64,000 nucleotides of DNA from Tetraselmis striata. Lineage: Eukaryota; Chlorophyta; Chlorodendrophyceae; Chlorodendrales; Chlorodendraceae. Position 1 is the first letter of the stretch. Every line of letters starts with the position of its first letter. The position numbers and the translations under genes are program-made. The notes beneath the pieces were generated by a model. That model saw only the letters and a list, made by a program, of their open reading frames with translations, was not told where the DNA came from and searched no databases. The stretch spans positions 1-64,000 of the forward strand of contig VCJN01001279.1 of the NCBI GenBank assembly GCA_006384855.1, read 5' to 3'. Below, one piece after another: positions 1 to 64,000 of the stretch.

Positions 1-78
1 TGTGCCCCGCTCTGTGTGAGCCGCGATTCGGCCGGCTGCGCGCTGTGACGCACCGTTTTTCTCGGTCTCGTCCTGCAG

Positions 79-1965
79 GCCAGCAGCTGCCGCGCGCAGG
101 CGACAGGCGCCGGCGGAGGCCTCCCGCCGGTCGGTGCGGAACGAGGGCAGGGAGCGCCCGCAGTATAACATTTTTTTCGACGACTCGGAGCTGCGGGCGT
201 CCCGGGGCGGACACAAGCCGCGCGCTCGGCAGCGCGACCCAAGCAAGTACGCACACTGTTTTTGCGAAGAACTGCCGCCTTTTAAAAAGGAGGCCAGAAA
301 GGATTGCGTCCTGATTGGCCCCCACGGCCGGCCGCGCCTCCCTTCGCGCTGTGCGCAGGGGCCCCCGGGAGACGCCAGCCAACGCCATCGTCCCGCCCGA
401 GGAAACCATACTTGCTGCTTTGGAAGAGGCGGAGGAGGTGGCCAGCGAGCTCAATGGCCCTACGTTCGTGAAGGTCCGCCTAGTCGTCCGGCTGCCGCCC
501 GCTCGTTGCACCGGCATCCCGCCTCTGAGACACACTACCGTCCTGAGATCCCGCCCTCCCTGCACCCACCCGTGGCAGAGCATGCTCCCCTCGCACGTCT
601 CTGGCGGCTACTGGCTTCAGGCGCCCAAGGCCATGGTGCGGCACATGCCGCGCGACAAGGAGTCCTTCCCCATGGAGCATGACGGGCAGGTGTGGGACGT
701 GGTGTGGCTGCCGCGACCAGGTGGCAGCGGGGGCATGAGCGGCGGCTGGCGTACCTTTGCGATCGACATGGTAGTGCCCCTGCTATGAGTACTCACCCCT
801 CCTCTCCCCCGTTTCCTCCTTTCTCCCGCTACATGCCCTCGCCCCCTGGTTGCTGACGGAAACCCAACCTCCGTCCCCAGGAGCTCAAGGCCGGCGACGC
901 GGTTGTGTTTGAGGTCGCGAAGAAGGGGAGGGTGATGGCGCATATACGGCGGTGCGACTTCACTCCAACGGCGGAGATGATTGCCCTAGGTGTGTGGTCC
1001 AGGACATCTGCCGGGCCGGTCGCCAAGCTTGATTGGGGGCGGGGCGATCTCAAGCGCGGGGGGGGGGGGGGGGGGGGGGGGCGAAGGACTGACTGTGCGC
1101 TGTGCATCCTCGCCTTGCTCGCTTTCCGCAGCAAACGCTCACCTCACCGCCGACAGCACGACGCAGGTGGGCACCCGAGCACGTGGACCCCCCCCCCCCC
1201 CCCCCCCCCCTCTACCAGCATCGTCTGATTGGCATCGCTTCTGCGTCCCCAGAATGGCGGCGTTGAGGCGGCGGCGGACAACCCGGCCGGAGCTGCGAAG
1301 GCCGTAAAGACCGCAAGGCGGCGCGTGGCCGGGCCACGCCCTGCGATGGAGGTGGCACCCGGAAGCGGCGGCAATAAGAGGAAGGTGGGAGCGTTTCCAC
1401 AAAAGGGAATAAGTGAGCGAGAGCGGCGGCGTGGTGGGTGCGAGGGGGGGCATGGGCAGGGGTGCGTGCGCCAGTCACGCACGGTCCCTGCTGTGCCACG
1501 CTTCAGGGGGGCGCGGCGGGCGGGAAGGAGGATGTGGCGCCTGGGAGGCAGCGGAGGCGCACCAAAGGCGCGGCCACCCCCAGCACGGACCCCTTTCATG
1601 AGTCAGAGGGGGAGGAGGGGGAGGAGGAGTATACGGTGGAGGAGATAGTGGCCAAGGAGGGGAGCGGCAGGAAGACGCGCTACCTCATCAAGTGGTGGGG
1701 CTACGGCGAGGAGCACAACAACTGGGGTGAGCCCCCCCCCCCCCCCCCCCCCCCCCCCCATAAAAAAGCAATGCCCTCTGACTGGCCATTCACTGTTCAC
1801 ATCAAGCCCGGCGCATTGGCAGGGAGGGCCAACTGGCGCGGCAGAGCACCTGTCGCCCACCGCCCTGAGCGCTGCTGCGGATGTCGTTGCTGCTGCGCAG
1901 AGCCGGCGAGCAGCCTGAACAATGCGCCGTACACCTACCCCTGGCGCAGCAGCAAGGCGCCGTGA
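79..1965 (+). CDS. B3 DNA-binding domain plus chromodomain protein (5' end outside window)
   Basis: Exons read as 79-246 (start of this exon uncertain), 359-473, 579-770, 881-989, 1132-1166, 1253-1384, 1507-1726 and 1901-1965, with every junction in phase. Exons 2-4 encode a plant-type B3 domain: NGPTFVK, SMLPSHVSGGYWL, GGWRTFAID, then ELKAGDAVVFEV. This pattern is that of the B3 subgroup with a preceding glutamate-rich helix (LEEAEEVASEL). A basic, NLS-like stretch follows (1253-1384), then an acidic run and a chromodomain: EEYTVEEIVAK, RYLIKWWGYG, and W-E-P completed across the last intron. The aromatic residues expected of a methyl-lysine cage (Y, W, W) are present. TGA at 1963-1965 ends the protein shortly after the chromodomain. 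Inference: a nuclear transcription or chromatin factor coupling DNA recognition to histone-tail reading. No methionine start is visible; the gene begins upstream of the window. Confidence 0.82.
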
Positions 1966-2552
1966 CCACCGCGGCCCCAATCAACATGGCGCGGCAGCAG
2001 CGGCGGACGTGCGTCTACCCGCCAGCGGCATGCGTGCCCCCAGCCTCCAGCCTGCAGCCCCGAGCAGGGCATCTTGGCGGCACCGGCGAAGTTGCCACCG
2101 CGGTGGTGTGTAACCCACATGTTAAGGGATCGTTGCCCGAGCAGCCCCGCCCTCGGTGCCATCCCGGTTGCGGCAAAAGCAACTGCGATCACCGGCCTCC
2201 CCTGCAAATGTGTGCTTTTGCAGACCGCCCATGCATGCGGCAAATTGGGAGCCGTGCATCGAGCAGGGCTTCCCCACCCTATCCGACCGCTCCGTGTCCG
2301 GCCCTCTTGCTGCGCTTTCACTCCCTTGTACTTTATGCCCGTACTCGTACTGCAGGGGCAGTGCGTGTGCTTCAAGGGCATGTCAGCACGAGCTGCCGGC
2401 GCATGGCTTCCTAATCCACACTAGCCGAGGCGGAAAGGGGAGAAGAGGGGGGGGGGGGGGGGGGGGGGGGGCATGCTATGTATTGGCGGGCGCCCGGCCA
2501 GCAGGAGGAACACCGCAGAGTACCTACCGTCAATGTCGATCTCTTAACGTCC
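1966..2552. other. Intergenic stretch with no recognised gene
   Basis: No coding pattern could be supported here. The stretch holds a poly-G run near 2441-2470 and otherwise unremarkable mixed sequence between the B3-chromodomain gene and the R1 repeat copy. Confidence 0.5.
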
Positions 2553-2742
2553 CACTGTTGGCTACAGCGTCACTAGCCTCTAATTAGTCTTGCGGAATGC
2601 TTGGGAAATTTCCTTGATGACTGCTACAACTAAACCCTCGCCTACCTAGGGCTAACCGGATGGCTGCCTTTAACGGCCGTCGTGGGGACCCTGCAAGGGT
2701 TTCACTGGTGCCAGTCCTGTCCCGGGGACGGGAAAACAATGG
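2553..2742 (+). repeat. R1 interspersed repeat, copy 1
   Basis: This copy shares with copies near 37750, 48780, 58850, 59130 and 59410 the ordered blocks TTAGTCTTGCGGAATGCTT, CCTACC..GGGCT, ACGGCCGTCGT, GGGTTTCACTGG and CCAGTCCTGTCCCGGGG, ending in an A-rich run. It lies just 3' of the hAT-like gene stop, so it may be part of that gene's 3' untranslated region. A fixed A-rich 3' end suggests retroposition (SINE or LINE tail), but no coding part is present. Confidence 0.75.
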
Positions 2743-2890
2743 CCTACTTGAGCAGTGGGCAGCGGTGAGTCGGCATCATGCAAGCATTCCATTCTCGTCG
2801 CCAGCGACCGTAGCTTCCGCTCCAGCCGCCTGGTCATCTGGACCAAACTGTGCGCCGGCGGCCAGGGAGAGGCGGAGAACAGGCGCCGCG

Positions 2891-5800
2891 TCAGGATGCC
2901 GGCGCAGGGGCAGCTCCGCCCCGTAGCCAGTCGTCCCACTCCGCCCAGCGCAAGGAGTCGTCCACAGCGGCGGGAGGCCGTCCCAGGGCGGCGCGGATCA
3001 GGTCCAGCTGGCTCGGCGCGCCGGCAAAGTCCTGCGCGCGCCGCTGGTACGCATCGACGCGCACATCCAGCAGCCGGGCGCCGCCCTCCGCGGGGACGTC
3101 GAGCAGGCTCGCTTCGCGCCGGCGGCGGTCGGCGCCGGCGACGCCCCCGAAGGCGCCGCAGAGCCGGCGAGCCACGGTCGTCAGCTCCGGCGCGGCCTGC
3201 TGGCGGGCCGGATCCGCCCAAAACGACCCGCTGTCGGCGCCGGTGGCCGCGCCGTCCGCAAAGGCGCCCGTGCGCGAGCGGAACGCACCCAGCTGCCGCA
3301 TCGCGGCGGACGCGGCGGCGTCGTTGCCCGGGAAGAAGCGGGGCAGCACCAGCTCCGACAGCGCGGCCTCCCCCGTCCATAGGCGCTCCGGCCGCAGCGC
3401 CTGCACCGGCTCCGGCTCCAGCATCGGCGCTGGGCCGGGGCTGAGCATCCCGGCGGCCAGCGCAAGCGGGCTGACGAGCGAGGCGTGGTGGCGGGCGTAA
3501 ACAGCTCGCACGGCATCGCCATTGAGTGCGTCGCAGTCGTTGGCGGCCGCGGCGGAGGCGTCCCGGGAGGTGGCGAAGAGAGAGGCGAGGTGATGGAGCG
3601 TAGGCTGGCCGCAGGTGTTGTCCAGCACGCGCAGGGCGTCCAGCGCAGGGGACCCCACGGCCACGGCTCGGTCCAGGTCGCGGCGGGCCACCTCGCTGAA
3701 GATGAGCTCCCGCTTGAGCGCCGCGTGCGTGGTGGCAGCGGGGGCACCGTCGGATGCCAACCTGGGCAGCAGCCCCAGTGGAGGGTGGGCGGGCCGGGGG
3801 GGGGGGGGGGGGGGGGTCTGGGGGTGTCAGCAACTCATAGCAGGCAATACATGAATATTTTATTTATAGCTACAAATCAGATGTCAGCTTAAATCGAATG
3901 CGTCGCCCCATACTACGTGCATATGTCCCCCGCGAACGAGTAAAGATTACTGCTGTTCGGCTCTCCACACATAGATTACGATTACTGCAGGTAGTACTTC
4001 AATACTCAACACCTAGGGCTTAGACTGCTTACCTAAAGGGGGCCCTCTAACTGCCTGCAACTTCACGTACGTAAGGTTCCTCTCTATCCAACACCGCATC
4101 AGCCTTCACTGCAGGGATGCAGAGTATCTACGGATGATGCTGTGCGACAGTATACAGGGCCGATAATCCAACACTGCCAGCAAGAGACTTCACTCAAAAT
4201 TTGTAGACATTCATCGTGATATACAAGCAAATATATAACAAAGCATACTGCCAGCTCATACATACATACATACATAAATATCTTATAAATATATTTTATA
4301 TGTACTGCAGTGAACGAAACAATACACTGTGCCAATAAAGTATGATAATCTGCCCGTACACAGATGGAGCCTATGAGGTAATGTGTGGGACAGCGCCAAA
4401 AGGGCGCTGCATGCGGCAGGGTAGCCTCACCAGTCCTTGAGCGCCCTGCTGACCCACAGCTCCTCCAGCGCATCCCAGTCCCGGAGCAGCGCCTCCGCCA
4501 GCGCAAGCGGGCCCCCAAACGCGGTATCCACCGGCTTGAGGAGCGTGGACAGGCCGTGCGAGGCGGCGAGGGTCCGCGCGCGTGGATGCTGGGCAAGGAA
4601 GGTCGCGAGGCGGAGCGCAAGGCGCAGCGGCGTGGGGAACATGCGCGCCAGGTCGAGCAGCAGCGCCGCCCAGGCATGCGTGGCGCACGGCTGCCCAAAT
4701 AGCGGCTGCTCAGGGAAGCGCGCCTCAAGCGCCGCGAGCGCAGCGGCTGCCGCTGGGCATGGGTCGACAGTGACGACCGTGACACCCTCCGGCCCGCCGA
4801 GCGCCGTCAGCGCGGTGGTGAGCTGCTCCAGCAGCGCAGCGGGGTCCTCTGCCGCCGGCTGCCGCGGCGCCGCCACCACGACGACCGAGCCCAGGCGCGG
4901 CGCGGCGAGCAGCAGCACGCGCACGTCCGGGCTTGCGTCCGTCATCAGCGTCATGCCGGCGCCCGCCGCGATTGCGCCGGCGTGTAGCTTCTTCCGGCTG
5001 TCCGCCACCTCTTGCGTTGCGAGCTCCAGCGCCGCGCCGCCAGGGAGCAGCGCGTCGCGCGCCGGAGGGTCATACTGCTGGTGGGCCACCTGCCACGGGA
5101 CATCCCATGCAGCGGCCGCCACCACTGAGGCCTGGATGGCGAGCACAGGCAGCCATGGAGCGGACAGGCCAGGCCTTCCTGCGCTCTGCACATTGCTTCA
5201 AGAATCGCACTTGGGCTGATTACGTAGCGCTGCTGAACAATGCTCAGCCTTGGGCAGCATCTGGAAACACGCCGGCAATGCCTTGAGGGGGCCGCGCCCG
5301 CAGTGGAGAAGACACTGCAGCAGACACATCTTCGCGCGCAAACCATATGTGGCGCCAGTACGGGCGCTCTTGCACTTTGAGGAAGGCATTTTCAAAGAAC
5401 GTGCCATGCCTTTTCTGGACCATTTCTAGAAGAGAGTACGACGGGAATATGACGAATCTAAGAACGCAATGCCGGCACCCGACGTTGTTCAAAGTGCGTC
5501 GGCACCCGACCGCCTGAGACACCCAGCTACCTGGCACGATGTGATCCCAGTTGTCCGTGAGCGAATAGCAGCCCGAGGTACCCACCTATCCTAGCCTCTA
5601 GATGCCATTCACCGACCATGTACGGCATAGCGCATATACGGCACACCGACCCTCACAGTCCTAACCTGCTAGCACTGCACAGCTGGCGGCTTGCGGGTTT
5701 GGCGCTGCAAAGCGCAATTGGCTCACCGCCGTCAGCGCCTTGACGAGCTCGCGGAAGGCTGGGGTCTCGACAATGTCCACTCGCTGACAGGTTTCCGCCA

Positions 5801-8008
5801 CAAACATCATGATGGCGCGGTCTGCGCTGAGCATGGCTGCTTGATCCGGCGACTTGGGCGGGGTGGCCGCCGCCCGGGCCATCGGCATGGGCGCACTCGC
5901 AGCCGCTGCGTGGGGAGCTGCTTCGGGCTGCTTGTGCCGCGGCCGCTTGGGCTTCCGGCCGGACTGCTGTGCGGCTGCGGCCGCAGCTAGCTGTTCGAAG
6001 GGGTTCGCCGCGGGAGGCGACGCATCCGGTGGGAGTGGCGGCGGGTGGGAATGGCCGCCGGCAGCGATGGACGGGAGATGGACGCGGGGCGGACGGCCCT
6101 GGTGAGTAGCGGCAGGACCCAGTGGCGTTAGCAGTGGGGCGGTGCTCAGAAGCGAAGGATGCCCAATGTTGAGCATGGTATTGACTTCCTGGTTCACGGC
6201 GTACGCTGGATGCGGGCGGCCAATGCAACCGCGACTATGCATGTGGTGTCGCCGACGACTTGGATTAAGGAAGGGGGGGGGGGGGTTACAATAGTTGCTA
6301 ATCGAGTATGATTATTAACGGGCGGGTTCCTGGACTTCCAGGGGGACTCCATACACTCAATGCGAACAGTGGCTTTGAGGGGGAGGGGGTTGAGCCGCTT
6401 TTCACTGTAACTCACACCAATCTAGCTGGGGTGTGCCGCCCGAGTCCACGCATTTTGGGCAACCTGGGGGGGGGGGGGGGGGGGGGGGGAAGGTGCGTAT
6501 TCACCGGTTGCTACCCCCGGCTAGCCAAATGGGAGACTTCGGGCAGATAACCAATTGCAGGTACAGCTGCAACGAATGGATGCGGGCGTCTAGTATCGCG
6601 GACGGGTGGTGCGCGTTGCTGGTTGACAAAATACTCAAGTGGCGTGGATCCTGGTCCTTCCGCCAAGGCGGGCGGGTCTCGTCAGCCTGGCCAGCGTACC
6701 GGGCCCAAGCTAACTGCGATTCGGGTCGCAATAATGTGGGCAGAGATATGGAATTATATGGCGATCATGTGGAAATCGATGTAGTATTAATATCCGGGTG
6801 ACGGCGCAGTAATAAGAACACTGCGAATAAGACGCTGCTCTGCCTGCCAGAGGTCAAATTTCGTACTACGAAACTGCAGCGGAACTACGATGAATGTTCT
6901 TACAGGAGGCTAGCAAGACTTTTTTTGGGGGGCGTATAATACGCTTCGGTTCTTATTGTAGGTGCACCGAAGTCTAGCACCCGCGCAGCCTGCTACAGCA
7001 TGGCGCTCTATGTGCTGCCGGGATGGTACAAACTGTCAGCATCACGGGGAGGGAGTGCGAAATTGACACTGCGGGTGCATGGAGAGCCTTGGCCGTCGAG
7101 CGCAAGCCGGGTGGCTTATAAACCAATATAAGCGTCTGCTGAACGTAGTCATCAATACTTTCAGATTCCCAGGTGCAATTTCTTCATCTTTTCCGCTCCT
7201 CGGACATGCCTGGAGTGTAGGCAGCTGCGGTACTGCATATTTTTTCCTGAAGCATAGTCGCTAACTGTTACGAACAGAGACTGCAGTTTGACATCCGTCT
7301 TGCTGGAGTCTGGTGGCGATGTGATGACAGTGCTTGAACAGTCGCTAAGCATGACATAATAACTCATGACAGCACCCACGACAAGACACGGAAATAAGCA
7401 GTTGAATCAAGAAAAAGCTGCTGTGCGACTACTGCTTCGTACAAGCGTTGATGTACCTTCGTGACCGTAGTAGTTTAGTTTCGATGATGTACTACGCGAG
7501 GCGCAAGTACCATAGGACAGGTACCAGTACCCTGTATACGAGGTACAGCATATCACGCGCCATTATCGCGCGCGCGCCGCAATCGTACGGTAATTCGTAG
7601 CTGCTCGTCGCGGTACGGGTGCTAATCGTCATCGTGCTGTGGATATTATTTATCGTTTTGGCCGATAGCGACTGCTCAGGTACAGCCCGTCACGTTGCGC
7701 ACCTCGGTGGCCGTCGACTTGGCGCCGCGCTTCTTGGTCTCGAGCCGCACGCGATGCAACAGCATCTGCTGAGCCCGCGGGTCCGGATGGGGGCACGGTG
7801 CGACACGGACCTCGCCCTCGCGAATGTGAGTGAGATGGACTCGTATCTTCTGGGAGCCGCCGGTGAAAATCTTGCCGCAAAACTTGCAGCAATAAACGGC
7901 GCTCGTCGGCTTGCGCTCGATCACCCACATGAAGTTCTCCTCCGGGCCCCGAGGCTCAAGCGGCGTACATCCCTCTGGAAGGCCTACGAGCTGCGGTGTG
8001 GAGGCCAT
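2891..8008 (-). CDS. hAT-transposase-like protein (BED finger, DDE-type core), intact reading
   Basis: Four exons on the minus strand, 8008-7684, 6205-5727, 5089-4431 and 3761-2891, have GT-AG junctions and compatible phases and give 777 residues without a stop. Exon 1 carries a BED-type zinc finger (C41-x2-C44 with H58/H61 or C72 after GGSQKIRVHL). Exon 2 is a proline/alanine linker ending in ADRAIMMFVAETC...FRELVKALTA, the N-terminal part of the DUF659/hAT region. Exon 3 gives Y-D-P-P, LMTDASPD (candidate first acid, about D319), VVTVDP (about D377), and CATHAWAALLLDLA (the hAT C-x2-H motif). Exon 4 holds a weak C-terminal dimerisation-like stretch, FWAD...APELTTVARRLC, followed by ADRRRR where typical hAT proteins have an ERxWS-like motif. 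Either a recently active transposase or a domesticated one. Terminal inverted repeats were not found. A 9.3-kb foldback element sits 174 bp upstream of the start codon. Confidence 0.75.
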
Positions 8009-8172
8009 CCCGCTCGTTTGGTTGTGGCGTTGTGCCGATTCAAGGGCAGGCGCTGTCGCTGTCGCAGTCGTTCGCTGCCAATAACGCCGGATATGCCGGC
8101 CGTCGCGCCCCTGCGCTCACACTCCTTGTTGCACGCCGCCTCGCCCGCGCAGCACGCGCCATGGCCTGGAGG

Positions 8173-8181
8173 GTGAGGGCG
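8173..8181. repeat. Candidate 9-bp target-site duplication, left copy
   Basis: GTGAGGGCG here is repeated at 17507-17515, immediately outside the other end of the giant inverted repeat. Nine-base duplications are known for foldback and Mutator-like elements. The first six element bases on each side do not match each other, so the exact edge could differ by a few bases. Confidence 0.5.
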
Positions 8182-8599
8182 AGGCATGGAAAAATGAATA
8201 AACGTGTCTTCTCACTGCCACAGAAGCATTTATTATTAAGCCGGACACTGAACCGCGCGGTGCGCGCCAATGTACCCCGGTCCTCGCTCTCCTTGCGTCC
8301 CTGGCGGGGCGCGTATAACCTAGCGCCACACCCGCACAGCTAGGGCTTACACGCCCAGCCGCGCGGTGCAACGATATCGCGGTACAACGATATATGGTCA
8401 GATGTAGTCATCTAGAGGTTTACAGTACTTAGCAATGTTGTACTGCGCACGATCCCCGCGGTCGGCGCACGGACTGGGGCCTGCCGGCCCGCACCAGCAC
8501 CACGACCTGAGGGATCCGCCCTCGGGCACCGGCACTCTCTGCTTTGCGCTCGCCTCAACCGGCTCGCGCAAGCAGTCTCGACTCTAGCAGTCGAGCAGA

Positions 8600-9869
8600 G
8601 TGTCAGCTTACTCTATGCCGACTCGGACCCGAGCCTCAGCCTCCCGAGACGCTACACCTTCCCCACCCCGCGACAGCAGGATGCCCCCTCGTCCTGTACC
8701 GGAAGACGCCCTAGTCGACGACGCCCCGGGCGGCGCCACTGCGGCATCCATCGCGGAATTGGAGAAACGCCTGACGGCCCAAGCGGAAGCCCTGGAGAAG
8801 CGGCTGGCCGAGCAGTTCGAGGCGGCTACGGCCGCCTTACTCGCTCGACTGGCCCCTCCCGTGCTATCGCCTCCTCCCAAAGGCACCCAGCCAGCCATTC
8901 CCGCGGGCGCGCCTACGCCCGAGGGTGGTGAGCAAGGAGCGCAAGAGCCCCTTCCTGCTGAGCTAGACGCACTCGACACCGAGCTCGAGTACGTCGACTT
9001 CGCCTACTTCGGTCAAGTCCCCCCTTCCGGTCTGGAGCCACCCCCACGCGACGGCGACGAGCCTCGCTTGTGGATTCTGACCGGCGACGACACCGAATTG
9101 GCAAAACGCCTGACGGCCCAAGCAATAGCCCTGGAGAAGCGGCTGGCCGAGCAGTTCGAGGCGGCTACGGCCGCCTTACTCGCTCGACTGGCTCCTCCCC
9201 GTGCTATCGCCTCCTCCCAAAGGCACCCAGCCAGCCATTCCCGCGGGCGCGCCTGCGCCCGAGGGTGGTGAGCAAGGAGCGCAAGAGCCCCTTCCTGCTG
9301 AGCTGGACGCACTCGACACCGAGCTCGAGTACGTCGACTACGCCTACTTCGGTCAAGTCCCCCTTTCCGGTCTGGAGCCACCCCCACGCGACGGCGACGA
9401 GCCTCGCTTGTGGATTCTGACCGACGACACCGCCGCCCGCGGCCTCGCGGAGCAGCGGGGTCTGACAGCGTACGACAAGTACCAGTATCTTCGCTGTTAT
9501 GCTAAGGCCTGCGGCCAATCCCTGGCGGTACGGCCGTCACTGCAGTACAGTGTACAGTACCTGGGCCGCCCGTCCCGCGCACGGCGCCCGCGCCCGGGCT
9601 CTGGAGCGCCCTGGACGGTGTCGATGGCGGCCGAGCCCCACCTTCTTGCCGACCTCTCTCCGGCGCCGGCCTGCCGACCAAGTTTTGGAGCGTCTCCCCG
9701 CTGGAGCCTTCCGCCGCTTGGTCCTTTTCAGCCACTCCCACTGACTGGCTGCGGGACGCCCGCCTGGCGGCGGGCGCCCAGCCGCCCCCCAGTGTCGCGT
9801 GGGCATCGCACAGGTTGCGCAAAGGCGCGGCCTCGGCAGCGAGCTGCTATGCTGCGTTTCTGCTGCTAG
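8600..9869 (+). pseudogene. Gag-like coiled-coil reading frame with internal duplication and frameshift
   Basis: The frame starts at 8600 and encodes a serine/proline-rich N-terminus, a heptad-like coiled coil (EKRLTAQAEALEKRLAEQF), and an acidic segment (LDALDTELEYVDFAYF). A 339-bp block (8756-9094) is repeated almost exactly at 9095-9433. The second copy has one extra C in CTCCTCCCCGTG, which breaks the frame. The downstream frame (9201 on) continues with the same protein and a terminal region RGLAEQRGLTAYDKYQYLR. The position inside a unit bounded by long direct repeats suggests a retroelement Gag-like product, but no zinc knuckle, protease or polymerase is present, so the function is unproven. 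Confidence 0.45.
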
Positions 9870-9954
9870 CTCGTCCCCGTCCGGCCACTACACTTCGCTA
9901 CCTGTGCAAGCCTTTGGCTTTCTTCTCTGGCAAATCGTGCCTCCTTGGGTAAAT

Positions 9955-10250
9955 GGTCAGATGTAGTCATCTAGAGGTTTACAGTACTTAGCAATGTTGT
10001 ACTGCGCACGATCCCCGCGGTCGGCGCACGGACTGGGGCCTGCCGGCCCGCACCAGCACCACGACCTGAGGGATCCGCCCTCGGGCACCGGCACTCTCTG
10101 CTTTGCGCTCGCCTCAACCGGCTCGCGCACCCACCCACCCACAGCCATCTTTCTGCGCTAGGAGACACCCAGGCCAAGCCTGTGGTTCTCGTCTTAGCCT
10201 CCAATGTAAGCGAGCTGACATTCTTTGGCAAATCGTGCCTCCTTGGGTAA
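9955..10250. repeat. Short second unit of the nested insertion
   Basis: The first ~175 bp duplicate 8395-8570 and the last ~27 bp duplicate 9928-9954, with about 95 bp of different sequence between. It looks like an internally deleted or solo version of the preceding unit. The two units are joined head to tail at GGGTAAATGGTCAG. Confidence 0.6.
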
Positions 10251-13200
10251 ATCGTTTTTAACATTTTTAAAATACCTGTACCCAACAGTGACATTTTAGA
10301 GGTAGGAGTTCAAATCCAGAGCAGAAAATAAGGATATCGCACTCGCGTTGATATTCCATTATTTTAAACGGCGACCTCTGCCCTCGGCCGCCCTCTTGTA
10401 GTGCTGCCACCACTCGGCAATTGTCCGCACCATGCTACCGGCGACTACAACAGGCACCAAGGGGTCGCTTCAAGGACGCATCAGACGGTATAGGCGCATA
10501 ACAAAGGTCCCAAAGGGGTCGAATGGTGTGCATAAGATGTTGTTGACGGGCGGTATAATGCTCGGTTGGTGCGGCTCCGCTAGGAGTTGTGACGAATCTC
10601 CAAACCGGAGAGCATGCTTCCCGGACGCGGACTGGTCAGGTTGCACTGTGGCGGAGGTCAAGGGGGCAGGTACGGTAGTATTTTATCACCCACGGTCGTG
10701 CGTACAAGTATATGCCGTTATTAAAATCATCAACCCCATACAATATGGCCCGACGGCACAGTGTTAGTCACGCTATATCGCGTCAACGATAAATCGTTAC
10801 AAATGCGGTAGGTTTCATCACCCACAATCGTTATTACGAGTATGTCACCAACCCGGGCAGAAGGCACGCTATATCGGGTCAACGTGACATCGTTACAAGT
10901 CGTGAACGGCGGACATTATGTCAGGACCATATTAGTAAATATAACGATATATATCGTGTCAACGTGAAATCGTTGCAGGTGCGGTAGTAGTAATTATCTT
11001 ATCACCCATGGTCGTTCATCATACAAGTATGTCGCGTTGTTATCATCAACCCCGGACAATATGTCTCGACCGCACAGTATTAGTCACGCTATATTGTGTC
11101 AACGATAAATCGTTACAAGTGCGGTATAGCTTTTTATTACCCACCATGATCGTTCATACGAGTATGTCACCAATCCGGACAATAGTCAGCACGCTACATC
11201 GGGTCAACGTGACATCGTTACAAGTCGTGAACGCCGGACATTATGTCCCGGGCGACAGTAACGATATGCCGTGTCAACGATAAATCGTTACAGGTGATGT
11301 AGTATTTTATCATCCACGGTCGGTCATACAAGTTAGTATTTGTCGATGTTATCATCAACCCTGGACAGAAAGTCCCGACCGCAAAGCGTTAGTCACGCTA
11401 TATCGTGTCAACGATAAATCGTTACAGATGATGTAGCTTTTAGCACCCACGATCGTCCATACGAGTATGTCACCAACCCGGGCAGTAGTCACGATACATC
11501 GGGTCAACGTGACATCGTTACAAGTCATGAACGCCGGACATGTCCCGACAGTACTAGTAACGATATATCGTGTCAACGATATTTCGTTACAAGGGCGGTA
11601 GTGTATGTTATCACCCGCGATCGTTCATACGAGTATGGCCGTGTTATCGTGCTATCATCAACCCCGGACAGTGTTAGTAACGATATAATGTATCAACGAT
11701 CTGTCGTTACAAGTACAATAGTAAGTTACGTATCACCCACGTCATACAAATATTGCATCATCAACGCCGGACATTGTGTCCCTAGCGCACAACAGTGTAG
11801 GTAACGATGTATTATGTCAACGTTAAATCGATACAAGTGGCATGTTGTATACATGGTGATGGATGGAGGCATCGGCGGCAGCGGAGGAGGAGGCGGCGGA
11901 GGAGGAGGAGGCATGAAGAGGAAGAGGCATCGGCGGGAGGCATCGGCGGCGGCTGCGGATGAGGCGGAGGTAGAGGAGGAGGCGGAGGAGGAGAAGCATG
12001 CCGACGGGAAAAGGGGGGTGTACTACGGATGTGAACAAAAGAAACACATATGGGCATATCCGCATGCACCGTAGCAGTTGATACCAGCATTATTGTAATT
12101 CAGTACCCACCTACTAGCTTTGCAACGATCTGCGTGTCGTAGACTGGTGCGTTAGGTGATAGTTGGGAGGGGGGGGGGGGGGGGGCGAGACGGCATGCCT
12201 CATGTCAGCGCGGAAGTAAGCAGAGTATCAAAGCTGTGTGCACTTATTTACACTGAATGTGCACATACTGGGTCAAATTGTAATCACGTTTTATCGTTGC
12301 AACGAATACTCGTGTAAAGCAGCTGGTGAAAGCCGGAATCTGAATCGGGCGAGTCTAAAACGAGATGGCATTGACACGTGCATGAGTGCAATGTAATAAC
12401 GGCGGTGGGAAATCATCCAGAGCAGGGTTGAGGTAGCATGTAGAGTGACATTGTTGATATCAATCTGAAGATGCAACACATGTAATTCTGCCCGCAGCTC
12501 GCTGTCCGCTCCCCGTTGCCCGCCGCCCACTGCCCGCTGCTTGCTCGCTCACATGCTGCCGTACCTGCGCAAACACGACTAATCGTGTTCACGATTACTC
12601 GTGTTAATCTTGCTTGCCCTAACGCCAGCTTATTTACATCCATGCGCACGATGTGTTGGAATATCACTATTGTGCGCTTGGGGCATCCCGCTTTCAATCC
12701 GGGGCTGATGAAGTTGATGAAAACGCGCAAGTCTTGAAAACCCTAAAACCTACGGTGACAAGAAAACAACTATCTCACATGTTACGGTTTACCCTTGATG
12801 CCACAACTCGTTACTAAGATTGTGTTGCGACGATATACCGTTGCGCCGATGATAGATGGTGTTTATTACGCCGAAAAAATACTGCAACGAATAATCGTGT
12901 GGCACGATACGTCGTCCATACAGGTCATATAAGTTTTGCGCTCTGGCTCCGAAACCATGTAGTTATATTGTGATGCGCCGCGGCGGGGTGTCGCGTGCAT
13001 GCGGCGCAGAAGGGGGAGTTTGACGGACCGGATTGATGGGTGGTGGTGGTGGGGGGGATGGGGGGGTTGTGTGATGAACCGACTCCATGGGAGTACGTTG
13101 GAGTGACATACTCAGGATAGGCGGCGTATCTCGGAAGATGTGCGATAGTATACGCAATGCGCTATCGCGGTGATTACCAAATTTAGGGTGCCCACGCGAA

Positions 13201-13259
13201 ATATATGACATAAGCATTATTGTCTCCCCAAATGGCGAGGGAATCGCAACATTGTATGT

Positions 13260-13990
13260 GCATTGACGACACCTTGCAACCCCGACGCCATTCTGGTAGT
13301 TAATGTATGACGTCGGGTATGGCTGTCAATATATATTTGGTATTGCACACCGTGTGACTATTATCACATGTGCCCGTGTGAAACCGGCGTCATGCATTAT
13401 CTCCCAAAATGGCATAAGAATCGTAACACTGTATGTGCAATGACGACACCTTGCAACCCCCGCGTTATTTTGGGAGATAATGTGTGAAGCCGGGTACGGC
13501 TGTCAATTTATGGTATTACACACCGTGTGATTATTACCACATGTGGCCACGTGAAACCGGCGTCATGCATTATCTCCCAAAATATCCCCGGGGTTGCAAG
13601 GTGTCGTCATTGCACATACAATGCTACTATTCGTCCGCCGTTTTGGGGGATACTGCATGACGTCGGTTTCACGTGGCCACTACATGTGGTATTAGAGACA
13701 CACTGTGTAATACCATAAATTGACAACCGTACATGGCTTCACACATTATCTCCCAAAATAACGCGGGTGTTGCAAGGTGTCGTCATTGCACATACAGTGT
13801 TACGATTCGTACGCCATTTTGGGAGGTAATGCATGACGCCGGTTTCACATGGGCACATGTGGTAATAATCACACAATGTGTAATACCATAAAACGACAGT
13901 GAGCCATACCCGGCGTCATACATTATCTACCAGAATGGCGTCGGGGTTGCAAGGTGTCGTCAATGCACATACAATGTTGCGATTCCCTCG
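13260..13990. repeat. 177-bp repeat units around the inverted-repeat axis
   Basis: The block TTGCAAGGTGTCGTC occurs at about 13594, 13771 and 13948, and in inverted form (ACACCTTGCAA) at about 13272 and 13449, a spacing of 177-178 bp. Each unit also includes an ATTATCTCCCAAAAT-like box and ACACCGTGTGATTATTACCACATG. The axis of the whole element lies near 13612, inside one unit, so the central ~56 bp (13584-13639) are not self-complementary and would form the loop. Confidence 0.7.
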
Positions 13991-15051
13991 CCATTTTGGG
14001 AGACAATAATGCTTATGTCATATATTTCGCGTGGGCACCCTAAATTTGGTAACCACCGCAATAGCGCATTGCGTATACTATCGCACATTTTCCGACATAC
14101 GCCGCCCAACCTGAGTATGTCACTCCAACGTACTCCCCTGAAGCCGGTTCATCACACCCCCACTCCCCCCCCCCCCCCACCCACCCACCCATCAATCCAG
14201 TTCGTCAAGCTCCGCCTTCTGCGCCACATGCACGCGACACCCCGCCGCGGCGCATCACGATAACTACATGGTTTTGGAGCCAGAGCGCAAAACTTATATG
14301 ACCTGTGTGAACGAGTGAACGACGTATCGTTGACACGACTATTCGTTGCAGTATTTTTTCGGCGTAATAAACACCATCTATCATCGGCGCAACGGTATAT
14401 CGTCGCAACACAATCTTAGTAACGATTTGTGGTGTCAACGTTAAATCGTGACATGCAGCATGTGAGATAGTTGTTTTCTTGTCACCGTAGGCTTTAGGGT
14501 TTCCAAGACTTGCGCGTTTTCATCAACCTCATCAGCCCCGGATTGAAAGCGGGATGCCCCAAGCGCACAATAGTGATAGTCCAACACATCGTGCGCATGG
14601 GTGAAAATAGGCTGGCTTTAGGGCAAGCAAGATAAACACGAGTAATCGTGAACACGATTAGTCGTGTTTGCGCAGGTACGGCAGCATGTGAGCGAGAAGG
14701 CAGCGGGCGGCGGGCAACGGGGAGCGGACAGCGAGCTGCGGGCAGAATTACATGTGTTGCATCTTCAGGTGGATATCAACAATGCCACTCTACATGCTAC
14801 CTCAACACTGCTCTGGATGATTTCCCACCGCCGTTATTACATTGCACTAATGCACGTGTCAAATCCATCTCGTTTTAGACTCGCCCGCTTCAGATTCCGG
14901 CTTTCACCAGCTGCTTTACACGAGTATTCGTTGCAACGATGAAACGTGATTACGGTTTGACCCAGTATGTGCACATTCAGTGTAAATAAGTGCACACAGC
15001 TTTGATACTCTGCGTACTTCCGCGCTGACATGAGGCATGCCGTCTCGCCCC

Positions 15052-15084
<33 letters not shown>

Positions 15085-17506
15085 CCGCCCTCCCAACTAT
15101 CACCTAACGCACAAAGCAAGTACACGACACGCAGATCGTTGCAAAGCTAGTAGGTGGGTACTGAATTACAATAATGTTGGTATCAACTGCTACGGTGCAT
15201 GCGAATATGCCCGTATGTGTCTCTTTTGTTCACAGCCGTAGTACACCCCCCTTTTCCCGTCGGCATGCTTCTCCTCCTCCCCCTCTACCTCAGCCTCCTC
15301 CTCTACCTCCGCCTCCTCCGCAGCCGCCGCCGATGCCTCAGATGCCTCCTCCTCCGTCTCCTCCTCCTCCTCCTCCGCTGCCGCCGATGCCTCCATCACC
15401 CTATATACAACATGCCACTTGTATCGATTTAACGTTGACATAATATATCGTTACCTACACTGTTGTGCGCTAGGGACACAATGTCCGGCGTTGATGATCG
15501 ATGCAATATTTGTATGAACGTGGGTGATACGTAACTTACTACCGCACTTGTAACGACAGATCGTTGATACATTATATCGTTACTAACACTGTCCGGGGTT
15601 GATGATAGCACGATAACACGGCCATACTCGTATGAATGATCGCGGGTGATAACATACACTACCGCCCTTGTAACGAAATATCGTTGACACGATATATCGT
15701 TACTAGTACTGTCGGGACATGTCCGGCGTTCATGACTTGTAACGATGTCACGTTGACCCGATGTATCGTGACTACTGCCCGGGTTGGTGACATACTCGTA
15801 TGAACGATCGTGGGTGCTAAAAGCTACATCATCTGTAACGATTTATCGTTGACACGATATAGCGTGACTAACGCTTTGCGGTCGGGACTTTCTGTCCAGA
15901 GTTGATGATAACATCGACATATACTAACTTGTATGACCGACCGTGGATGATAAAATACTACATCACCTTTAACGATTTATCGTTGACACGGCATATCGTT
16001 ACTGTCGCCCGGGACATAATGTCCGGCGTTCACGACTTGTAACGATGTCACGTTGACCCGATATAGCGTGCTGACTATTGTCCGGATTGGTGACATACTC
16101 TTATGAACGATCATGGTGGGTAATAAAAGGCTATACCGCACTTGTAACGATTTATCGTTGACACAATATAGCGTGACTAATACTGTGCGGTCGAGACATA
16201 TTGTCCGGGGTTGATGATAACAACGCGACATACTTGTATGATGAACGACCATGGGTGATAAGATAATTACTACTACCGCACCTGCAACGATTTCACGTTG
16301 ACACGATATATATCGTTATATTTACTAATACGGTCCTGACATAATGTCCGCCGTTCACGACTTGTAACGATGTCACGTTGACCCGATATAGCGTGCCTTC
16401 TGCCCGGGTTGGTGACATACTCGTAATAACGATTGTGGGTGATGAAACCTACCGCATTTGTAACGATTTATCGTTGACGCGATATAGCGTGACTAACACT
16501 GTGCCGTCGGGCCATATTGTCCGGGGTTGATGATTTTAATAACGGCATATACTTGCACGCACGACCGTGGGTGATAAAATACTACCGTACCTGCCCCCTT
16601 GACCTCCGCCACAGTGCAACCTGACCAGTCCGCGTCCGGGAAGCATGCTCTCCGGTTTGGAGATTCGTCACAACTCCTAGCGGAGCCGCACCAACCGAGC
16701 ATTATACCGCCCGCATTGCGAGAGAACTTCACGAATCTGAAATATAACCCACAATGACAAAGTCTTTGTAGCGAAGTGGGCCTCGCGGCCATCGGGATAG
16801 ACACGCAAAAGCCGATGGTCATGAGGCAGCATCCGATCCGATAAGGGCTTCGGGGTGTGAGCCTCATGCCGCTCGCCGGACAAGGGCGGTTCTTGAAGCT
16901 CGTCGGGCGGGGGAGCCTCGCTTGGCTCTCCGCCTCCCGACGGTGACACGACATGTCGCCGGGTGACGCTCGCCAAGAGTGTGCGTGACATAAGATTCGC
17001 CAACAACATCTTATGCACACCATTCGACTTCTTTGGGACCTTTGTTATGCGCCTATACCGTCTGATGCGTCCTTGATGCGACCCCTTGGTGCCTGCTGTA
17101 GTCGCCGGTAGCATGGTGCGGACTATCGCCGAGTGTGGCAGCACTAGAAGAGGGCGGCCGAGGGCAGCAGAGGACGGCCGTTTAAAATAATGGAATATCA
17201 GCGCGAGCGCGATCTTATTTTCTGCTCTGGATTTGAACTCCTACCTCTCGCCCGGCGACCGCGCAAAATGCCAATGTCGCTAAAGGTATTTTATCAAAAA
17301 TATTTGAAACGATATATCGTTGCACCGCGATATCGTTGCACCGCGCGGCTGGGCGGGTAGGACGCTAGGTTATACGCGCCCCGCGAGGGGCGCAAGGAGA
17401 GCGAGGACCGGGGTACATTGGCGCGCACCGCGCGGTTCAGTGTCCAGCTCAATAATAAATGCTTCTGTGGCAGTGAGAAGACACGTTTATTCATATTTCC
17501 GTAAAT
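13640..17506 (-). repeat. Right arm of giant inverted repeat
   Basis: This is the reverse complement of the left arm, without the nested insertion, and it retains about 270 bp (roughly 16717-16990) absent from the left arm. It keeps the empty site for the nested insertion at about 17310. Field repeats with AACGAT/ATCGTT palindromes occupy about 15420-16540. The C-run at 15050-15082 pairs with the G-run near 12170. Confidence 0.8.
16677..17144 (-). CDS. Uncharacterised 155-codon frame in the right arm
   Basis: A 155-codon frame crosses the part unique to the right arm and contains a proline-rich segment and the stretch HDHRLLRVYPDGREAHF. I recognise no family. The left arm, which has lost the middle part, cannot encode it. 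It may be a relic of a protein once carried by the element or a chance frame in GC-rich DNA. Confidence 0.2.
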   Translation of the reverse strand: MLPHSAIVRTMLPATTAGTKGSHQGRIRRYRRITKVPKKSNGVHKMLLANLMSRTLLASVTRRHVVSPSGGGEPSEAPPPDELQEPPLSGERHEAHTPKPLSDRMLPHDHRLLRVYPDGREAHFATKTLSLWVIFQIREVLSQCGRYNARLVRLR

Positions 17507-17515
17507 GTGAGGGCG
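17507..17515. repeat. Candidate 9-bp target-site duplication, right copy
   Basis: GTGAGGGCG matches 8173-8181 at the other edge of the element. Confidence 0.5.
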
Positions 17516-18085
17516 GTAGGGATACTCGTAGCAGCATAAAGCAGCAGTAATCCGGACAAGCGAGTACCGTACCTGTACCTGTACAGGGGCGCCCCGCTAT
17601 CATCTGCCGATGGGGCTGCTGGCGGGACCTAGCAACTGCCGCCGCCCTGCTGTACCCTGAACCCTATTTGTGCTAGAGGCCACTCCTGCTCGTCAGTAGA
17701 TACTCGTCATAGCAAACGTAATTAAAATTCGAGCAATATTTAGGCCGCAGTTCCGATTTAATGTTATGTGAGGTACAAGGTACCGGATTTCCGGAGAAGC
17801 TTAAGGAGGGGGGGGGGAGTTCACTTTGGGGTCGAAATATATTTTCAGTACTTAAGCAGTACTGGGCGGCTGGTGGGCTGAGCTGGGCCACTCACCGCCG
17901 CGCCTTGCGCTTGCTACAACCCTATATATCCATCTAGGCAAACGACGGGGCTGCAATTCAGTCATCCTAACAATTGATGAGGAGGGGTCATAGACTAAAG
18001 TTGTCGCCAAGTTACTTACCTCCTCATCATTTTGGTGTTGGATTTAATTAGTAGGGCCCACACGTGATCCATAGTACTCAACACC
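17516..18085. other. No gene seen
   Basis: Mixed-composition sequence with a short G-run near 17808 and a C-run at about 18097 just beyond it. No splice-supported coding exon or known repeat was recognised. Confidence 0.4.
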
Positions 18086-18388
18086 GTGGCCCGCCCGCCC
18101 CCCCCCCCCCCCCCCCCGGCCCCCCCCGTCACTGGTATGCTAACGGTTGACCTGAGCCCTCCCTACTATGTCACTGTCGTCGTCGTCCAAAGCGGCGGCG
18201 GCACTACGCCTGGCTGGACAGTCGCGCGCTACCTCCCGCTGCCCCAAACTGGCCCATCATCCCCGCCGAGGATGGCCGACGACGACGAGGTCAACCTGAA
18301 GTTGATTGTGGTATGGGAAGGCATGCTCCGCCTAGGCAAGAGTAGTGTCCTCGGCTTCGATATGCAGTGGCTTGAGACGCGCACATAG
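18086..18388 (+). CDS. Uncharacterised frame downstream of a C-run
   Basis: About 90 codons follow a poly-C tract, and the composition after the tract looks protein-like (LSPPYYVTVVVVQSGGG; acidic MADDDEVNLKLIVVWEG), ending in TAG near 18386. The poly-C tract resembles the intron fillers elsewhere in this window, so the real exon, if any, would start near 18120. No family recognised and no partner exons were found; it may be a fragment. Confidence 0.2.
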   Translation: MARPPPPPPPPAPPVTGMLTVDLSPPYYVTVVVVQSGGGTTPGWTVARYLPLPQTGPSSPPRMADDDEVNLKLIVVWEGMLRLGKSSVLGFDMQWLETRT

Positions 18389-21300
18389 TACGTTGTGGCG
18401 AAGGTTCCAACGATTACGGGTAGCCGCGCGAGGCGCGATGTGGGTCCAATGTACGAAGGGGGTGGCACAACATGTTACTGGTAGCATATTTAGGGATTGG
18501 GCGAGCCATGCACGTCATTGCGACTACCGAGCCTAGGAGAATCGCCGACCATCGTATGACGATTACACGGTATATACGGCGATTACACTCCCATTCCGTG
18601 GGAAAATCGCGAATACGGGCCATTACATTTAATCTAATTACGAGACAGCCCGAGAGGCTAGTGCACTCTCGGCCCGCTCATGGAGCACGCTGTGAGCGAG
18701 CTCGACAGCCAGCTCGTGCTCTGAGCCGACGCCAACATCTACGCCTCATGCGTACAACGACGACACATATACATCAACACCGCCTCGGGGGGCGGTAGAA
18801 GGCCCCAAAGAAGACACGTATGACATCACCAGCAGATTGCACGAGAAGATTTGGAAAGTGATGCGTGACGTGCCAGCCGACAAGTTTTCGTTACTTCGAT
18901 GAGGAGTTGCAAGAGGGCCACTCTCCTTAGAGGCGGGTGAAAGTCCAATTATGCAGATGGTCAGAACTCTGAGATCTTCATGTGCGGCATGCAACGACAT
19001 TCTCATTATGCTTTGTTTGCGATTGCCGCATGAAATGTGCTACTACCCCGCCCGTTGAGTTGGAGTATTGCACACACAAGAAGAACTCGCCCGCCTTGGA
19101 TTGAGTACATCCCCACATTGTGCGCAGTGTGTGCATGGTCATCGGGTGAGGCTTTGGTGCCATCTTTTCTGTCCCCTTCAGGCTTGCTACGCGCTGCGCC
19201 CACTACCCGCCCATTACGATCAAAGACAGGTGATGCAGATGTTACATGGATGCTGAGTTATAAAGTGTCTACGACACAGATTTACCGCTCCTATGCAGAA
19301 CATGTGTGCGTGCCGGCTACCATGTGCTCGTGAGCGGCGCCAAGGCCAACTGTGCTGAGAAGCTGCAACAACTGGATCATAGCCAGGCACCATTGTGCAT
19401 CAGGGTTGAGTAGAGAGCATAGCAACAACAACAATAGCAACAAGTATATATGTAGTTGTCACATACATGGGTCAACGGCAGCATAGCACTACATGGAGGG
19501 ATGGATAGAGCCACCATATAGTATATATGGTTGGGTTGCCTTGACGATGACTGTAATTTGGTGATGGTTCCAAAAAGTGCCCCACCTCCTCACCACCGTT
19601 TTATGCTTGCATATAGCAGGGAATACCCTCATACATACAACCTTGCATTGAAAGAGATCAGAAACCTCATGTCGGTGGGAGTTTTTAAGTAGCTAAGGCA
19701 TGCTCTACTATGTATTATTGTCAAACCTAATGAAAGATAATTGAGGGGGGGGGGGGCTAAAACACAACAACAAACCGAATGGATCCTAGTGGTTGGGCTA
19801 AAATCACAACAACAATATCGGAATTTCCTTAAGGTTGTTGCGCCGCTAATGATGAAAATCACGAATACTAGAGGGATACGACGGAACATACGTTTCCGTC
19901 TCTGAACCGTACCTCAAAAAACCCAAGCGAAATAACCTACACGGACCTCGGGACACCTTGGCTTGTGCCCGTTCATCTCGCGGAATAGTGTGTCACTCCG
20001 GACCGAGGCCACAAAGAGCCCCAAGCTTATGGTATATGCTATTTATGCGTGAATATTCCGACTGGTATTCGCGGTACTCCATGCTGTGACTCGGTACCCG
20101 CAGTATATGATGACCAAATCCTCGGCTTTTTGTTCCCGTACCATTAAAAATGCCAATATTATTTTAGAACCGTTTGCTGTTGTACGATATGTTGATGACC
20201 CGCCCGGGGCGGTTGGACGACTAGGGTTTGGAATGATGTGCCGCAGCTTACCGGGTATTCGGGTTTGAGGCTCTGAGCATGTAGGTTTTGGACGTTATAA
20301 TACACACCATTATCCCGTGTACACCCGCCACAAAAGTCTTGCCACCAAAAAATCACATAACATGCAGGAATTCACCGTTGCGCGGGTATACGGCAATATT
20401 GTTGGATGCCATTCAACCAACCGCAGGTACACTCAATAGACACTGGGTGCATCATCTCAAATTGTTTAATGTTTGTTATTTTGGCGCGAAGATGTGATGT
20501 GTGATAAAGTGGTAGAACAGCTGCAACAGTGCCCCATTTTTAGCATTGTAAGCGGGTTCGCAACTGAATAACGGTTTTGGCAAGTATAGGTGCAATTTTC
20601 TTCCAAATTCACCGACATAGTGGTATCATGTGACCACCCCGTGTTTTTAATAAATAAAAAATCACGAGTCTCTGCGCAAGAGGGTACATGAGTCTGAGCG
20701 CCGTTGGTGTTGGAAAAAAATGCTGCAAATGCAGTTTTGGAAGGTGTGCCAAGAGGCATATCTTCATGAAACGGTGTCGGATTGAGGCGTACGAAGTCGC
20801 AGTAGAACGCGCGTGGCATAAGCGCTTTCACAGTGGTCCGGGGACGACTATTGCCTGATTTTCGCGCTCAGAATTGCCATTTGCGAACGTTCAAAGGGTC
20901 TGCGAACCCCAAAACACGTTTTCAGACATTGAAGCCCAATGTGAGGTCCCGTGACGAGCACCTAGGTCCAACCCATAGTGCCTCAGACTCGAGCCCACTA
21001 AAGGTCTCAAGCAAACTACCAACTCTTTATTGTAGCAATTCCCCAAGTTAGTAGGCATTTTTTGCTCGCAATGCGTAGAAGTTTCTGCGATTTCGGAGTA
21101 AACAGTGCTTTGGCACAATGCCTATCTTTCCCTCCCACACCGCCCGCACTCGTGGCAGTAGTGCATCGGAAGGACTTTGTTATGGGCTATTTACATGGTG
21201 AAGCTTGGGCCATATAGCGCAATAGCGCGTCGCGTGTTATGCTGTCAATGGACTACAATTTTAGGCCCTTCCGAGCACTGACAAAACCGTAGGGGTAGTG

Positions 21301-22503
21301 GCGCGTGCACGGGTGCGATGCCACGTCATCACCCAAATGGCACGACACTTCCACAACAGTCACTCATTTATTATCATATTGTCCGTGCGTAAAAGCTTGG
21401 GGGCATGCGCAACCTCATGAAGCTGAAACGTGTGCAATCACAATATGCAATTTTCTGTTAAAAGTGACATTTATGTTTTCACTGTGAGCGAAAATGAGCT
21501 CTAAGAGCGAAAATGATGCACCAGCGCGACGTTTCGGAGGGTGCGCTGCAACCAAGCTCATGGAAGCTAAGCTTCGGTATAAGCTAAAGACTATACGTAG
21601 TTTGGCTATATGCCAGTGCGCAGCGGTGCGCCCACATGCAGATTCGTGTAGGGCCAAAATTTTGTGGAAGAGTGTACATATAGCGCGCATCGTTGTCCCA
21701 CAACGACATCGGATCCGACAATGGCGTGTCTAGCTAGCGAGTAGTTGCTACATAATTATACCCTATTTACAATCATGTCTGGATTGTGAATAACGTCGGG
21801 AATATTTGCATGTCCGTGCAGAGCGCAAAGCGTACCTGTAAGATGAAATAGAAATGTCCTGGAGTACTATACTTCAGTATGAACGATCTGTTATACACTT
21901 GTTGTAATGATGCTCTCACTCTGAATATCATAGATGTATTGGAAACATCAGGATTCCCGAGATCGCCATTTTTTTCAAATCGGACACGAAATTGCGCACG
22001 CATCTTTTCTTACCTTCTAGGAGTATTTCTGAACCCCCACACTGTTGAAACAAAAGCTGGAGAAATGGATGCATTGCCCCACCTAGGCATACCGCCCCGG
22101 CTGCGCAATGCGAGAACTATGAGTGCTGTCCACTCAGGGAAGGGGGTTGGTGCCTGACTGTGCAGGGAGGAACGGAAAGACGTCTCTCCATCAACCCCGG
22201 CCCTGGGACGAGTAACAAATCCATGCCGCTACATGAGGCGCCTCGCCCGCTCCCGAAATTCAGAAGAGACCACAATGCAAGATGGCTGCATTGTGCGCCC
22301 GGGCAGCGCATCGTAAGCCTTTGGATGGGTACCCGATTTTGGGGGGCGCAAGGCACGCCATGCCCCTGACTGCACAGCGCGCCACCCCGCTCGTCTCCTG
22401 CCCGCCTCTCCAAAGAGCACGCCCGTGTCCTTGGACATGTCAAGGATCCCGCGGAGCCAGGCGTTGGCTCCCACACCCGCCCCGGGCCACGCAAGTGGCG
22501 GCA
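18389..22503. other. Long gene-poor stretch
   Basis: AT content rises compared with flanking genes and no splice-supported gene was found. The only hint of coding is a LINE-like zinc-binding relic at 19068-19256 (separate entry). Otherwise it contains scattered short frames, a short G-run near 19745, and no tRNA, R1 or S1 copy that I could recognise. Confidence 0.4.
19068..19256 (+). pseudogene. Possible LINE C-terminal zinc-binding relic
   Basis: The frame includes LGLSTSPHCAQC followed about ten residues later by WCHLFCPLQACYALR. The spacing C-x2-C ... H-x3-C-P resembles the zinc-binding segment at the C-terminus of non-LTR retrotransposon reverse transcriptases. No reverse transcriptase core was seen upstream. 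The resemblance is short, so this is weak. Confidence 0.2.
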
Positions 22504-22880
22504 CTAGGTGCATCCCGCCATCAAGTCCGCGCTCGGACGGATCCACCGATAGCCCGGGGGCACGCCTGTGTACTTGACACCGTACTGCATGGTTCTTCCC
22601 TGCGGGACCTCACGGCGCGGAACTTGGCCGTCATACTCATGGGTGTCTGTTGGAGCATCGAGAAGGGCATCTTCGCATCTGGGAGTCGGATTGTTCCGTC
22701 AGCTCTATCCAGGACAGCCTGCCTCGCACCGGCATCCTCTGGTGAAGTCGGCCGTCCACCTCCCGCCGCACAGGGATGCCCGTACTTGCTAGCGGCGAAA
22801 ATGCTCCGGTTTGGCGGCGTGGTATCCCGCCAGCGCTGGCAACAAAGACCGCGGGGGGCCATGGGCGTGCCGCAGCCAAT
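22504..22880 (-). pseudogene. Coding-like fragment, family unknown
   Basis: From about 22680 down to a TAG at 22504-22506 the minus strand reads CEDALLDAPTDTHEYDGQ, then MQYGVKYTGVPPGYRWIRP, which looks like real protein. Just upstream, another minus frame gives REVDGRLHQRMPVRGRLSW and reaches a possible acceptor (CTCCCAG) at about 22681. Joining them needs an intron or a frameshift that I could not confirm. It lies downstream of the kinase gene on the same strand but after that gene's stop. I do not recognise the family. Confidence 0.25.
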
Positions 22881-23007
22881 ATACAAATATTTGTGCGCAG
22901 GGTCCTGGCGGGTCAAGAGGGAGAATGGGGGCTAGTTGGACGCCCGCTAGGCTAATATACCTGCCGCTGCCGGGCCATACATGCAAGTCGGGGGTGCCGC
23001 CTCCCTG

Positions 23008-23489
23008 TCACTTCTTCAGCATCGACTTGAGCTTCTTCATAAAGCTGGGCTGCTTCTCAGGTTTGGGCGGCGCCAGGGTCATCCCGGGTAGCACGCCTCG
23101 GAAGCTCGGGCACGTCCCCTTGGCCTCGAGGTCTAGCACAAGCCCTGCGCGCAGCATATCGTGAGGTCAGATGCTGCCGGAGTTGGGCCAAGGCAGCGCC
23201 AACATTGGGTGCACCAGCGGCCCGGTCAAGGTGGCCCCCTCTTTAGTGATGGGGGATGGGGATGGGGAAAGGGGTATCTTACCTCGGATATCCTTGAGCC
23301 GGGGCAAAATCTGCTCAAACGAGGGGCGTTTGGTGTAGTTCTGGACCCACATGTCCGCGAACAATGTGCGTAGCTCCTTGGGCCACATCTTTGGCAAAGG
23401 AGGCCTGCATCACCGAAGTTCGTCAGCCCCTGTCCCTGGCCTGGGTCCCCGGGAGGAAGTGGGGTATGTGTGTGTGTGTGTGTGGAAGA

Positions 23490-23520
<31 letters not shown>

Positions 23521-25638
23521 GCTTACCTGTTCCCGCAGCAGACATCCAGCGTGTACTGCTGCAACCGCCTCAAAGCTGGTGCCTTCCTCAGTCCCAAACC
23601 CGACCATCGTGAGCTGCATCTGTGGACCAGCCAGTCACGGCGGGGCGTTGTCAAAGAAACTGTCCAAGCTGATGGTCATGGGGGATATTGTGAATACAAG
23701 CAAACCGCCAGGGTCACTCACCCTGAAGGCAAAAAACTCCCAGAAGATCAGCGCTATGGCGAACATGTCCACTGCGTGATTGTACTGCTCCCCACGGTGA
23801 ACTTCCGGAGCCATGTAGCTGATGGAGTGGATGGTTAAGAGCGCGCGCGCAACAGGGGGGCGGGGGGGGGGGGGGGAAGGGGGGGGGGGTCAGCACACAC
23901 GGTTCCCTCAAACAGCACGCACAATGCTACAACCATCATGGGGAACCCAGAAGCCGACTTTACCCGGTTGCGGGATAGGGCACAGTGAGTTGGGCAGTTG
24001 TCATGTACTCTTGTGCAATCATGCTGCATAGCTTTGGTGTATACTTGAGTTGGCCATTGGCCAGGTGGTGGTGGTGGTAGCGGGGGGGGGGGGGGGGGGG
24101 GGGGGGGGCATTAGAGAGGAGTGGGGGGCATGGGCAGGTAGGAGCATGGGCGGGAAACCCAGAGGAAACGCACATGAGCGAACCACAGCCGCCGGTCATC
24201 TCATAGCCGATGTCCTGCAGCCCTGAGAAAGTGTTGCGCGCGTGCACGGAGCCGTTGGTGCCGGTGTGCATGTCTGCGCCCGCTTTCAGCATCTCCTGCC
24301 ACACCGCATCGTGCGCTGATTTGTTCTTGCGCGAGGCAGTGGAGAGGTGCAGCATGGCTTCCATGGACGGATTCAACCCGGATTTGCCCGAACTGTGCCC
24401 TGAATTGTTTTGTGATCCGCCGCGAACCGAGCCGCCGGGGCCGCGAACCGAGCCGCCGGGGCCGCGGACCGAGCCGCCGGGGCCGCGACCAGACCGCCCG
24501 GCGCCGCGAATCGACTCTTCGCTGTGCAGATGGATGATCTTGTGCAGCCCAAAGTCCACCAGCTTTATCTCCCGGAGCCCCTCGCCTTTATCTGCCAGCA
24601 GCGTCAAGCGAGGGTGGGCGTCAATCAGACCGAACATGGCAGTGGTTCACCCGGCACAGTGCGGTTGCCACGGTGTCACGGCAACAGCGGCGCGGCAACG
24701 TGCAGTCACCGATGATAATGAGATTGGCGGGTTTGAGGTCCCGGTGGATGACCATGGGCTTGTTGGTGTGCATGTAGTTCAGCGCTGAGCTGACGGCGAT
24801 CATCCACTCCACCACCTCCGACCTGCCAACAGGATGATGAAACATCAGCCGCATTGAAGCGCTGCGGTACAGCCAGTACACACAATGGCGGCACATCGAC
24901 ATTGGGCTGGCAATTTCATACTGGCGCGCCGGGGACCGCACCATTTGTATAGCTGCGTGCCCGGCCTGCATTTCATCTGCCGCAGAATGAGGTCCTGCAT
25001 TGTCTCACCCTCGCAGCACTCCTGAGCCTGATCGGGAGATACATGCCGAGGGGCACATCAGGCCACGCATGCCGGAATGTCCCCACCTTGGAGGTCGGCA
25101 GCAAGGTGCATGAGGCAGGTTGCGGCAGGTGGGCCTGCCCTGCCTCTGCTGCGCTATCTGCAGTGGGCGAGTGTGGCAGCTGTTGGGGTGGCCGGGGGCG
25201 GGGGCGCCGCTCACCAGGTAGACGTGCTCCTCCATCTTCCCAGTGGGCCCCTTTCCCGGATCATGGCTCTCGGCAGTGATGATGCCGGTGCCAGCGTAGG
25301 CGGCAATGGCGGGATGATTCAGCTGGCGGGACACAGCAGCGGTGCACTCAATATTCAGCTGATGCATTCGATGCCCCCTCAAATCCTCCCCTTTCTTACG
25401 GCTGGAGCGGCCAGGCAGAGCTGTTCTGCTGCGTGTTCTAGTGGTGTGTGACGGACAACAGCGGCGCCCGACAACAGCGGGCGCCTCACCCGGCGCAGCG
25501 TGCGCATCTCGTTGATGAAGTTGCGCACGTCATTCTCGTTGCAGAGGAGATCCCGATTCAGCAGCTTGAGCGCCAGCTTCACCTTGACATTGTTCTTGTC
25601 GAGGTAGTCGTACTGGTCCACACGGCCGAACTCCCCCG
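23008..25638 (-). CDS. Protein kinase with long activation-segment insert (5' end unresolved)
   Basis: Minus-strand exons: 25638-25490, 25322-25215, 25021-24966, 24822-24710, 24591-24174, 23818-23722, 23619-23527, 23404-23283 and 23144-23008. They give all kinase landmarks: GEFGRV (glycine loop), LALKLLN (ATP lysine), FINEMRTL (helix C), HRDLKPAN, KLVDFGL, GGCGSLIYMAPEV (joined across an intron), DMFAIALIFWE, and NYTKRPSFEQIL. The family resembles tyrosine-kinase-like or MAP3K-type Ser/Thr kinases. About 90 residues are inserted between DFG and APE, including GPGGSVR repeats and a serine-rich stretch. The C-terminus is basic (MKKLKSMLKK). The intron after 24966 uses a GC donor. The exon upstream of the glycine loop was not found, and the 23619-23527/23404 junction is out of phase by eye. 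Most introns carry C-runs in the sense direction. Role inferred: cytosolic signalling kinase. Confidence 0.8.
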
Positions 25639-26111
25639 CTGCGCCACGCGCGTGAGCGAGGTGGGAGCCGCAGCAGTCAGAAAGGGGCCTACCTTGCCGT
25701 TAGCAGCAGGCGCAGCAGCAGCAGCAGCAGGGTGACGCACGGCCACTAGAGTACTTCGACCGTCGCATATTTAGTCTGCTGCTAAATAGAGCGGATTAGT
25801 CTGCACAACATTTGCCCCCCTATTTTATTTATTTACTCCGCGAACTCTCCGTCCGGGCATATAAAAGGCGACAGAGTTATTATAATTCAACGTGACATAT
25901 TTTTTAAGCCGACGCCGATGTTTCAGAGGATGTCAGCCCGGCCGGTGTCGCGCCTTCGGCTCCGAGAGGTACAGAAGCGCCCCCGTGGCATACCAGGCGG
26001 CTGTTGGGACCCCGGCCCCGCCCTTTTTGCGCAGCGCACGCTCCTATGCGCGTCTACTCGTAGCCGAGTAGATATGAGGGGGCGGACGGGCAGCGCCTGC
26101 TCGGGGTTTTT
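25639..26111. other. Region upstream of kinase, first exon not located
   Basis: A run of CAG/GCA triplets near 25700-25730 and mixed sequence follow. The kinase start and promoter should lie here, but no exon with matching phase could be supported: the frame required by the glycine-loop exon meets a TAA in the nearest upstream candidate. Confidence 0.35.
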
Positions 26112-26165
26112 ATGTTTTTTTTTCGCCCCAGGGGACAGGACTGGCAACGGTGAAACCCTTGCAGG
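26112..26165 (-). repeat. R1 repeat, truncated copy 2
   Basis: A poly-T run followed by CGCCCCAGGGGACAGGACTGG and CAACGGTGAAACCCTTGCAG matches the 3' end of R1 in inverted orientation; the rest of the element is missing. A 5'-truncated copy retaining the A-rich end is typical of target-primed reverse transcription. Confidence 0.6.
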
Positions 26166-26404
26166 TTTTTGTGCTGGTGGGCTTCACCTCCCAAGTGTTT
26201 CACAAACGTGAGGCGGCTGGAATCCAGGTTGTCGCCGCGGAAGTGCTGCAGCAATTGTTTTCTTACGTTGTACAGAACGTCGCTGCGTGGGTCTGACACC
26301 GTGTCGGCGACAGCAGGCGGAGTCGTCGCCATTGGCGCGTCGGAGCGGACACGATATGAGCTCGAGCGCGAGTGCCCGTAGCGGGGAGGACAGGCGCTGA
26401 GCAC
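26166..26404 (-). CDS. Short uncharacterised frame ending at the R1 copy
   Basis: The minus-strand frame from about 26404 includes MATTPPAVADTVSDPRSD, LYNVRKQLLQHFRGDNL and LTFVKHLGGEAHQHKN before running into the truncated R1 copy. The composition is protein-like, and the gene may have been cut by the R1 insertion. No family recognised. Confidence 0.25.
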
Positions 26405-27543
26405 TGTACGAGTATAAGCTGCCTTGGGCGAGGCGGACCGGGGCTGATGGCTCGGCGTTGGGATTCTGGGCGACTTAAGGTTTCCACAAGCTCAAGGCGC
26501 AGCTGGAGGGGATGGCTGGGCCCTTGCGGAGTAGGCTGTATACGCGCTGTTGTCGCTGGTTTCAGCACGCGGCCAGGGTGGCCCTGGGATGGATGGCGGC
26601 CGAGACGACGGGTAAGGATATTTAAGGTAACCCTTACCTGCTCGGTACCCGCTGTGGCGGCCGGGATAGCACAGTACACCAAACCTGTCAATCCCTGTCA
26701 TCGACTCCGCCTGTTGGCCGCGTCGAGACGTCGGAAAAATATCGTCCCATCCCCGGCTGCTGGTGTCCCCATACGCGATACAGTCCTGGATAGACACGTC
26801 TTATCTACATGTGACACACCTATTTAAATATACACTACGACTATACGATGATCACATCGCGCGCGCAGTACCCGGTACTACAGTACTACAGATAGGTGTG
26901 CGGATTTCGAGTTCCTCGCCGTTCTCATATTCAACTTGTCATCATATTCATATATATACTGTATGATTATATTTACTCGTACGGGTACTGCGATATTTGG
27001 AATACGAGCAATCGCGGAACAAAACCCTAAAAACCCTACTAAACCTAAATTTCAAAATAAATCCTACATACTTGTGTAAGACGAAAAGCTGCTGTTGTTA
27101 TAGTATTTTAATAGTTATCATACATCTGTCTGGTACCAGTACAACCTAATCTCGACGCTACCCAGCTACAGGGTATGGTCAGCATCATGTCATCCGTACG
27201 GGCAGTACGATACACCAAAACGGGCCGCGAAGGGTAATCCTTAATAAAAATAAATCACGGGGCCCTAGGACGACGTTGGCGGAGGACGCCAGAAGGCCTC
27301 AGCCTGCTGGCCGGATCATTCCGCCGACAACGATCTAGCAGTTGTCGGGACGATGACGCTGGGACCACAGGTTGGCGCTCTGTAAATCACTTGATTATCA
27401 CGTGCAGCGACCGTCTGAACGTGGGAGCCCACAAGCTGCTCGCGCCAGCCGCGCCTCGCGCCTCCCTTACCACACTCGCTTCACATCCCCCCCCCCCCCC
27501 CCCTCCCCCCCCCCCCCCCTCACGCGACCAACTATCTTTTGAA
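26405..27543. other. Intergenic region, AT-rich, with telomere-like motif
   Basis: No gene was supported. An interstitial telomere-like stretch (AAACCCTAAAAACCCTACTAA) lies near 27019-27045. The promoter of the acetyl-CoA synthetase gene should lie at the right end, where C-runs occur at about 27487-27518. Confidence 0.4.
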
Positions 27544-27988
27544 ATGGCTGCCATGCACACCGTCGCGCGCTGCGCCGTGGGCGAGCGTGCCGCAGCAGGT
27601 GGGGACCCCTCTCGCAGCTGCCGCCGAGATACCCCCTCGCACCCCCCCCCTCTCCCCTCATCATCACCAACACCTTCCTGATTCCCCCCCTTTCCGACCT
27701 TCTCTCTCGGCTGCATTGTAACGGCACTACGGTGTGGTGAGCAAGGAGGGTGGGAGGGGGAAGGGGCAGCGGGGTGCTTCTGGGACTCCACAACTGCCTG
27801 CCTGCCTACAAAGCCAAGCAGCTCGGCCCAAGAGCGACCTGTATGCAGGCTGGTGAAGGCCATGAGCGGGGTGCCAAACGGCCAGTCTATTGATTGGTGC
27901 GTTCGGGGAGGAGTCAAGACACGGGGCCGGGGGGGGGGGGAGGGGGCGTTGGCGCGCCTACGATTTCGCATTGGAATGGTTGAGCCTC

Positions 27989-28021
<33 letters not shown>

Positions 28022-30752
28022 ATAGTGCGGCCGACAGCCTCCCACGTTGGCCTCGTGCCGGGCAACATGGGGCGCCCGGCGCTGCAGAGCTCACGGAGCC
28101 GTGTCGCTGTCCACCGGAGCGCACCCAACAGGGCAGCCGTCGCCGTCTCTGCCTCGGCGGTGCCCCCCCCCCCCCCCCCCCACCACTTTCTCCTGCCACT
28201 GCCCGGCACCTTGGCCGCGGACCGCTCCCGCCGAGCCCCCCTTCACCGCCCCCTCAACCCTGCAGGCCCCGGCCCCCATGTCGCACGAGTCCTGGGCCGC
28301 CACCGTGGACAGCTTCGAGGCGGTGACGCCCGACGCGCACTGCGGCTCCATCGAGCAGGTGAGGCCCTGCTCCACTGATGCCCTGCTCCCCTGGCATGCC
28401 CACGCTCCTGGCGCCCCTGTGAGGAGGGGCATTGGGGGGGGAGGGGGGGATGGTGGCTAAATGCGCCGCGCCCCTGGACGTGCGTGCCCGCCCAGTATGA
28501 GGCCATGTACAAGCGCTCCGTGGACGACCCCGATGGCTTCTGGGGCGACATCGCCAAGGAGTACCACTGGGAGACGCCGGTGCGCCCGGCCCTCTCTTAC
28601 CCACCCACCCTCCCACCTGTGCACCCGCCTGTCCCATCCCTGGGAGAGTCCCGTGCGCGGCTTGATAGGGAGCCGGATGGTCTATGCCATGAGCAGAGGG
28701 GTGGGGGGCGGGCAGAGGGGGTTGATGGGCAGTTGGCGGTGTGGGGGAGGGGCTGAGGCTGCGGGCCCCACTCGCCTGCGCAGTTTGAGGACAAGCACAT
28801 GGACTTCAACTTTGACATGAGCAAGGGGCCGGTGTACGCCAGCTGGTTCAAGGGCGGCCGCACCAACATCTGCTACAACGCGCTGGACCGCCACGTGGAG
28901 GCCGGCAAGGTTGGCTACCACTGCCCCCCCCCCCCCCCCCCACCTGCGCCCTTACCACCATATTCTTCCGCTCTTGCCTCCTATGCTGCGGCCACCTCAG
29001 CCCCGCGCCGCTGCTGCTGGCTGCTGGCTGCTGGCACGCAGGGCAACGACGTGGCCTTCTTCTGGGAGGGCAACGACGTCGGGGAGGACGCAGTGTGGAC
29101 GTTCTCCATGGTGCGGGACGAGGTCTGCCGCGTCGCCAACTGGCTCAAGGTGAGCTCCCCCTCCCTCCCCCCCCGCCTTTGCCCCGACTGCCCCCCCCCC
29201 CCCCCCCCCCCCACTCCCCTCCTCTCGGCTCCATCCGCACCGCTGAGCATGCTGCTGCGGCTGGCCGGGGCACCGGCAGTCGGTGGGCGTGAAGAAGGGC
29301 GACGCGGTGGCCATCTACATGCCCATGCTGGTGGAGCTGCCCATCGCCATGCTCGCGTGCGCCCGCATCGGCGCTGTGCACTCCGTCGTCTTCGGCGGCT
29401 TCTCCGCCGAGTCGCTGGCGAGTGCGTCCTCCGCCCCCCCCCCCCCCCCCCCCTCCTCACCCCCGCCTCTCCATCCACCTGCCGCTTTCCCCTCCGGTGC
29501 GGCGCCATAGGGTCTCTCAGCAGTTGTTATCTGTGGGTCTGCATGCTCCCCAGCGGCGATGAAAGCTCCGGGGGGCAGTAAACACATGTGTGTTTTCTAA
29601 CGTGCAGCTGGGTCAGTTCTGAGCCGCCGTATACTCTCCTAGTAGCGCCCCCCCCTGTCACCCTCCCCCCACCCCCCCCCCCCCCCCCCCCTCCCCCCTT
29701 CTCCCCAACACACCTTCTTGACTCCTCCCAAGGAGGGCGGGGGGTGGGGGGGGGGGGCAACTGTGCACCCATTGTGATGCTCTAGTGGTGCTCCAACACC
29801 ATTGATGCATGTAGGCTCGCTCTGTCTCTCTGTTCCTTGTGGCCAGGAGCGTAACCTCCCCCTTCCCGCCCCCTCCCCCCAGCTGTATCATTTGTGCCAT
29901 CCCCGGCATATTGTCTTGTGTTGAAAGTGGGCTCATGCCGGCACGCGTTGGGGTATCGCCATGGCATTCACGCGGGTGCGGAGGTGGGGCTTAGCGAACC
30001 GCCCCCTGCCCCCCCCGCCCCCCCCCCCCCCCCCCCCCTGTGATGGCAGGCCGCGTGGTGGACTGCGAGGCCAAGGCAGTGATCACCTGCTCCGCCGTGA
30101 TGCGCGGCAAGAAGAAGATCGGCCTCAAGCAGATCTGCGACGACGCCATGGACATCGCCGTTGCGGAGGGCCACCCCGTGCGCACCCCTAACAGAGCCCC
30201 CCCCCCCCCTCCCCTCCCCCCCCGCCCCCTTGCCCTTTATCGTATCCCTCCCCCCTCCTCCTCTCTCACATCCCTCAAGCGCCCGTGGCAGATGATGAAG
30301 GGGCAAGGGGAACGTGTGGTAAGGGGAGGGAAGGGTTGGTTGGTTGGGGGGGTTCAGCATTGCCTCTGGCCTACGGCGGCTGGGGGTGGTCCCCGTCCAG
30401 CCCTATGTCAGCCTCTTCGGCACACCACTTGTCCCCAGCCCGCTCTGGGATCACAAGCGGGAAGGGCGAACGGCGGGGCCAGCTGGCGATGAGGGGCCGG
30501 CTGATTGGCGCGTGGCTGCGCAGGTGGAGAACGTGCTGTGCATTGCCAACGAGCGCGCGCAGAGCCGCGAGGAGACCGGCTGGAAGGAGGGGCGCGACGT
30601 GTGGTGGCAGGACCTGGTGCGCCGCTGCCTCCCCTGCACCACCACCCCCTCTCCCCCCACCCCCGGCGCGTGCATCCATGTCGTGTGCCCCCCTCTCTGC
30701 CATCCTCGATGGACAATGCCCGGGCTCCGCAGCCTCTCATCGTGCCATGAGC

Positions 30753-30784
<32 letters not shown>

Positions 30785-33700
30785 TTCTGCCTGTCCTTGC
30801 TAACATGTCGGTCCGCCGCAGATACCGGGCATGGACACGGAGTGCGAGTGTGAGTGGATGGCGGCGGAGGATCCGCTGTTCCTGCTCTACACCTCAGGTA
30901 CTCAACAACCCCCCCCCTTGCCCCCCCCCCCCCCCCCCCGTGGGGCCATCCTAACAACCCCCTTTCCCCCTCCCTGCGCAAATCCTCAGCACACTCGCTT
31001 AGCATAACTTGCATCAGTCTTATGACACTCTTTTCTGCACATACATGCGCATGTGTGTGTGTCTGTCTGCCTGTGTTGAGAGAGGGGTGGGGTGGGGTGG
31101 GCGGGTGGCAGCTCGGAGGCTCTAATGCCTGCATGCCCTCCTGCCGAGTGGCTGGGCGGAAGCCACCTGGCCCCTTGCGCCCTGCGAGCACCGACAATGG
31201 CAACCCCCCTCCGGGAGTAGCGCTCTACATCTTCCCGCAGCTGCCGCCCCCTCCCGCTACCCCTCTTGCACCTTCGCCCCGCCCGACATAGTTTCACGGC
31301 AGAGGACAGGCGGGGCGAGCGGCGCCTCCAGTGTTGACAGTCACTTTCGCCCCCCCCCCCCCCCCCCCCCCCCAACTCCCCTCTCCGGCACTGCACGCCG
31401 CATGTTGCCCCCCTGGTGATCACCCCACACGATGGCTCCGTCACCAGGGGCCACACCCGACGCTAGCGCCACCCCTCCCCCTCCTTGGCGCTGAGAAAGT
31501 CTTTCCCTGCCCCTTCGTCCCTTCTGTCCTTCCCCCTGCCCTCTGGCAGGCTCCACCGGCAAGCCCAAGGGTGTGGTGCACACCACCGGCGGGTACATGA
31601 TCTACGCGGTGCGCCCCCCTCCCCCCCCCCCCCCCTCACCTTTCCCCCCTTCCTCCTTCCCCCACCCCCTTAGCGCAGCAACAGCGCCACGCAGCGGCAG
31701 TCAGCTCACGCAGGCAGGCGACCCTCCCCCCCCCCCCCCCCCACCCCTCTCTTCCTTACCCCGCTCTTGCCTCCTTCCTGTTTCTCCTCCCCGCAGGGCA
31801 CCACCTCGAAGTACGTCTTTGACCTGCACCCCACGGACGTGTACTTCTGCACTGCCGACTGCGGTGACCTCCCCCCCCCCCCCCCCATCCATCCTGAGAG
31901 TGCCCCCCAAAGCAACCTCTGCTGCCCCGGCTGCTGCCGCTCAGCCCTCCGACCCCCCTGTTTGCGCAGGTTGGATCACCGGCCACACCTACCTGGCGTA
32001 CGGCCCCATGCTCAACGGCGTCTCCCAGGTCCCCCCCCCCCCCCCTGTCCCCCACCCCCACCTCCACCACCATTCCCCCCCCCCCTCTGCCCTCCTCCCC
32101 TCTGTGCCTCCCCCTGTGTGGTGGCCTCTCTTGGGCGGGCAGCTGAGCCCCCCCCGGACCGCGGCGCAGGTGGTGTTTGAGGGCGTGCCGTCGTACCCGG
32201 ACGCCGGCCGCTTCTGGGCCATCTGCGACAAGTACTCGGTGCGCACCACGCCGCGCCCCGCCCCACCCCGCCATGCCAGCCATGCCGGCTGTGTGCGGCC
32301 GATGGCGGCGGGGGCCCTCTCGTATCATGAGCGCGGGAACCCCGTAGTCACGGAGGCCATATCTACGCTGGGCACACAGTGCTGCTCTTGTGATTGGGAC
32401 ACGTTGTAGCCTGACGCCCTCCCTCCCGCCCCCCTCCCCCCCCCCCCCTTCTCCACTTGGTTTCTGTGGCTGCCGGCGCGCAGGTGACGCAGTTCTACAC
32501 CGCGCCCACCGCCATCCGCGCGCTCATGCGCGAGGGCGACATCTGGACCGCGCCCTTCATGCTCAACACGCTGCGGTGCCCCCCCCCCCCCGGGCCCCCG
32601 CCCAACCCGCACCCTGTCGTGTGCCCCCACCCTCCCTGGTTTGGCGCGGTACCAGTACCCAAGGCCCAAGGCTCACAGGGGGAACCGGCCGGCACGAACC
32701 CGCACCAAAAGCAGTGATGTGTTGGGGGTGGTGTACGGGTGCCGACTCGCGTTCAAGGACCCTTTTGCTAAGCCCCAAATCGGGTTTGCGTGCAACCTAT
32801 GGGAACATGCCCCTTAGATGGTTCCACTATACATGTGCAGAGTTGTACTGGGATAGAACAATGCGGATTGGATTACGCCCCCGAAGCCTACACTTGGTCC
32901 GGTGAATGTCTGTAAGCCAGCTCTTCACCGTATAGTTTTTGGGGTCACTTCGCGCGCGCACACCCCGAGCAAAACTGAGCTTTGAGCTGTGCGCTGCGCA
33001 GTGTGAGGACTTAATATTTCCTATCCTGGAGAACTCTATAGCTTGGTCAAGTTTGGATCTCTGGCAGGCAGGGCAGCTTCTGACTCGCCGTGTTCTCCCT
33101 AGTGCGTCGGGACCCCGCACATCGATGTACTCCTTTGTCTCTGCGTCTGCATCTGTTTACGCACGTCTATTTATGTGTCTGTGTGAAGAGATGCGAAGAG
33201 GGGGGGGGGGGGTTGATCGGTGCGTGAGGTTTCCCGGTTGAGAACCGCGAGGCTGGGTGTCTGGGGGTCTGCAAGGGCGTTAGGAAGGGCACACCCGCAA
33301 GGGAGGCAGAGTTTAGGCGTAATGAGGGAGTCAGGTGGTGGTGGTGGTGGTTGGGGGGGGAGGGGGGGGCTCGCCAGCTTGAGCGGGACTTGGATGTTTG
33401 CTTCTTATGGGCAGTTGGAGAGGGCGACGGCAAGGGAGACGGGGGGAGGAGGGGGGGGGGGGGGGGGGGGGGCGTCTGGCGGGTGCCGACTGATGGTGTG
33501 GTCCGGCCGCCTGCTGGTTTGTTGCCGCAGCGTGCTCGGCACCGTGGGCGAGCCCATCAACCCGGAGGCGTGGCGCTGGTACCACGAGGTCATCGGCAAG
33601 GGCACCGTGCCCATCGTGGACACCTGGTGGCAGACCGAGACCGGCGGCCACATGATCACCCCCCTGCCCTGTGAGCCCTCGCCCCCCCCCCCCCCCCCCT

Positions 33701-36398
33701 CCCGCTTCCTTCCACCCCGATGGACCCCCAACAACCCGCAGATTCCATCTTGCTACGCCCGACCGCCCTATCGTGCAATCTAGTGGTCTGCGTCGTGATT
33801 TATGCTGCTCAGGGCACACACTGTATGAATACTTAAATAATGAAATAGTAGCATTGCGGCATGACTTACGTGTGCGGTCGGGGTAAAAGCTACACTGCGA
33901 ATGAAGCCTCCCTACCTATCGGCGGTCGGATGTGGACAAAACTATACAGCAGAACTACAGCGAGTGTTTTATCGGCGCCGAAGCCCAATGTGAGGCTTGT
34001 GATAGGATTCTTATCGGCCCGCCGGCATCCGTGGAGAGAGATGATGTGGCGGAGGCCCGCAGACGAGGGGGAAAAAGTTCGCTCGGTTCTGTCTCTGATG
34101 CACGGCGTGCTTTGGATAGAGAGAAACTCGGCGAAATGCCGTCCTGGAGGGTCACCGATGCTCCTCCCCCCGCCTCTATCTCGGCGAACAATCTTAAAGT
34201 AAAAGTAAAGTTCGCCCTGGGACATCGGCCGAAGCCGCCCCAGCACTTGACCTCTTCCGCCAACTGCAGTCGTAGGTCTGGCATAGCCCGTAGACCGTTG
34301 CCTCGTTCGAACCCCGAAGGGCTATCTCTATCTCTAATGCTCAGAAAGTACTGATAATATGCTGGAGTAACACCCCTGGTAAAGGTAATAGTAAAGTTCG
34401 CCCCGAGCGGGACATCACTTGACCTCTTGCGCAAACTGACCTCTTGCGCCAGGAATCGATCCCGGGACCTCTCTCGTACGATCGAGAGATCCCTAATCGC
34501 CCCAGCACTTGACCTCTTGCGCCAACTGCAGTCGTAGGTCTGGCATAGCCAGTAGACCATTTGGCTCATTCGAACCCCGAAGTGCCAATGCATCAACCGG
34601 GGAAACCCAGGACACGCCGGGCCGATATTGCCGAAAATGCATCGGCCAGGATTCGATACCGGGACCTCTCGCGTACAAGACGACCGCTCAGCCGAGCAGA
34701 CAAGGAATGGACCTTGTACAATCTGAACAATCTTACTATCGCTTAGGTGCAGTTGCCTCCGACTCCATCGCACGCAATGCGCCCGGCGCAAGTCTTGCCA
34801 AGCCGTCGAGTACGCCCTTCAACACTCGCAGGCAGAAGCCGCAAAAGCCAAATCAAGTGCCTCGTTGTTGTGGTATAGGATATGTCGCGGCATTTGTACG
34901 TGCGAGTTTCTTTCCCCGTGACGGTGGTTGCTGCGCGGCTTGGGAGAGGGTCCGGCGGTCCGCCTGCCCACGGGGATGTTCGCATCTGACATTGGCCTCG
35001 CCCCTCCCCGCCCGCCTGCCGCGCGCAGTCGCGTGGAAGGAGAAGCCCGGCAGCGCGACGCTGCCCTTCTTTGGCAGCGTGCCCGCCATCCTGGACGAGG
35101 CGGGCAACGAGCTGGAGGGCGCGGCGGAGGGGCTGCTGTGCATGAAGCAGGCGTGGCCCTCCACCATCCGCGGCGTCTACGGCGACCAGGAGCGCTACGA
35201 AAGCACCTACTTCTCCATGTTCAAGGCACCCCCCCCCCCCCCCCCCCCCCCCCTGAACTCCAACCACTCAACTCCAACCACTCAACCTACTCGGCTTACG
35301 ATATGCGCCCCTCCGACCGCTGTGCGTGTGACTTGCCCTGCGCGCGCTGTTAAACCGCCACATCTATCACCCACAGGTGCAGGACGGGGGCTGCGGGCTC
35401 GCTCGCAGTTTCATCTGTTTTGTCGGCCCCGACCCGACCGTCCCTATACACTCTTGCCATCCACCTCTTTACCAACCTCCCCCCCCTCTATCTGCCACGC
35501 AGAGGAGGCGTCGGCACGGGTGTCGACGCCCCCACAGGACAATGATACCGAGAGACTTTTGTGTGTCGTGCACTGTCTTAAGAGCGTTCCTTCATAATAG
35601 ACTATAGCAAGCGCGTACGTGGCACATAATTTCAAACGGCGGTGCGTGGCCGTATTTTGCCACCCTGTTAGCGTTTTCTCATTCTGTTCTATTCTATTCT
35701 GGCATTCTTGTTATCAATGTTGTTCTCTTCTCTTATTATTGTAAGTTCTATCGGAATACACTTTAGCCGAGGTAAGGATTACGCAATCCTCAATGTACAC
35801 TTTATTGCGCGGCGTTTATAATCCTGACAAAGTGCACCATGGTATCCATACCGATAGCGAGTCCATATATGTGTATGTACGCGCGTATTTTACTCGTTTA
35901 GTTTTGCCGTATAAGGAGTGCCGAACGCGTAGAATTACCTTGCAATCGTCGCCAGTATAATCAACGTCATCTTCTCATTGTGCACCACCGGTCCGCATTC
36001 CTGTATTCTAATTAGAACAAAGCACATATACTTTTCCTGAGTAATGGGCAATACAAACTCAACTACTGTACACAGTGCTTGCCGACATCGATTCACAATA
36101 TATCTGTCAGTTTCCTTTCAAAATAATCGAAACTATCGGCACATTTTATATCTCTGTTTCTATTTTCTTTTCTCTATTTCTATTCTATTTCTAATTGCCG
36201 GACTTTCATCCTAATAGACTGTTTCCTAGGCATGACGGAACCGAAACCGGTGACAAGAAGATCGAAATGCTGGCGCGCATTCATTGAAGTATCCGAATTT
36301 GCCTTTCGAGCGCGCGCCGGGGCGGGTCCCACACCGATCAGCGCTCGGCATGATGGAGGGCCTGTCGCCGGCGCCCCCGCGCCAGCATGTGGGACGAG

Positions 36399-36429
<31 letters not shown>

Positions 36430-39400
36430 TTAAAAAAAAGTCAACACGGCGGCGCCGCTGACTGTGATGTCGGACGCCCGCAGGGCTACTACTTCTCCGG
36501 CGACGGCGCCCGGCGCGATGAGGACGGCTACTACTGGATCACCGGCCGCGTGGACGACGTGCGCCCTCCCCCCTTCCCTGGGGTCCCAGGACCTCCTGCC
36601 TTTGGTCCCTTACTGAGACCACAACAGCGACGGGACGCACAAGCACAGGGCGGGCGAAACCCCCGCTTTTCCCTCGCAATAGAAAGCAGTGCTGGAAAAA
36701 AAGCCGGAAACCTTCATATTAAGTTTCTAGGGTTTTAGCCCTAATTATAACCCCTTCGGTCTACAGGTGGCGTTTGAGACTGAAATACTTTCGACGAAAG
36801 AATCGCTTTTGTTTTTGGGGTTCCAATCCGTAACCCAGAATTGTTATTGTTATAGTATCCAGTGTTTCAATACACTGAGAAGGCCTGACCTGACAGAATT
36901 CCTTTATACCGCCAGGGTCTCATTCCCTTTAGGGCTTAAGGTTTTTTCGGCAATTTTGATTTTGAAATTCGGTACAACTTTTAAGTCTCGGTCAGCTTCG
37001 CTGTCACGGGCTAACTGCCTCACGGCCCCGGCTACATGTACCCGCATGGGGGCGGCTAGGCCCGATGCATGTGAGCCCTCCGAAGGCCAACCGGCGGTTT
37101 TAACCCTGGTCGTAAAGCCCTGCTCGTACCTTGAACACCGACACACCCTCATGCCCCCCCCCCCCCCATGCCCCCCCCCCCAATGCCCCGCAAGCGCCCA
37201 CCCTCTCATCACACATGCAGCCATTCAGCCCCTCCTCCCCCCTCCCCCCCCCCCCCCCCCGGCCCCGGCGATCCAGCGGATGTCGAGGTGCTTGACATAC
37301 CATCTCGCCGTGCCTCCTTAGTTGGCTCAATGCTCCGCGTCGCCCGGCAGGTGATCAACGTGTCGGGGCACCGCATCGGCACTGCGGAAGTGGAGTCCGC
37401 GCTGGTGCGGCACAAGGTGGGCGGCCCGCCGCAAACCGCACAGCACCGCGCGGGCAGTGGAAGGGGCCGCCCGCCGCCATGACCACGAAACCCTAAAACC
37501 CTAAATCTCCCCCCCACCGCCCACCACATACACAAACACACACCCGGAGCTCGTCACTCTTGTTCACCCATTCGCCATCATTGTAGTTTCCGCCCCGGCA
37601 TCGGCGCTTATCCAATGTCTCTAAATGCCCGCAACGCCGCTCTGCGCCACTGTCTCCGTGCGCTGCTGCTTTGGCAGTGCCACCTCCCCCCTCGCCCCCA
37701 ACTTTCCCTCGCGCGTACCTTTCCCTCGCATTACTCGAATGGGCCGACGCCTAAACGGGTAGGGCGGACCTTGCGTGGTCAGTGCTGGGTATTTTGATGG
37801 CAGTGTTTTAGACGGCGGTGATCCAACAATGTTGGAAATTCCGTCACTGGCCTCCAATTAGTCTTGCGGAATGCTTCGGCAATTTGCTTGATGACTGTAA
37901 CGGAGCGTCGCCTACCCAGGGCTTTCCGTAACTGGATTGCTGCCTAAACGGCCGTCGTGGTGCATCGCTGCCAGTCCTGTCCCGGGGTCGAAAAAAACCT
38001 TCATCTTCCCCCCTCTCCGTCCCCCCCCCCCCCCCCCCCCCCTCTGCCTCGCGCTTACCACAGCCACTCACACCCCCCAACCCGACTGCCCCCGCAGGCC
38101 TGCGCGGAGGCGGCGGTGGTGGCGTACGAGCACCCCATCAAGGGGCAGGGCATCTACGCCTACGTCACGCTCATGCAGGTGCGGCGGGGGGGCATGCTCC
38201 CCCCCCCCCCGCCCCCCGCCCACCTTCACTCTTGCCTCCTTGCCTTCCCCTCCTCACAGTCACACACGTGATTGAAATTGAATTTGAAATTTGTTACAAC
38301 TGAAGCAAGCTCTTCTGTCTTGACAAGCTGTCTTTGCCCATCACCGGGAAAGGGCCCGCCCCCGTTCCATAACCCACGTAGGGTCCGCTGATTAACAGCG
38401 CGCAGGGCGGGGGGGGGGGGGGGGGGGGCTTTGTAGGCCACGTGGCTATGTTGTAGGCGTACAGTGGTGGTAGTCATCATCAACGGGCGCGTGCACGCTT
38501 GGTGCTTCGGTCGGGGGTGATGACACGCGTACCAGGGCGCCGGATGCGGACGATCATGCACAAACACGCGGCCACTGGACCGCCCGACCGTGCGGTTTCC
38601 CGCCGTCCCCCCCCCCCCCCGAATCTCGCCGCCTGCTCCAACGCCGCGCTCCACCGGCGGCGGCCGAGCGGCTAGGCCGCCTGGCCGTGTCGCTGCCGTG
38701 GCCAGCTCCCGCCTTGAGCTGCTGCCAGCGGTGTCTCCGGACGCCCCCGGGGGGTCGGAGGTGCAGGCGGGGAGAAGCACCCCCCCCCCTGCTGCACCGC
38801 TGGCCCACACATTCTACTTCTGGGCGCTCGATTGAACCGCCGGACTTGATGGGTCCTCTGTAACACTCCACCGGTGCTTCCGTTACCGCGACATCGGTCA
38901 TCCTTACCGTCTCAATCTACCCACACCGCGTGGTCGTACTGGACAGTCTGCTTTCACCAGAGGGGGGGGGGGGGTGGGGTGGGTGTGGGGGCTTGAAAGA
39001 GTTGACGGTGGTGTATCGGCCTCAGACCCTCTTTATTGGGGGGGAGGGGGGGGGGGGGGGGGGGGCAGCCAAGCCCTCGTTCTTCATTTCCCATTTGTGA
39101 TGGCGTTACTATGGCACCACAGATAACGCGATCGGGTCATTCGGTTTATGCTGCGGTGCTTCGGGCTGACCCTCGTGCGCTTCTCCAGCAACGCCCCGAG
39201 TAGCGGATTACAGGCAGGGGACCCGTACATTACCCCCCCCCCCCCCCCCCCCCCGCCCCCCTTGGTCCCCTTAACCTCTGGCCCCTGGCCCCTTGTCTGG
39301 GCATCTGCTGCGTGTGAATGAGGCGCGAGGAAAGCGATGGCGCGCTGACGTGGCGGGGCCTGCTGCCCGGCTGCCAGGGCACGGAGCCCTCGGATGAGCT

Positions 39401-40095
39401 GCGCAAGTCGCTGGTGATGGCGGTGCGCGAGCAGATCGGCGCATTTGCCGCGCCGGACGTCATCCACTGGGCGCCCGGTGGGACCCCCCCCCCCCCCCCC
39501 CCCACACTGGGGGAGGAGCGTTGCTTCGGCCCGTTGGCGATAGCGGTGGCCCCCCTGATTGTATCGGGTCAACGCGGATATCAAGCCCGTAACACTTTGT
39601 TGCGTCTGAGGGCCGCCAACGATGTAAATTGCGCCGGTACTCGACAGGTCGATAGTCCAGCGGTGTGCGCTCATGTCAAGGATTGTCTGCTGATGTGTTG
39701 GTGGCAGTCTTTCTACGGCCTGTCCTTCAAGCGCGCCCAAAGGGGGGGGGGGGGGAGGGCTACAACAAGTTAGTAATTCACTATCATGTCTAGTTTGCGA
39801 GGTTCTAGGGTTATTAGGGATTAGGGTATTCTAGGGTTTTGCAGGGGCTTCAGCGCTTGCCGAGTTGGGTTATTGCGCCGAGCGGTTTCGGTGCGGATCT
39901 CGTATTTCCTAAACACATGGTGCCCCCCCCCCCCCCCCCCCCCCCCCAAAAGGCCTGCCCAAGACGCGCTCCGGCAAGATCATGCGCCGCGTGCTGCGCA
40001 AGATCGCCGCGCAGGAGGAGGAGCAGCTGGGGGACACATCCACGCTCGCGGACCCCAGCGTGGTGGACACCCTGCTGGAGCTGCGCGGCCAGTGA
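27544..40095 (+). CDS. ACS: Acetyl-CoA synthetase (AMP-forming), 22 exons, transit-like N-terminus
   Basis: It activates acetate to acetyl-CoA through acetyl-AMP. Exons: 27544-27598, 28038-28159, 28266-28358, 28496-28579, 28784-28909, 29042-29149, 29280-29421, 30050-30177, 30524-30616, 30822-30897, 31550-31608, 31797-31863, 31970-32028, 32170-32238, 32484-32575, 33531-33670, 35029-35225, 36484-36558, 37351-37416, 38098-38178, 39330-39477, 39953-40095; all phases agree, 740 residues. Motifs: [31 protein letters not shown] (joined across an intron), [94 protein letters not shown] and [12 protein letters not shown] (lysine that is acetylated in this family). The first ~85 residues are Arg/Ala/Ser-rich and lack acids, like a plastid or mitochondrial presequence. 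Intron 17 has a GC donor; nearly all introns contain poly-C, and some hold R1 and S1 repeats. Confidence 0.95.
34195..34730 (-). repeat. S1 tRNA-derived SINE, clustered copies in ACS intron 16
   Basis: On the minus strand the element begins near 34725 with a tRNA-like head: an A-box-like CTCGGCTGAGCGGTCGTC and a B-box-like GGTATCGAATCC spaced as in a tRNA gene. It continues through GGGTTCGAATGAGCC and CTATGCCAGACCTACGACTG to a fixed tail, GAGGTCAAGTGCTGGGGCGG...GGGCGAACTTTACTTTTAC. A second, partial copy lies at about 34200-34370 and a third fragment between (34370-34500). All are in the same orientation, opposite to the ACS gene. Confidence 0.7.
37750..38003 (+). repeat. R1 repeat, copy 3, in ACS intron 19
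   Basis: This is a long copy starting with GTAGGGCGGACCTTGCGTGG and GATGGCAGTGTTTTAGACGG, then AATTAGTCTTGCGGAATGCT through GCCAGTCCTGTCCCGGGG and an A-run. The upstream 90 bp are shared with the copies at 48780 and 59410, so the full-length element is at least ~250 bp. It lies in sense orientation within the intron. Confidence 0.8.
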
Positions 40096-40555
40096 GACCT
40101 CCGCCCCGCCAGTCCGTCACCCCGACCACCGGCGCACGCCTGCCTGGCGGACTGCCTGGTGAGAGGACGCCGATGCCGCCGGGACGGCGCAGCACCGTCG
40201 CTTGGCGCCGGCGAGAAGGGGCTGGTAGCGGATGGCTCATGCCGTGAAACCACTTTTTAACCATTAGGGGCACTCGCCGGCTGTTTAATTCCACGCCTGC
40301 CGTGCTGCCTCCCCAGAATGCCCCTCGTCTCCACGCCCGGTGAGGGCCTTCGCTGATGGGCCGCCCTACCGGAATGGTGTGGCCTACCTGTGGCATACGG
40401 GTATGGTCCCCTGCTCAATTCAGTACGCGCGCATGGGGATCCTGCGCCGCATCAGCACCGCCCCGGGTGAGGACACCGTGGGCGTCAAGTACTACCGAGC
40501 GGGTGGGGCCAGGCGTCCTCGGCCTCCGATATGAGCATCCACAGAAGGAATACGC

Positions 40556-40596
<41 letters not shown>

Positions 40597-41475
40597 ATCA
40601 TACATATATACCTGCACATATGTGTGTATATATATACACATATGTGTGTAAGTATATATGTATGATTAGATATATGTAGATATGATATATTCGTGGGATG
40701 ATCTGGTCGAACGATTGCCTTCCCAATGTTGCCCTAAATTGGTCGCCCGCCTTGGTACTCTTTCCGTCAACGGTGTCGGCAACGGTGGGTGGGTGGGTGT
40801 TGCCCATTATAATGCAAACGCCGCGGGCACCCACAGAAAGCTTACGGACAACCCGTGTGACGGATACTACAATGTTGCCCTATATTATATAATATAATAT
40901 AATATCGGGTCTTCAGGATATCGGGTTGTTAGCTTATTACATTAAATGAAATGTATTCCAGGTCGGCAAATGTAAATGAGTAGTGTTGCTGATGACTGCT
41001 ACTAATTATGTACCACCAGCTATTTATAGCGCATATTCCCACAGCGCAAATGTGCATATGTGACTATTATATCACTGTTCATCTAGCGTCATTGCCCCAT
41101 CGCATCCGCGCTCGGGAAGAGCCGCCCAATTATTAAGTAGCGAGCAGCAGGTAGTATGGTTTCGGAGCACACAGTCTTGTGGTTTCGGAGCAGTACCAGT
41201 ACCTGTGATGGACTGAATTTCTTTCCTACATATATCATCGTCGTCGTCGTTTTGCGCTACTCGCGAGCGCACGACGTACTGCCACCCCGTACTGCTGCTA
41301 ATACTACTACGGCGCGCCGGCGGGTCGTCGTCGCCATCTCGGCTGCCCGCACGGGCCGGGGCGGGACAGAACGTCTTAGTAGGCATCGCGCCAAGAATCC
41401 CATCCTTATCTGACCTGCCGGGCGGGCGTCACCGCGCTCTTCAGCGCCGCGTAGCCCCTCGCCACGCAGGCGAGC
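40096..41475. other. Intergenic region with microsatellites
   Basis: It contains the ACS 3' region, a (TC)n-(TA)n microsatellite with ATATGTGTGTATATATACACATATG-like palindromes at about 40555-40680, and TATAATATAAT repeats near 40885-40905. A 64-codon plus frame at 40340-40534 was seen but has no recognisable family and no partner exon. The SET gene promoter should be at the right end. Confidence 0.45.
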
Positions 41476-44400
41476 ATGCAGACATGCATGCTGGCGCGGG
41501 TGCCGCTCAGCGCGGTGCTCCGTGGGGTGGGCCGCCTGGCGAGGGATCGGCCGCGGGCGAGACAGCGGGCGGCATATTGCTCCGCGGCGGCGCCGTTCGA
41601 CGGGCTGCTTGATGCGGAGACGGCGTCGCTGCCGCTGCGGGTGGCCAAGGTGCGCGCGCTGGCGACCCCTCCCGTGCCAGTCACGACCAGCACCTCCCTC
41701 TCGGACACCCCCCCCCCCCCCCCTCTGGCTTAGGCACGTTGGATGGGGGTGCGGTTTTGCGGGCACCGGCAGCAGCGCTCGGCACTGGTACTGGCGCGCC
41801 CCCTCGCGAACTTTTGCCGATATCACCGCACATCGCGAGCCTTGCCGCAATACCCTCGTCGCCCTGTTGCCCCTTAGCGCTCCTCTGCTCGCCGAATCAC
41901 CTGCGCCCAAAGTGCTACGCTGCTCCAATAGGCGGCAGTGCCTCCTCTGGACACGTTCGCACAGCATACGCCACGCGGTCATATTAAAACGCGCTGCGTC
42001 ACGGATGCCGCCGCATCTTGGTAGTCGTAGCTACTCGTACTTTTTATTTATTTATTTCCATCATTTTCCGCGACAAATAGAGGCGGATTGTTACTACTCG
42101 TCGTAGCTGGTAATATTGTATGCCTCAAGGGGGCACGACCACTGTCCAGCACGCAGACCAAGCCGTCTCGTTCCGCAGGGTCCAGTCCACCCCTGCTCAC
42201 CCGAGCTTGTCATTGTGCTGCTCCTGGGCAGGTGCCGGACGCGGGCAACGGCGTGCTCGCCTCGAGGGACATCCGCTACGGGGAGCGCATCCTGGTGGAG
42301 CGGCCGCGGCTGCTCTACCCGGCCGCCGACAGGCTGCACTCGGTACGCTGATGCCGCCCACTCTTTCAACCCTTAACCATTATATTCTCGGGTTTATCTC
42401 GATGCCTCGATTTCTACGGAGCTGTATGTAGTAGAAGGGCATCCACGCCTTCCCCTTCGGGCAAGCGTATACTCCCTTCCCATGTTTTTATTATATTTCT
42501 TTTCATTAGATTACTGTTCGCCTTTCTGTCTGTCCGCCCCCGAGACCCTCCGCGTAACCCCGCAACCCCTCGCCCAGCCTCCCCACTGACCCGCCGCCCC
42601 TCTGTGTGCCAGGTCTGCTACACCTGCCTGAAACACCTCCCCGCCTCGGCCCCCGTCACCTCGGCCGGGCATGCCTTCTGCGGGCAGCCCTGCGCCGCCG
42701 CCGCGGAGGACTCCTTCCTGGCGGTCGAGGCGGCTGCGGACCTGGAGCCCCTGGCAGAGCACTGCGCCGGGACAGGCGAGCGCTTCCCGCTGCTCGCGGC
42801 GCGCCTCGCATGCGAAGTCATCCAGCATGATGCCGCCGGCCCGGCCGCCAAGACCCAGGTAACCCTAAACCCTAAACCCCCCCCCCCCCCCCCCCCAATT
42901 AACGCACAGTCTCCTCGCCCTTCCACTCCGGCCCTACACCAGGCGCCCCCAATACCCTGCGCCTGCAGACATATCGATCAGGCTAGACCCCCCCCCTTTC
43001 CCAGCTGTCAGTACATCGCTGACTGGGCGGCCATCCCGCCAGCTCGGGCAACAATGGCACTCGATACGCAACGTCAATCCGATCGTCACTGTGTCGCTGA
43101 ATCGGCGATGCCCTTGCCGTACGTGAGAAAGCCTTGCCGCTGGGGCCTACTTCAGTCATGATCGGCGAGCTCTCCTATTGACGACGACACACCACCGGCA
43201 TCGATAGGCCGGCCACCCTTGAATGCCCGCTTGGCTTTGGCAAGCACCGGCCAGCATGTGGAGCATGCCAGGCAAGTGTAGGGGCGCAGGCTAGGGCAGC
43301 CCCTGCAGCAGCACTTCCCGTCCGTCTGTCTGTGTCTGCAGTGGGGGCATGACATGATGACAGAGTTAGCGGCTACTACCGCTGCGAGTCACAATCATAG
43401 AATTAGGCGAACGACACCACTCAGCGCCAGGAGAAATACATGGCCTGCCTGGCCTGCCTGGGTATGGCATCCCATGGTGCCCACGAGGAAGCCACATGGT
43501 CGATATCAACAGCGACCGACATGAAACTCCTCACCAAGGAGCAACGTTATTGCCCCGTGTGCAGGGACGACTTTTTCGTTCCGTTTATCGCCGCCACCGC
43601 CGGGAGGGGGCTGTACATCGGCATACTGACATGCGTGCGCGGTGTACCAGCCCCTGCGATGAGTGTCTCTTCGGCGGCCGTCACGCTGCTCTGTCGGCTC
43701 AGCAGCAGCAGCTGCATCCCCTTTCGCCACAGTCCCATCCCTATCCACTACGCCGACGCCACTGGCAATCACAGCCCAACTATGTTATCAGGACACAGAG
43801 AACGGCTTTGAGGTGGGGACAGGGGGGGGGGGGGGGGGGGGGGGGGATAGCACGGGGCTGGAATGACACTTCCCAAGCAAAGCCCCCGGACCAGAGGGAG
43901 AGGCTTCAGAAACAGCTGTCGCTACACATCGGGAGGAATGGCGCTGTGAACGCAGTAGCGGCCAAAGGGCACCACCGCGCTCCACATCGGGTACACATCT
44001 CATAGGCCACAGCCCCCCTCCCCCCCGGGCATTGCCGCTTCTCCCAGTCCCCTAAGGTGCGGGGTACGTTGCGTGTCTCGCCCCTCCGCAGGACGCCCCG
44101 GACAGCTGGCTGCGGACGCTGTGCTTTGTGTCCACCCCGGACGTGCCCAAGGAGTGGCAGGACGCGTGGTACGTGATGGCCGCGGGCCTGATGCACGTGC
44201 GGCCGGCCGGGCTGACGGTCAACCGCATGCAGTGGCTGCTGAGGGAGCGCGTGGGGGTGCAGTGGTTCGCCGACGTGCTCTCCCGCATGCACCTCAACGT
44301 GTTCAAGGCGCGCGCCAGACCCGCCCGGCACTGCCGCCCTCTGGGCGCACCTTGATGGCCATGGCGGCGCTCACATGCTGTACCATCACTCACATGACCC

Positions 44401-45346
44401 TCTTGCCACGTCAGAGCTATAGGGGCCGCGGGGGGGGGGGGGGGGGGGGGGGGGGGTAACTATTGTCATCCACGGGCGCCAATGCACATATATAGACCCG
44501 CAGTATGGGCCTGATATTTGGGCGGCATGCTACCTATACGGACATTTGCTACAGTTAGGTGTGTTATCGTTTCTTGGGCATTTGTTAATTTGGCAGTCAG
44601 CGCAGGTTCTTATTCGAATTGGCCTTGTCACCCCCTCGGCCCCCTTGAATAGCGAGAGGAGCCTAAAGCGTATCAGGTCACCACAGGCGCCATTTGAAAG
44701 GTCAGCAGACCACGTGGCTCTGCGGCGATGTGTATAGCTCCCCCCCCCCCCCCCCCCCCCCCCCAGTCCATAGCCTTCCAAATGAGTACAGCCAGAGTAA
44801 CGGCAGCGGAGATCCAACCACCGGCCTGCTGTACACCAAGCAATGAATCCAAGCATGCACAGAAAAGGCTGTCATGCAGTTTCCCTGTCATGCAAAAATC
44901 AACGCATGCGAGCCCAAGCGGAAGCAACCTCGCCAGTTTATAAGAATGTTCGGGACTTGGGCAATTTGGAATAGAAAGGAAAAGAATAGAAAATGTGTTG
45001 CTAATTTGCTTTTCTTGCAAGAAAACTGACAGATACATCTGAGTCGTATTGCGAATCGATGACGGACAGCACTAAGGACATCCTGTTGGAAACGGATGAA
45101 TGTCCCCCCCCACCGTCTCCCCCTTCTTACTTGCATGTCAACCTTGTCCCCGCCCCCCAGGTCACCTACCCGCGGCCGCTGTCGGCGGACGGCTTTGTGT
45201 CGCTGCGCGACATGGGCTCCGCCGACCTGGCCGACATGCTGGGCGGGCAGAGCGGGACCGCCGCGTACCGCCTCGCGAGCCTCTTCAACCACTCGTGCGA
45301 GCCCAACGTGGACGTCAACTTCCCGCAGCAGGTTGGGCGGCGAGTC

Positions 45347-45378
<32 letters not shown>

Positions 45379-45771
45379 TTCTTGGCCACCGTCCCCTCCG
45401 ACCTCCGCGCGGGTACCCCAGCAGACAGCTCCCCCACAGGCACACGCAGGCTGACGCGACTGAGGCGGCGCGGGGCAGGACGCGGAGATTGTGCTGACGG
45501 CGGCGCGGGACATTGCGGAGGGCGAGCAGCTGTTCGTGAGCTACATTGACTCGACGCAGGTGCGGCCGGGCAGGGGGGGATCGTTGCACGGCATGCCGTC
45601 ACGCTCATGCGGGGGCGCATGGGTTTGCGGGCGGTAGGGCTGAGCGCGCCGCACGCGCGTGCCCCTGGTCGCCCCCGGCAGGCGTACGAGCAGCGGCAGA
45701 AGTACCTCAAGTGGGCGTACGGCTTCCGGTGTCAGTGCGCGCTGTGCGCCGACGAAGCGGCGGAGCAGTAG
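41476..45771 (+). CDS. SET-domain protein with cysteine-rich (MYND-like) insert
   Basis: Seven exons, 41476-41649, 42232-42342, 42613-42858, 44092-44307, 45161-45331, 45479-45559 and 45682-45771, are in phase and give 362 residues. Residues 59-95 give the N-terminal SET half (GNGVLASRDIRYGERILVE). A cysteine-rich insert follows (VCYTCLKHLP...HAFCGQPC), then a helical region, then the catalytic half: LASLFNHSCEPNVDVNF, ARDIAEGEQLFVSYID and GFRCQCALC (post-SET). This order (SET-N, Cys insert, SET-C, post-SET) is that of SMYD/ASHR-type lysine methyltransferases; the Cys insert is shorter than a full MYND finger. The first ~45 residues are Arg/Ala-rich without acids, like an organellar presequence, so substrates could be non-histone. 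The intron after 44307 has a GC donor. The enzyme class is confident; substrate unknown. Confidence 0.88.
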
Positions 45772-46367
45772 GGTGCAGGCCAGCAGGAGCCAAGCAGGGG
45801 GCTCTCCACGGCGACGAGCGCCCAGCCGCCGCTGCCACAACATCAGCGGAGCGGCCCACAGTGGGCCCTCGTACAGGAAAATGGAGTCGTTCATTCTCTT
45901 TGAAAAAATCCTGACCCCGGTGCCGTGATCGCCTGTGCTGAAACACCACCCAGGTCCTGCAAGGAGGGATCCACCCGAACAGGCGACACTTTCACGCATG
46001 CGTAATGATTAACAAAGGTCGTACTACAGCGTCCCGCAACAGCGGTCCATGCACCGGCTCTCGCCGTCTCGCAAGTGTGCGTCGACGTCCGTAGCGCAGC
46101 GCCTGCGTACTGTCTGAGGGTGGGGCAAACTCGCGAAACCAATCGGACTCTTAAAAATGCGCGGTGCAGGGATGCCGCGGAACGGCTGTCAGCCCGGTCC
46201 TGCGCAGCAGCGAGGAGGTGCCGGCTGGGGTGCGGGCAGGGGTCCTGCCACCCTGCCACCCACCCCTGCCCAGCCGCTCCTCCGCGCCAGCTTCGGGCCG
46301 AGCGCAGCGGCCCCCTTCAACCCCCACGTGCCTCAGCGGGCAGGGCGGGGCACGCTGTGTAGGGCGC
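45772..46367. other. Convergent intergenic region
   Basis: This holds the 3' ends of the SET gene (plus strand) and the Kazal-like gene (minus strand). No repeat or RNA gene was recognised. Confidence 0.5.
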
Positions 46368-48479
46368 CTAAACCTCGCCAGCACCCGTCAGCGCCGCATC
46401 CATCTCCGGAGCGGGCGCCTCCGCCTCCTCCGCGCTGTTAATGGCCTCCATCTCCCATTCCTCTACCTCGGCCGGGCCGGGCGCCGTTGCGTCCTCTGCC
46501 TCCAGCAGCAGGGGATCCGCCGGGCCGGGCGCCATTGCGTCCTCTGCCTGCAGCAGCATTGCGTCGGCGGGTCCAGGCGCCATGGCGTCCTCCTCCCCGT
46601 CCTCCGGCGGCGTCAAGTCCGACTCTCCTGCGGGCTCGTAGGATGTGGGCCCCGTGGAGTCAGTCTCGGAGGAGGAGGTCTCCATGGAGGAGGAGGACGC
46701 CCACGCGGAGGAGGAGGAATGCGAGGATGATTCGGTGGAGGAGTAGCCGTCGCTCTCGGGGCACCACTCGCGGGAAAAGGTGCCAAACAGCATGCCGAAG
46801 CACTTGCTCGCGATGCAAGCGTTGTGCGCGACCTCCACCCCGTAGGGATCGCACACGGGGCGGTACCGCGCCGGGCAGTCGCAGTCGGGGAAGGCGGTCT
46901 TGTCGCTGTCGGAGCACCACTCCTCCGCGTAGGTGCCCCAGGACAGGCCGATGCACTCCCGGGCCTCGCAGCGCGAGCGCGCGAGGATGAGCCCGTCGGT
47001 GTCGCAAACGGGTTCGTCGTCGTCCGGCGGGCAGTCGCACGCGTGCCCCGGACACCACTCCTCTGAGAAGGTGCCGCCAGGCAGCTGCAGGCACTCCACC
47101 GCCTGGCACCTGCTCGGGGCGACCTCCGTGCCATTGGCGGAGCACACCGGCCAGTACAGGTCCTCCAGGCAACCGCAGGTGGGGAACTCGGGGATGGCGG
47201 CGTCCCCCTTGCACCACTCCTCGGCGTAGGTGCCCCACAGCAGGTCGAAGCACTCCTCCGCCTCGCACCGGTTGTAAGCCACGACCGCGCCGCGCGCGTC
47301 GCAGACGGCCGCGCCGCCGTCGGGGCAGTCGCACGAAGGGAATCCGACGGTGTCCACCCCGTCGCACCACTCCGTGGCGTACGTGCCCCACGGCAGCTCG
47401 AGGCAGTTCTTCGCCTTGCACGTGTTTCCCGCCACCATGCGGCCGTCCACGTCACAGACCGGCTTGCCGCCGTCAGGGCAGTCGCAGGGTGACATCTGGG
47501 GGTCCCCTTCGTAGTTGCACCACTCCTCGGCGAAGGAGCCCCACGGCAGGTCGAGGCACTCCTCCGCCTCGCACCGGCTGCTCGCTACCTCGTCGCCGCT
47601 CGGGCCGCAGACGGGCTCACCGCCGTCGGGGCAGCCGCACTCGGGGAACGTCACGTTGTCCATGCCGCCGCACCACTCCTCGGCGAAGGAGCCCCACGGC
47701 AGGTCGAGGCACTCCTCCGCCTCGCACCGGCTGCTCGCTACCTCGTCGCCGCTCGGGCCGCAGACGGGCTCACCGCCGGGGGGGCAGCCGCACTCGGGGA
47801 ACGTCACGTTGTCCATGCCGCCACACCACTCCTCGGCGAAGGAGCCCCACGGCAGGTCGAGGCACTCCTCCGCCTCGCACCGGCTGTTGGCCGCGAGCTT
47901 GCCGCTCGGGCCGCAGACGGGCTCACCGCCGGGGGGGCAGCTGCACGTCCAGCGGGGGCCGGGCTGGTAGGCGGGCATGTCTGGGGATGCGTCGACCTTC
48001 TGGCACCACAGCTCGGCGTACGTCCCGGGGCTGAGCGCGAGGCAGCGCGAGGCCTCGCACGAGCTGCCCGCCACGGGGTTCCCCCATACGTCGCACACCT
48101 TTGGGCCACCGATGGGGCAGTCGCATATTTGGAAGCCCATCTGGAAGCCCACCGCCGGCCGCTGTGGCGAAGGTGCGGGGGCGGCATCGGGCGCCGCCGT
48201 CGGCGTCCCCTCCGGCCCCTGCACTGTAATGTAGTGACTGCTGTCGCACCAAGCCTCGTCATACTCCAGCCCGTCCTCGTCATACTTCTTCAACAAGCCG
48301 AGGCCGCACTCCGCCAGGCAGCGGTTGTTGGCCAGCTTCACGCCAGCCCGGTCGCACACAGGCTTAAATACCCGGGGGCACTTGCACGTCGACGCCAGGC
48401 CCGCCTGCAGGCTGTTTTCCTCCTCCAGGGGGCGAGCCGCCTGCGGGGATGCCGCCCGGCCGGGAGGGGCGAAACCCAC
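46368..48479 (-). CDS. Ten-repeat Kazal-like cysteine-rich protein
   Basis: A single long open frame of ~703 codons on the minus strand has ten units. Each unit follows C-x-C-P-x5-P-V-C ... R-C-x-A-x2-C ... G-T/S-F/Y-A-E-E-W-C, six cysteines per unit with spacing close to Kazal modules (protease-inhibitor or follistatin-like). Units 3-5 are nearly identical (GGEPVCGPSG, ECLDLPWGSFAEEWC), which indicates recent tandem duplication. After the last unit comes a Ser/Thr/Glu-rich tail with three degenerate repeats (LLEAEDAMAPGPAD). The listed start at 48479 is a GTG and is not a believable initiator; a hydrophobic stretch (RLFLCVCVSKVG, near 48520-48560) in another frame could be a signal peptide joined by a very short intron. 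Inference: an extracellular or wall-associated protein, possibly a protease inhibitor. The reactive-site residues cannot be judged. Confidence 0.8.
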   Translation of the reverse strand: MGFAPPGRAASPQAARPLEEENSLQAGLASTCKCPRVFKPVCDRAGVKLANNRCLAECGLGLLKKYDEDGLEYDEAWCDSSHYITVQGPEGTPTAAPDAAPAPSPQRPAVGFQMGFQICDCPIGGPKVCDVWGNPVAGSSCEASRCLALSPGTYAELWCQKVDASPDMPAYQPGPRWTCSCPPGGEPVCGPSGKLAANSRCEAEECLDLPWGSFAEEWCGGMDNVTFPECGCPPGGEPVCGPSGDEVASSRCEAEECLDLPWGSFAEEWCGGMDNVTFPECGCPDGGEPVCGPSGDEVASSRCEAEECLDLPWGSFAEEWCNYEGDPQMSPCDCPDGGKPVCDVDGRMVAGNTCKAKNCLELPWGTYATEWCDGVDTVGFPSCDCPDGGAAVCDARGAVVAYNRCEAEECFDLLWGTYAEEWCKGDAAIPEFPTCGCLEDLYWPVCSANGTEVAPSRCQAVECLQLPGGTFSEEWCPGHACDCPPDDDEPVCDTDGLILARSRCEARECIGLSWGTYAEEWCSDSDKTAFPDCDCPARYRPVCDPYGVEVAHNACIASKCFGMLFGTFSREWCPESDGYSSTESSSHSSSSAWASSSSMETSSSETDSTGPTSYEPAGESDLTPPEDGEEDAMAPGPADAMLLQAEDAMAPGPADPLLLEAEDATAPGPAEVEEWEMEAINSAEEAEAPAPEMDAALTGAGEV

Positions 48480-48779
48480 TCAGGGCGGCCCCCACTTTGG
48501 ACACGCAGACGCAGAGGAAAAGACGGAGCAGCCGTCGACGGCCTTTGTTGTTGCCACCCGAGCAAGTGGAGTGAAGGCGACGAGGTGGTGTATGATCGAC
48601 AACCGGTGGTGAGATGATATGACGCATACATACTGTGAATATGACTATGGTAATGAATATTAACGTATTCATACATACGACAATGTGTGAATATGGTAAT
48701 ATCGATCTAATATTATTGAGCTGATGCAGATGTAATAACCAACCCTCACTTCATATTACATTCTGAATGTTACCCGTCT

Positions 48780-49016
48780 TGTTTTTTCCCTGCCCCCAGT
48801 ACAGGACTGGCAACGGTGAAACCCTTGCAGCGTCTGTACGACGCCCCGTTTATTTATAGGCAGCGATCCATTTAGCTACGGAAACCTCCGGGCAGGCGAC
48901 GCTCCATTTACTCATCCAGCAATTTGCCGAAGCATTCCGCAAGACTAATTGAAGGTCAGTCATAAAATTTCCAACACTGCTGGATCATGTCTAAAACATT
49001 GCCATACCGGCATTGA
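48780..49016 (-). repeat. R1 repeat, copy 4
   Basis: In inverted orientation it reads from GTTTTTTCCCTGCCCCCAGT through GGACTGGCAACGGTGAAACC, AAGCATTCCGCAAGACTAAT and CATTGCCATACCGG. It includes the longer 5' part shared with copies 3 and 7, and carries small insertions (for example a TTTATTTATAGG block) within the ACGGCCGT region. Confidence 0.75.
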
Positions 49017-51154
49017 CCGCGACAGCCCGGGCAAAGACAAGTCTAGCGACATTCGAGTACAGTAGCGAGTTTGGGCTTGTGAAACCCTAAAACCCGCGCG
49101 CAAAGCACTTCATAAGGTGTGCGATATTAGTACCAGCGCAAATAGCGACTATATAAGGATTCCTGGCGCTGCTACCGTAGCAGATGATATCATAAATTTG
49201 TCATGTCCCAGGGGTGGGGAAAAAAGCCCAGCAAGCCCAGGGCAGGTGCTGGTACGAGAGCAAACCCGTACCGTACGTCCTAGTCGGTGTAATTTTAGTC
49301 GCAACAGTCCCGCATACTACAAAGTTCACGTAGTAGTACTTGTGTGAACACAAAAATAATAAAAGGGCGGCGGCGAGCAGTAGGTTGCACATCCACCGCA
49401 CTGAATGTAAATAAAGCAGCACTTTACTACTGTAACGCACTAAATAGTAGATAAACACAAGTACGGGTACCCGTGGGCCAGTACTCATACGCGCGTAGCG
49501 ACCATATTATAGTGAAGTACCGGTAGTACTAGCGTAGCGACAGCAGTATCCTGGGCGCCCGCCAGGCGCGCGCGCCGCTACATGCTATATATAAGAGACC
49601 ACAAAATGCATTTTACTGCCAGCGACGTACCCGTACCGATACCTAAATCGTACTGGTACTACCCGTACTGGTACTCTGAAGATGGGTGTGACTGTTCGCC
49701 GAATCGCCGACGACGAGATCGAGAAGGCGGAGAGTGCAGGCCGGTCTCTGCCGAATGACCGGCAGGACTCGCGGTGAACTTTTGGAATGAGTTCCACCAG
49801 ACAAGGGATTAAGCGGGGTTAAGGCCGACCATGAGCTCGATCTGAGAGGCCGGGTTGGGCCTGGGCTGGGATCGGTGTCGCGAGACTGACGCGCTGCTTA
49901 GCAGGTGACACTCGAAATAGTAGTTGCCGCGAGTACACCAGTAGTTCAAAATCCCGGGGCGCGCGTCGTATCAGGTTGGATTAGCACGACGCCCCGTCAA
50001 ACCCAAAGCAGCTGCTCCCTGACACCACCTCCGTGCGGGGACAGGGCCAACCAGGTGATGGCGCTCACCTGTCCAGATCGGGCCACCGCTACGATAAGAG
50101 CGCACACGGCAAGCGCCGTGGTCTGCGAGCTCGTCGACCCCGTTCGTCGGGTCATCTTCAATGTCAACGCAACCGCGCGTCCGTGGGGCAATGTACTATA
50201 CGAAGACCACAGTCGTCAGTAGCAAAGCACCCGGAAGCCGCCGCAGCGTCTTCAGATGAGAGCGGCCAGCAGGCAATGGATTCGCAGTGTTGGCCTCGTC
50301 AGACAGCAGACGTTCCTGGAGCAATGAAAGGCGCAGGTATTCTGCGGGACAGCTGGTCGCGGACGTAGTGGTCGCCGTGGTGGCCTCCTGTTTCCTACCT
50401 TCGCCATCGTCCGTGAGCATCCCGTAGTCACGTCGCACCTGTACGGGTAGTCTCGCCTGCTCATGGCCGGCGTCGTCATCGTAGCCGCGCGCAGCACGCG
50501 AGCAGCAGCAGCGCGCCGCCCACCAAGTCGGCGATAGCAAGGGTACCCGGGTACGAGCACTCTTCGAATGTACTCGCATCAGACGAAGTGGTAGGGAATA
50601 TCATATTATAGTACCGTGCAGCCGCCTGGGCTGGGTGCACGCAAATAACGGTCCGCCCAGGGGCGGGGAAAAACACGGTCTGCGGATAAATATGAACATT
50701 TTCGACACCCCCGCGAATAGGGAAAACTACCGGTAAGGATTAGTAGAACGGAGAAATAACGTAGAGTAAACAACGGTTAGAACGCGAAATATCTGACGCG
50801 ATGGTGCTGAACATTTCCAGGCCCGGCGGGACAGGAATGGCAAACAATCATTATTTATTTTGGGCCCCCGAACCGTATTTAGTTCCGCCACGGTGTATGC
50901 TCGCAGTAGTCGTACGCGCGAGCTAGAGTAGGACGAGCGATGGTTAGCGACGCATGGTTATCTAATCCTTAGTCGCTATGTAAAAACGGAACCCGGGCCC
51001 GCCAACCGAGCCCGGGTTAACCGGAGCACGGTTTATGGTCCCGGGTACGAGTATTCATCGCTACGGCTGCCGTTTGGGCTCGGGTGAAACCATAACGGAT
51101 TAATAATTATAAGTAATTTGCCGGAACCCCGTGCGCTCTGCGAGCAAAAATTAA
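49017..51154. other. Intergenic region, no supported gene
   Basis: Mixed-composition sequence rich in GTACC/GGTAC repeats such as GTACCCGTACCGATACC near 49626. Frames at 49905-50222 (+) and 50196-50579 (-) lack partners, motifs or splice support. A telomere-like GAAACCCTAAAACCC lies at 49081-49095. Confidence 0.4.
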
Positions 51155-51425
51155 ATAAGTAAGTAAAGTTCGACCCGGGTCAGCGGCCGAAGCCGCCCCA
51201 GCACTGAGGTTGGCGTCGCGACCGCGTGCGCCACTGTAGGTCTGGCCACATTAGACACCTACCGTTGCCTCATTCGAACCCCGAAGGACTACTGCATCAA
51301 CCAGGTAAACCCGGACGGGCCCAGACGATATTGCCCTGAAATGACAGAGCCGGGAATAATCGATCCGGGGTCCTCTTGAGTAGGAGACCACCGCTCCACC
51401 GAGCGGACAGACATCGCCGAGGCCT
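51155..51425 (-). repeat. S1 tRNA-derived SINE, fullest copy
   Basis: Read on the minus strand, the tRNA-like head (TCCGCTCGGTGGAGCGGTGG, then CCCCGGATCGATTATTCCCG) starts near 51415. The body (GGGTTCGAATGAGGC; CAGACCTACAGTGGCGC) follows, and the tail GGGTCGAACTTTACTTACTT ends near 51157. Gene order and spacing equal those of the copies at 34195-34730, which confirms a family. It is not a functional tRNA gene: the acceptor stem does not pair. Confidence 0.75.
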
Positions 51426-52819
51426 GCGCGAGCAAAAATGTGGGCTCTCACAATCTACGTACTATCTATTATTACGTTGCCACCCTTTTAATGAGGTTAC
51501 GGTACTGGTATCCGTACGAGTACGAGTACCGGCAGTCTGCTTCATTACATACGCTTTCCACAATATTCATGTATCCATCTAACATTTTTAGCGACCGATA
51601 GGACTAGTATTCGCAACACGAGTGCGTAGTCAGGTATAGCAACTATGACATAACATGGCGGGTGTAATAATATACACACATTTTATGCGGTACTGATATG
51701 TATTGTGTATTGTTGATATTAACTCACATCTCCATCTGGGAACCTTCTTCCACTGACCTTGATGTTTACCATGATTGATTGCTTTTGTGCTCGTTATTGG
51801 TGGGCTTCAACATCTCAGAAAAATCATGTATCCTTCTCTATTCTCATTCTGGGCCCTCAGCCCAATGGTAATTTCAATTCCACAACTTGCAAATACAGAT
51901 GAAATGCAGAAAACAATGCCCCGCATATCCGGCCGAGAGCGCCATAGATGCTAATCAGCAGCAGGATTCACTGTGGGCTCGATCATCAATTGTGGGACTC
52001 CCCACAGTCACTAATATCGTATACAGTGTCACTGCAGGTTGCGCAATGAAAGACTCATCCGCCAGTGAGATGTATGTGCTCGCCTATAGTCCCGTACAGT
52101 CAACTTACTAGCACTATTGCTAAGGCCACCCTTCATCATTCAGGGATTAATTGAACCCTGTGACGTAAACACTGGATATCTCGTGCACGATTTCTCGGTT
52201 TGAGGTCATAAAACCTACATTTAGCTGCCATACTATACTTGTAATCTAAACTTCCGCAAAACGGGGGCTGGGATTCTTATGTGGAGGGGTGTAGCACAGA
52301 CTTGGCTATTGGCTATTATTACTGGCCTCCGCAGAAATGCAACATACCGCTACATCCCAGACCTCTCTTTAGTAGAACCCCAGGCCAGGAATGCCGAGGA
52401 TGCTGTTTCCCCATCGAAGTAAATAGGTTATGAGGTATGTCATCCAGAAATACATACCCTAAAATCGCCATACAAATCCTAAAATCGCCATACATACCCT
52501 AAAATCGACAAATCGCTAGTGACAGCCCCCCTCAGAAAACAGAACCTTTCTAGATTCAACATCCTTGGGGTCGAGTTCCTAGTTTGATGTAGGGTTGAAA
52601 CTGTCCGTTTAGGACTTTAAACCCTCTGTAGATCAGGTGTATTTTGCCCACGCGGCATGATGGGAGGCTGAGGTGGAAACGACTGCTGCGCATGGCTGTG
52701 CGATGTGTTACCTGTGCGGTCAGCACATTATTACAATGGCGGATGTGGCGTTTTGGTTCTGCCTGATGGGAAGGAATGACAGTGAGTCTCCATGTCCCTC
52801 TGTGGCGTACTTCTCAGCA
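51426..52819. other. Intergenic region 3' of the HET-like gene
   Basis: AT-rich sequence without a supported gene. Three degenerate tandem copies of a ~23-bp unit (CATACATACCCTAAAATCG) lie at about 52443-52512. The 3' untranslated region of the minus-strand HET-like gene probably occupies the right end. Confidence 0.4.
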
Positions 52820-55800
52820 TCAATCGCTCTCGCGCGACATCCATGCGCTGACAGGAGCCGGGGCCGGTGCTGCTGCGGCAGAGCTACGTATGGAACGAAC
52901 CGAAAAGCCGCTCTTCAGAGATGCGATGAGTCCGGCACGGGTCACCTCGTCCTCCGGCTCAGGGACGTGTAGCCCCTGCTTGAACCTGCGTGATGAGGAG
53001 GCCTGCAACATGGCCACCAGCTCATCCTGCGGAATGCCATGCACTTCCTCCAGCGCACGCATGAGCGCCACCAGCTCCTCCTCGCTCTCCGCCGGGCGGT
53101 TCCAAATCAGCGGGTACAGCGCCCGCACCACGTCGGCATGGTAGCGGCACTGCAGTCTCGCGGACAGCGTCTGGTACGTGGCCCAGATGGCCTTCGCATC
53201 GTCCGCGCCAATACGGCGCATGATGCCCGTGGGGCCTCCCTCACTCAGCCACACCGGCTGGCACTCCGCGAGCCGCGCCATGTGCTGCAGCCGCAGTGCC
53301 TCGATCACCTCATCCTCACCGCCCAGCACCGCCGCCAGCCCTGCCTCCCCGCCCTCCACGTCGCCGCCCTCCTCCGTCAGCACGATCAGCGCCTGCGCCG
53401 CGCAGTACTCCTGCAGCGTCCAGACGCGCTGGTGGTAGCGGCCGCCCTCGGCCTCCGCCGAGCGCAGCACCAGTGTAATCGCCGCGGAGGAGTACACCGC
53501 CATCATTCGGCTGAGCAGGGTGCTCTGCACTTCCGCAACATCCTGCGGGATGGCCAGCGTGTCCATCCACACATACTGGCACCCAGCAGCCTCGATAGCC
53601 GCCAGCAAGCTAGCCGCCTGCCAGCGATTGATGTTCAACTCAAGGCCGCCATCGCCCAGCGGGACGCTGGCCTCGTCATGCCAGCGGTAGCTCACGGCCA
53701 GCGTCTCATCCATGCGCAACTTTGTTGCCTTGTAGCGCGGCATGCGGCCTCTGTATGGCTGCTCAGCCAGGTGCGCCTTCAGTGCTGCCGCCAGGCGTGA
53801 GGCCGGCACCAACATCCCAAAGCCGGCGCCTTTTGTGGCCAGCTCGTCTGGCTGCACCTCTGCATCCCGCGTCACCAGGAGCAGCAGCAGCGTAATGACG
53901 CGGCTGATGTTCAGCTCAACGACGCCCTCTGACTCAAGGTTGAGCGCCTCAATGACAAAGCAGTAGAGACACGTGCACAGCAGCGCCACCTGCCGGTAGC
54001 GCCAGGAGCTTTGGCACCTGGTGGACACGGGAAAGGGGCGGCATGACGGGGCTCCGTCAATCAGTAATAAGGCTGCCTCTGCTGCGGCCGGAGTGCCCCA
54101 GCCTGCAGCAACCACGCTATTGGGACACTATACGTGTGGAAGTCTCCCGCAAGGAATGAAAAACTATATTGATATGAAAGCCATCAGGATTGATCACAAA
54201 AATGACACAGAATGTCGTACTTTGATGATGCAAAACAATTCACTGCTTTTGGTACCCGCAAACGCACGCGAATGTCACGGTAGGTGATGCCTGCTAGAGG
54301 AACCTCAGAGAAAAAGTCAGGTGGGAGAGGAGGATTGTACAGCAGCGTACCTCCACAGATGCGTGATGGTGGCCAGTCCGCGGCTGTTTTGTGTCCCCTT
54401 TCTATTGCCGGCGCATCTAGAGACCAGTCCATAGAGGGCGCTGGCGCACGTGCGGACCAGGAATATGGGCAGCGTGACAAGCCGGCGCAAGCTGGCACTC
54501 CACACCAGAAGCCCCAGGAGTGCGAGACCTGTGCAAGCGTTGGCCACGAGCATGCAGCGCCATATCATCACGCCGTGGATAGCACCCGGCACCATGAAGT
54601 TGACGACGTATATGGCGATCATGACCAGTACCAGGGAGGTCAGCACGCTTAGAGGCACCGGCAGCGCGAGTATCCGCTTGAGCACGGTGAAGTGCGGCTC
54701 CTTGGGCAGCCGGTTGGGAGCGAAGGCACCATCCGCGACGGGGCTCCAAACTGACAGTGGGATGAAGGCGACTGTCGCAAGCAGGCAAGATATGACGCCA
54801 ATATTCATGGTGAGGAATGCTTCCAGGCCACCATAGGAGTATCTGCAGAGCACATCGCACGGGCAGTCCGCGTCGAAGGGCTCGCACTCTGGGCAGCAGG
54901 CCTGCACTAGAAGCTTGCGCATTTTCAGCGTCGTGTACCGGACAAAGGTGTAGCGAATCTGCGCGGCCGTCGCCACGCCAGTGGAACTGCCGATGGTGAT
55001 GTACACGATCAGCTGCGCCACGCTGACCATCCCTGCCGTTTCATTGAATGTGTCCAGCGAAGCGACCGCCGTCCAGTGGTCGGCCGGCGCTGCGGTTTGC
55101 CCACCACCTTCGCGAAGCGCCCACCGCAGCGCCCGACGATAGCGCAGGATGGCGAAGGTTCTCGAAAATAGCAATGAAGGCACTAAAATAGTGCAGAGCA
55201 TCTGCACAGGTGGACACAGCGGAAAAGCGTAAGACGATGTTTGCCTCCAGCTTTCAGACCACGCGAAGCACTCGTTGTCACCAAGTGCGCTGATGGAAAA
55301 ATACAGGACACCGTGCTGTCGGATATGTGATACAAGGGGTACCTGCAGGTGCATCTTTATTTTAACCCCCCCCCCCCCCCCCCCCCCCCCGGGGCGAGCC
55401 TGCCTGCCGAATCGAGAAGCTCACCTGCTTCCCGACGACCAGCAGCTTTATTACGGGGCTGATTGTGCAGTCCTCCTCGCTGGTCTCACTCTCGCAGTCG
55501 TCCGCGCTGGCCGTCAACAGCCACGCTTGCTGGAGCACTGTGGCCGCCACGACGACTGCCAGGGCGTACGAGAGCACGACGTACCACCGCCGTAGCCGGC
55601 ATGGCACTCGCCGCAAGTGCCTGGCTTCCGGTGCTGTAGTGCCACCTCCAACCAGCGTCGCAGGCCCACACTTCCACGTGTTCGCCCCCGACAGCAGAGG
55701 CGCGACAGTGCCGGTTGGGCAACATTTCCGGAGCAGCCCGTGAAGACCAACCGATGCGGCGTCCCGTGCGCGACGAGTCGCCGCTCCCAGCGTGGCCGCG

Positions 55801-55853
55801 CATACCGCGGCGCTCTGAGTGAGACGCGGTTTGTGTTCAACATCCAGGGTCAT
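52820..55853 (-). CDS. Multi-pass membrane protein with C-terminal HET-like domain
   Basis: Three minus-strand exons, 55853-55425, 55342-54351 and 54017-52820, join in phase (CAG/GTGAGC, GAG/GTACGC; acceptors TGCAG, CACCAG) into 872 residues. At least six hydrophobic helices are visible: VVLSYALAVVVAATVL, MLCTILVPSLLF, VSVAQLIVYITIGS, IGVISCLLATVAFIPL, LSVLTSLVLVMIAIYVV and LVANACTGLALLGLLVW; a cysteine-rich loop (CCPECEPFDADCPCDVLC) lies between. From about residue 575 comes a HET (heterokaryon-incompatibility) type domain: LAVSYRWHDE, QYVWMDTLAIPQD, MMAVYSSAAITLVL and RVWTLQEYCAA. HET domains are known mostly as cytosolic parts of fungal self/non-self proteins and have a TIR-like fold; membrane anchoring here suggests a receptor-like architecture. 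The function is inferred from the family only. Intron 1 holds a long C/G run. Confidence 0.8.
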
Positions 55854-56925
55854 GTTTCGGGGCGCAGCTCGCCCGAGTATGCCGCGCTAGGTCTCAGTGC
55901 TTGCACCCACAGCGCTGCTCTGCCCGAGGGTGACCTCAGCTGGTGCGGCAGCACAGATTTGCTGGCCCCAGCTTATTGTTGCGCGACTGCGCGCGAGGAG
56001 AATGGGCAGTCAGGAGCAAGTTTCCAAGTATGCTGTCTTGGCGCCGGTACTCCAGTTTCCAAAAACCACCCCCCCGGTACGGTACTGGTAAGGATTAGCG
56101 CGCGGCGGGATTATAATATGCGCGTCACCTGCTGTGCGTACATACCAGCACGTGTTGCTGCAACCTACACTACACCCTGTGCTACTGCTGCAGTCCGAAC
56201 TAGTTGTATTACAGGCGTCAAAATAAATGAACGAGTAGGTCTTATTAGTCCGTGCGCATGCTGCACGCCACATGTCGCCAATAAGCCGATTGCTGCTCTG
56301 TGGGCCGAATCCTCATCTTCCCTCGAGTGAGCCGGCCCTAGCAGTCGCCCAATGAATGCGATGGTGATATGGCGGACATATAAATACGCATTTACATCTA
56401 GGATTGGTGAAATGCTACATCTTGCGAGATGTAAATGTGTTACATCGCATGTACGCGGTGTACATCTAGGGTCACCTAGGGTATTTTATGCCCTACTCTG
56501 AGAACGTACGGCTATCTTGCGTCGCGAGCCCATGGCCGCGCTTGGCGTATCGCTATGCGCTTATTCAAAAATCACTGATGCCCGCGCCCGCTAGTGCGCG
56601 CCGGAAAAATGGAAATTGCCGGTCGGCAATAAAATGCGCAAAATATAAAAGCAATAAAGCGCGCAGTACATAAGGTCACAGGCAGAGCCGCCGAAAACCA
56701 TGGTCGGAAATCGAAAACCACCGGTCGACCATGGTTTTTTGGTGAACAATGGTCGACCATGGTCACGATCAAGACCACGATCCAACCGTGGCGGGCGGGC
56801 CGGCCGCGGCCGGCGGCAATGGGCTTACTGGATAGTTTTAGCGGTTGTGTTGTGGATTTAGCAGCGGGATAAATCAATTTAGACTTAGCGGTTAGCGCGC
56901 GCGCAGTGGGAGTCGGCCGCGCGCG

Positions 56926-56962
<37 letters not shown>

Positions 56963-57198
56963 GCGCATCCCGCCCGGAGATTCCAGAATCTGCCATCCGC
57001 CCGTCAGAAGCGCAGATTCTTCCAGAGCCGCCAGCAACCGCCCGCCAGCCGGGCAGCCGGGCTACGGCCTATGGTGTGCGCAGAATCGCACCAAACACAG
57101 CGGCGCACGCGCTTTAGCACGCTGCAAAATCCGGCATTCAACCACCAGCCGCCCAGCCCACGCCAACTCGCCAAGATCCTGACATCCCGTTGCCTGCG
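55854..57198. other. Intergenic region, with palindromic boxes
   Basis: No gene was supported. A run of about 30 G lies at 56931-56961. Boxes containing ATGGTCGACCATGGT occur at about 56726-56765; related boxes recur at 58210-58255, on the other side of the BED-finger relic. Confidence 0.4.
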
Positions 57199-58015
57199 AT
57201 GTCGCACATCCCGGCCAAAGCCAGCGCCGATTGGGCACACAATGTCGCCAAGTCGACGCGCAACATGGAGGGCATGAGAAAGGGGAAACCCGTCTTGCAG
57301 TGCAGCAAGTGCACCCATATTCCTGAAAAAGACAGGGGCTGCGACTAGCAGCTCATGCCAGACAAAACTACTGGTCGGATGAAGGCGCACCTGGCGGTCA
57401 ATTGCGCTGGCATGCGACCTGCAGTGAACGGCGAGGACGCCAAGCTGCGACACACCATGCTGATAACCATGAAAAAAGCTGTCTCCACAGCACCCAAAAG
57501 GGCAAGACAGAACGTGTGTCTCTGCCTTGCTACCTCGCATACAAACATGCCCTTGCCCTTCCCCCGTCTGCACTGCCTGCAAGAATAAAGTCACAACCGA
57601 AAGGGCCCTCTTGCAGAGTTGAAAGCACCTTCAAAGCATCGTCAGCAACGCAAGGGTAAGCACAGGCGGGCGCTGGCCCGGGTGATGGAGGAGCTCATGT
57701 TGCTAGCGATCTTGCGCATGATGATGAGTGTGCCCCATGCGAGAATCAATCTGCGGGCACCCAACATGCGGCCGCCGTCACAGCGCCCCAAGCTGGCCAA
57801 CCCTTGCTATGGCAGGCATCATTCCCACCGCAATTTTGTATGTATGCACTTCAACCACAGCCACAGGTCCAACACATGGGTCACATGTTTGCTGCTGTTC
57901 AGCAGCAATTGTTTGCATATGTTGTTGTTGTTGCCGCCGCGGGCTCAGACACCGGGGAAGCCAATACTGATCTTGCGGGACATAATATTAGTGCCGGCGT
58001 GGCCAAGCAGGCATA
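57199..58015 (+). pseudogene. BED-finger transposase relic (hAT-like)
   Basis: A plus-strand frame from 57199 reads MSHIPAKASADWAHNVAKS, then PVLQCSKCTH, an in-frame TAG at 57346-57348, then KTTGRMKAHLAVNCAGM. C-x2-C followed by HL...C is a BED-type zinc finger. A later frame (57804-58016) has a glutamine/alanine-rich linker (QPQPQVQHMGHMFAAVQQQ) like those following BED fingers in hAT transposases. No DDE core follows. The stop might be hidden by an unrecognised intron. Palindromic ATGGTCGACCAT boxes flank it at about 56740 and 58215, so it may be the interior of a non-autonomous element. Confidence 0.45.
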
Positions 58016-58844
58016 AACACGTGCGTGGTGCTGGCAGCATGTAACACAGCTGAGATATGTCTCTTATCATCAACAGAAACCATACCGCAACAGGCGATTA
58101 GCATGTGCCTAGAAATGCAACGTTGTTCGATGCACAATTGAACCGGCATTATTGCATTATAAGCAGTACTTTGAGGCTGCACACAAGAAAGACCATGCCT
58201 GCCGGAAAAATCATGGTCGACCATGGTTAACCATGGTCATCATGGTTAAACATGGTTTAACGACGGCGGCGGCTCTGGTCACATGGCGGTTGTAAAATGG
58301 GTTCTGTACATAGTCGCACCCGCGCCCGCGCCCGCTAAGTCCGCGCACCGCCGTGGTTCGCGCGCGGCGGGGCCGCCCCACTACGAGGAAATTCGCCAAC
58401 GGCGAGATTCAAACCTGCACAGTATGGGCGTGCGCGCGTACAGAGCCCCGCTTTGTCGCTCAGGCCGCAGCCTAAAAGTAAGAATGACGCGTTGTTTTGT
58501 TATTTATAATCCTTACCCGGTACCAAGCGGCTCGCTGTACCGCACGCCCGGGCACCGATTTATTTGAAGTCAAGCTGCTAAAACCAGTTCATTATTTTTG
58601 ACGCATGTAGTACCTAATTTCTGCTACTGTACGCATACTGCAGTACATGGTTACATGAGCTATAGCTGCAAAAAAATGTACTGCTACTGCTCCGCACATA
58701 TATAGTCGCTACTACCAGCATGCGGACGGTACAGGTACTGCCTGTACAGTCCGCATACCCCCTTGCTGTTACTTTATATATGTTAAATTAGGGCTTTCAC
58801 AAAAAGCGCACTACAAACCAAACTACAAGCCCCCTTGCTGTTTT

Positions 58845-59005
58845 TTTTTCCGCCCCCGGGACAGGACTGGCACCAGTGAAACCCTTGCAGCGTCTCTACG
58901 ACGGCCGTTTAGGCAGCAATCCAGTTACGGAAAGCCCTGGGTAGGCGACGCTCCGTTATAGTCATCAAGCAAATTGCCGAAGCATTCTGCAGAACTAACA
59001 ACCCA
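58845..59005 (-). repeat. R1 repeat, copy 5
   Basis: Inverted copy from a T-run with CCGCCCCCGGGACAGGACTG to GCCGAAGCATTCTGCAGAAC. It is separated by ~130 bp from copy 6 in the opposite orientation, so the pair could form a hairpin. Confidence 0.75.
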
Positions 59006-59129
59006 AAATTATGACGGTGATACCCCCACCGCGGGCACTCCACCAACATATGCTCGATAGTCTCACATTCACCTCCGCCACATGCAGGGCAGTGTTCAAG
59101 GTTGTTACTGTAGCGACATAGCGACTAAG

Positions 59130-59305
59130 GGCGAGCAGTTAGTCTTGCAGAATGCTTCGGCAGTTTGCTTGATGACTATAACGGAGCGTCGCCTACCCAG
59201 GGCTTTCCGTAACTGGATTGCTGCCTAAACGGCCGTCGTAGAGACGCTGCGAGGGTTTCACTGGTACCAGTCCTGTCCCGGGGGCGGAAAAAAAAGGCGA
59301 GCGAG
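59130..59305 (+). repeat. R1 repeat, copy 6
   Basis: Direct copy containing AGTCTTGCAGAATGCTTCGG, GAGCGTCGCCTACCCAGGGC and CCAGTCCTGTCCCGGGGGCG, ending in a run of A. Confidence 0.75.
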
Positions 59306-59409
59306 TTGCAGGGTTCGGCAAGATTGTCAGAAAATGAATGTTGTCGAATAAGGTAGTGGAAATTCGTGGAATCCTTAGGGCGGGTTGAAAACCCATGTGG
59401 AAAACCGAA

Positions 59410-59665
59410 ACGAGTAGGGCGGACCTTTCGTGGCCGGGTATTTTGATGGCAGTGTTTTAGACGGCGATCCAACAGGGTTGGAAATTCTGTCACTGGCCTT
59501 CAATTAATATTGCATAATTCTTCGGCAATTTGCTTGTTAACTACAACGGAGCGTCGCCTACCCAGGGCCTTCCGTAACTGGATCGATGCATAAACGCCCG
59601 CCGTTGAACGCTGCAAGGGTTTCACTAGCTGGTGCGAGTCCTGTCCCGGGGGCAAAAAAAGTAGA
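59410..59665 (+). repeat. R1 repeat, copy 7 (long form)
   Basis: Long copy with the 5' part AGTAGGGCGGACCTTTCGTG and TTGATGGCAGTGTTTTAGAC, then the common core and an A-run after CCTGTCCCGGGGGC. Together with copy 3 it defines the fullest visible extent of the family. Confidence 0.75.
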
Positions 59666-59994
59666 AATGATTTTTAGCGCTGCATGCTGCGGGTCAAACA
59701 AATGTATAAGGTGGACCGGTGAGTGACGCAGCGTTACCCGATTTCGATTTTCGTGACTACTGTACCGGCGTCATTAATTAATTGTGACTAATTTACCGGC
59801 GTCATTAATTAATTAAAGGTCACTGGTGAGAGGCTACTAGGTTTTTTAGGGTTGGATCATTCTCTCACATTCCTCACCGAGACAGAAGGATCAGCATTTG
59901 CAGGGTTTCGCAGGTTCGGACGAAGGTTATTATTGTGAAATATGATGAATAATTCCAAGCGACATCATAAAAGCCAGGGAAAGTTGATAAAAGC
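59666..59994. other. Spacer between R1 and S1 copies
   Basis: It holds a short direct duplication (ACCGGCGTCATTAATTAATT occurs twice near 59764 and 59797) and no gene that I can support. Confidence 0.4.
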
Positions 59995-60070
59995 AAAGTA
60001 AAGTAAAGTTCGCCCCGGGTTACCGGCCGAAGCCGCCCCAACACTTGACCTCGTGCGCCAAATGCAGGAA
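59995..60070 (-). repeat. S1 SINE tail-only copy
   Basis: Only the 3' tail is present (CAAGTGTTGGGGCGGCTTCG...CGGGGCGAACTTTACTTTAC on the minus strand), without the tRNA-like head. This is a 5'-truncated copy, as expected when reverse transcription starts at the tail. Confidence 0.6.
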
Positions 60071-60995
60071 AGGTGATATAGTATGTATCAGAAATCAAGA
60101 AAGCAAGGTATCATCATCATTATTATTATCACAAGTGCACAGGTATGGTAAATTATAAACCCGGGAAGTATACATTACATGCACGGTGATTAGTCGATTC
60201 AACTAGTTCATGCAATCATACTGTTTTGTTATTTGGTTAAGCTAGTAAAGGCGATCATATTGGTTTGTTTGGTTAAGCCAATCAATGCTATCAATTGGGG
60301 TTGGGGTTGGTGTTGTATTCCTTGCAGTTTGTTGTACGATCGGTGAATGGCATGCGCGGCAGACGAGCCTAATCAAACTCACCCGCCATGTTATTCTTAT
60401 CGCATAGGCGCGGTAGTAGAACCCTTTAACAATAAGATGCGACTGCTCGTTATTGGCCTACTGGTCCCCATGCCAGCGATGAACACGCAAGAACTGAAAG
60501 GGCAGTCACATCCGGGACCCGCGCCTTAACCGCCCCCCAAGGGATACAACCGGCAAAGTAAAATCCAAATCACCACTATGAGCAGAGCTGACTCACACAT
60601 CACGCAACTCCTTTGTTCATGCATACGTAGTTTGTAAGTACTCGTGGCAGTACTTAGTGAAACATGGCTCTTACTCGTAGCGTTTGGCGAATTGAGTTGG
60701 TTGCAGAATGTAATCTCTTACAAGTTGCTGGTAGGTGGCATTCGATATATTTATCCTATAGCGGTCCGACTCGGCACCGCGGACAGGCAGCTAGTATCAT
60801 GATGATTAAGGAGTTGTAGCGCGAACTGTATGTTACAAGGAATATTATTGGCGTCTGGTTGTGGAAGTACCAGTAAATAATACGCGTGCTGAAATATCAG
60901 TACGGCAGTACATGCGCGTGCTGAATACTTGGCCATAATCTCGGCGTCACTGGTTTATGGCGGTATTAGGGTAGTCGCTAGGCGCAACCCTAACA
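60071..60995 (-). other. Presumed 3' LTR of the Ty3/gypsy element, plus unassigned flank
   Basis: On the minus strand, TGTTAGGGTTGCGCC begins at 60995 directly after a purine tract, as an LTR start should. The LTR end and target duplication cannot be fixed because the 5' LTR is outside the window, so how much of this stretch is LTR is unknown. No gene was seen. Confidence 0.4.
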
Positions 60996-61008
60996 TTCCC
61001 ACCCCTCT
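60996..61008 (-). promoter_or_regulatory. Polypurine tract of the Ty3/gypsy element
   Basis: AGAGGGGTGGGAA on the minus strand lies immediately before the putative LTR start TGTTAGGG and downstream of the integrase C-terminal region. In LTR retrotransposons this tract primes plus-strand DNA synthesis. Confidence 0.65.
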
Positions 61009-61111
61009 GATAAATGACGAACCCGGAAAGTGTCTGTTCGCGTCGCCGAAGGCCTGGCGCAGATGTCGGTTGGCGGTGGAAGCGTGATATAGCAACAGCA
61101 TCAGCAGCGTG

Positions 61112-63899
61112 TCAACGCTCCGGGATGGACTCTGGAAAACGCGACGGGTGGCGCGCTCGGAGGTTGGCGTATTCCTTTGAGCGTAGCGTGTCTTGCAGAT
61201 GTCGGCTCGTCCTCGCGAAATCGTGTAGCGCCTCGACACGTCGCAGCGCGCTGTATGGCTCCCAACTGTCATGACTTGAGTCGTAGTTCAGCCAACGCAC
61301 CAGAAAGACGAGGCAGAGTCCTCGCTTGAACAGATCCTCGCGGCGTTCGATAGAGAAATCGAGCACGCGTTCAAAGACGAACTCGTCGACACGGGGCTCC
61401 ACACTGGACGGTATTGTATCGGGCTGTGCATCTGGGTTGACGCACTTGCGCAGTCGACTGATGTGAAACACATTGTGGCAGTCGAACGTTGGTGGCAGGC
61501 GCAGACGATACGCCTAGCTGGAGATCTTGGCTGTGACCGGGTAGGGGCCGATGTAGCGCTGTCGGAACTTGCGCGCCGGCTGGTTGCGTATGAGCAAGTG
61601 GTCCGTTGAGAGCCAGACTTTGTCTCCTTCAACATGATACTCCTCAATGATGAGTTTTCTCAGTTCAGAATCATTGGGTATACATACCTTATCTGCCATG
61701 TAGTAGAGACCACCAGTCTCATCTTGTCGCACACCGTTGGGGGTGCGTCCATGACTGTAGGCAACATCAGTGATGTAGGCAGCTTTGATCTTGTTTATTA
61801 GCTTGCTGTCAATTTGCAAGGCGGACATTGCTGACAAATAGTCCTGCATTTGTTCAAGGTCAGCTTCGACCGGCTGGTTTTCATATTCAGTCACTGCATA
61901 ATGCAAGTCAGGGCGGCGAGAGAGAGCATCAGCCTCATTGTCAGCGCCTTTGCGATATAATATCTGCAACACAGGTTCATTAGTCTGTGGGTTGACTGCC
62001 ATGTATGGTGAAATTTCATGTAACCATAGGGCATGGCGTCTGCCTAGTCCTTCCTGTGTAGGCAAATGCCTCAATGTGGCATGGTCAATTATAACTGTAA
62101 TACGGCGACTGCCTTCCAAGTAGCAGCGCCATTCTTTCAGAGCACATGCCACACCCAAGACCTCTTGGTCATAGGTGGGATAATTTGTTTGTGCAGCCTG
62201 CAATGTCTTTGCATAATAGCTGCAGGGGTGTAAGTGGCCATCAGCAATAGCCTGGAGCAGAAGTGCACCTAAGGCATATTTGCTGGCGTCAGTAGCCACT
62301 ACAAACTCAGCATCTTTGCCGGTGACAGGGCTTGCCAGCACTGGGGACTGGCACAAGGCTTGCTTCAGTTTCACAAATGCAGCTTGGCATTCAACTGTCC
62401 AATGAAATGTTTTATCCTTTCTTGTGAGGGCATATAACGGTGCTGCAATAGCAGAATAATTGCGCACATAGCGTCGGTAAAAATTGCAGAACCCAAGATA
62501 TTGTTGGACATTCTGAACGTTCTTAGGCCTGGGCCAATCCTGAACAGCCTTGATTTTATTAGGCGAGGGTCTTAGGCCAGTGTGTGATACCATATGTCCA
62601 AGGTATTCTAGTTCATTCTTGGCAAACCAGCATTTCTGTAATCGTAGTTTAATGTCATTAGACTCGAGCATAGTAAGAGCTGTGTCCAAATGTTGCAAAT
62701 GTTCCTCAAGCGAGTTGCTAAAAATCAAGACATCATCCAGGTATACAAGTATAAAGGTATGCTTGTGTGGCTGGAGTATAGATGTCATCACGCGTTGAAA
62801 AGAGGAGGGAGCACTGGTGAGTCCAAATGGCATTACTAGCCACTCGAGTTGGCCATAGACAGTTCGGAACGCTGTCTTAGGGGCATCAGATGGATTAATC
62901 CGGAGTTGGTGATAACCTAAGGCGAGATCAACAGCTGAATAGACAATAGCACCAGATAGCATATCAAGTAATGCATCAGCAGGTGGAACAGGAACTCAAC
63001 CTTTTTGGTGTACTTATTCAATTGACGGTAGTCAATGCACATGCGCAGACCGCCATTGGCCTTGCGGGCGAAGAGAACAGGAGCTGCATATGGAGAGAAG
63101 GACTCCTGTATAAACTGTTTCTCAAGAAAAGAATTCAGTTGTGTTCTTAGTTCCTCTAATTCTGCAGGTGATAATCTGTATATTTTTCATGCAGGAACTT
63201 GAGCATCAGGAACAAGAGGGATCTCATGATCAAGACCAGGGCGTAATTGTGGAAGGTTGTCAAGCGGAGAGCATATTGGTTTATGCTTTCGCAATAAGTC
63301 TCTAATCTGAGCGGTATAAGCTGCAGACTGGTCAGTGTCAATTGTATTTATCTCATCATCAATATCGAGCTCATCACTCTCTTTGGTGGCATTGTATTGT
63401 TTAACAATGGCGCAGAAATAAACTGTGTCAGGGTCATGCTTGGCAATCTCTCTGGCCATGGCATGAGCATGAACCATTCTGACATTAGCCTGGCGGGGCT
63501 CTGTTTGGCATTGGACTTTTAGTCCTGTGGAAAATGTCATCAGACCAGATCCCCAATCAACATGTGGGTTGTGTTGTTTCAGGAATTGCATCCCTAAAAC
63601 CAGATTGAAATTATGTTGTAACGGTGTGACTGTGAAGTCAATGGGTATTGTGTAATTGTTGATATTTAATTCAGGGGTGACTTTTTGTGAAGCGAGAATC
63701 ATTCTACCATCAGCAAGAATAACTCTTACTTTGTTTTGAAGTGGTGTAGTTGGTATTTTATTTTCTTTGACATACTTGGTGCTGGCAAAGTTCAAAGTAG
63801 CACCGCTGTCAACCAGTACTGAAGGTGTTATATTAAATTCAGCACATGTGGGATGTAACAGCAATAAGTCATGATCAGACTTGCTGGTAACAAAACATT
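61112..63899 (-). pseudogene. Decayed Ty3/gypsy pol: protease, RT, RNase H, chromodomain tail
   Basis: On the minus strand, 63864-63187 encodes an aspartic protease (VDSGATLNFAS, LVLGMQFL) and the RT entry. It is followed by an in-frame TGA (63187-63189), the fingers region ([10 protein letters not shown]), a frameshift near 62985, and then 62962-61514 with PFGLTSAPSSFQRVM, YLDDVLIFS, GFCNFYRRYV, the RNase H part (ATDASKYALGALL) and ADALSRR. The integrase zinc finger and DDE core are missing: the frame passes from LRKLIIEEYH straight to GDKVWLSTDHLL and RYIGPYPV. A last frame (61471-61112) holds FHISRLRKC and a chromodomain-like segment (FLVRWLNYDSSHDSWEP). A TAA at about 63898 separates it from gag-side sequence. 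The element cannot be autonomous as it stands. Confidence 0.88.
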
Positions 63900-64000
63900 A
63901 TTCTGTCATCATACGTGACTGATGGGACTTTGTGGCTTTTGGTTTATATTCCTTACCTTGCTGTTCAGCCAGCATGGTTTTGAGCTCTTCAGTGGTAACG
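63900..64000 (-). pseudogene. Gag-side sequence of the gypsy element, truncated by window edge
   Basis: The minus strand reads LKTMLAEQQGKEYKPKATKS up to the TAA that separates it from the protease frame. Gag proper and the 5' LTR lie beyond 64000. Confidence 0.45.

Follow-up and report, generated by a model that had tools for sequence, protein, structure and literature searches.

Layout of the palindromic element

The window analysed here, a 64,000-nucleotide stretch of Tetraselmis striata DNA, carries at 8182–17507 a confirmed transposable element in the form of a near-complete palindrome (Table 1). Self-alignment indicated that 10547–16713 matched its own reverse complement at 92.3% identity over 6274 columns, in which each arm pair is counted twice, with 214 gap positions, and that 10298–10548 paired with 16998–17248 at 92.5%. 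The self-alignment scored 9155 bits, and this score, together with dozens of dispersed copies, argues that the palindrome is not due to chance. Its axis lies near 13630, and the two arms, of 3.59 kb on the left once the nested insertion is removed and 3.88 kb on the right, diverge by ~7.7%, gaps included. These results bear out the first-pass annotation of a ~9.3-kb stretch that is almost entirely inverted repeat with arms of 3.6–3.9 kb, and correct it in detail: the right boundary lies one base beyond the proposed 17506, and the proposed 56-bp centre is not distinct, as the alignment crosses the axis and only 3 nt separate the closest of the listed ungapped arms (79%).

Table 1. Features of the foldback element and its borders in the window
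Feature	Position	Strand	Basis
Left copy of the 8-bp target-site duplication, TGAGGGCG	8174–8181	+	matches 17508–17515
G-type end, GAGGC + ATGGAAAAATGAATAAACGTGTCTTCTCAC	8181–8215	+	end comparison and motif search
Whole foldback element, including one nested insertion	8182–17507	.	palindrome, end and duplication analysis
Outer part of left (G-type) arm	8182–8390	+	self-alignment (8188–8398 vs 17309–17500, 86%)
Nested 1862-bp insertion in left arm, unrelated to the palindrome	8391–10252	+	comparison with other copies
Inner left (G-type) arm	10253–13630	+	self-alignment
Left-arm site lacking ~285 bp kept on the right (16714–16998)	10547–10548	.	comparison with other arms
Array of ~40–56-nt AACGAT/ATCGTT sub-repeats, left arm	10666–11846	+	repeat families D1, D2
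Central module across the axis, ~170-nt repeats	13040–14185	.	repeat analysis and genome search
Right (C-type) arm, 3.88 kb	13631–17507	-	self-alignment
Sub-repeat array, right arm, mirror of 10666–11846	15405–16594	-	repeat analysis
C-type end, CATTT + ACGGAAATATGAATAAACGTGTCTTCTCAC	17473–17507	-	end comparison and motif search
Right copy of the 8-bp target-site duplication, TGAGGGCG	17508–17515	+	matches 8174–8181

The shared inverted repeat lies inside two differing caps, GAGGC on the left and CATTT on the right, and the first G of the G-type end (8181) is also the last base of the target duplication. Within the arms, the hexamers AACGAT and ATCGTT each occurred at 3.55 per kb in 10253–17290 versus 0.09 per kb outside the element, and copies related to the central module were found at 70–98% identity among the 40 of 55 candidates scored.

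The nested insertion that interrupts the left arm was full length, at 99.1–99.8% identity, in all seven other copies of it that were fetched. Other C-arms within the C1025 group have the ~285-bp stretch kept on the right (about 93–97%), and most of the other G-arms compared carry it as ~222-bp and ~59-bp pieces (about 81–88%); an extra insertion into the right arm was rejected, the stretch being ancestral and lost from the left arm. Longer copies elsewhere (C1682 of 20.6 kb, and others) would likewise contain nested insertions, as judged from match coordinates. Left of the element, at about 2900–8116, a hAT-like gene was suspected from open reading frames, for which Pfam returned a weak BED finger alone (E 0.12).

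A dispersed family with fixed ends and an 8-bp target-site duplication

The element is a member of a sizeable dispersed family in the T. striata genome. Two end-motif searches returned 53 and 79 matches, with none for the reversed-pattern controls, and recovered dozens of dispersed members. Among the 56 ends that were read, 42 could be typed directly (24 GAGGC/GAGAC and 18 CATTT), and one further, interrupted GAGGC end, that of C187, was placed by hand and raised the G-type ends to 25. Copies with different edges had been named in advance as evidence against the element: the edges recurred in these 42 ends, interrupted in C187, and did not in the remaining 13 of 56, which were degenerate or of other sequence.

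Of the 10 copies whose G- and C-type ends lie on a single contig, six (C1025, C1318, C1682, C388, C1728 and C187) carry an 8-bp duplication, or five of nine if the hand-placed C187 is left out; C765 was excluded from this count. The other four paired copies showed no matching duplication, nor did C1701, C171, C1094 and C1487, each of which has one end that is degenerate by eye. A duplication of 9 bp, as initially suggested, was not upheld, since it is 8 bp in all six readable copies, the window copy among them. On the right, GTGAGGGCG opens with a G that belongs to the element as its last base (...AAATG) and is present in all 18 CATTT-type ends.

Coding content and the source of the transposase

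The absence of a recognisable transposase noted at first pass was supported for the arms by indel phase and by Pfam on their reading frames. Over a 2.5-kb stretch compared in eight arm pairs, 19 of 72 indels were multiples of three, giving no coding signal, and none of the seven arm frames of at least 120 codons had a Pfam match over the cut-off. Since no protein gene was found in the arms, the element fits best into the known foldback class, as a new member, an assignment supported by long terminal inverted repeats that occupy most of its length, internal tandem sub-repeats, and many dispersed copies with copy-specific target duplications. We consider it, with a probability of roughly 0.87, a non-autonomous foldback DNA transposon that a cut-and-paste transposase acting in trans would mobilise. 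Under this model, the two long arms would present a shared terminal inverted repeat with 5-bp caps, GAGGC on one side and CATTT on the other, to a transposase supplied in trans, which would bind the ends and perhaps also the AACGAT/ATCGTT sub-repeats, excise the element by cut-and-paste chemistry and reinsert it through an 8-bp staggered cut.

Which superfamily would supply that enzyme was considered next. A MULE transposase, which would make the element a Mutator-like foldback of the Phantom/Tm1 type, is a tentative candidate that falls short of even odds. The layout resembles that described for Tm1 in asymmetric end motifs, duplication size, sub-repeats and inverted-repeat identity (PMC3169594), and the genome holds 45 MULE-domain matches. 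However, the readable duplications are 8 bp, within the MULE range of 8–11 but not the usual 9, and none of the 45 matches lies closer than 27 kb to any of 83 ends, so that the MULE domain of the FLYWCH plus MULE transposase known from Tm1/Phantom was not detected near those ends; a coding member may lie elsewhere or be missing from the assembly. The Mutator-like membership raised at first pass is putative.

Another superfamily leaving about 8 bp, be it hAT, P/Galileo-like, KDZ or a less known type, is possible though rather doubtful. The 8-bp duplications agree with the hAT criterion, and at least 150 hAT dimerisation-domain matches were found in the genome (150 of 327 candidates scored), the nearest of those scored being, however, 29 kb from any of the 83 ends. 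hAT ends usually start with CAG or TAG, and the element's ends do not. Searches with PF18758 (KDZ) and PF21787 (P-type RNase H) gave no genome matches, with controls equally silent, and are hence uninformative.

Among the family copies examined, no transposase-bearing relative with GAGGC/CATTT-type ends was found, and two candidate autonomous partners were set aside. The XPG nuclease of C2846 (Pfam E 1.3e-8) was rejected because the gene is multi-copy, with 59 matches, a count that includes fragments of a single copy, and because two other copies match C2846 only from 266782 on, ~300 bp beyond the last foldback similarity. C1199, with open reading frames of no known family, was not supported; in its relative C1842 a roughly equivalent position is occupied by sequence of a foldback arm (69% to window 14330–14580), so the C1199 frames are probably a nested insert. 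The C1199 piece had no match when searched against plasmids.

Arms are related by end type rather than by copy

In all 10 copies with both arms, the G-arm was nearest to the G-arm of a different copy, and the C-arm to the C-arm of a different copy, with C1487 tied with its own G-arm at 94.9%; one C765 row was left out of the C-arm comparison. Supportively, arm labels changed three times on the tree versus a shuffled mean of about nine, and none of 500 shuffles was as low, a test that near-copies inflate. The AU test rejected a copy's own two arms as sisters for the five other copies tried, and did not for the window copy (p 0.108); both C765 rows, and C1008, were left out of the label-change and AU analyses. 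The C1025-like and C171/C1728-like subfamilies each have a separate split of G- and C-arms, a single clade of all C-arms was rejected (p about 7e-61), and the outermost GAGGC and CATTT motifs recur in both subfamilies. Grouping of the arms by end type, not by copy, indicates inheritance of the palindrome and its movement as one unit. A transposon lineage that stably inherits the palindrome at full length, its arms occasionally re-equalised while GAGGC and CATTT are kept distinct, seems unlikely; if true, the polarity of the two ends would be required for mobilisation by a transposase not yet described.

Assembly artefact and segment duplication

That the palindrome is an artefact of assembly or of chimeric reads is highly improbable. 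One copy, C765, does look artefactual, its palindrome extending about 540 bp beyond the element into both flanks, with gap-rich differences (164 gap openings, 138 mismatches). In addition, half-elements split between contigs form three independent pairs (C1693/C626, C871/C1693 and C2846/C1098), each with a common 8-bp duplication, and would fit misjoins through palindromes. The window copy, however, has non-palindromic flanks, differing ends (GAGGC/CATTT), arms as divergent as given above, and the 8-bp duplication on both flanks, by which six copies were validated. That the family spread through duplicated genomic segments or in the manner of satellite repeats, instead of by transposition, is scarcely credible. 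A few copies do share a flank (C871/C777 on the right, C1728/C1499 on the G side and two C1277 ends), but flanks mostly differ and copy-specific 8-bp duplications adjoin fixed element ends.

Relation to known foldback elements

The closest precedents for this element are Tm1, for its two end motifs, and Galileo, for a 9.0-kb copy consisting of inverted repeats only. Tm1, a Mutator/Foldback family of root-knot nematodes, is described as having distinct 7-bp motifs (A1, A2) at its two ends, external to the inverted repeat, 8–10-bp duplications, most commonly 9 bp, sub-repeated inverted repeats with a mean within-element identity of 93.15%, and some members without coding capacity beside one with a MULE-type transposase (PMC3169594). 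The present family shares the sub-repeated foldback arms and the asymmetric end motifs outside the repeat, but its motifs are 5 bp and of other sequence, its duplication is 8 bp and no coding member was found.

Galileo, a P-superfamily foldback of Drosophila, has a known P-type transposase and target preference, and duplications of 7–8 bp, and their exchange between copies, are reported for it (PMC4168063, PMC2775673). Its copy of 9,021 bp with 4.2/4.7-kb arms has tandem sub-repeats and a nested transposable element but no transposase, and extended inverted repeats are described there in three copies only (PMC4168063). This copy matches the element in its ~9-kb size, ~4-kb arms, sub-repeats, nested insert and lack of transposase, so the size regarded as unusual at first pass has a published parallel (PMC4168063); unlike in Galileo, no P-type domain was detected here, with the control silent.

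Tetris of Drosophila virilis, with 8–10-bp duplications, is described as a non-autonomous foldback without conserved open reading frames or a known autonomous partner (PMC4079207); the likeness is one of description, not of sequence, and Tetris differs in host and in its satellite-forming history (PMC4079207). FARE, a foldback in a plant, Arabidopsis, is described as containing a MULE-domain transposase (PMC3169594). No algal foldback family was named in titles or abstract openings within the open-access literature searched. Foldback elements in general resist assembly, which probably leaves them under-reported.

An inversion produced by Galileo is reported to bear exchanged duplications as its signature (PMC2775673), and the split half-element pairs match it, although misassembly would leave an identical pattern. 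The family is now well bounded, since its exact ends, the length of its target duplication and many of its copies are established, so that the missing transposase can be sought by its ends. It also lends itself to testing how long palindromes persist and whether they cause rearrangements.

Palindromic structure of the window element

The window lies on contig C1025 of the 224-Mb assembly of 2903 contigs. Alignment of positions 8100-17600 to their own reverse complement gave one self-alignment and two outer arm pairs, and because of these the element is a palindrome from edge to edge, with its axis near 13630. Other C-arms of the C1025 group also carry the 16714-16998 stretch of the right arm (about 93-97%), as do most other G-arms compared, in two pieces (about 81-88%), and the G-arm of C187, another contig carrying a copy, has only short pieces; the stretch is therefore ancestral.

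Features of the window by position
Feature	Position	Arm or strand	Remark
Self-aligning segment	10547-16713		92.3% across 6274 columns, in which every arm pair counts twice
Outer arm pair	10298-10548 / 16998-17248	left / right arm	92.5%
Outer arm pair	8188-8398 / 17309-17500	left / right arm	86%
Nested element	8391-10252	left arm	1862 bp, multi-copy; breaks palindrome
180-bp repeat of nested element	8391 and 9950	left arm
35-bp repeat of nested element	9923 and 10221	left arm
Loss of ~285 bp	10547/10548	left arm	breaks palindrome
hAT-transposase-like frames, by eye	2891-8116	minus	stop about 65 bp short of the element's left edge
BED-like finger	7676-8116	minus	Pfam E only 0.12
LTR-retrotransposon-like pol	61514-63897	minus	reverse transcriptase, RNase H and aspartyl protease domains

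Other elements in the window

The nested element carries split direct repeats, the layout of PAT/TOC1-like DIRS retrotransposons, and all seven other copies fetched were of full length (99.1-99.8%). On contig C2846, a related sequence (piece L112) is found beside a frame that weakly matches a tyrosine recombinase (Phage_integrase, E 0.047, below cut-off). The other frames tried on the minus strand of 2891-8116 gave no Pfam match.

The family and its two end types

Searching the genome with a 28-base end pattern, at most 3 mismatches allowed, gave 53 matches vs 0 for its reversed control, and a 22-base pattern gave 79 (control 0). Alignment of the ends defined a G-type, GAGGC followed by ATGGAAAAATGAATAAACG, and a C-type, CATTT followed by ACGGAAATATGAATAAACG. 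Among the 56 ends read, 24 started with GAGGC or GAGAC, 18 with CATTT and 13 were degenerate or different, the remaining one being the GAGGC end of C187, interrupted by an insert; 13 more diverged further ends comprised 2 with GAGAC, 2 with CATTT and 9 with neither. Therefore, the motifs are steady among nearer family members and blurred in distant relatives. In seven relatives with diverged ends (C617, C2683, C2037, C1566, C997, C231 and C1589), comparison of coordinates by eye showed an end and a copy of the central module 1.6-3.5 kb apart, which suggests that these relatives are also foldbacks. On contig C1277, two G-type ends pointing the same way (10014 and 24856) are separated by 14.8 kb and have near-identical flanks, an arrangement like that of a tandem duplication.

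Target-site duplications and split halves

The paired-end set comprised 10 contigs with one G-type and one C-type end, including C187, whose end was placed by hand. An 8-bp target duplication was found in six of them: GACGGTTG, ATAAATCC, GTCACTAC and GCCCAGCA in four copies, TGAGGGCG in the window copy and CCGCGTGG in a further copy, the terminal G of GAGGC being the last duplication base in the latter two. No duplication was found in the other four (C1693, C210, C871 and C777), nor by eye in C1701, C171, C1094 and C1487, each with one degenerate end.

Across contigs, an 8-bp duplication was common to 4 of 390 end pairs (C1693-C626, C871-C1693, C2846-C1098 and C1499-C1728, the last owing to a repeat of the C1728 flank in C1499), and a 7-bp match joined C1975 to C871 and C777, which have a common flank. 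Since these common 8-bp duplications are far over the ~0.012 expected by chance (390 x 2 / 65536, equal base frequencies), halves of single insertions are located on different contigs. The split may reflect true exchange between copies, which PMC2775673 reports for Galileo, or assembler misjoins. Contig C765 suggests that the assembly is not free of artefacts: its palindrome at 27168-35525 carries on past both element flanks with gap-rich differences and is probably a chimeric palindromic read.

Inheritance of the arms

Arm trees were built from 29 arm stretches and, with C765 and C1008 left out, from 27, and end type sorted the arms in both. The end-type label changed 3 times on the tree vs a shuffled average of about 9, with 0 of 500 shuffles as low, a test inflated by near-copies. 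In all 10 two-armed copies, the G-arm was nearest to the G-arm of another copy and the C-arm to the C-arm of another copy, the C-arm of C1487 being tied with the G-arm of its own copy (94.9%). The AU test rejected own-arm sisterhood in 5 of the 6 copies tried and did not reject it for the window copy (p = 0.108); a single clade of all C-arms was rejected (p about 7e-61). The grouping of the arms thus shows the palindrome to be inherited. The C171/C1728 group has its own split of G- and C-arms, the C end being degenerate in C171 and not in C1728; this split argues for at least one event, between subfamilies, that restored the likeness of the arms but left the outermost motifs distinct, the most interesting and least certain of our conclusions.

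Search for coding sequence and transposase

Multiples of three made up 19 of 72 arm indels (8 arm-stretch pairs, 2.5 kb matching 14200-16713), and the longest stop-to-stop frame was 103-189 codons, depending on the arm stretch. None of the 7 window arm frames of at least 120 codons had a Pfam match over cut-off, and two mirror frames weakly matched a rotavirus model (E 0.044 and 0.15, below cut-off). The genome held 45 MULE domain matches (124 of 124 candidates scored) and 150 hAT matches (150 of 327 scored); measured from 83 ends on 66 contigs, the closest of these domains lay 27 kb (MULE) and 29 kb (hAT) away. KDZ and P-type models gave 0 genome matches, but their controls were silent as well, so these zeros say nothing about either superfamily.

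Two apparent coding relatives were considered: C1199 was examined and not supported, and C2846 was rejected, its XPG gene being multi-copy and sharing its start point with two other copies. This gene, from C2846:266782 onward (pieces L110 and L112), has an XPG N-terminal nuclease domain (Pfam E 1.3e-8; 59 genome matches), and its identical start despite differing upstream sequences suggests that it is probably carried by a mobile element.

Proposed mechanism and comparison with known foldbacks

The element has a unit structure with fixed ends, 8-bp duplications, inherited arms and no detected coding signal, and its AACGAT/ATCGTT sub-repeats number 3.55 per kb within 10253-17290 vs 0.09 per kb outside. 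A transposase encoded elsewhere would recognise the ends, and possibly also the sub-repeats, and would move the element by cut and paste. The layout of the ends suggests Tm1-like Mutator elements as a candidate source of this transposase; the duplication length points as much to hAT or P.

None of the main features is without precedent: Tm1 has asymmetric end motifs (PMC3169594), as GAGGC/CATTT are here, Galileo has a TIR-only copy of 9,021 bp (PMC4168063), vs 9.3 kb for the window copy, and Tetris is a foldback without known partner (PMC4079207), as here. No algal foldback family was named in the titles and abstract openings of the open-access literature searched. The six copies with duplications measured 6.9, 7.3, 9.1, 9.3, 11.3 and 20.6 kb, the longer ones owing their length to nested inserts, as judged from match coordinates, and shorter copies occur on C210 (about 4.0 kb) and C1094 (about 4.5 kb); a ~7-kb palindrome appears to be the common form of the family and not a rare long-armed copy. 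What is new here is the sequence family itself, together with this palindrome as its apparent common form.
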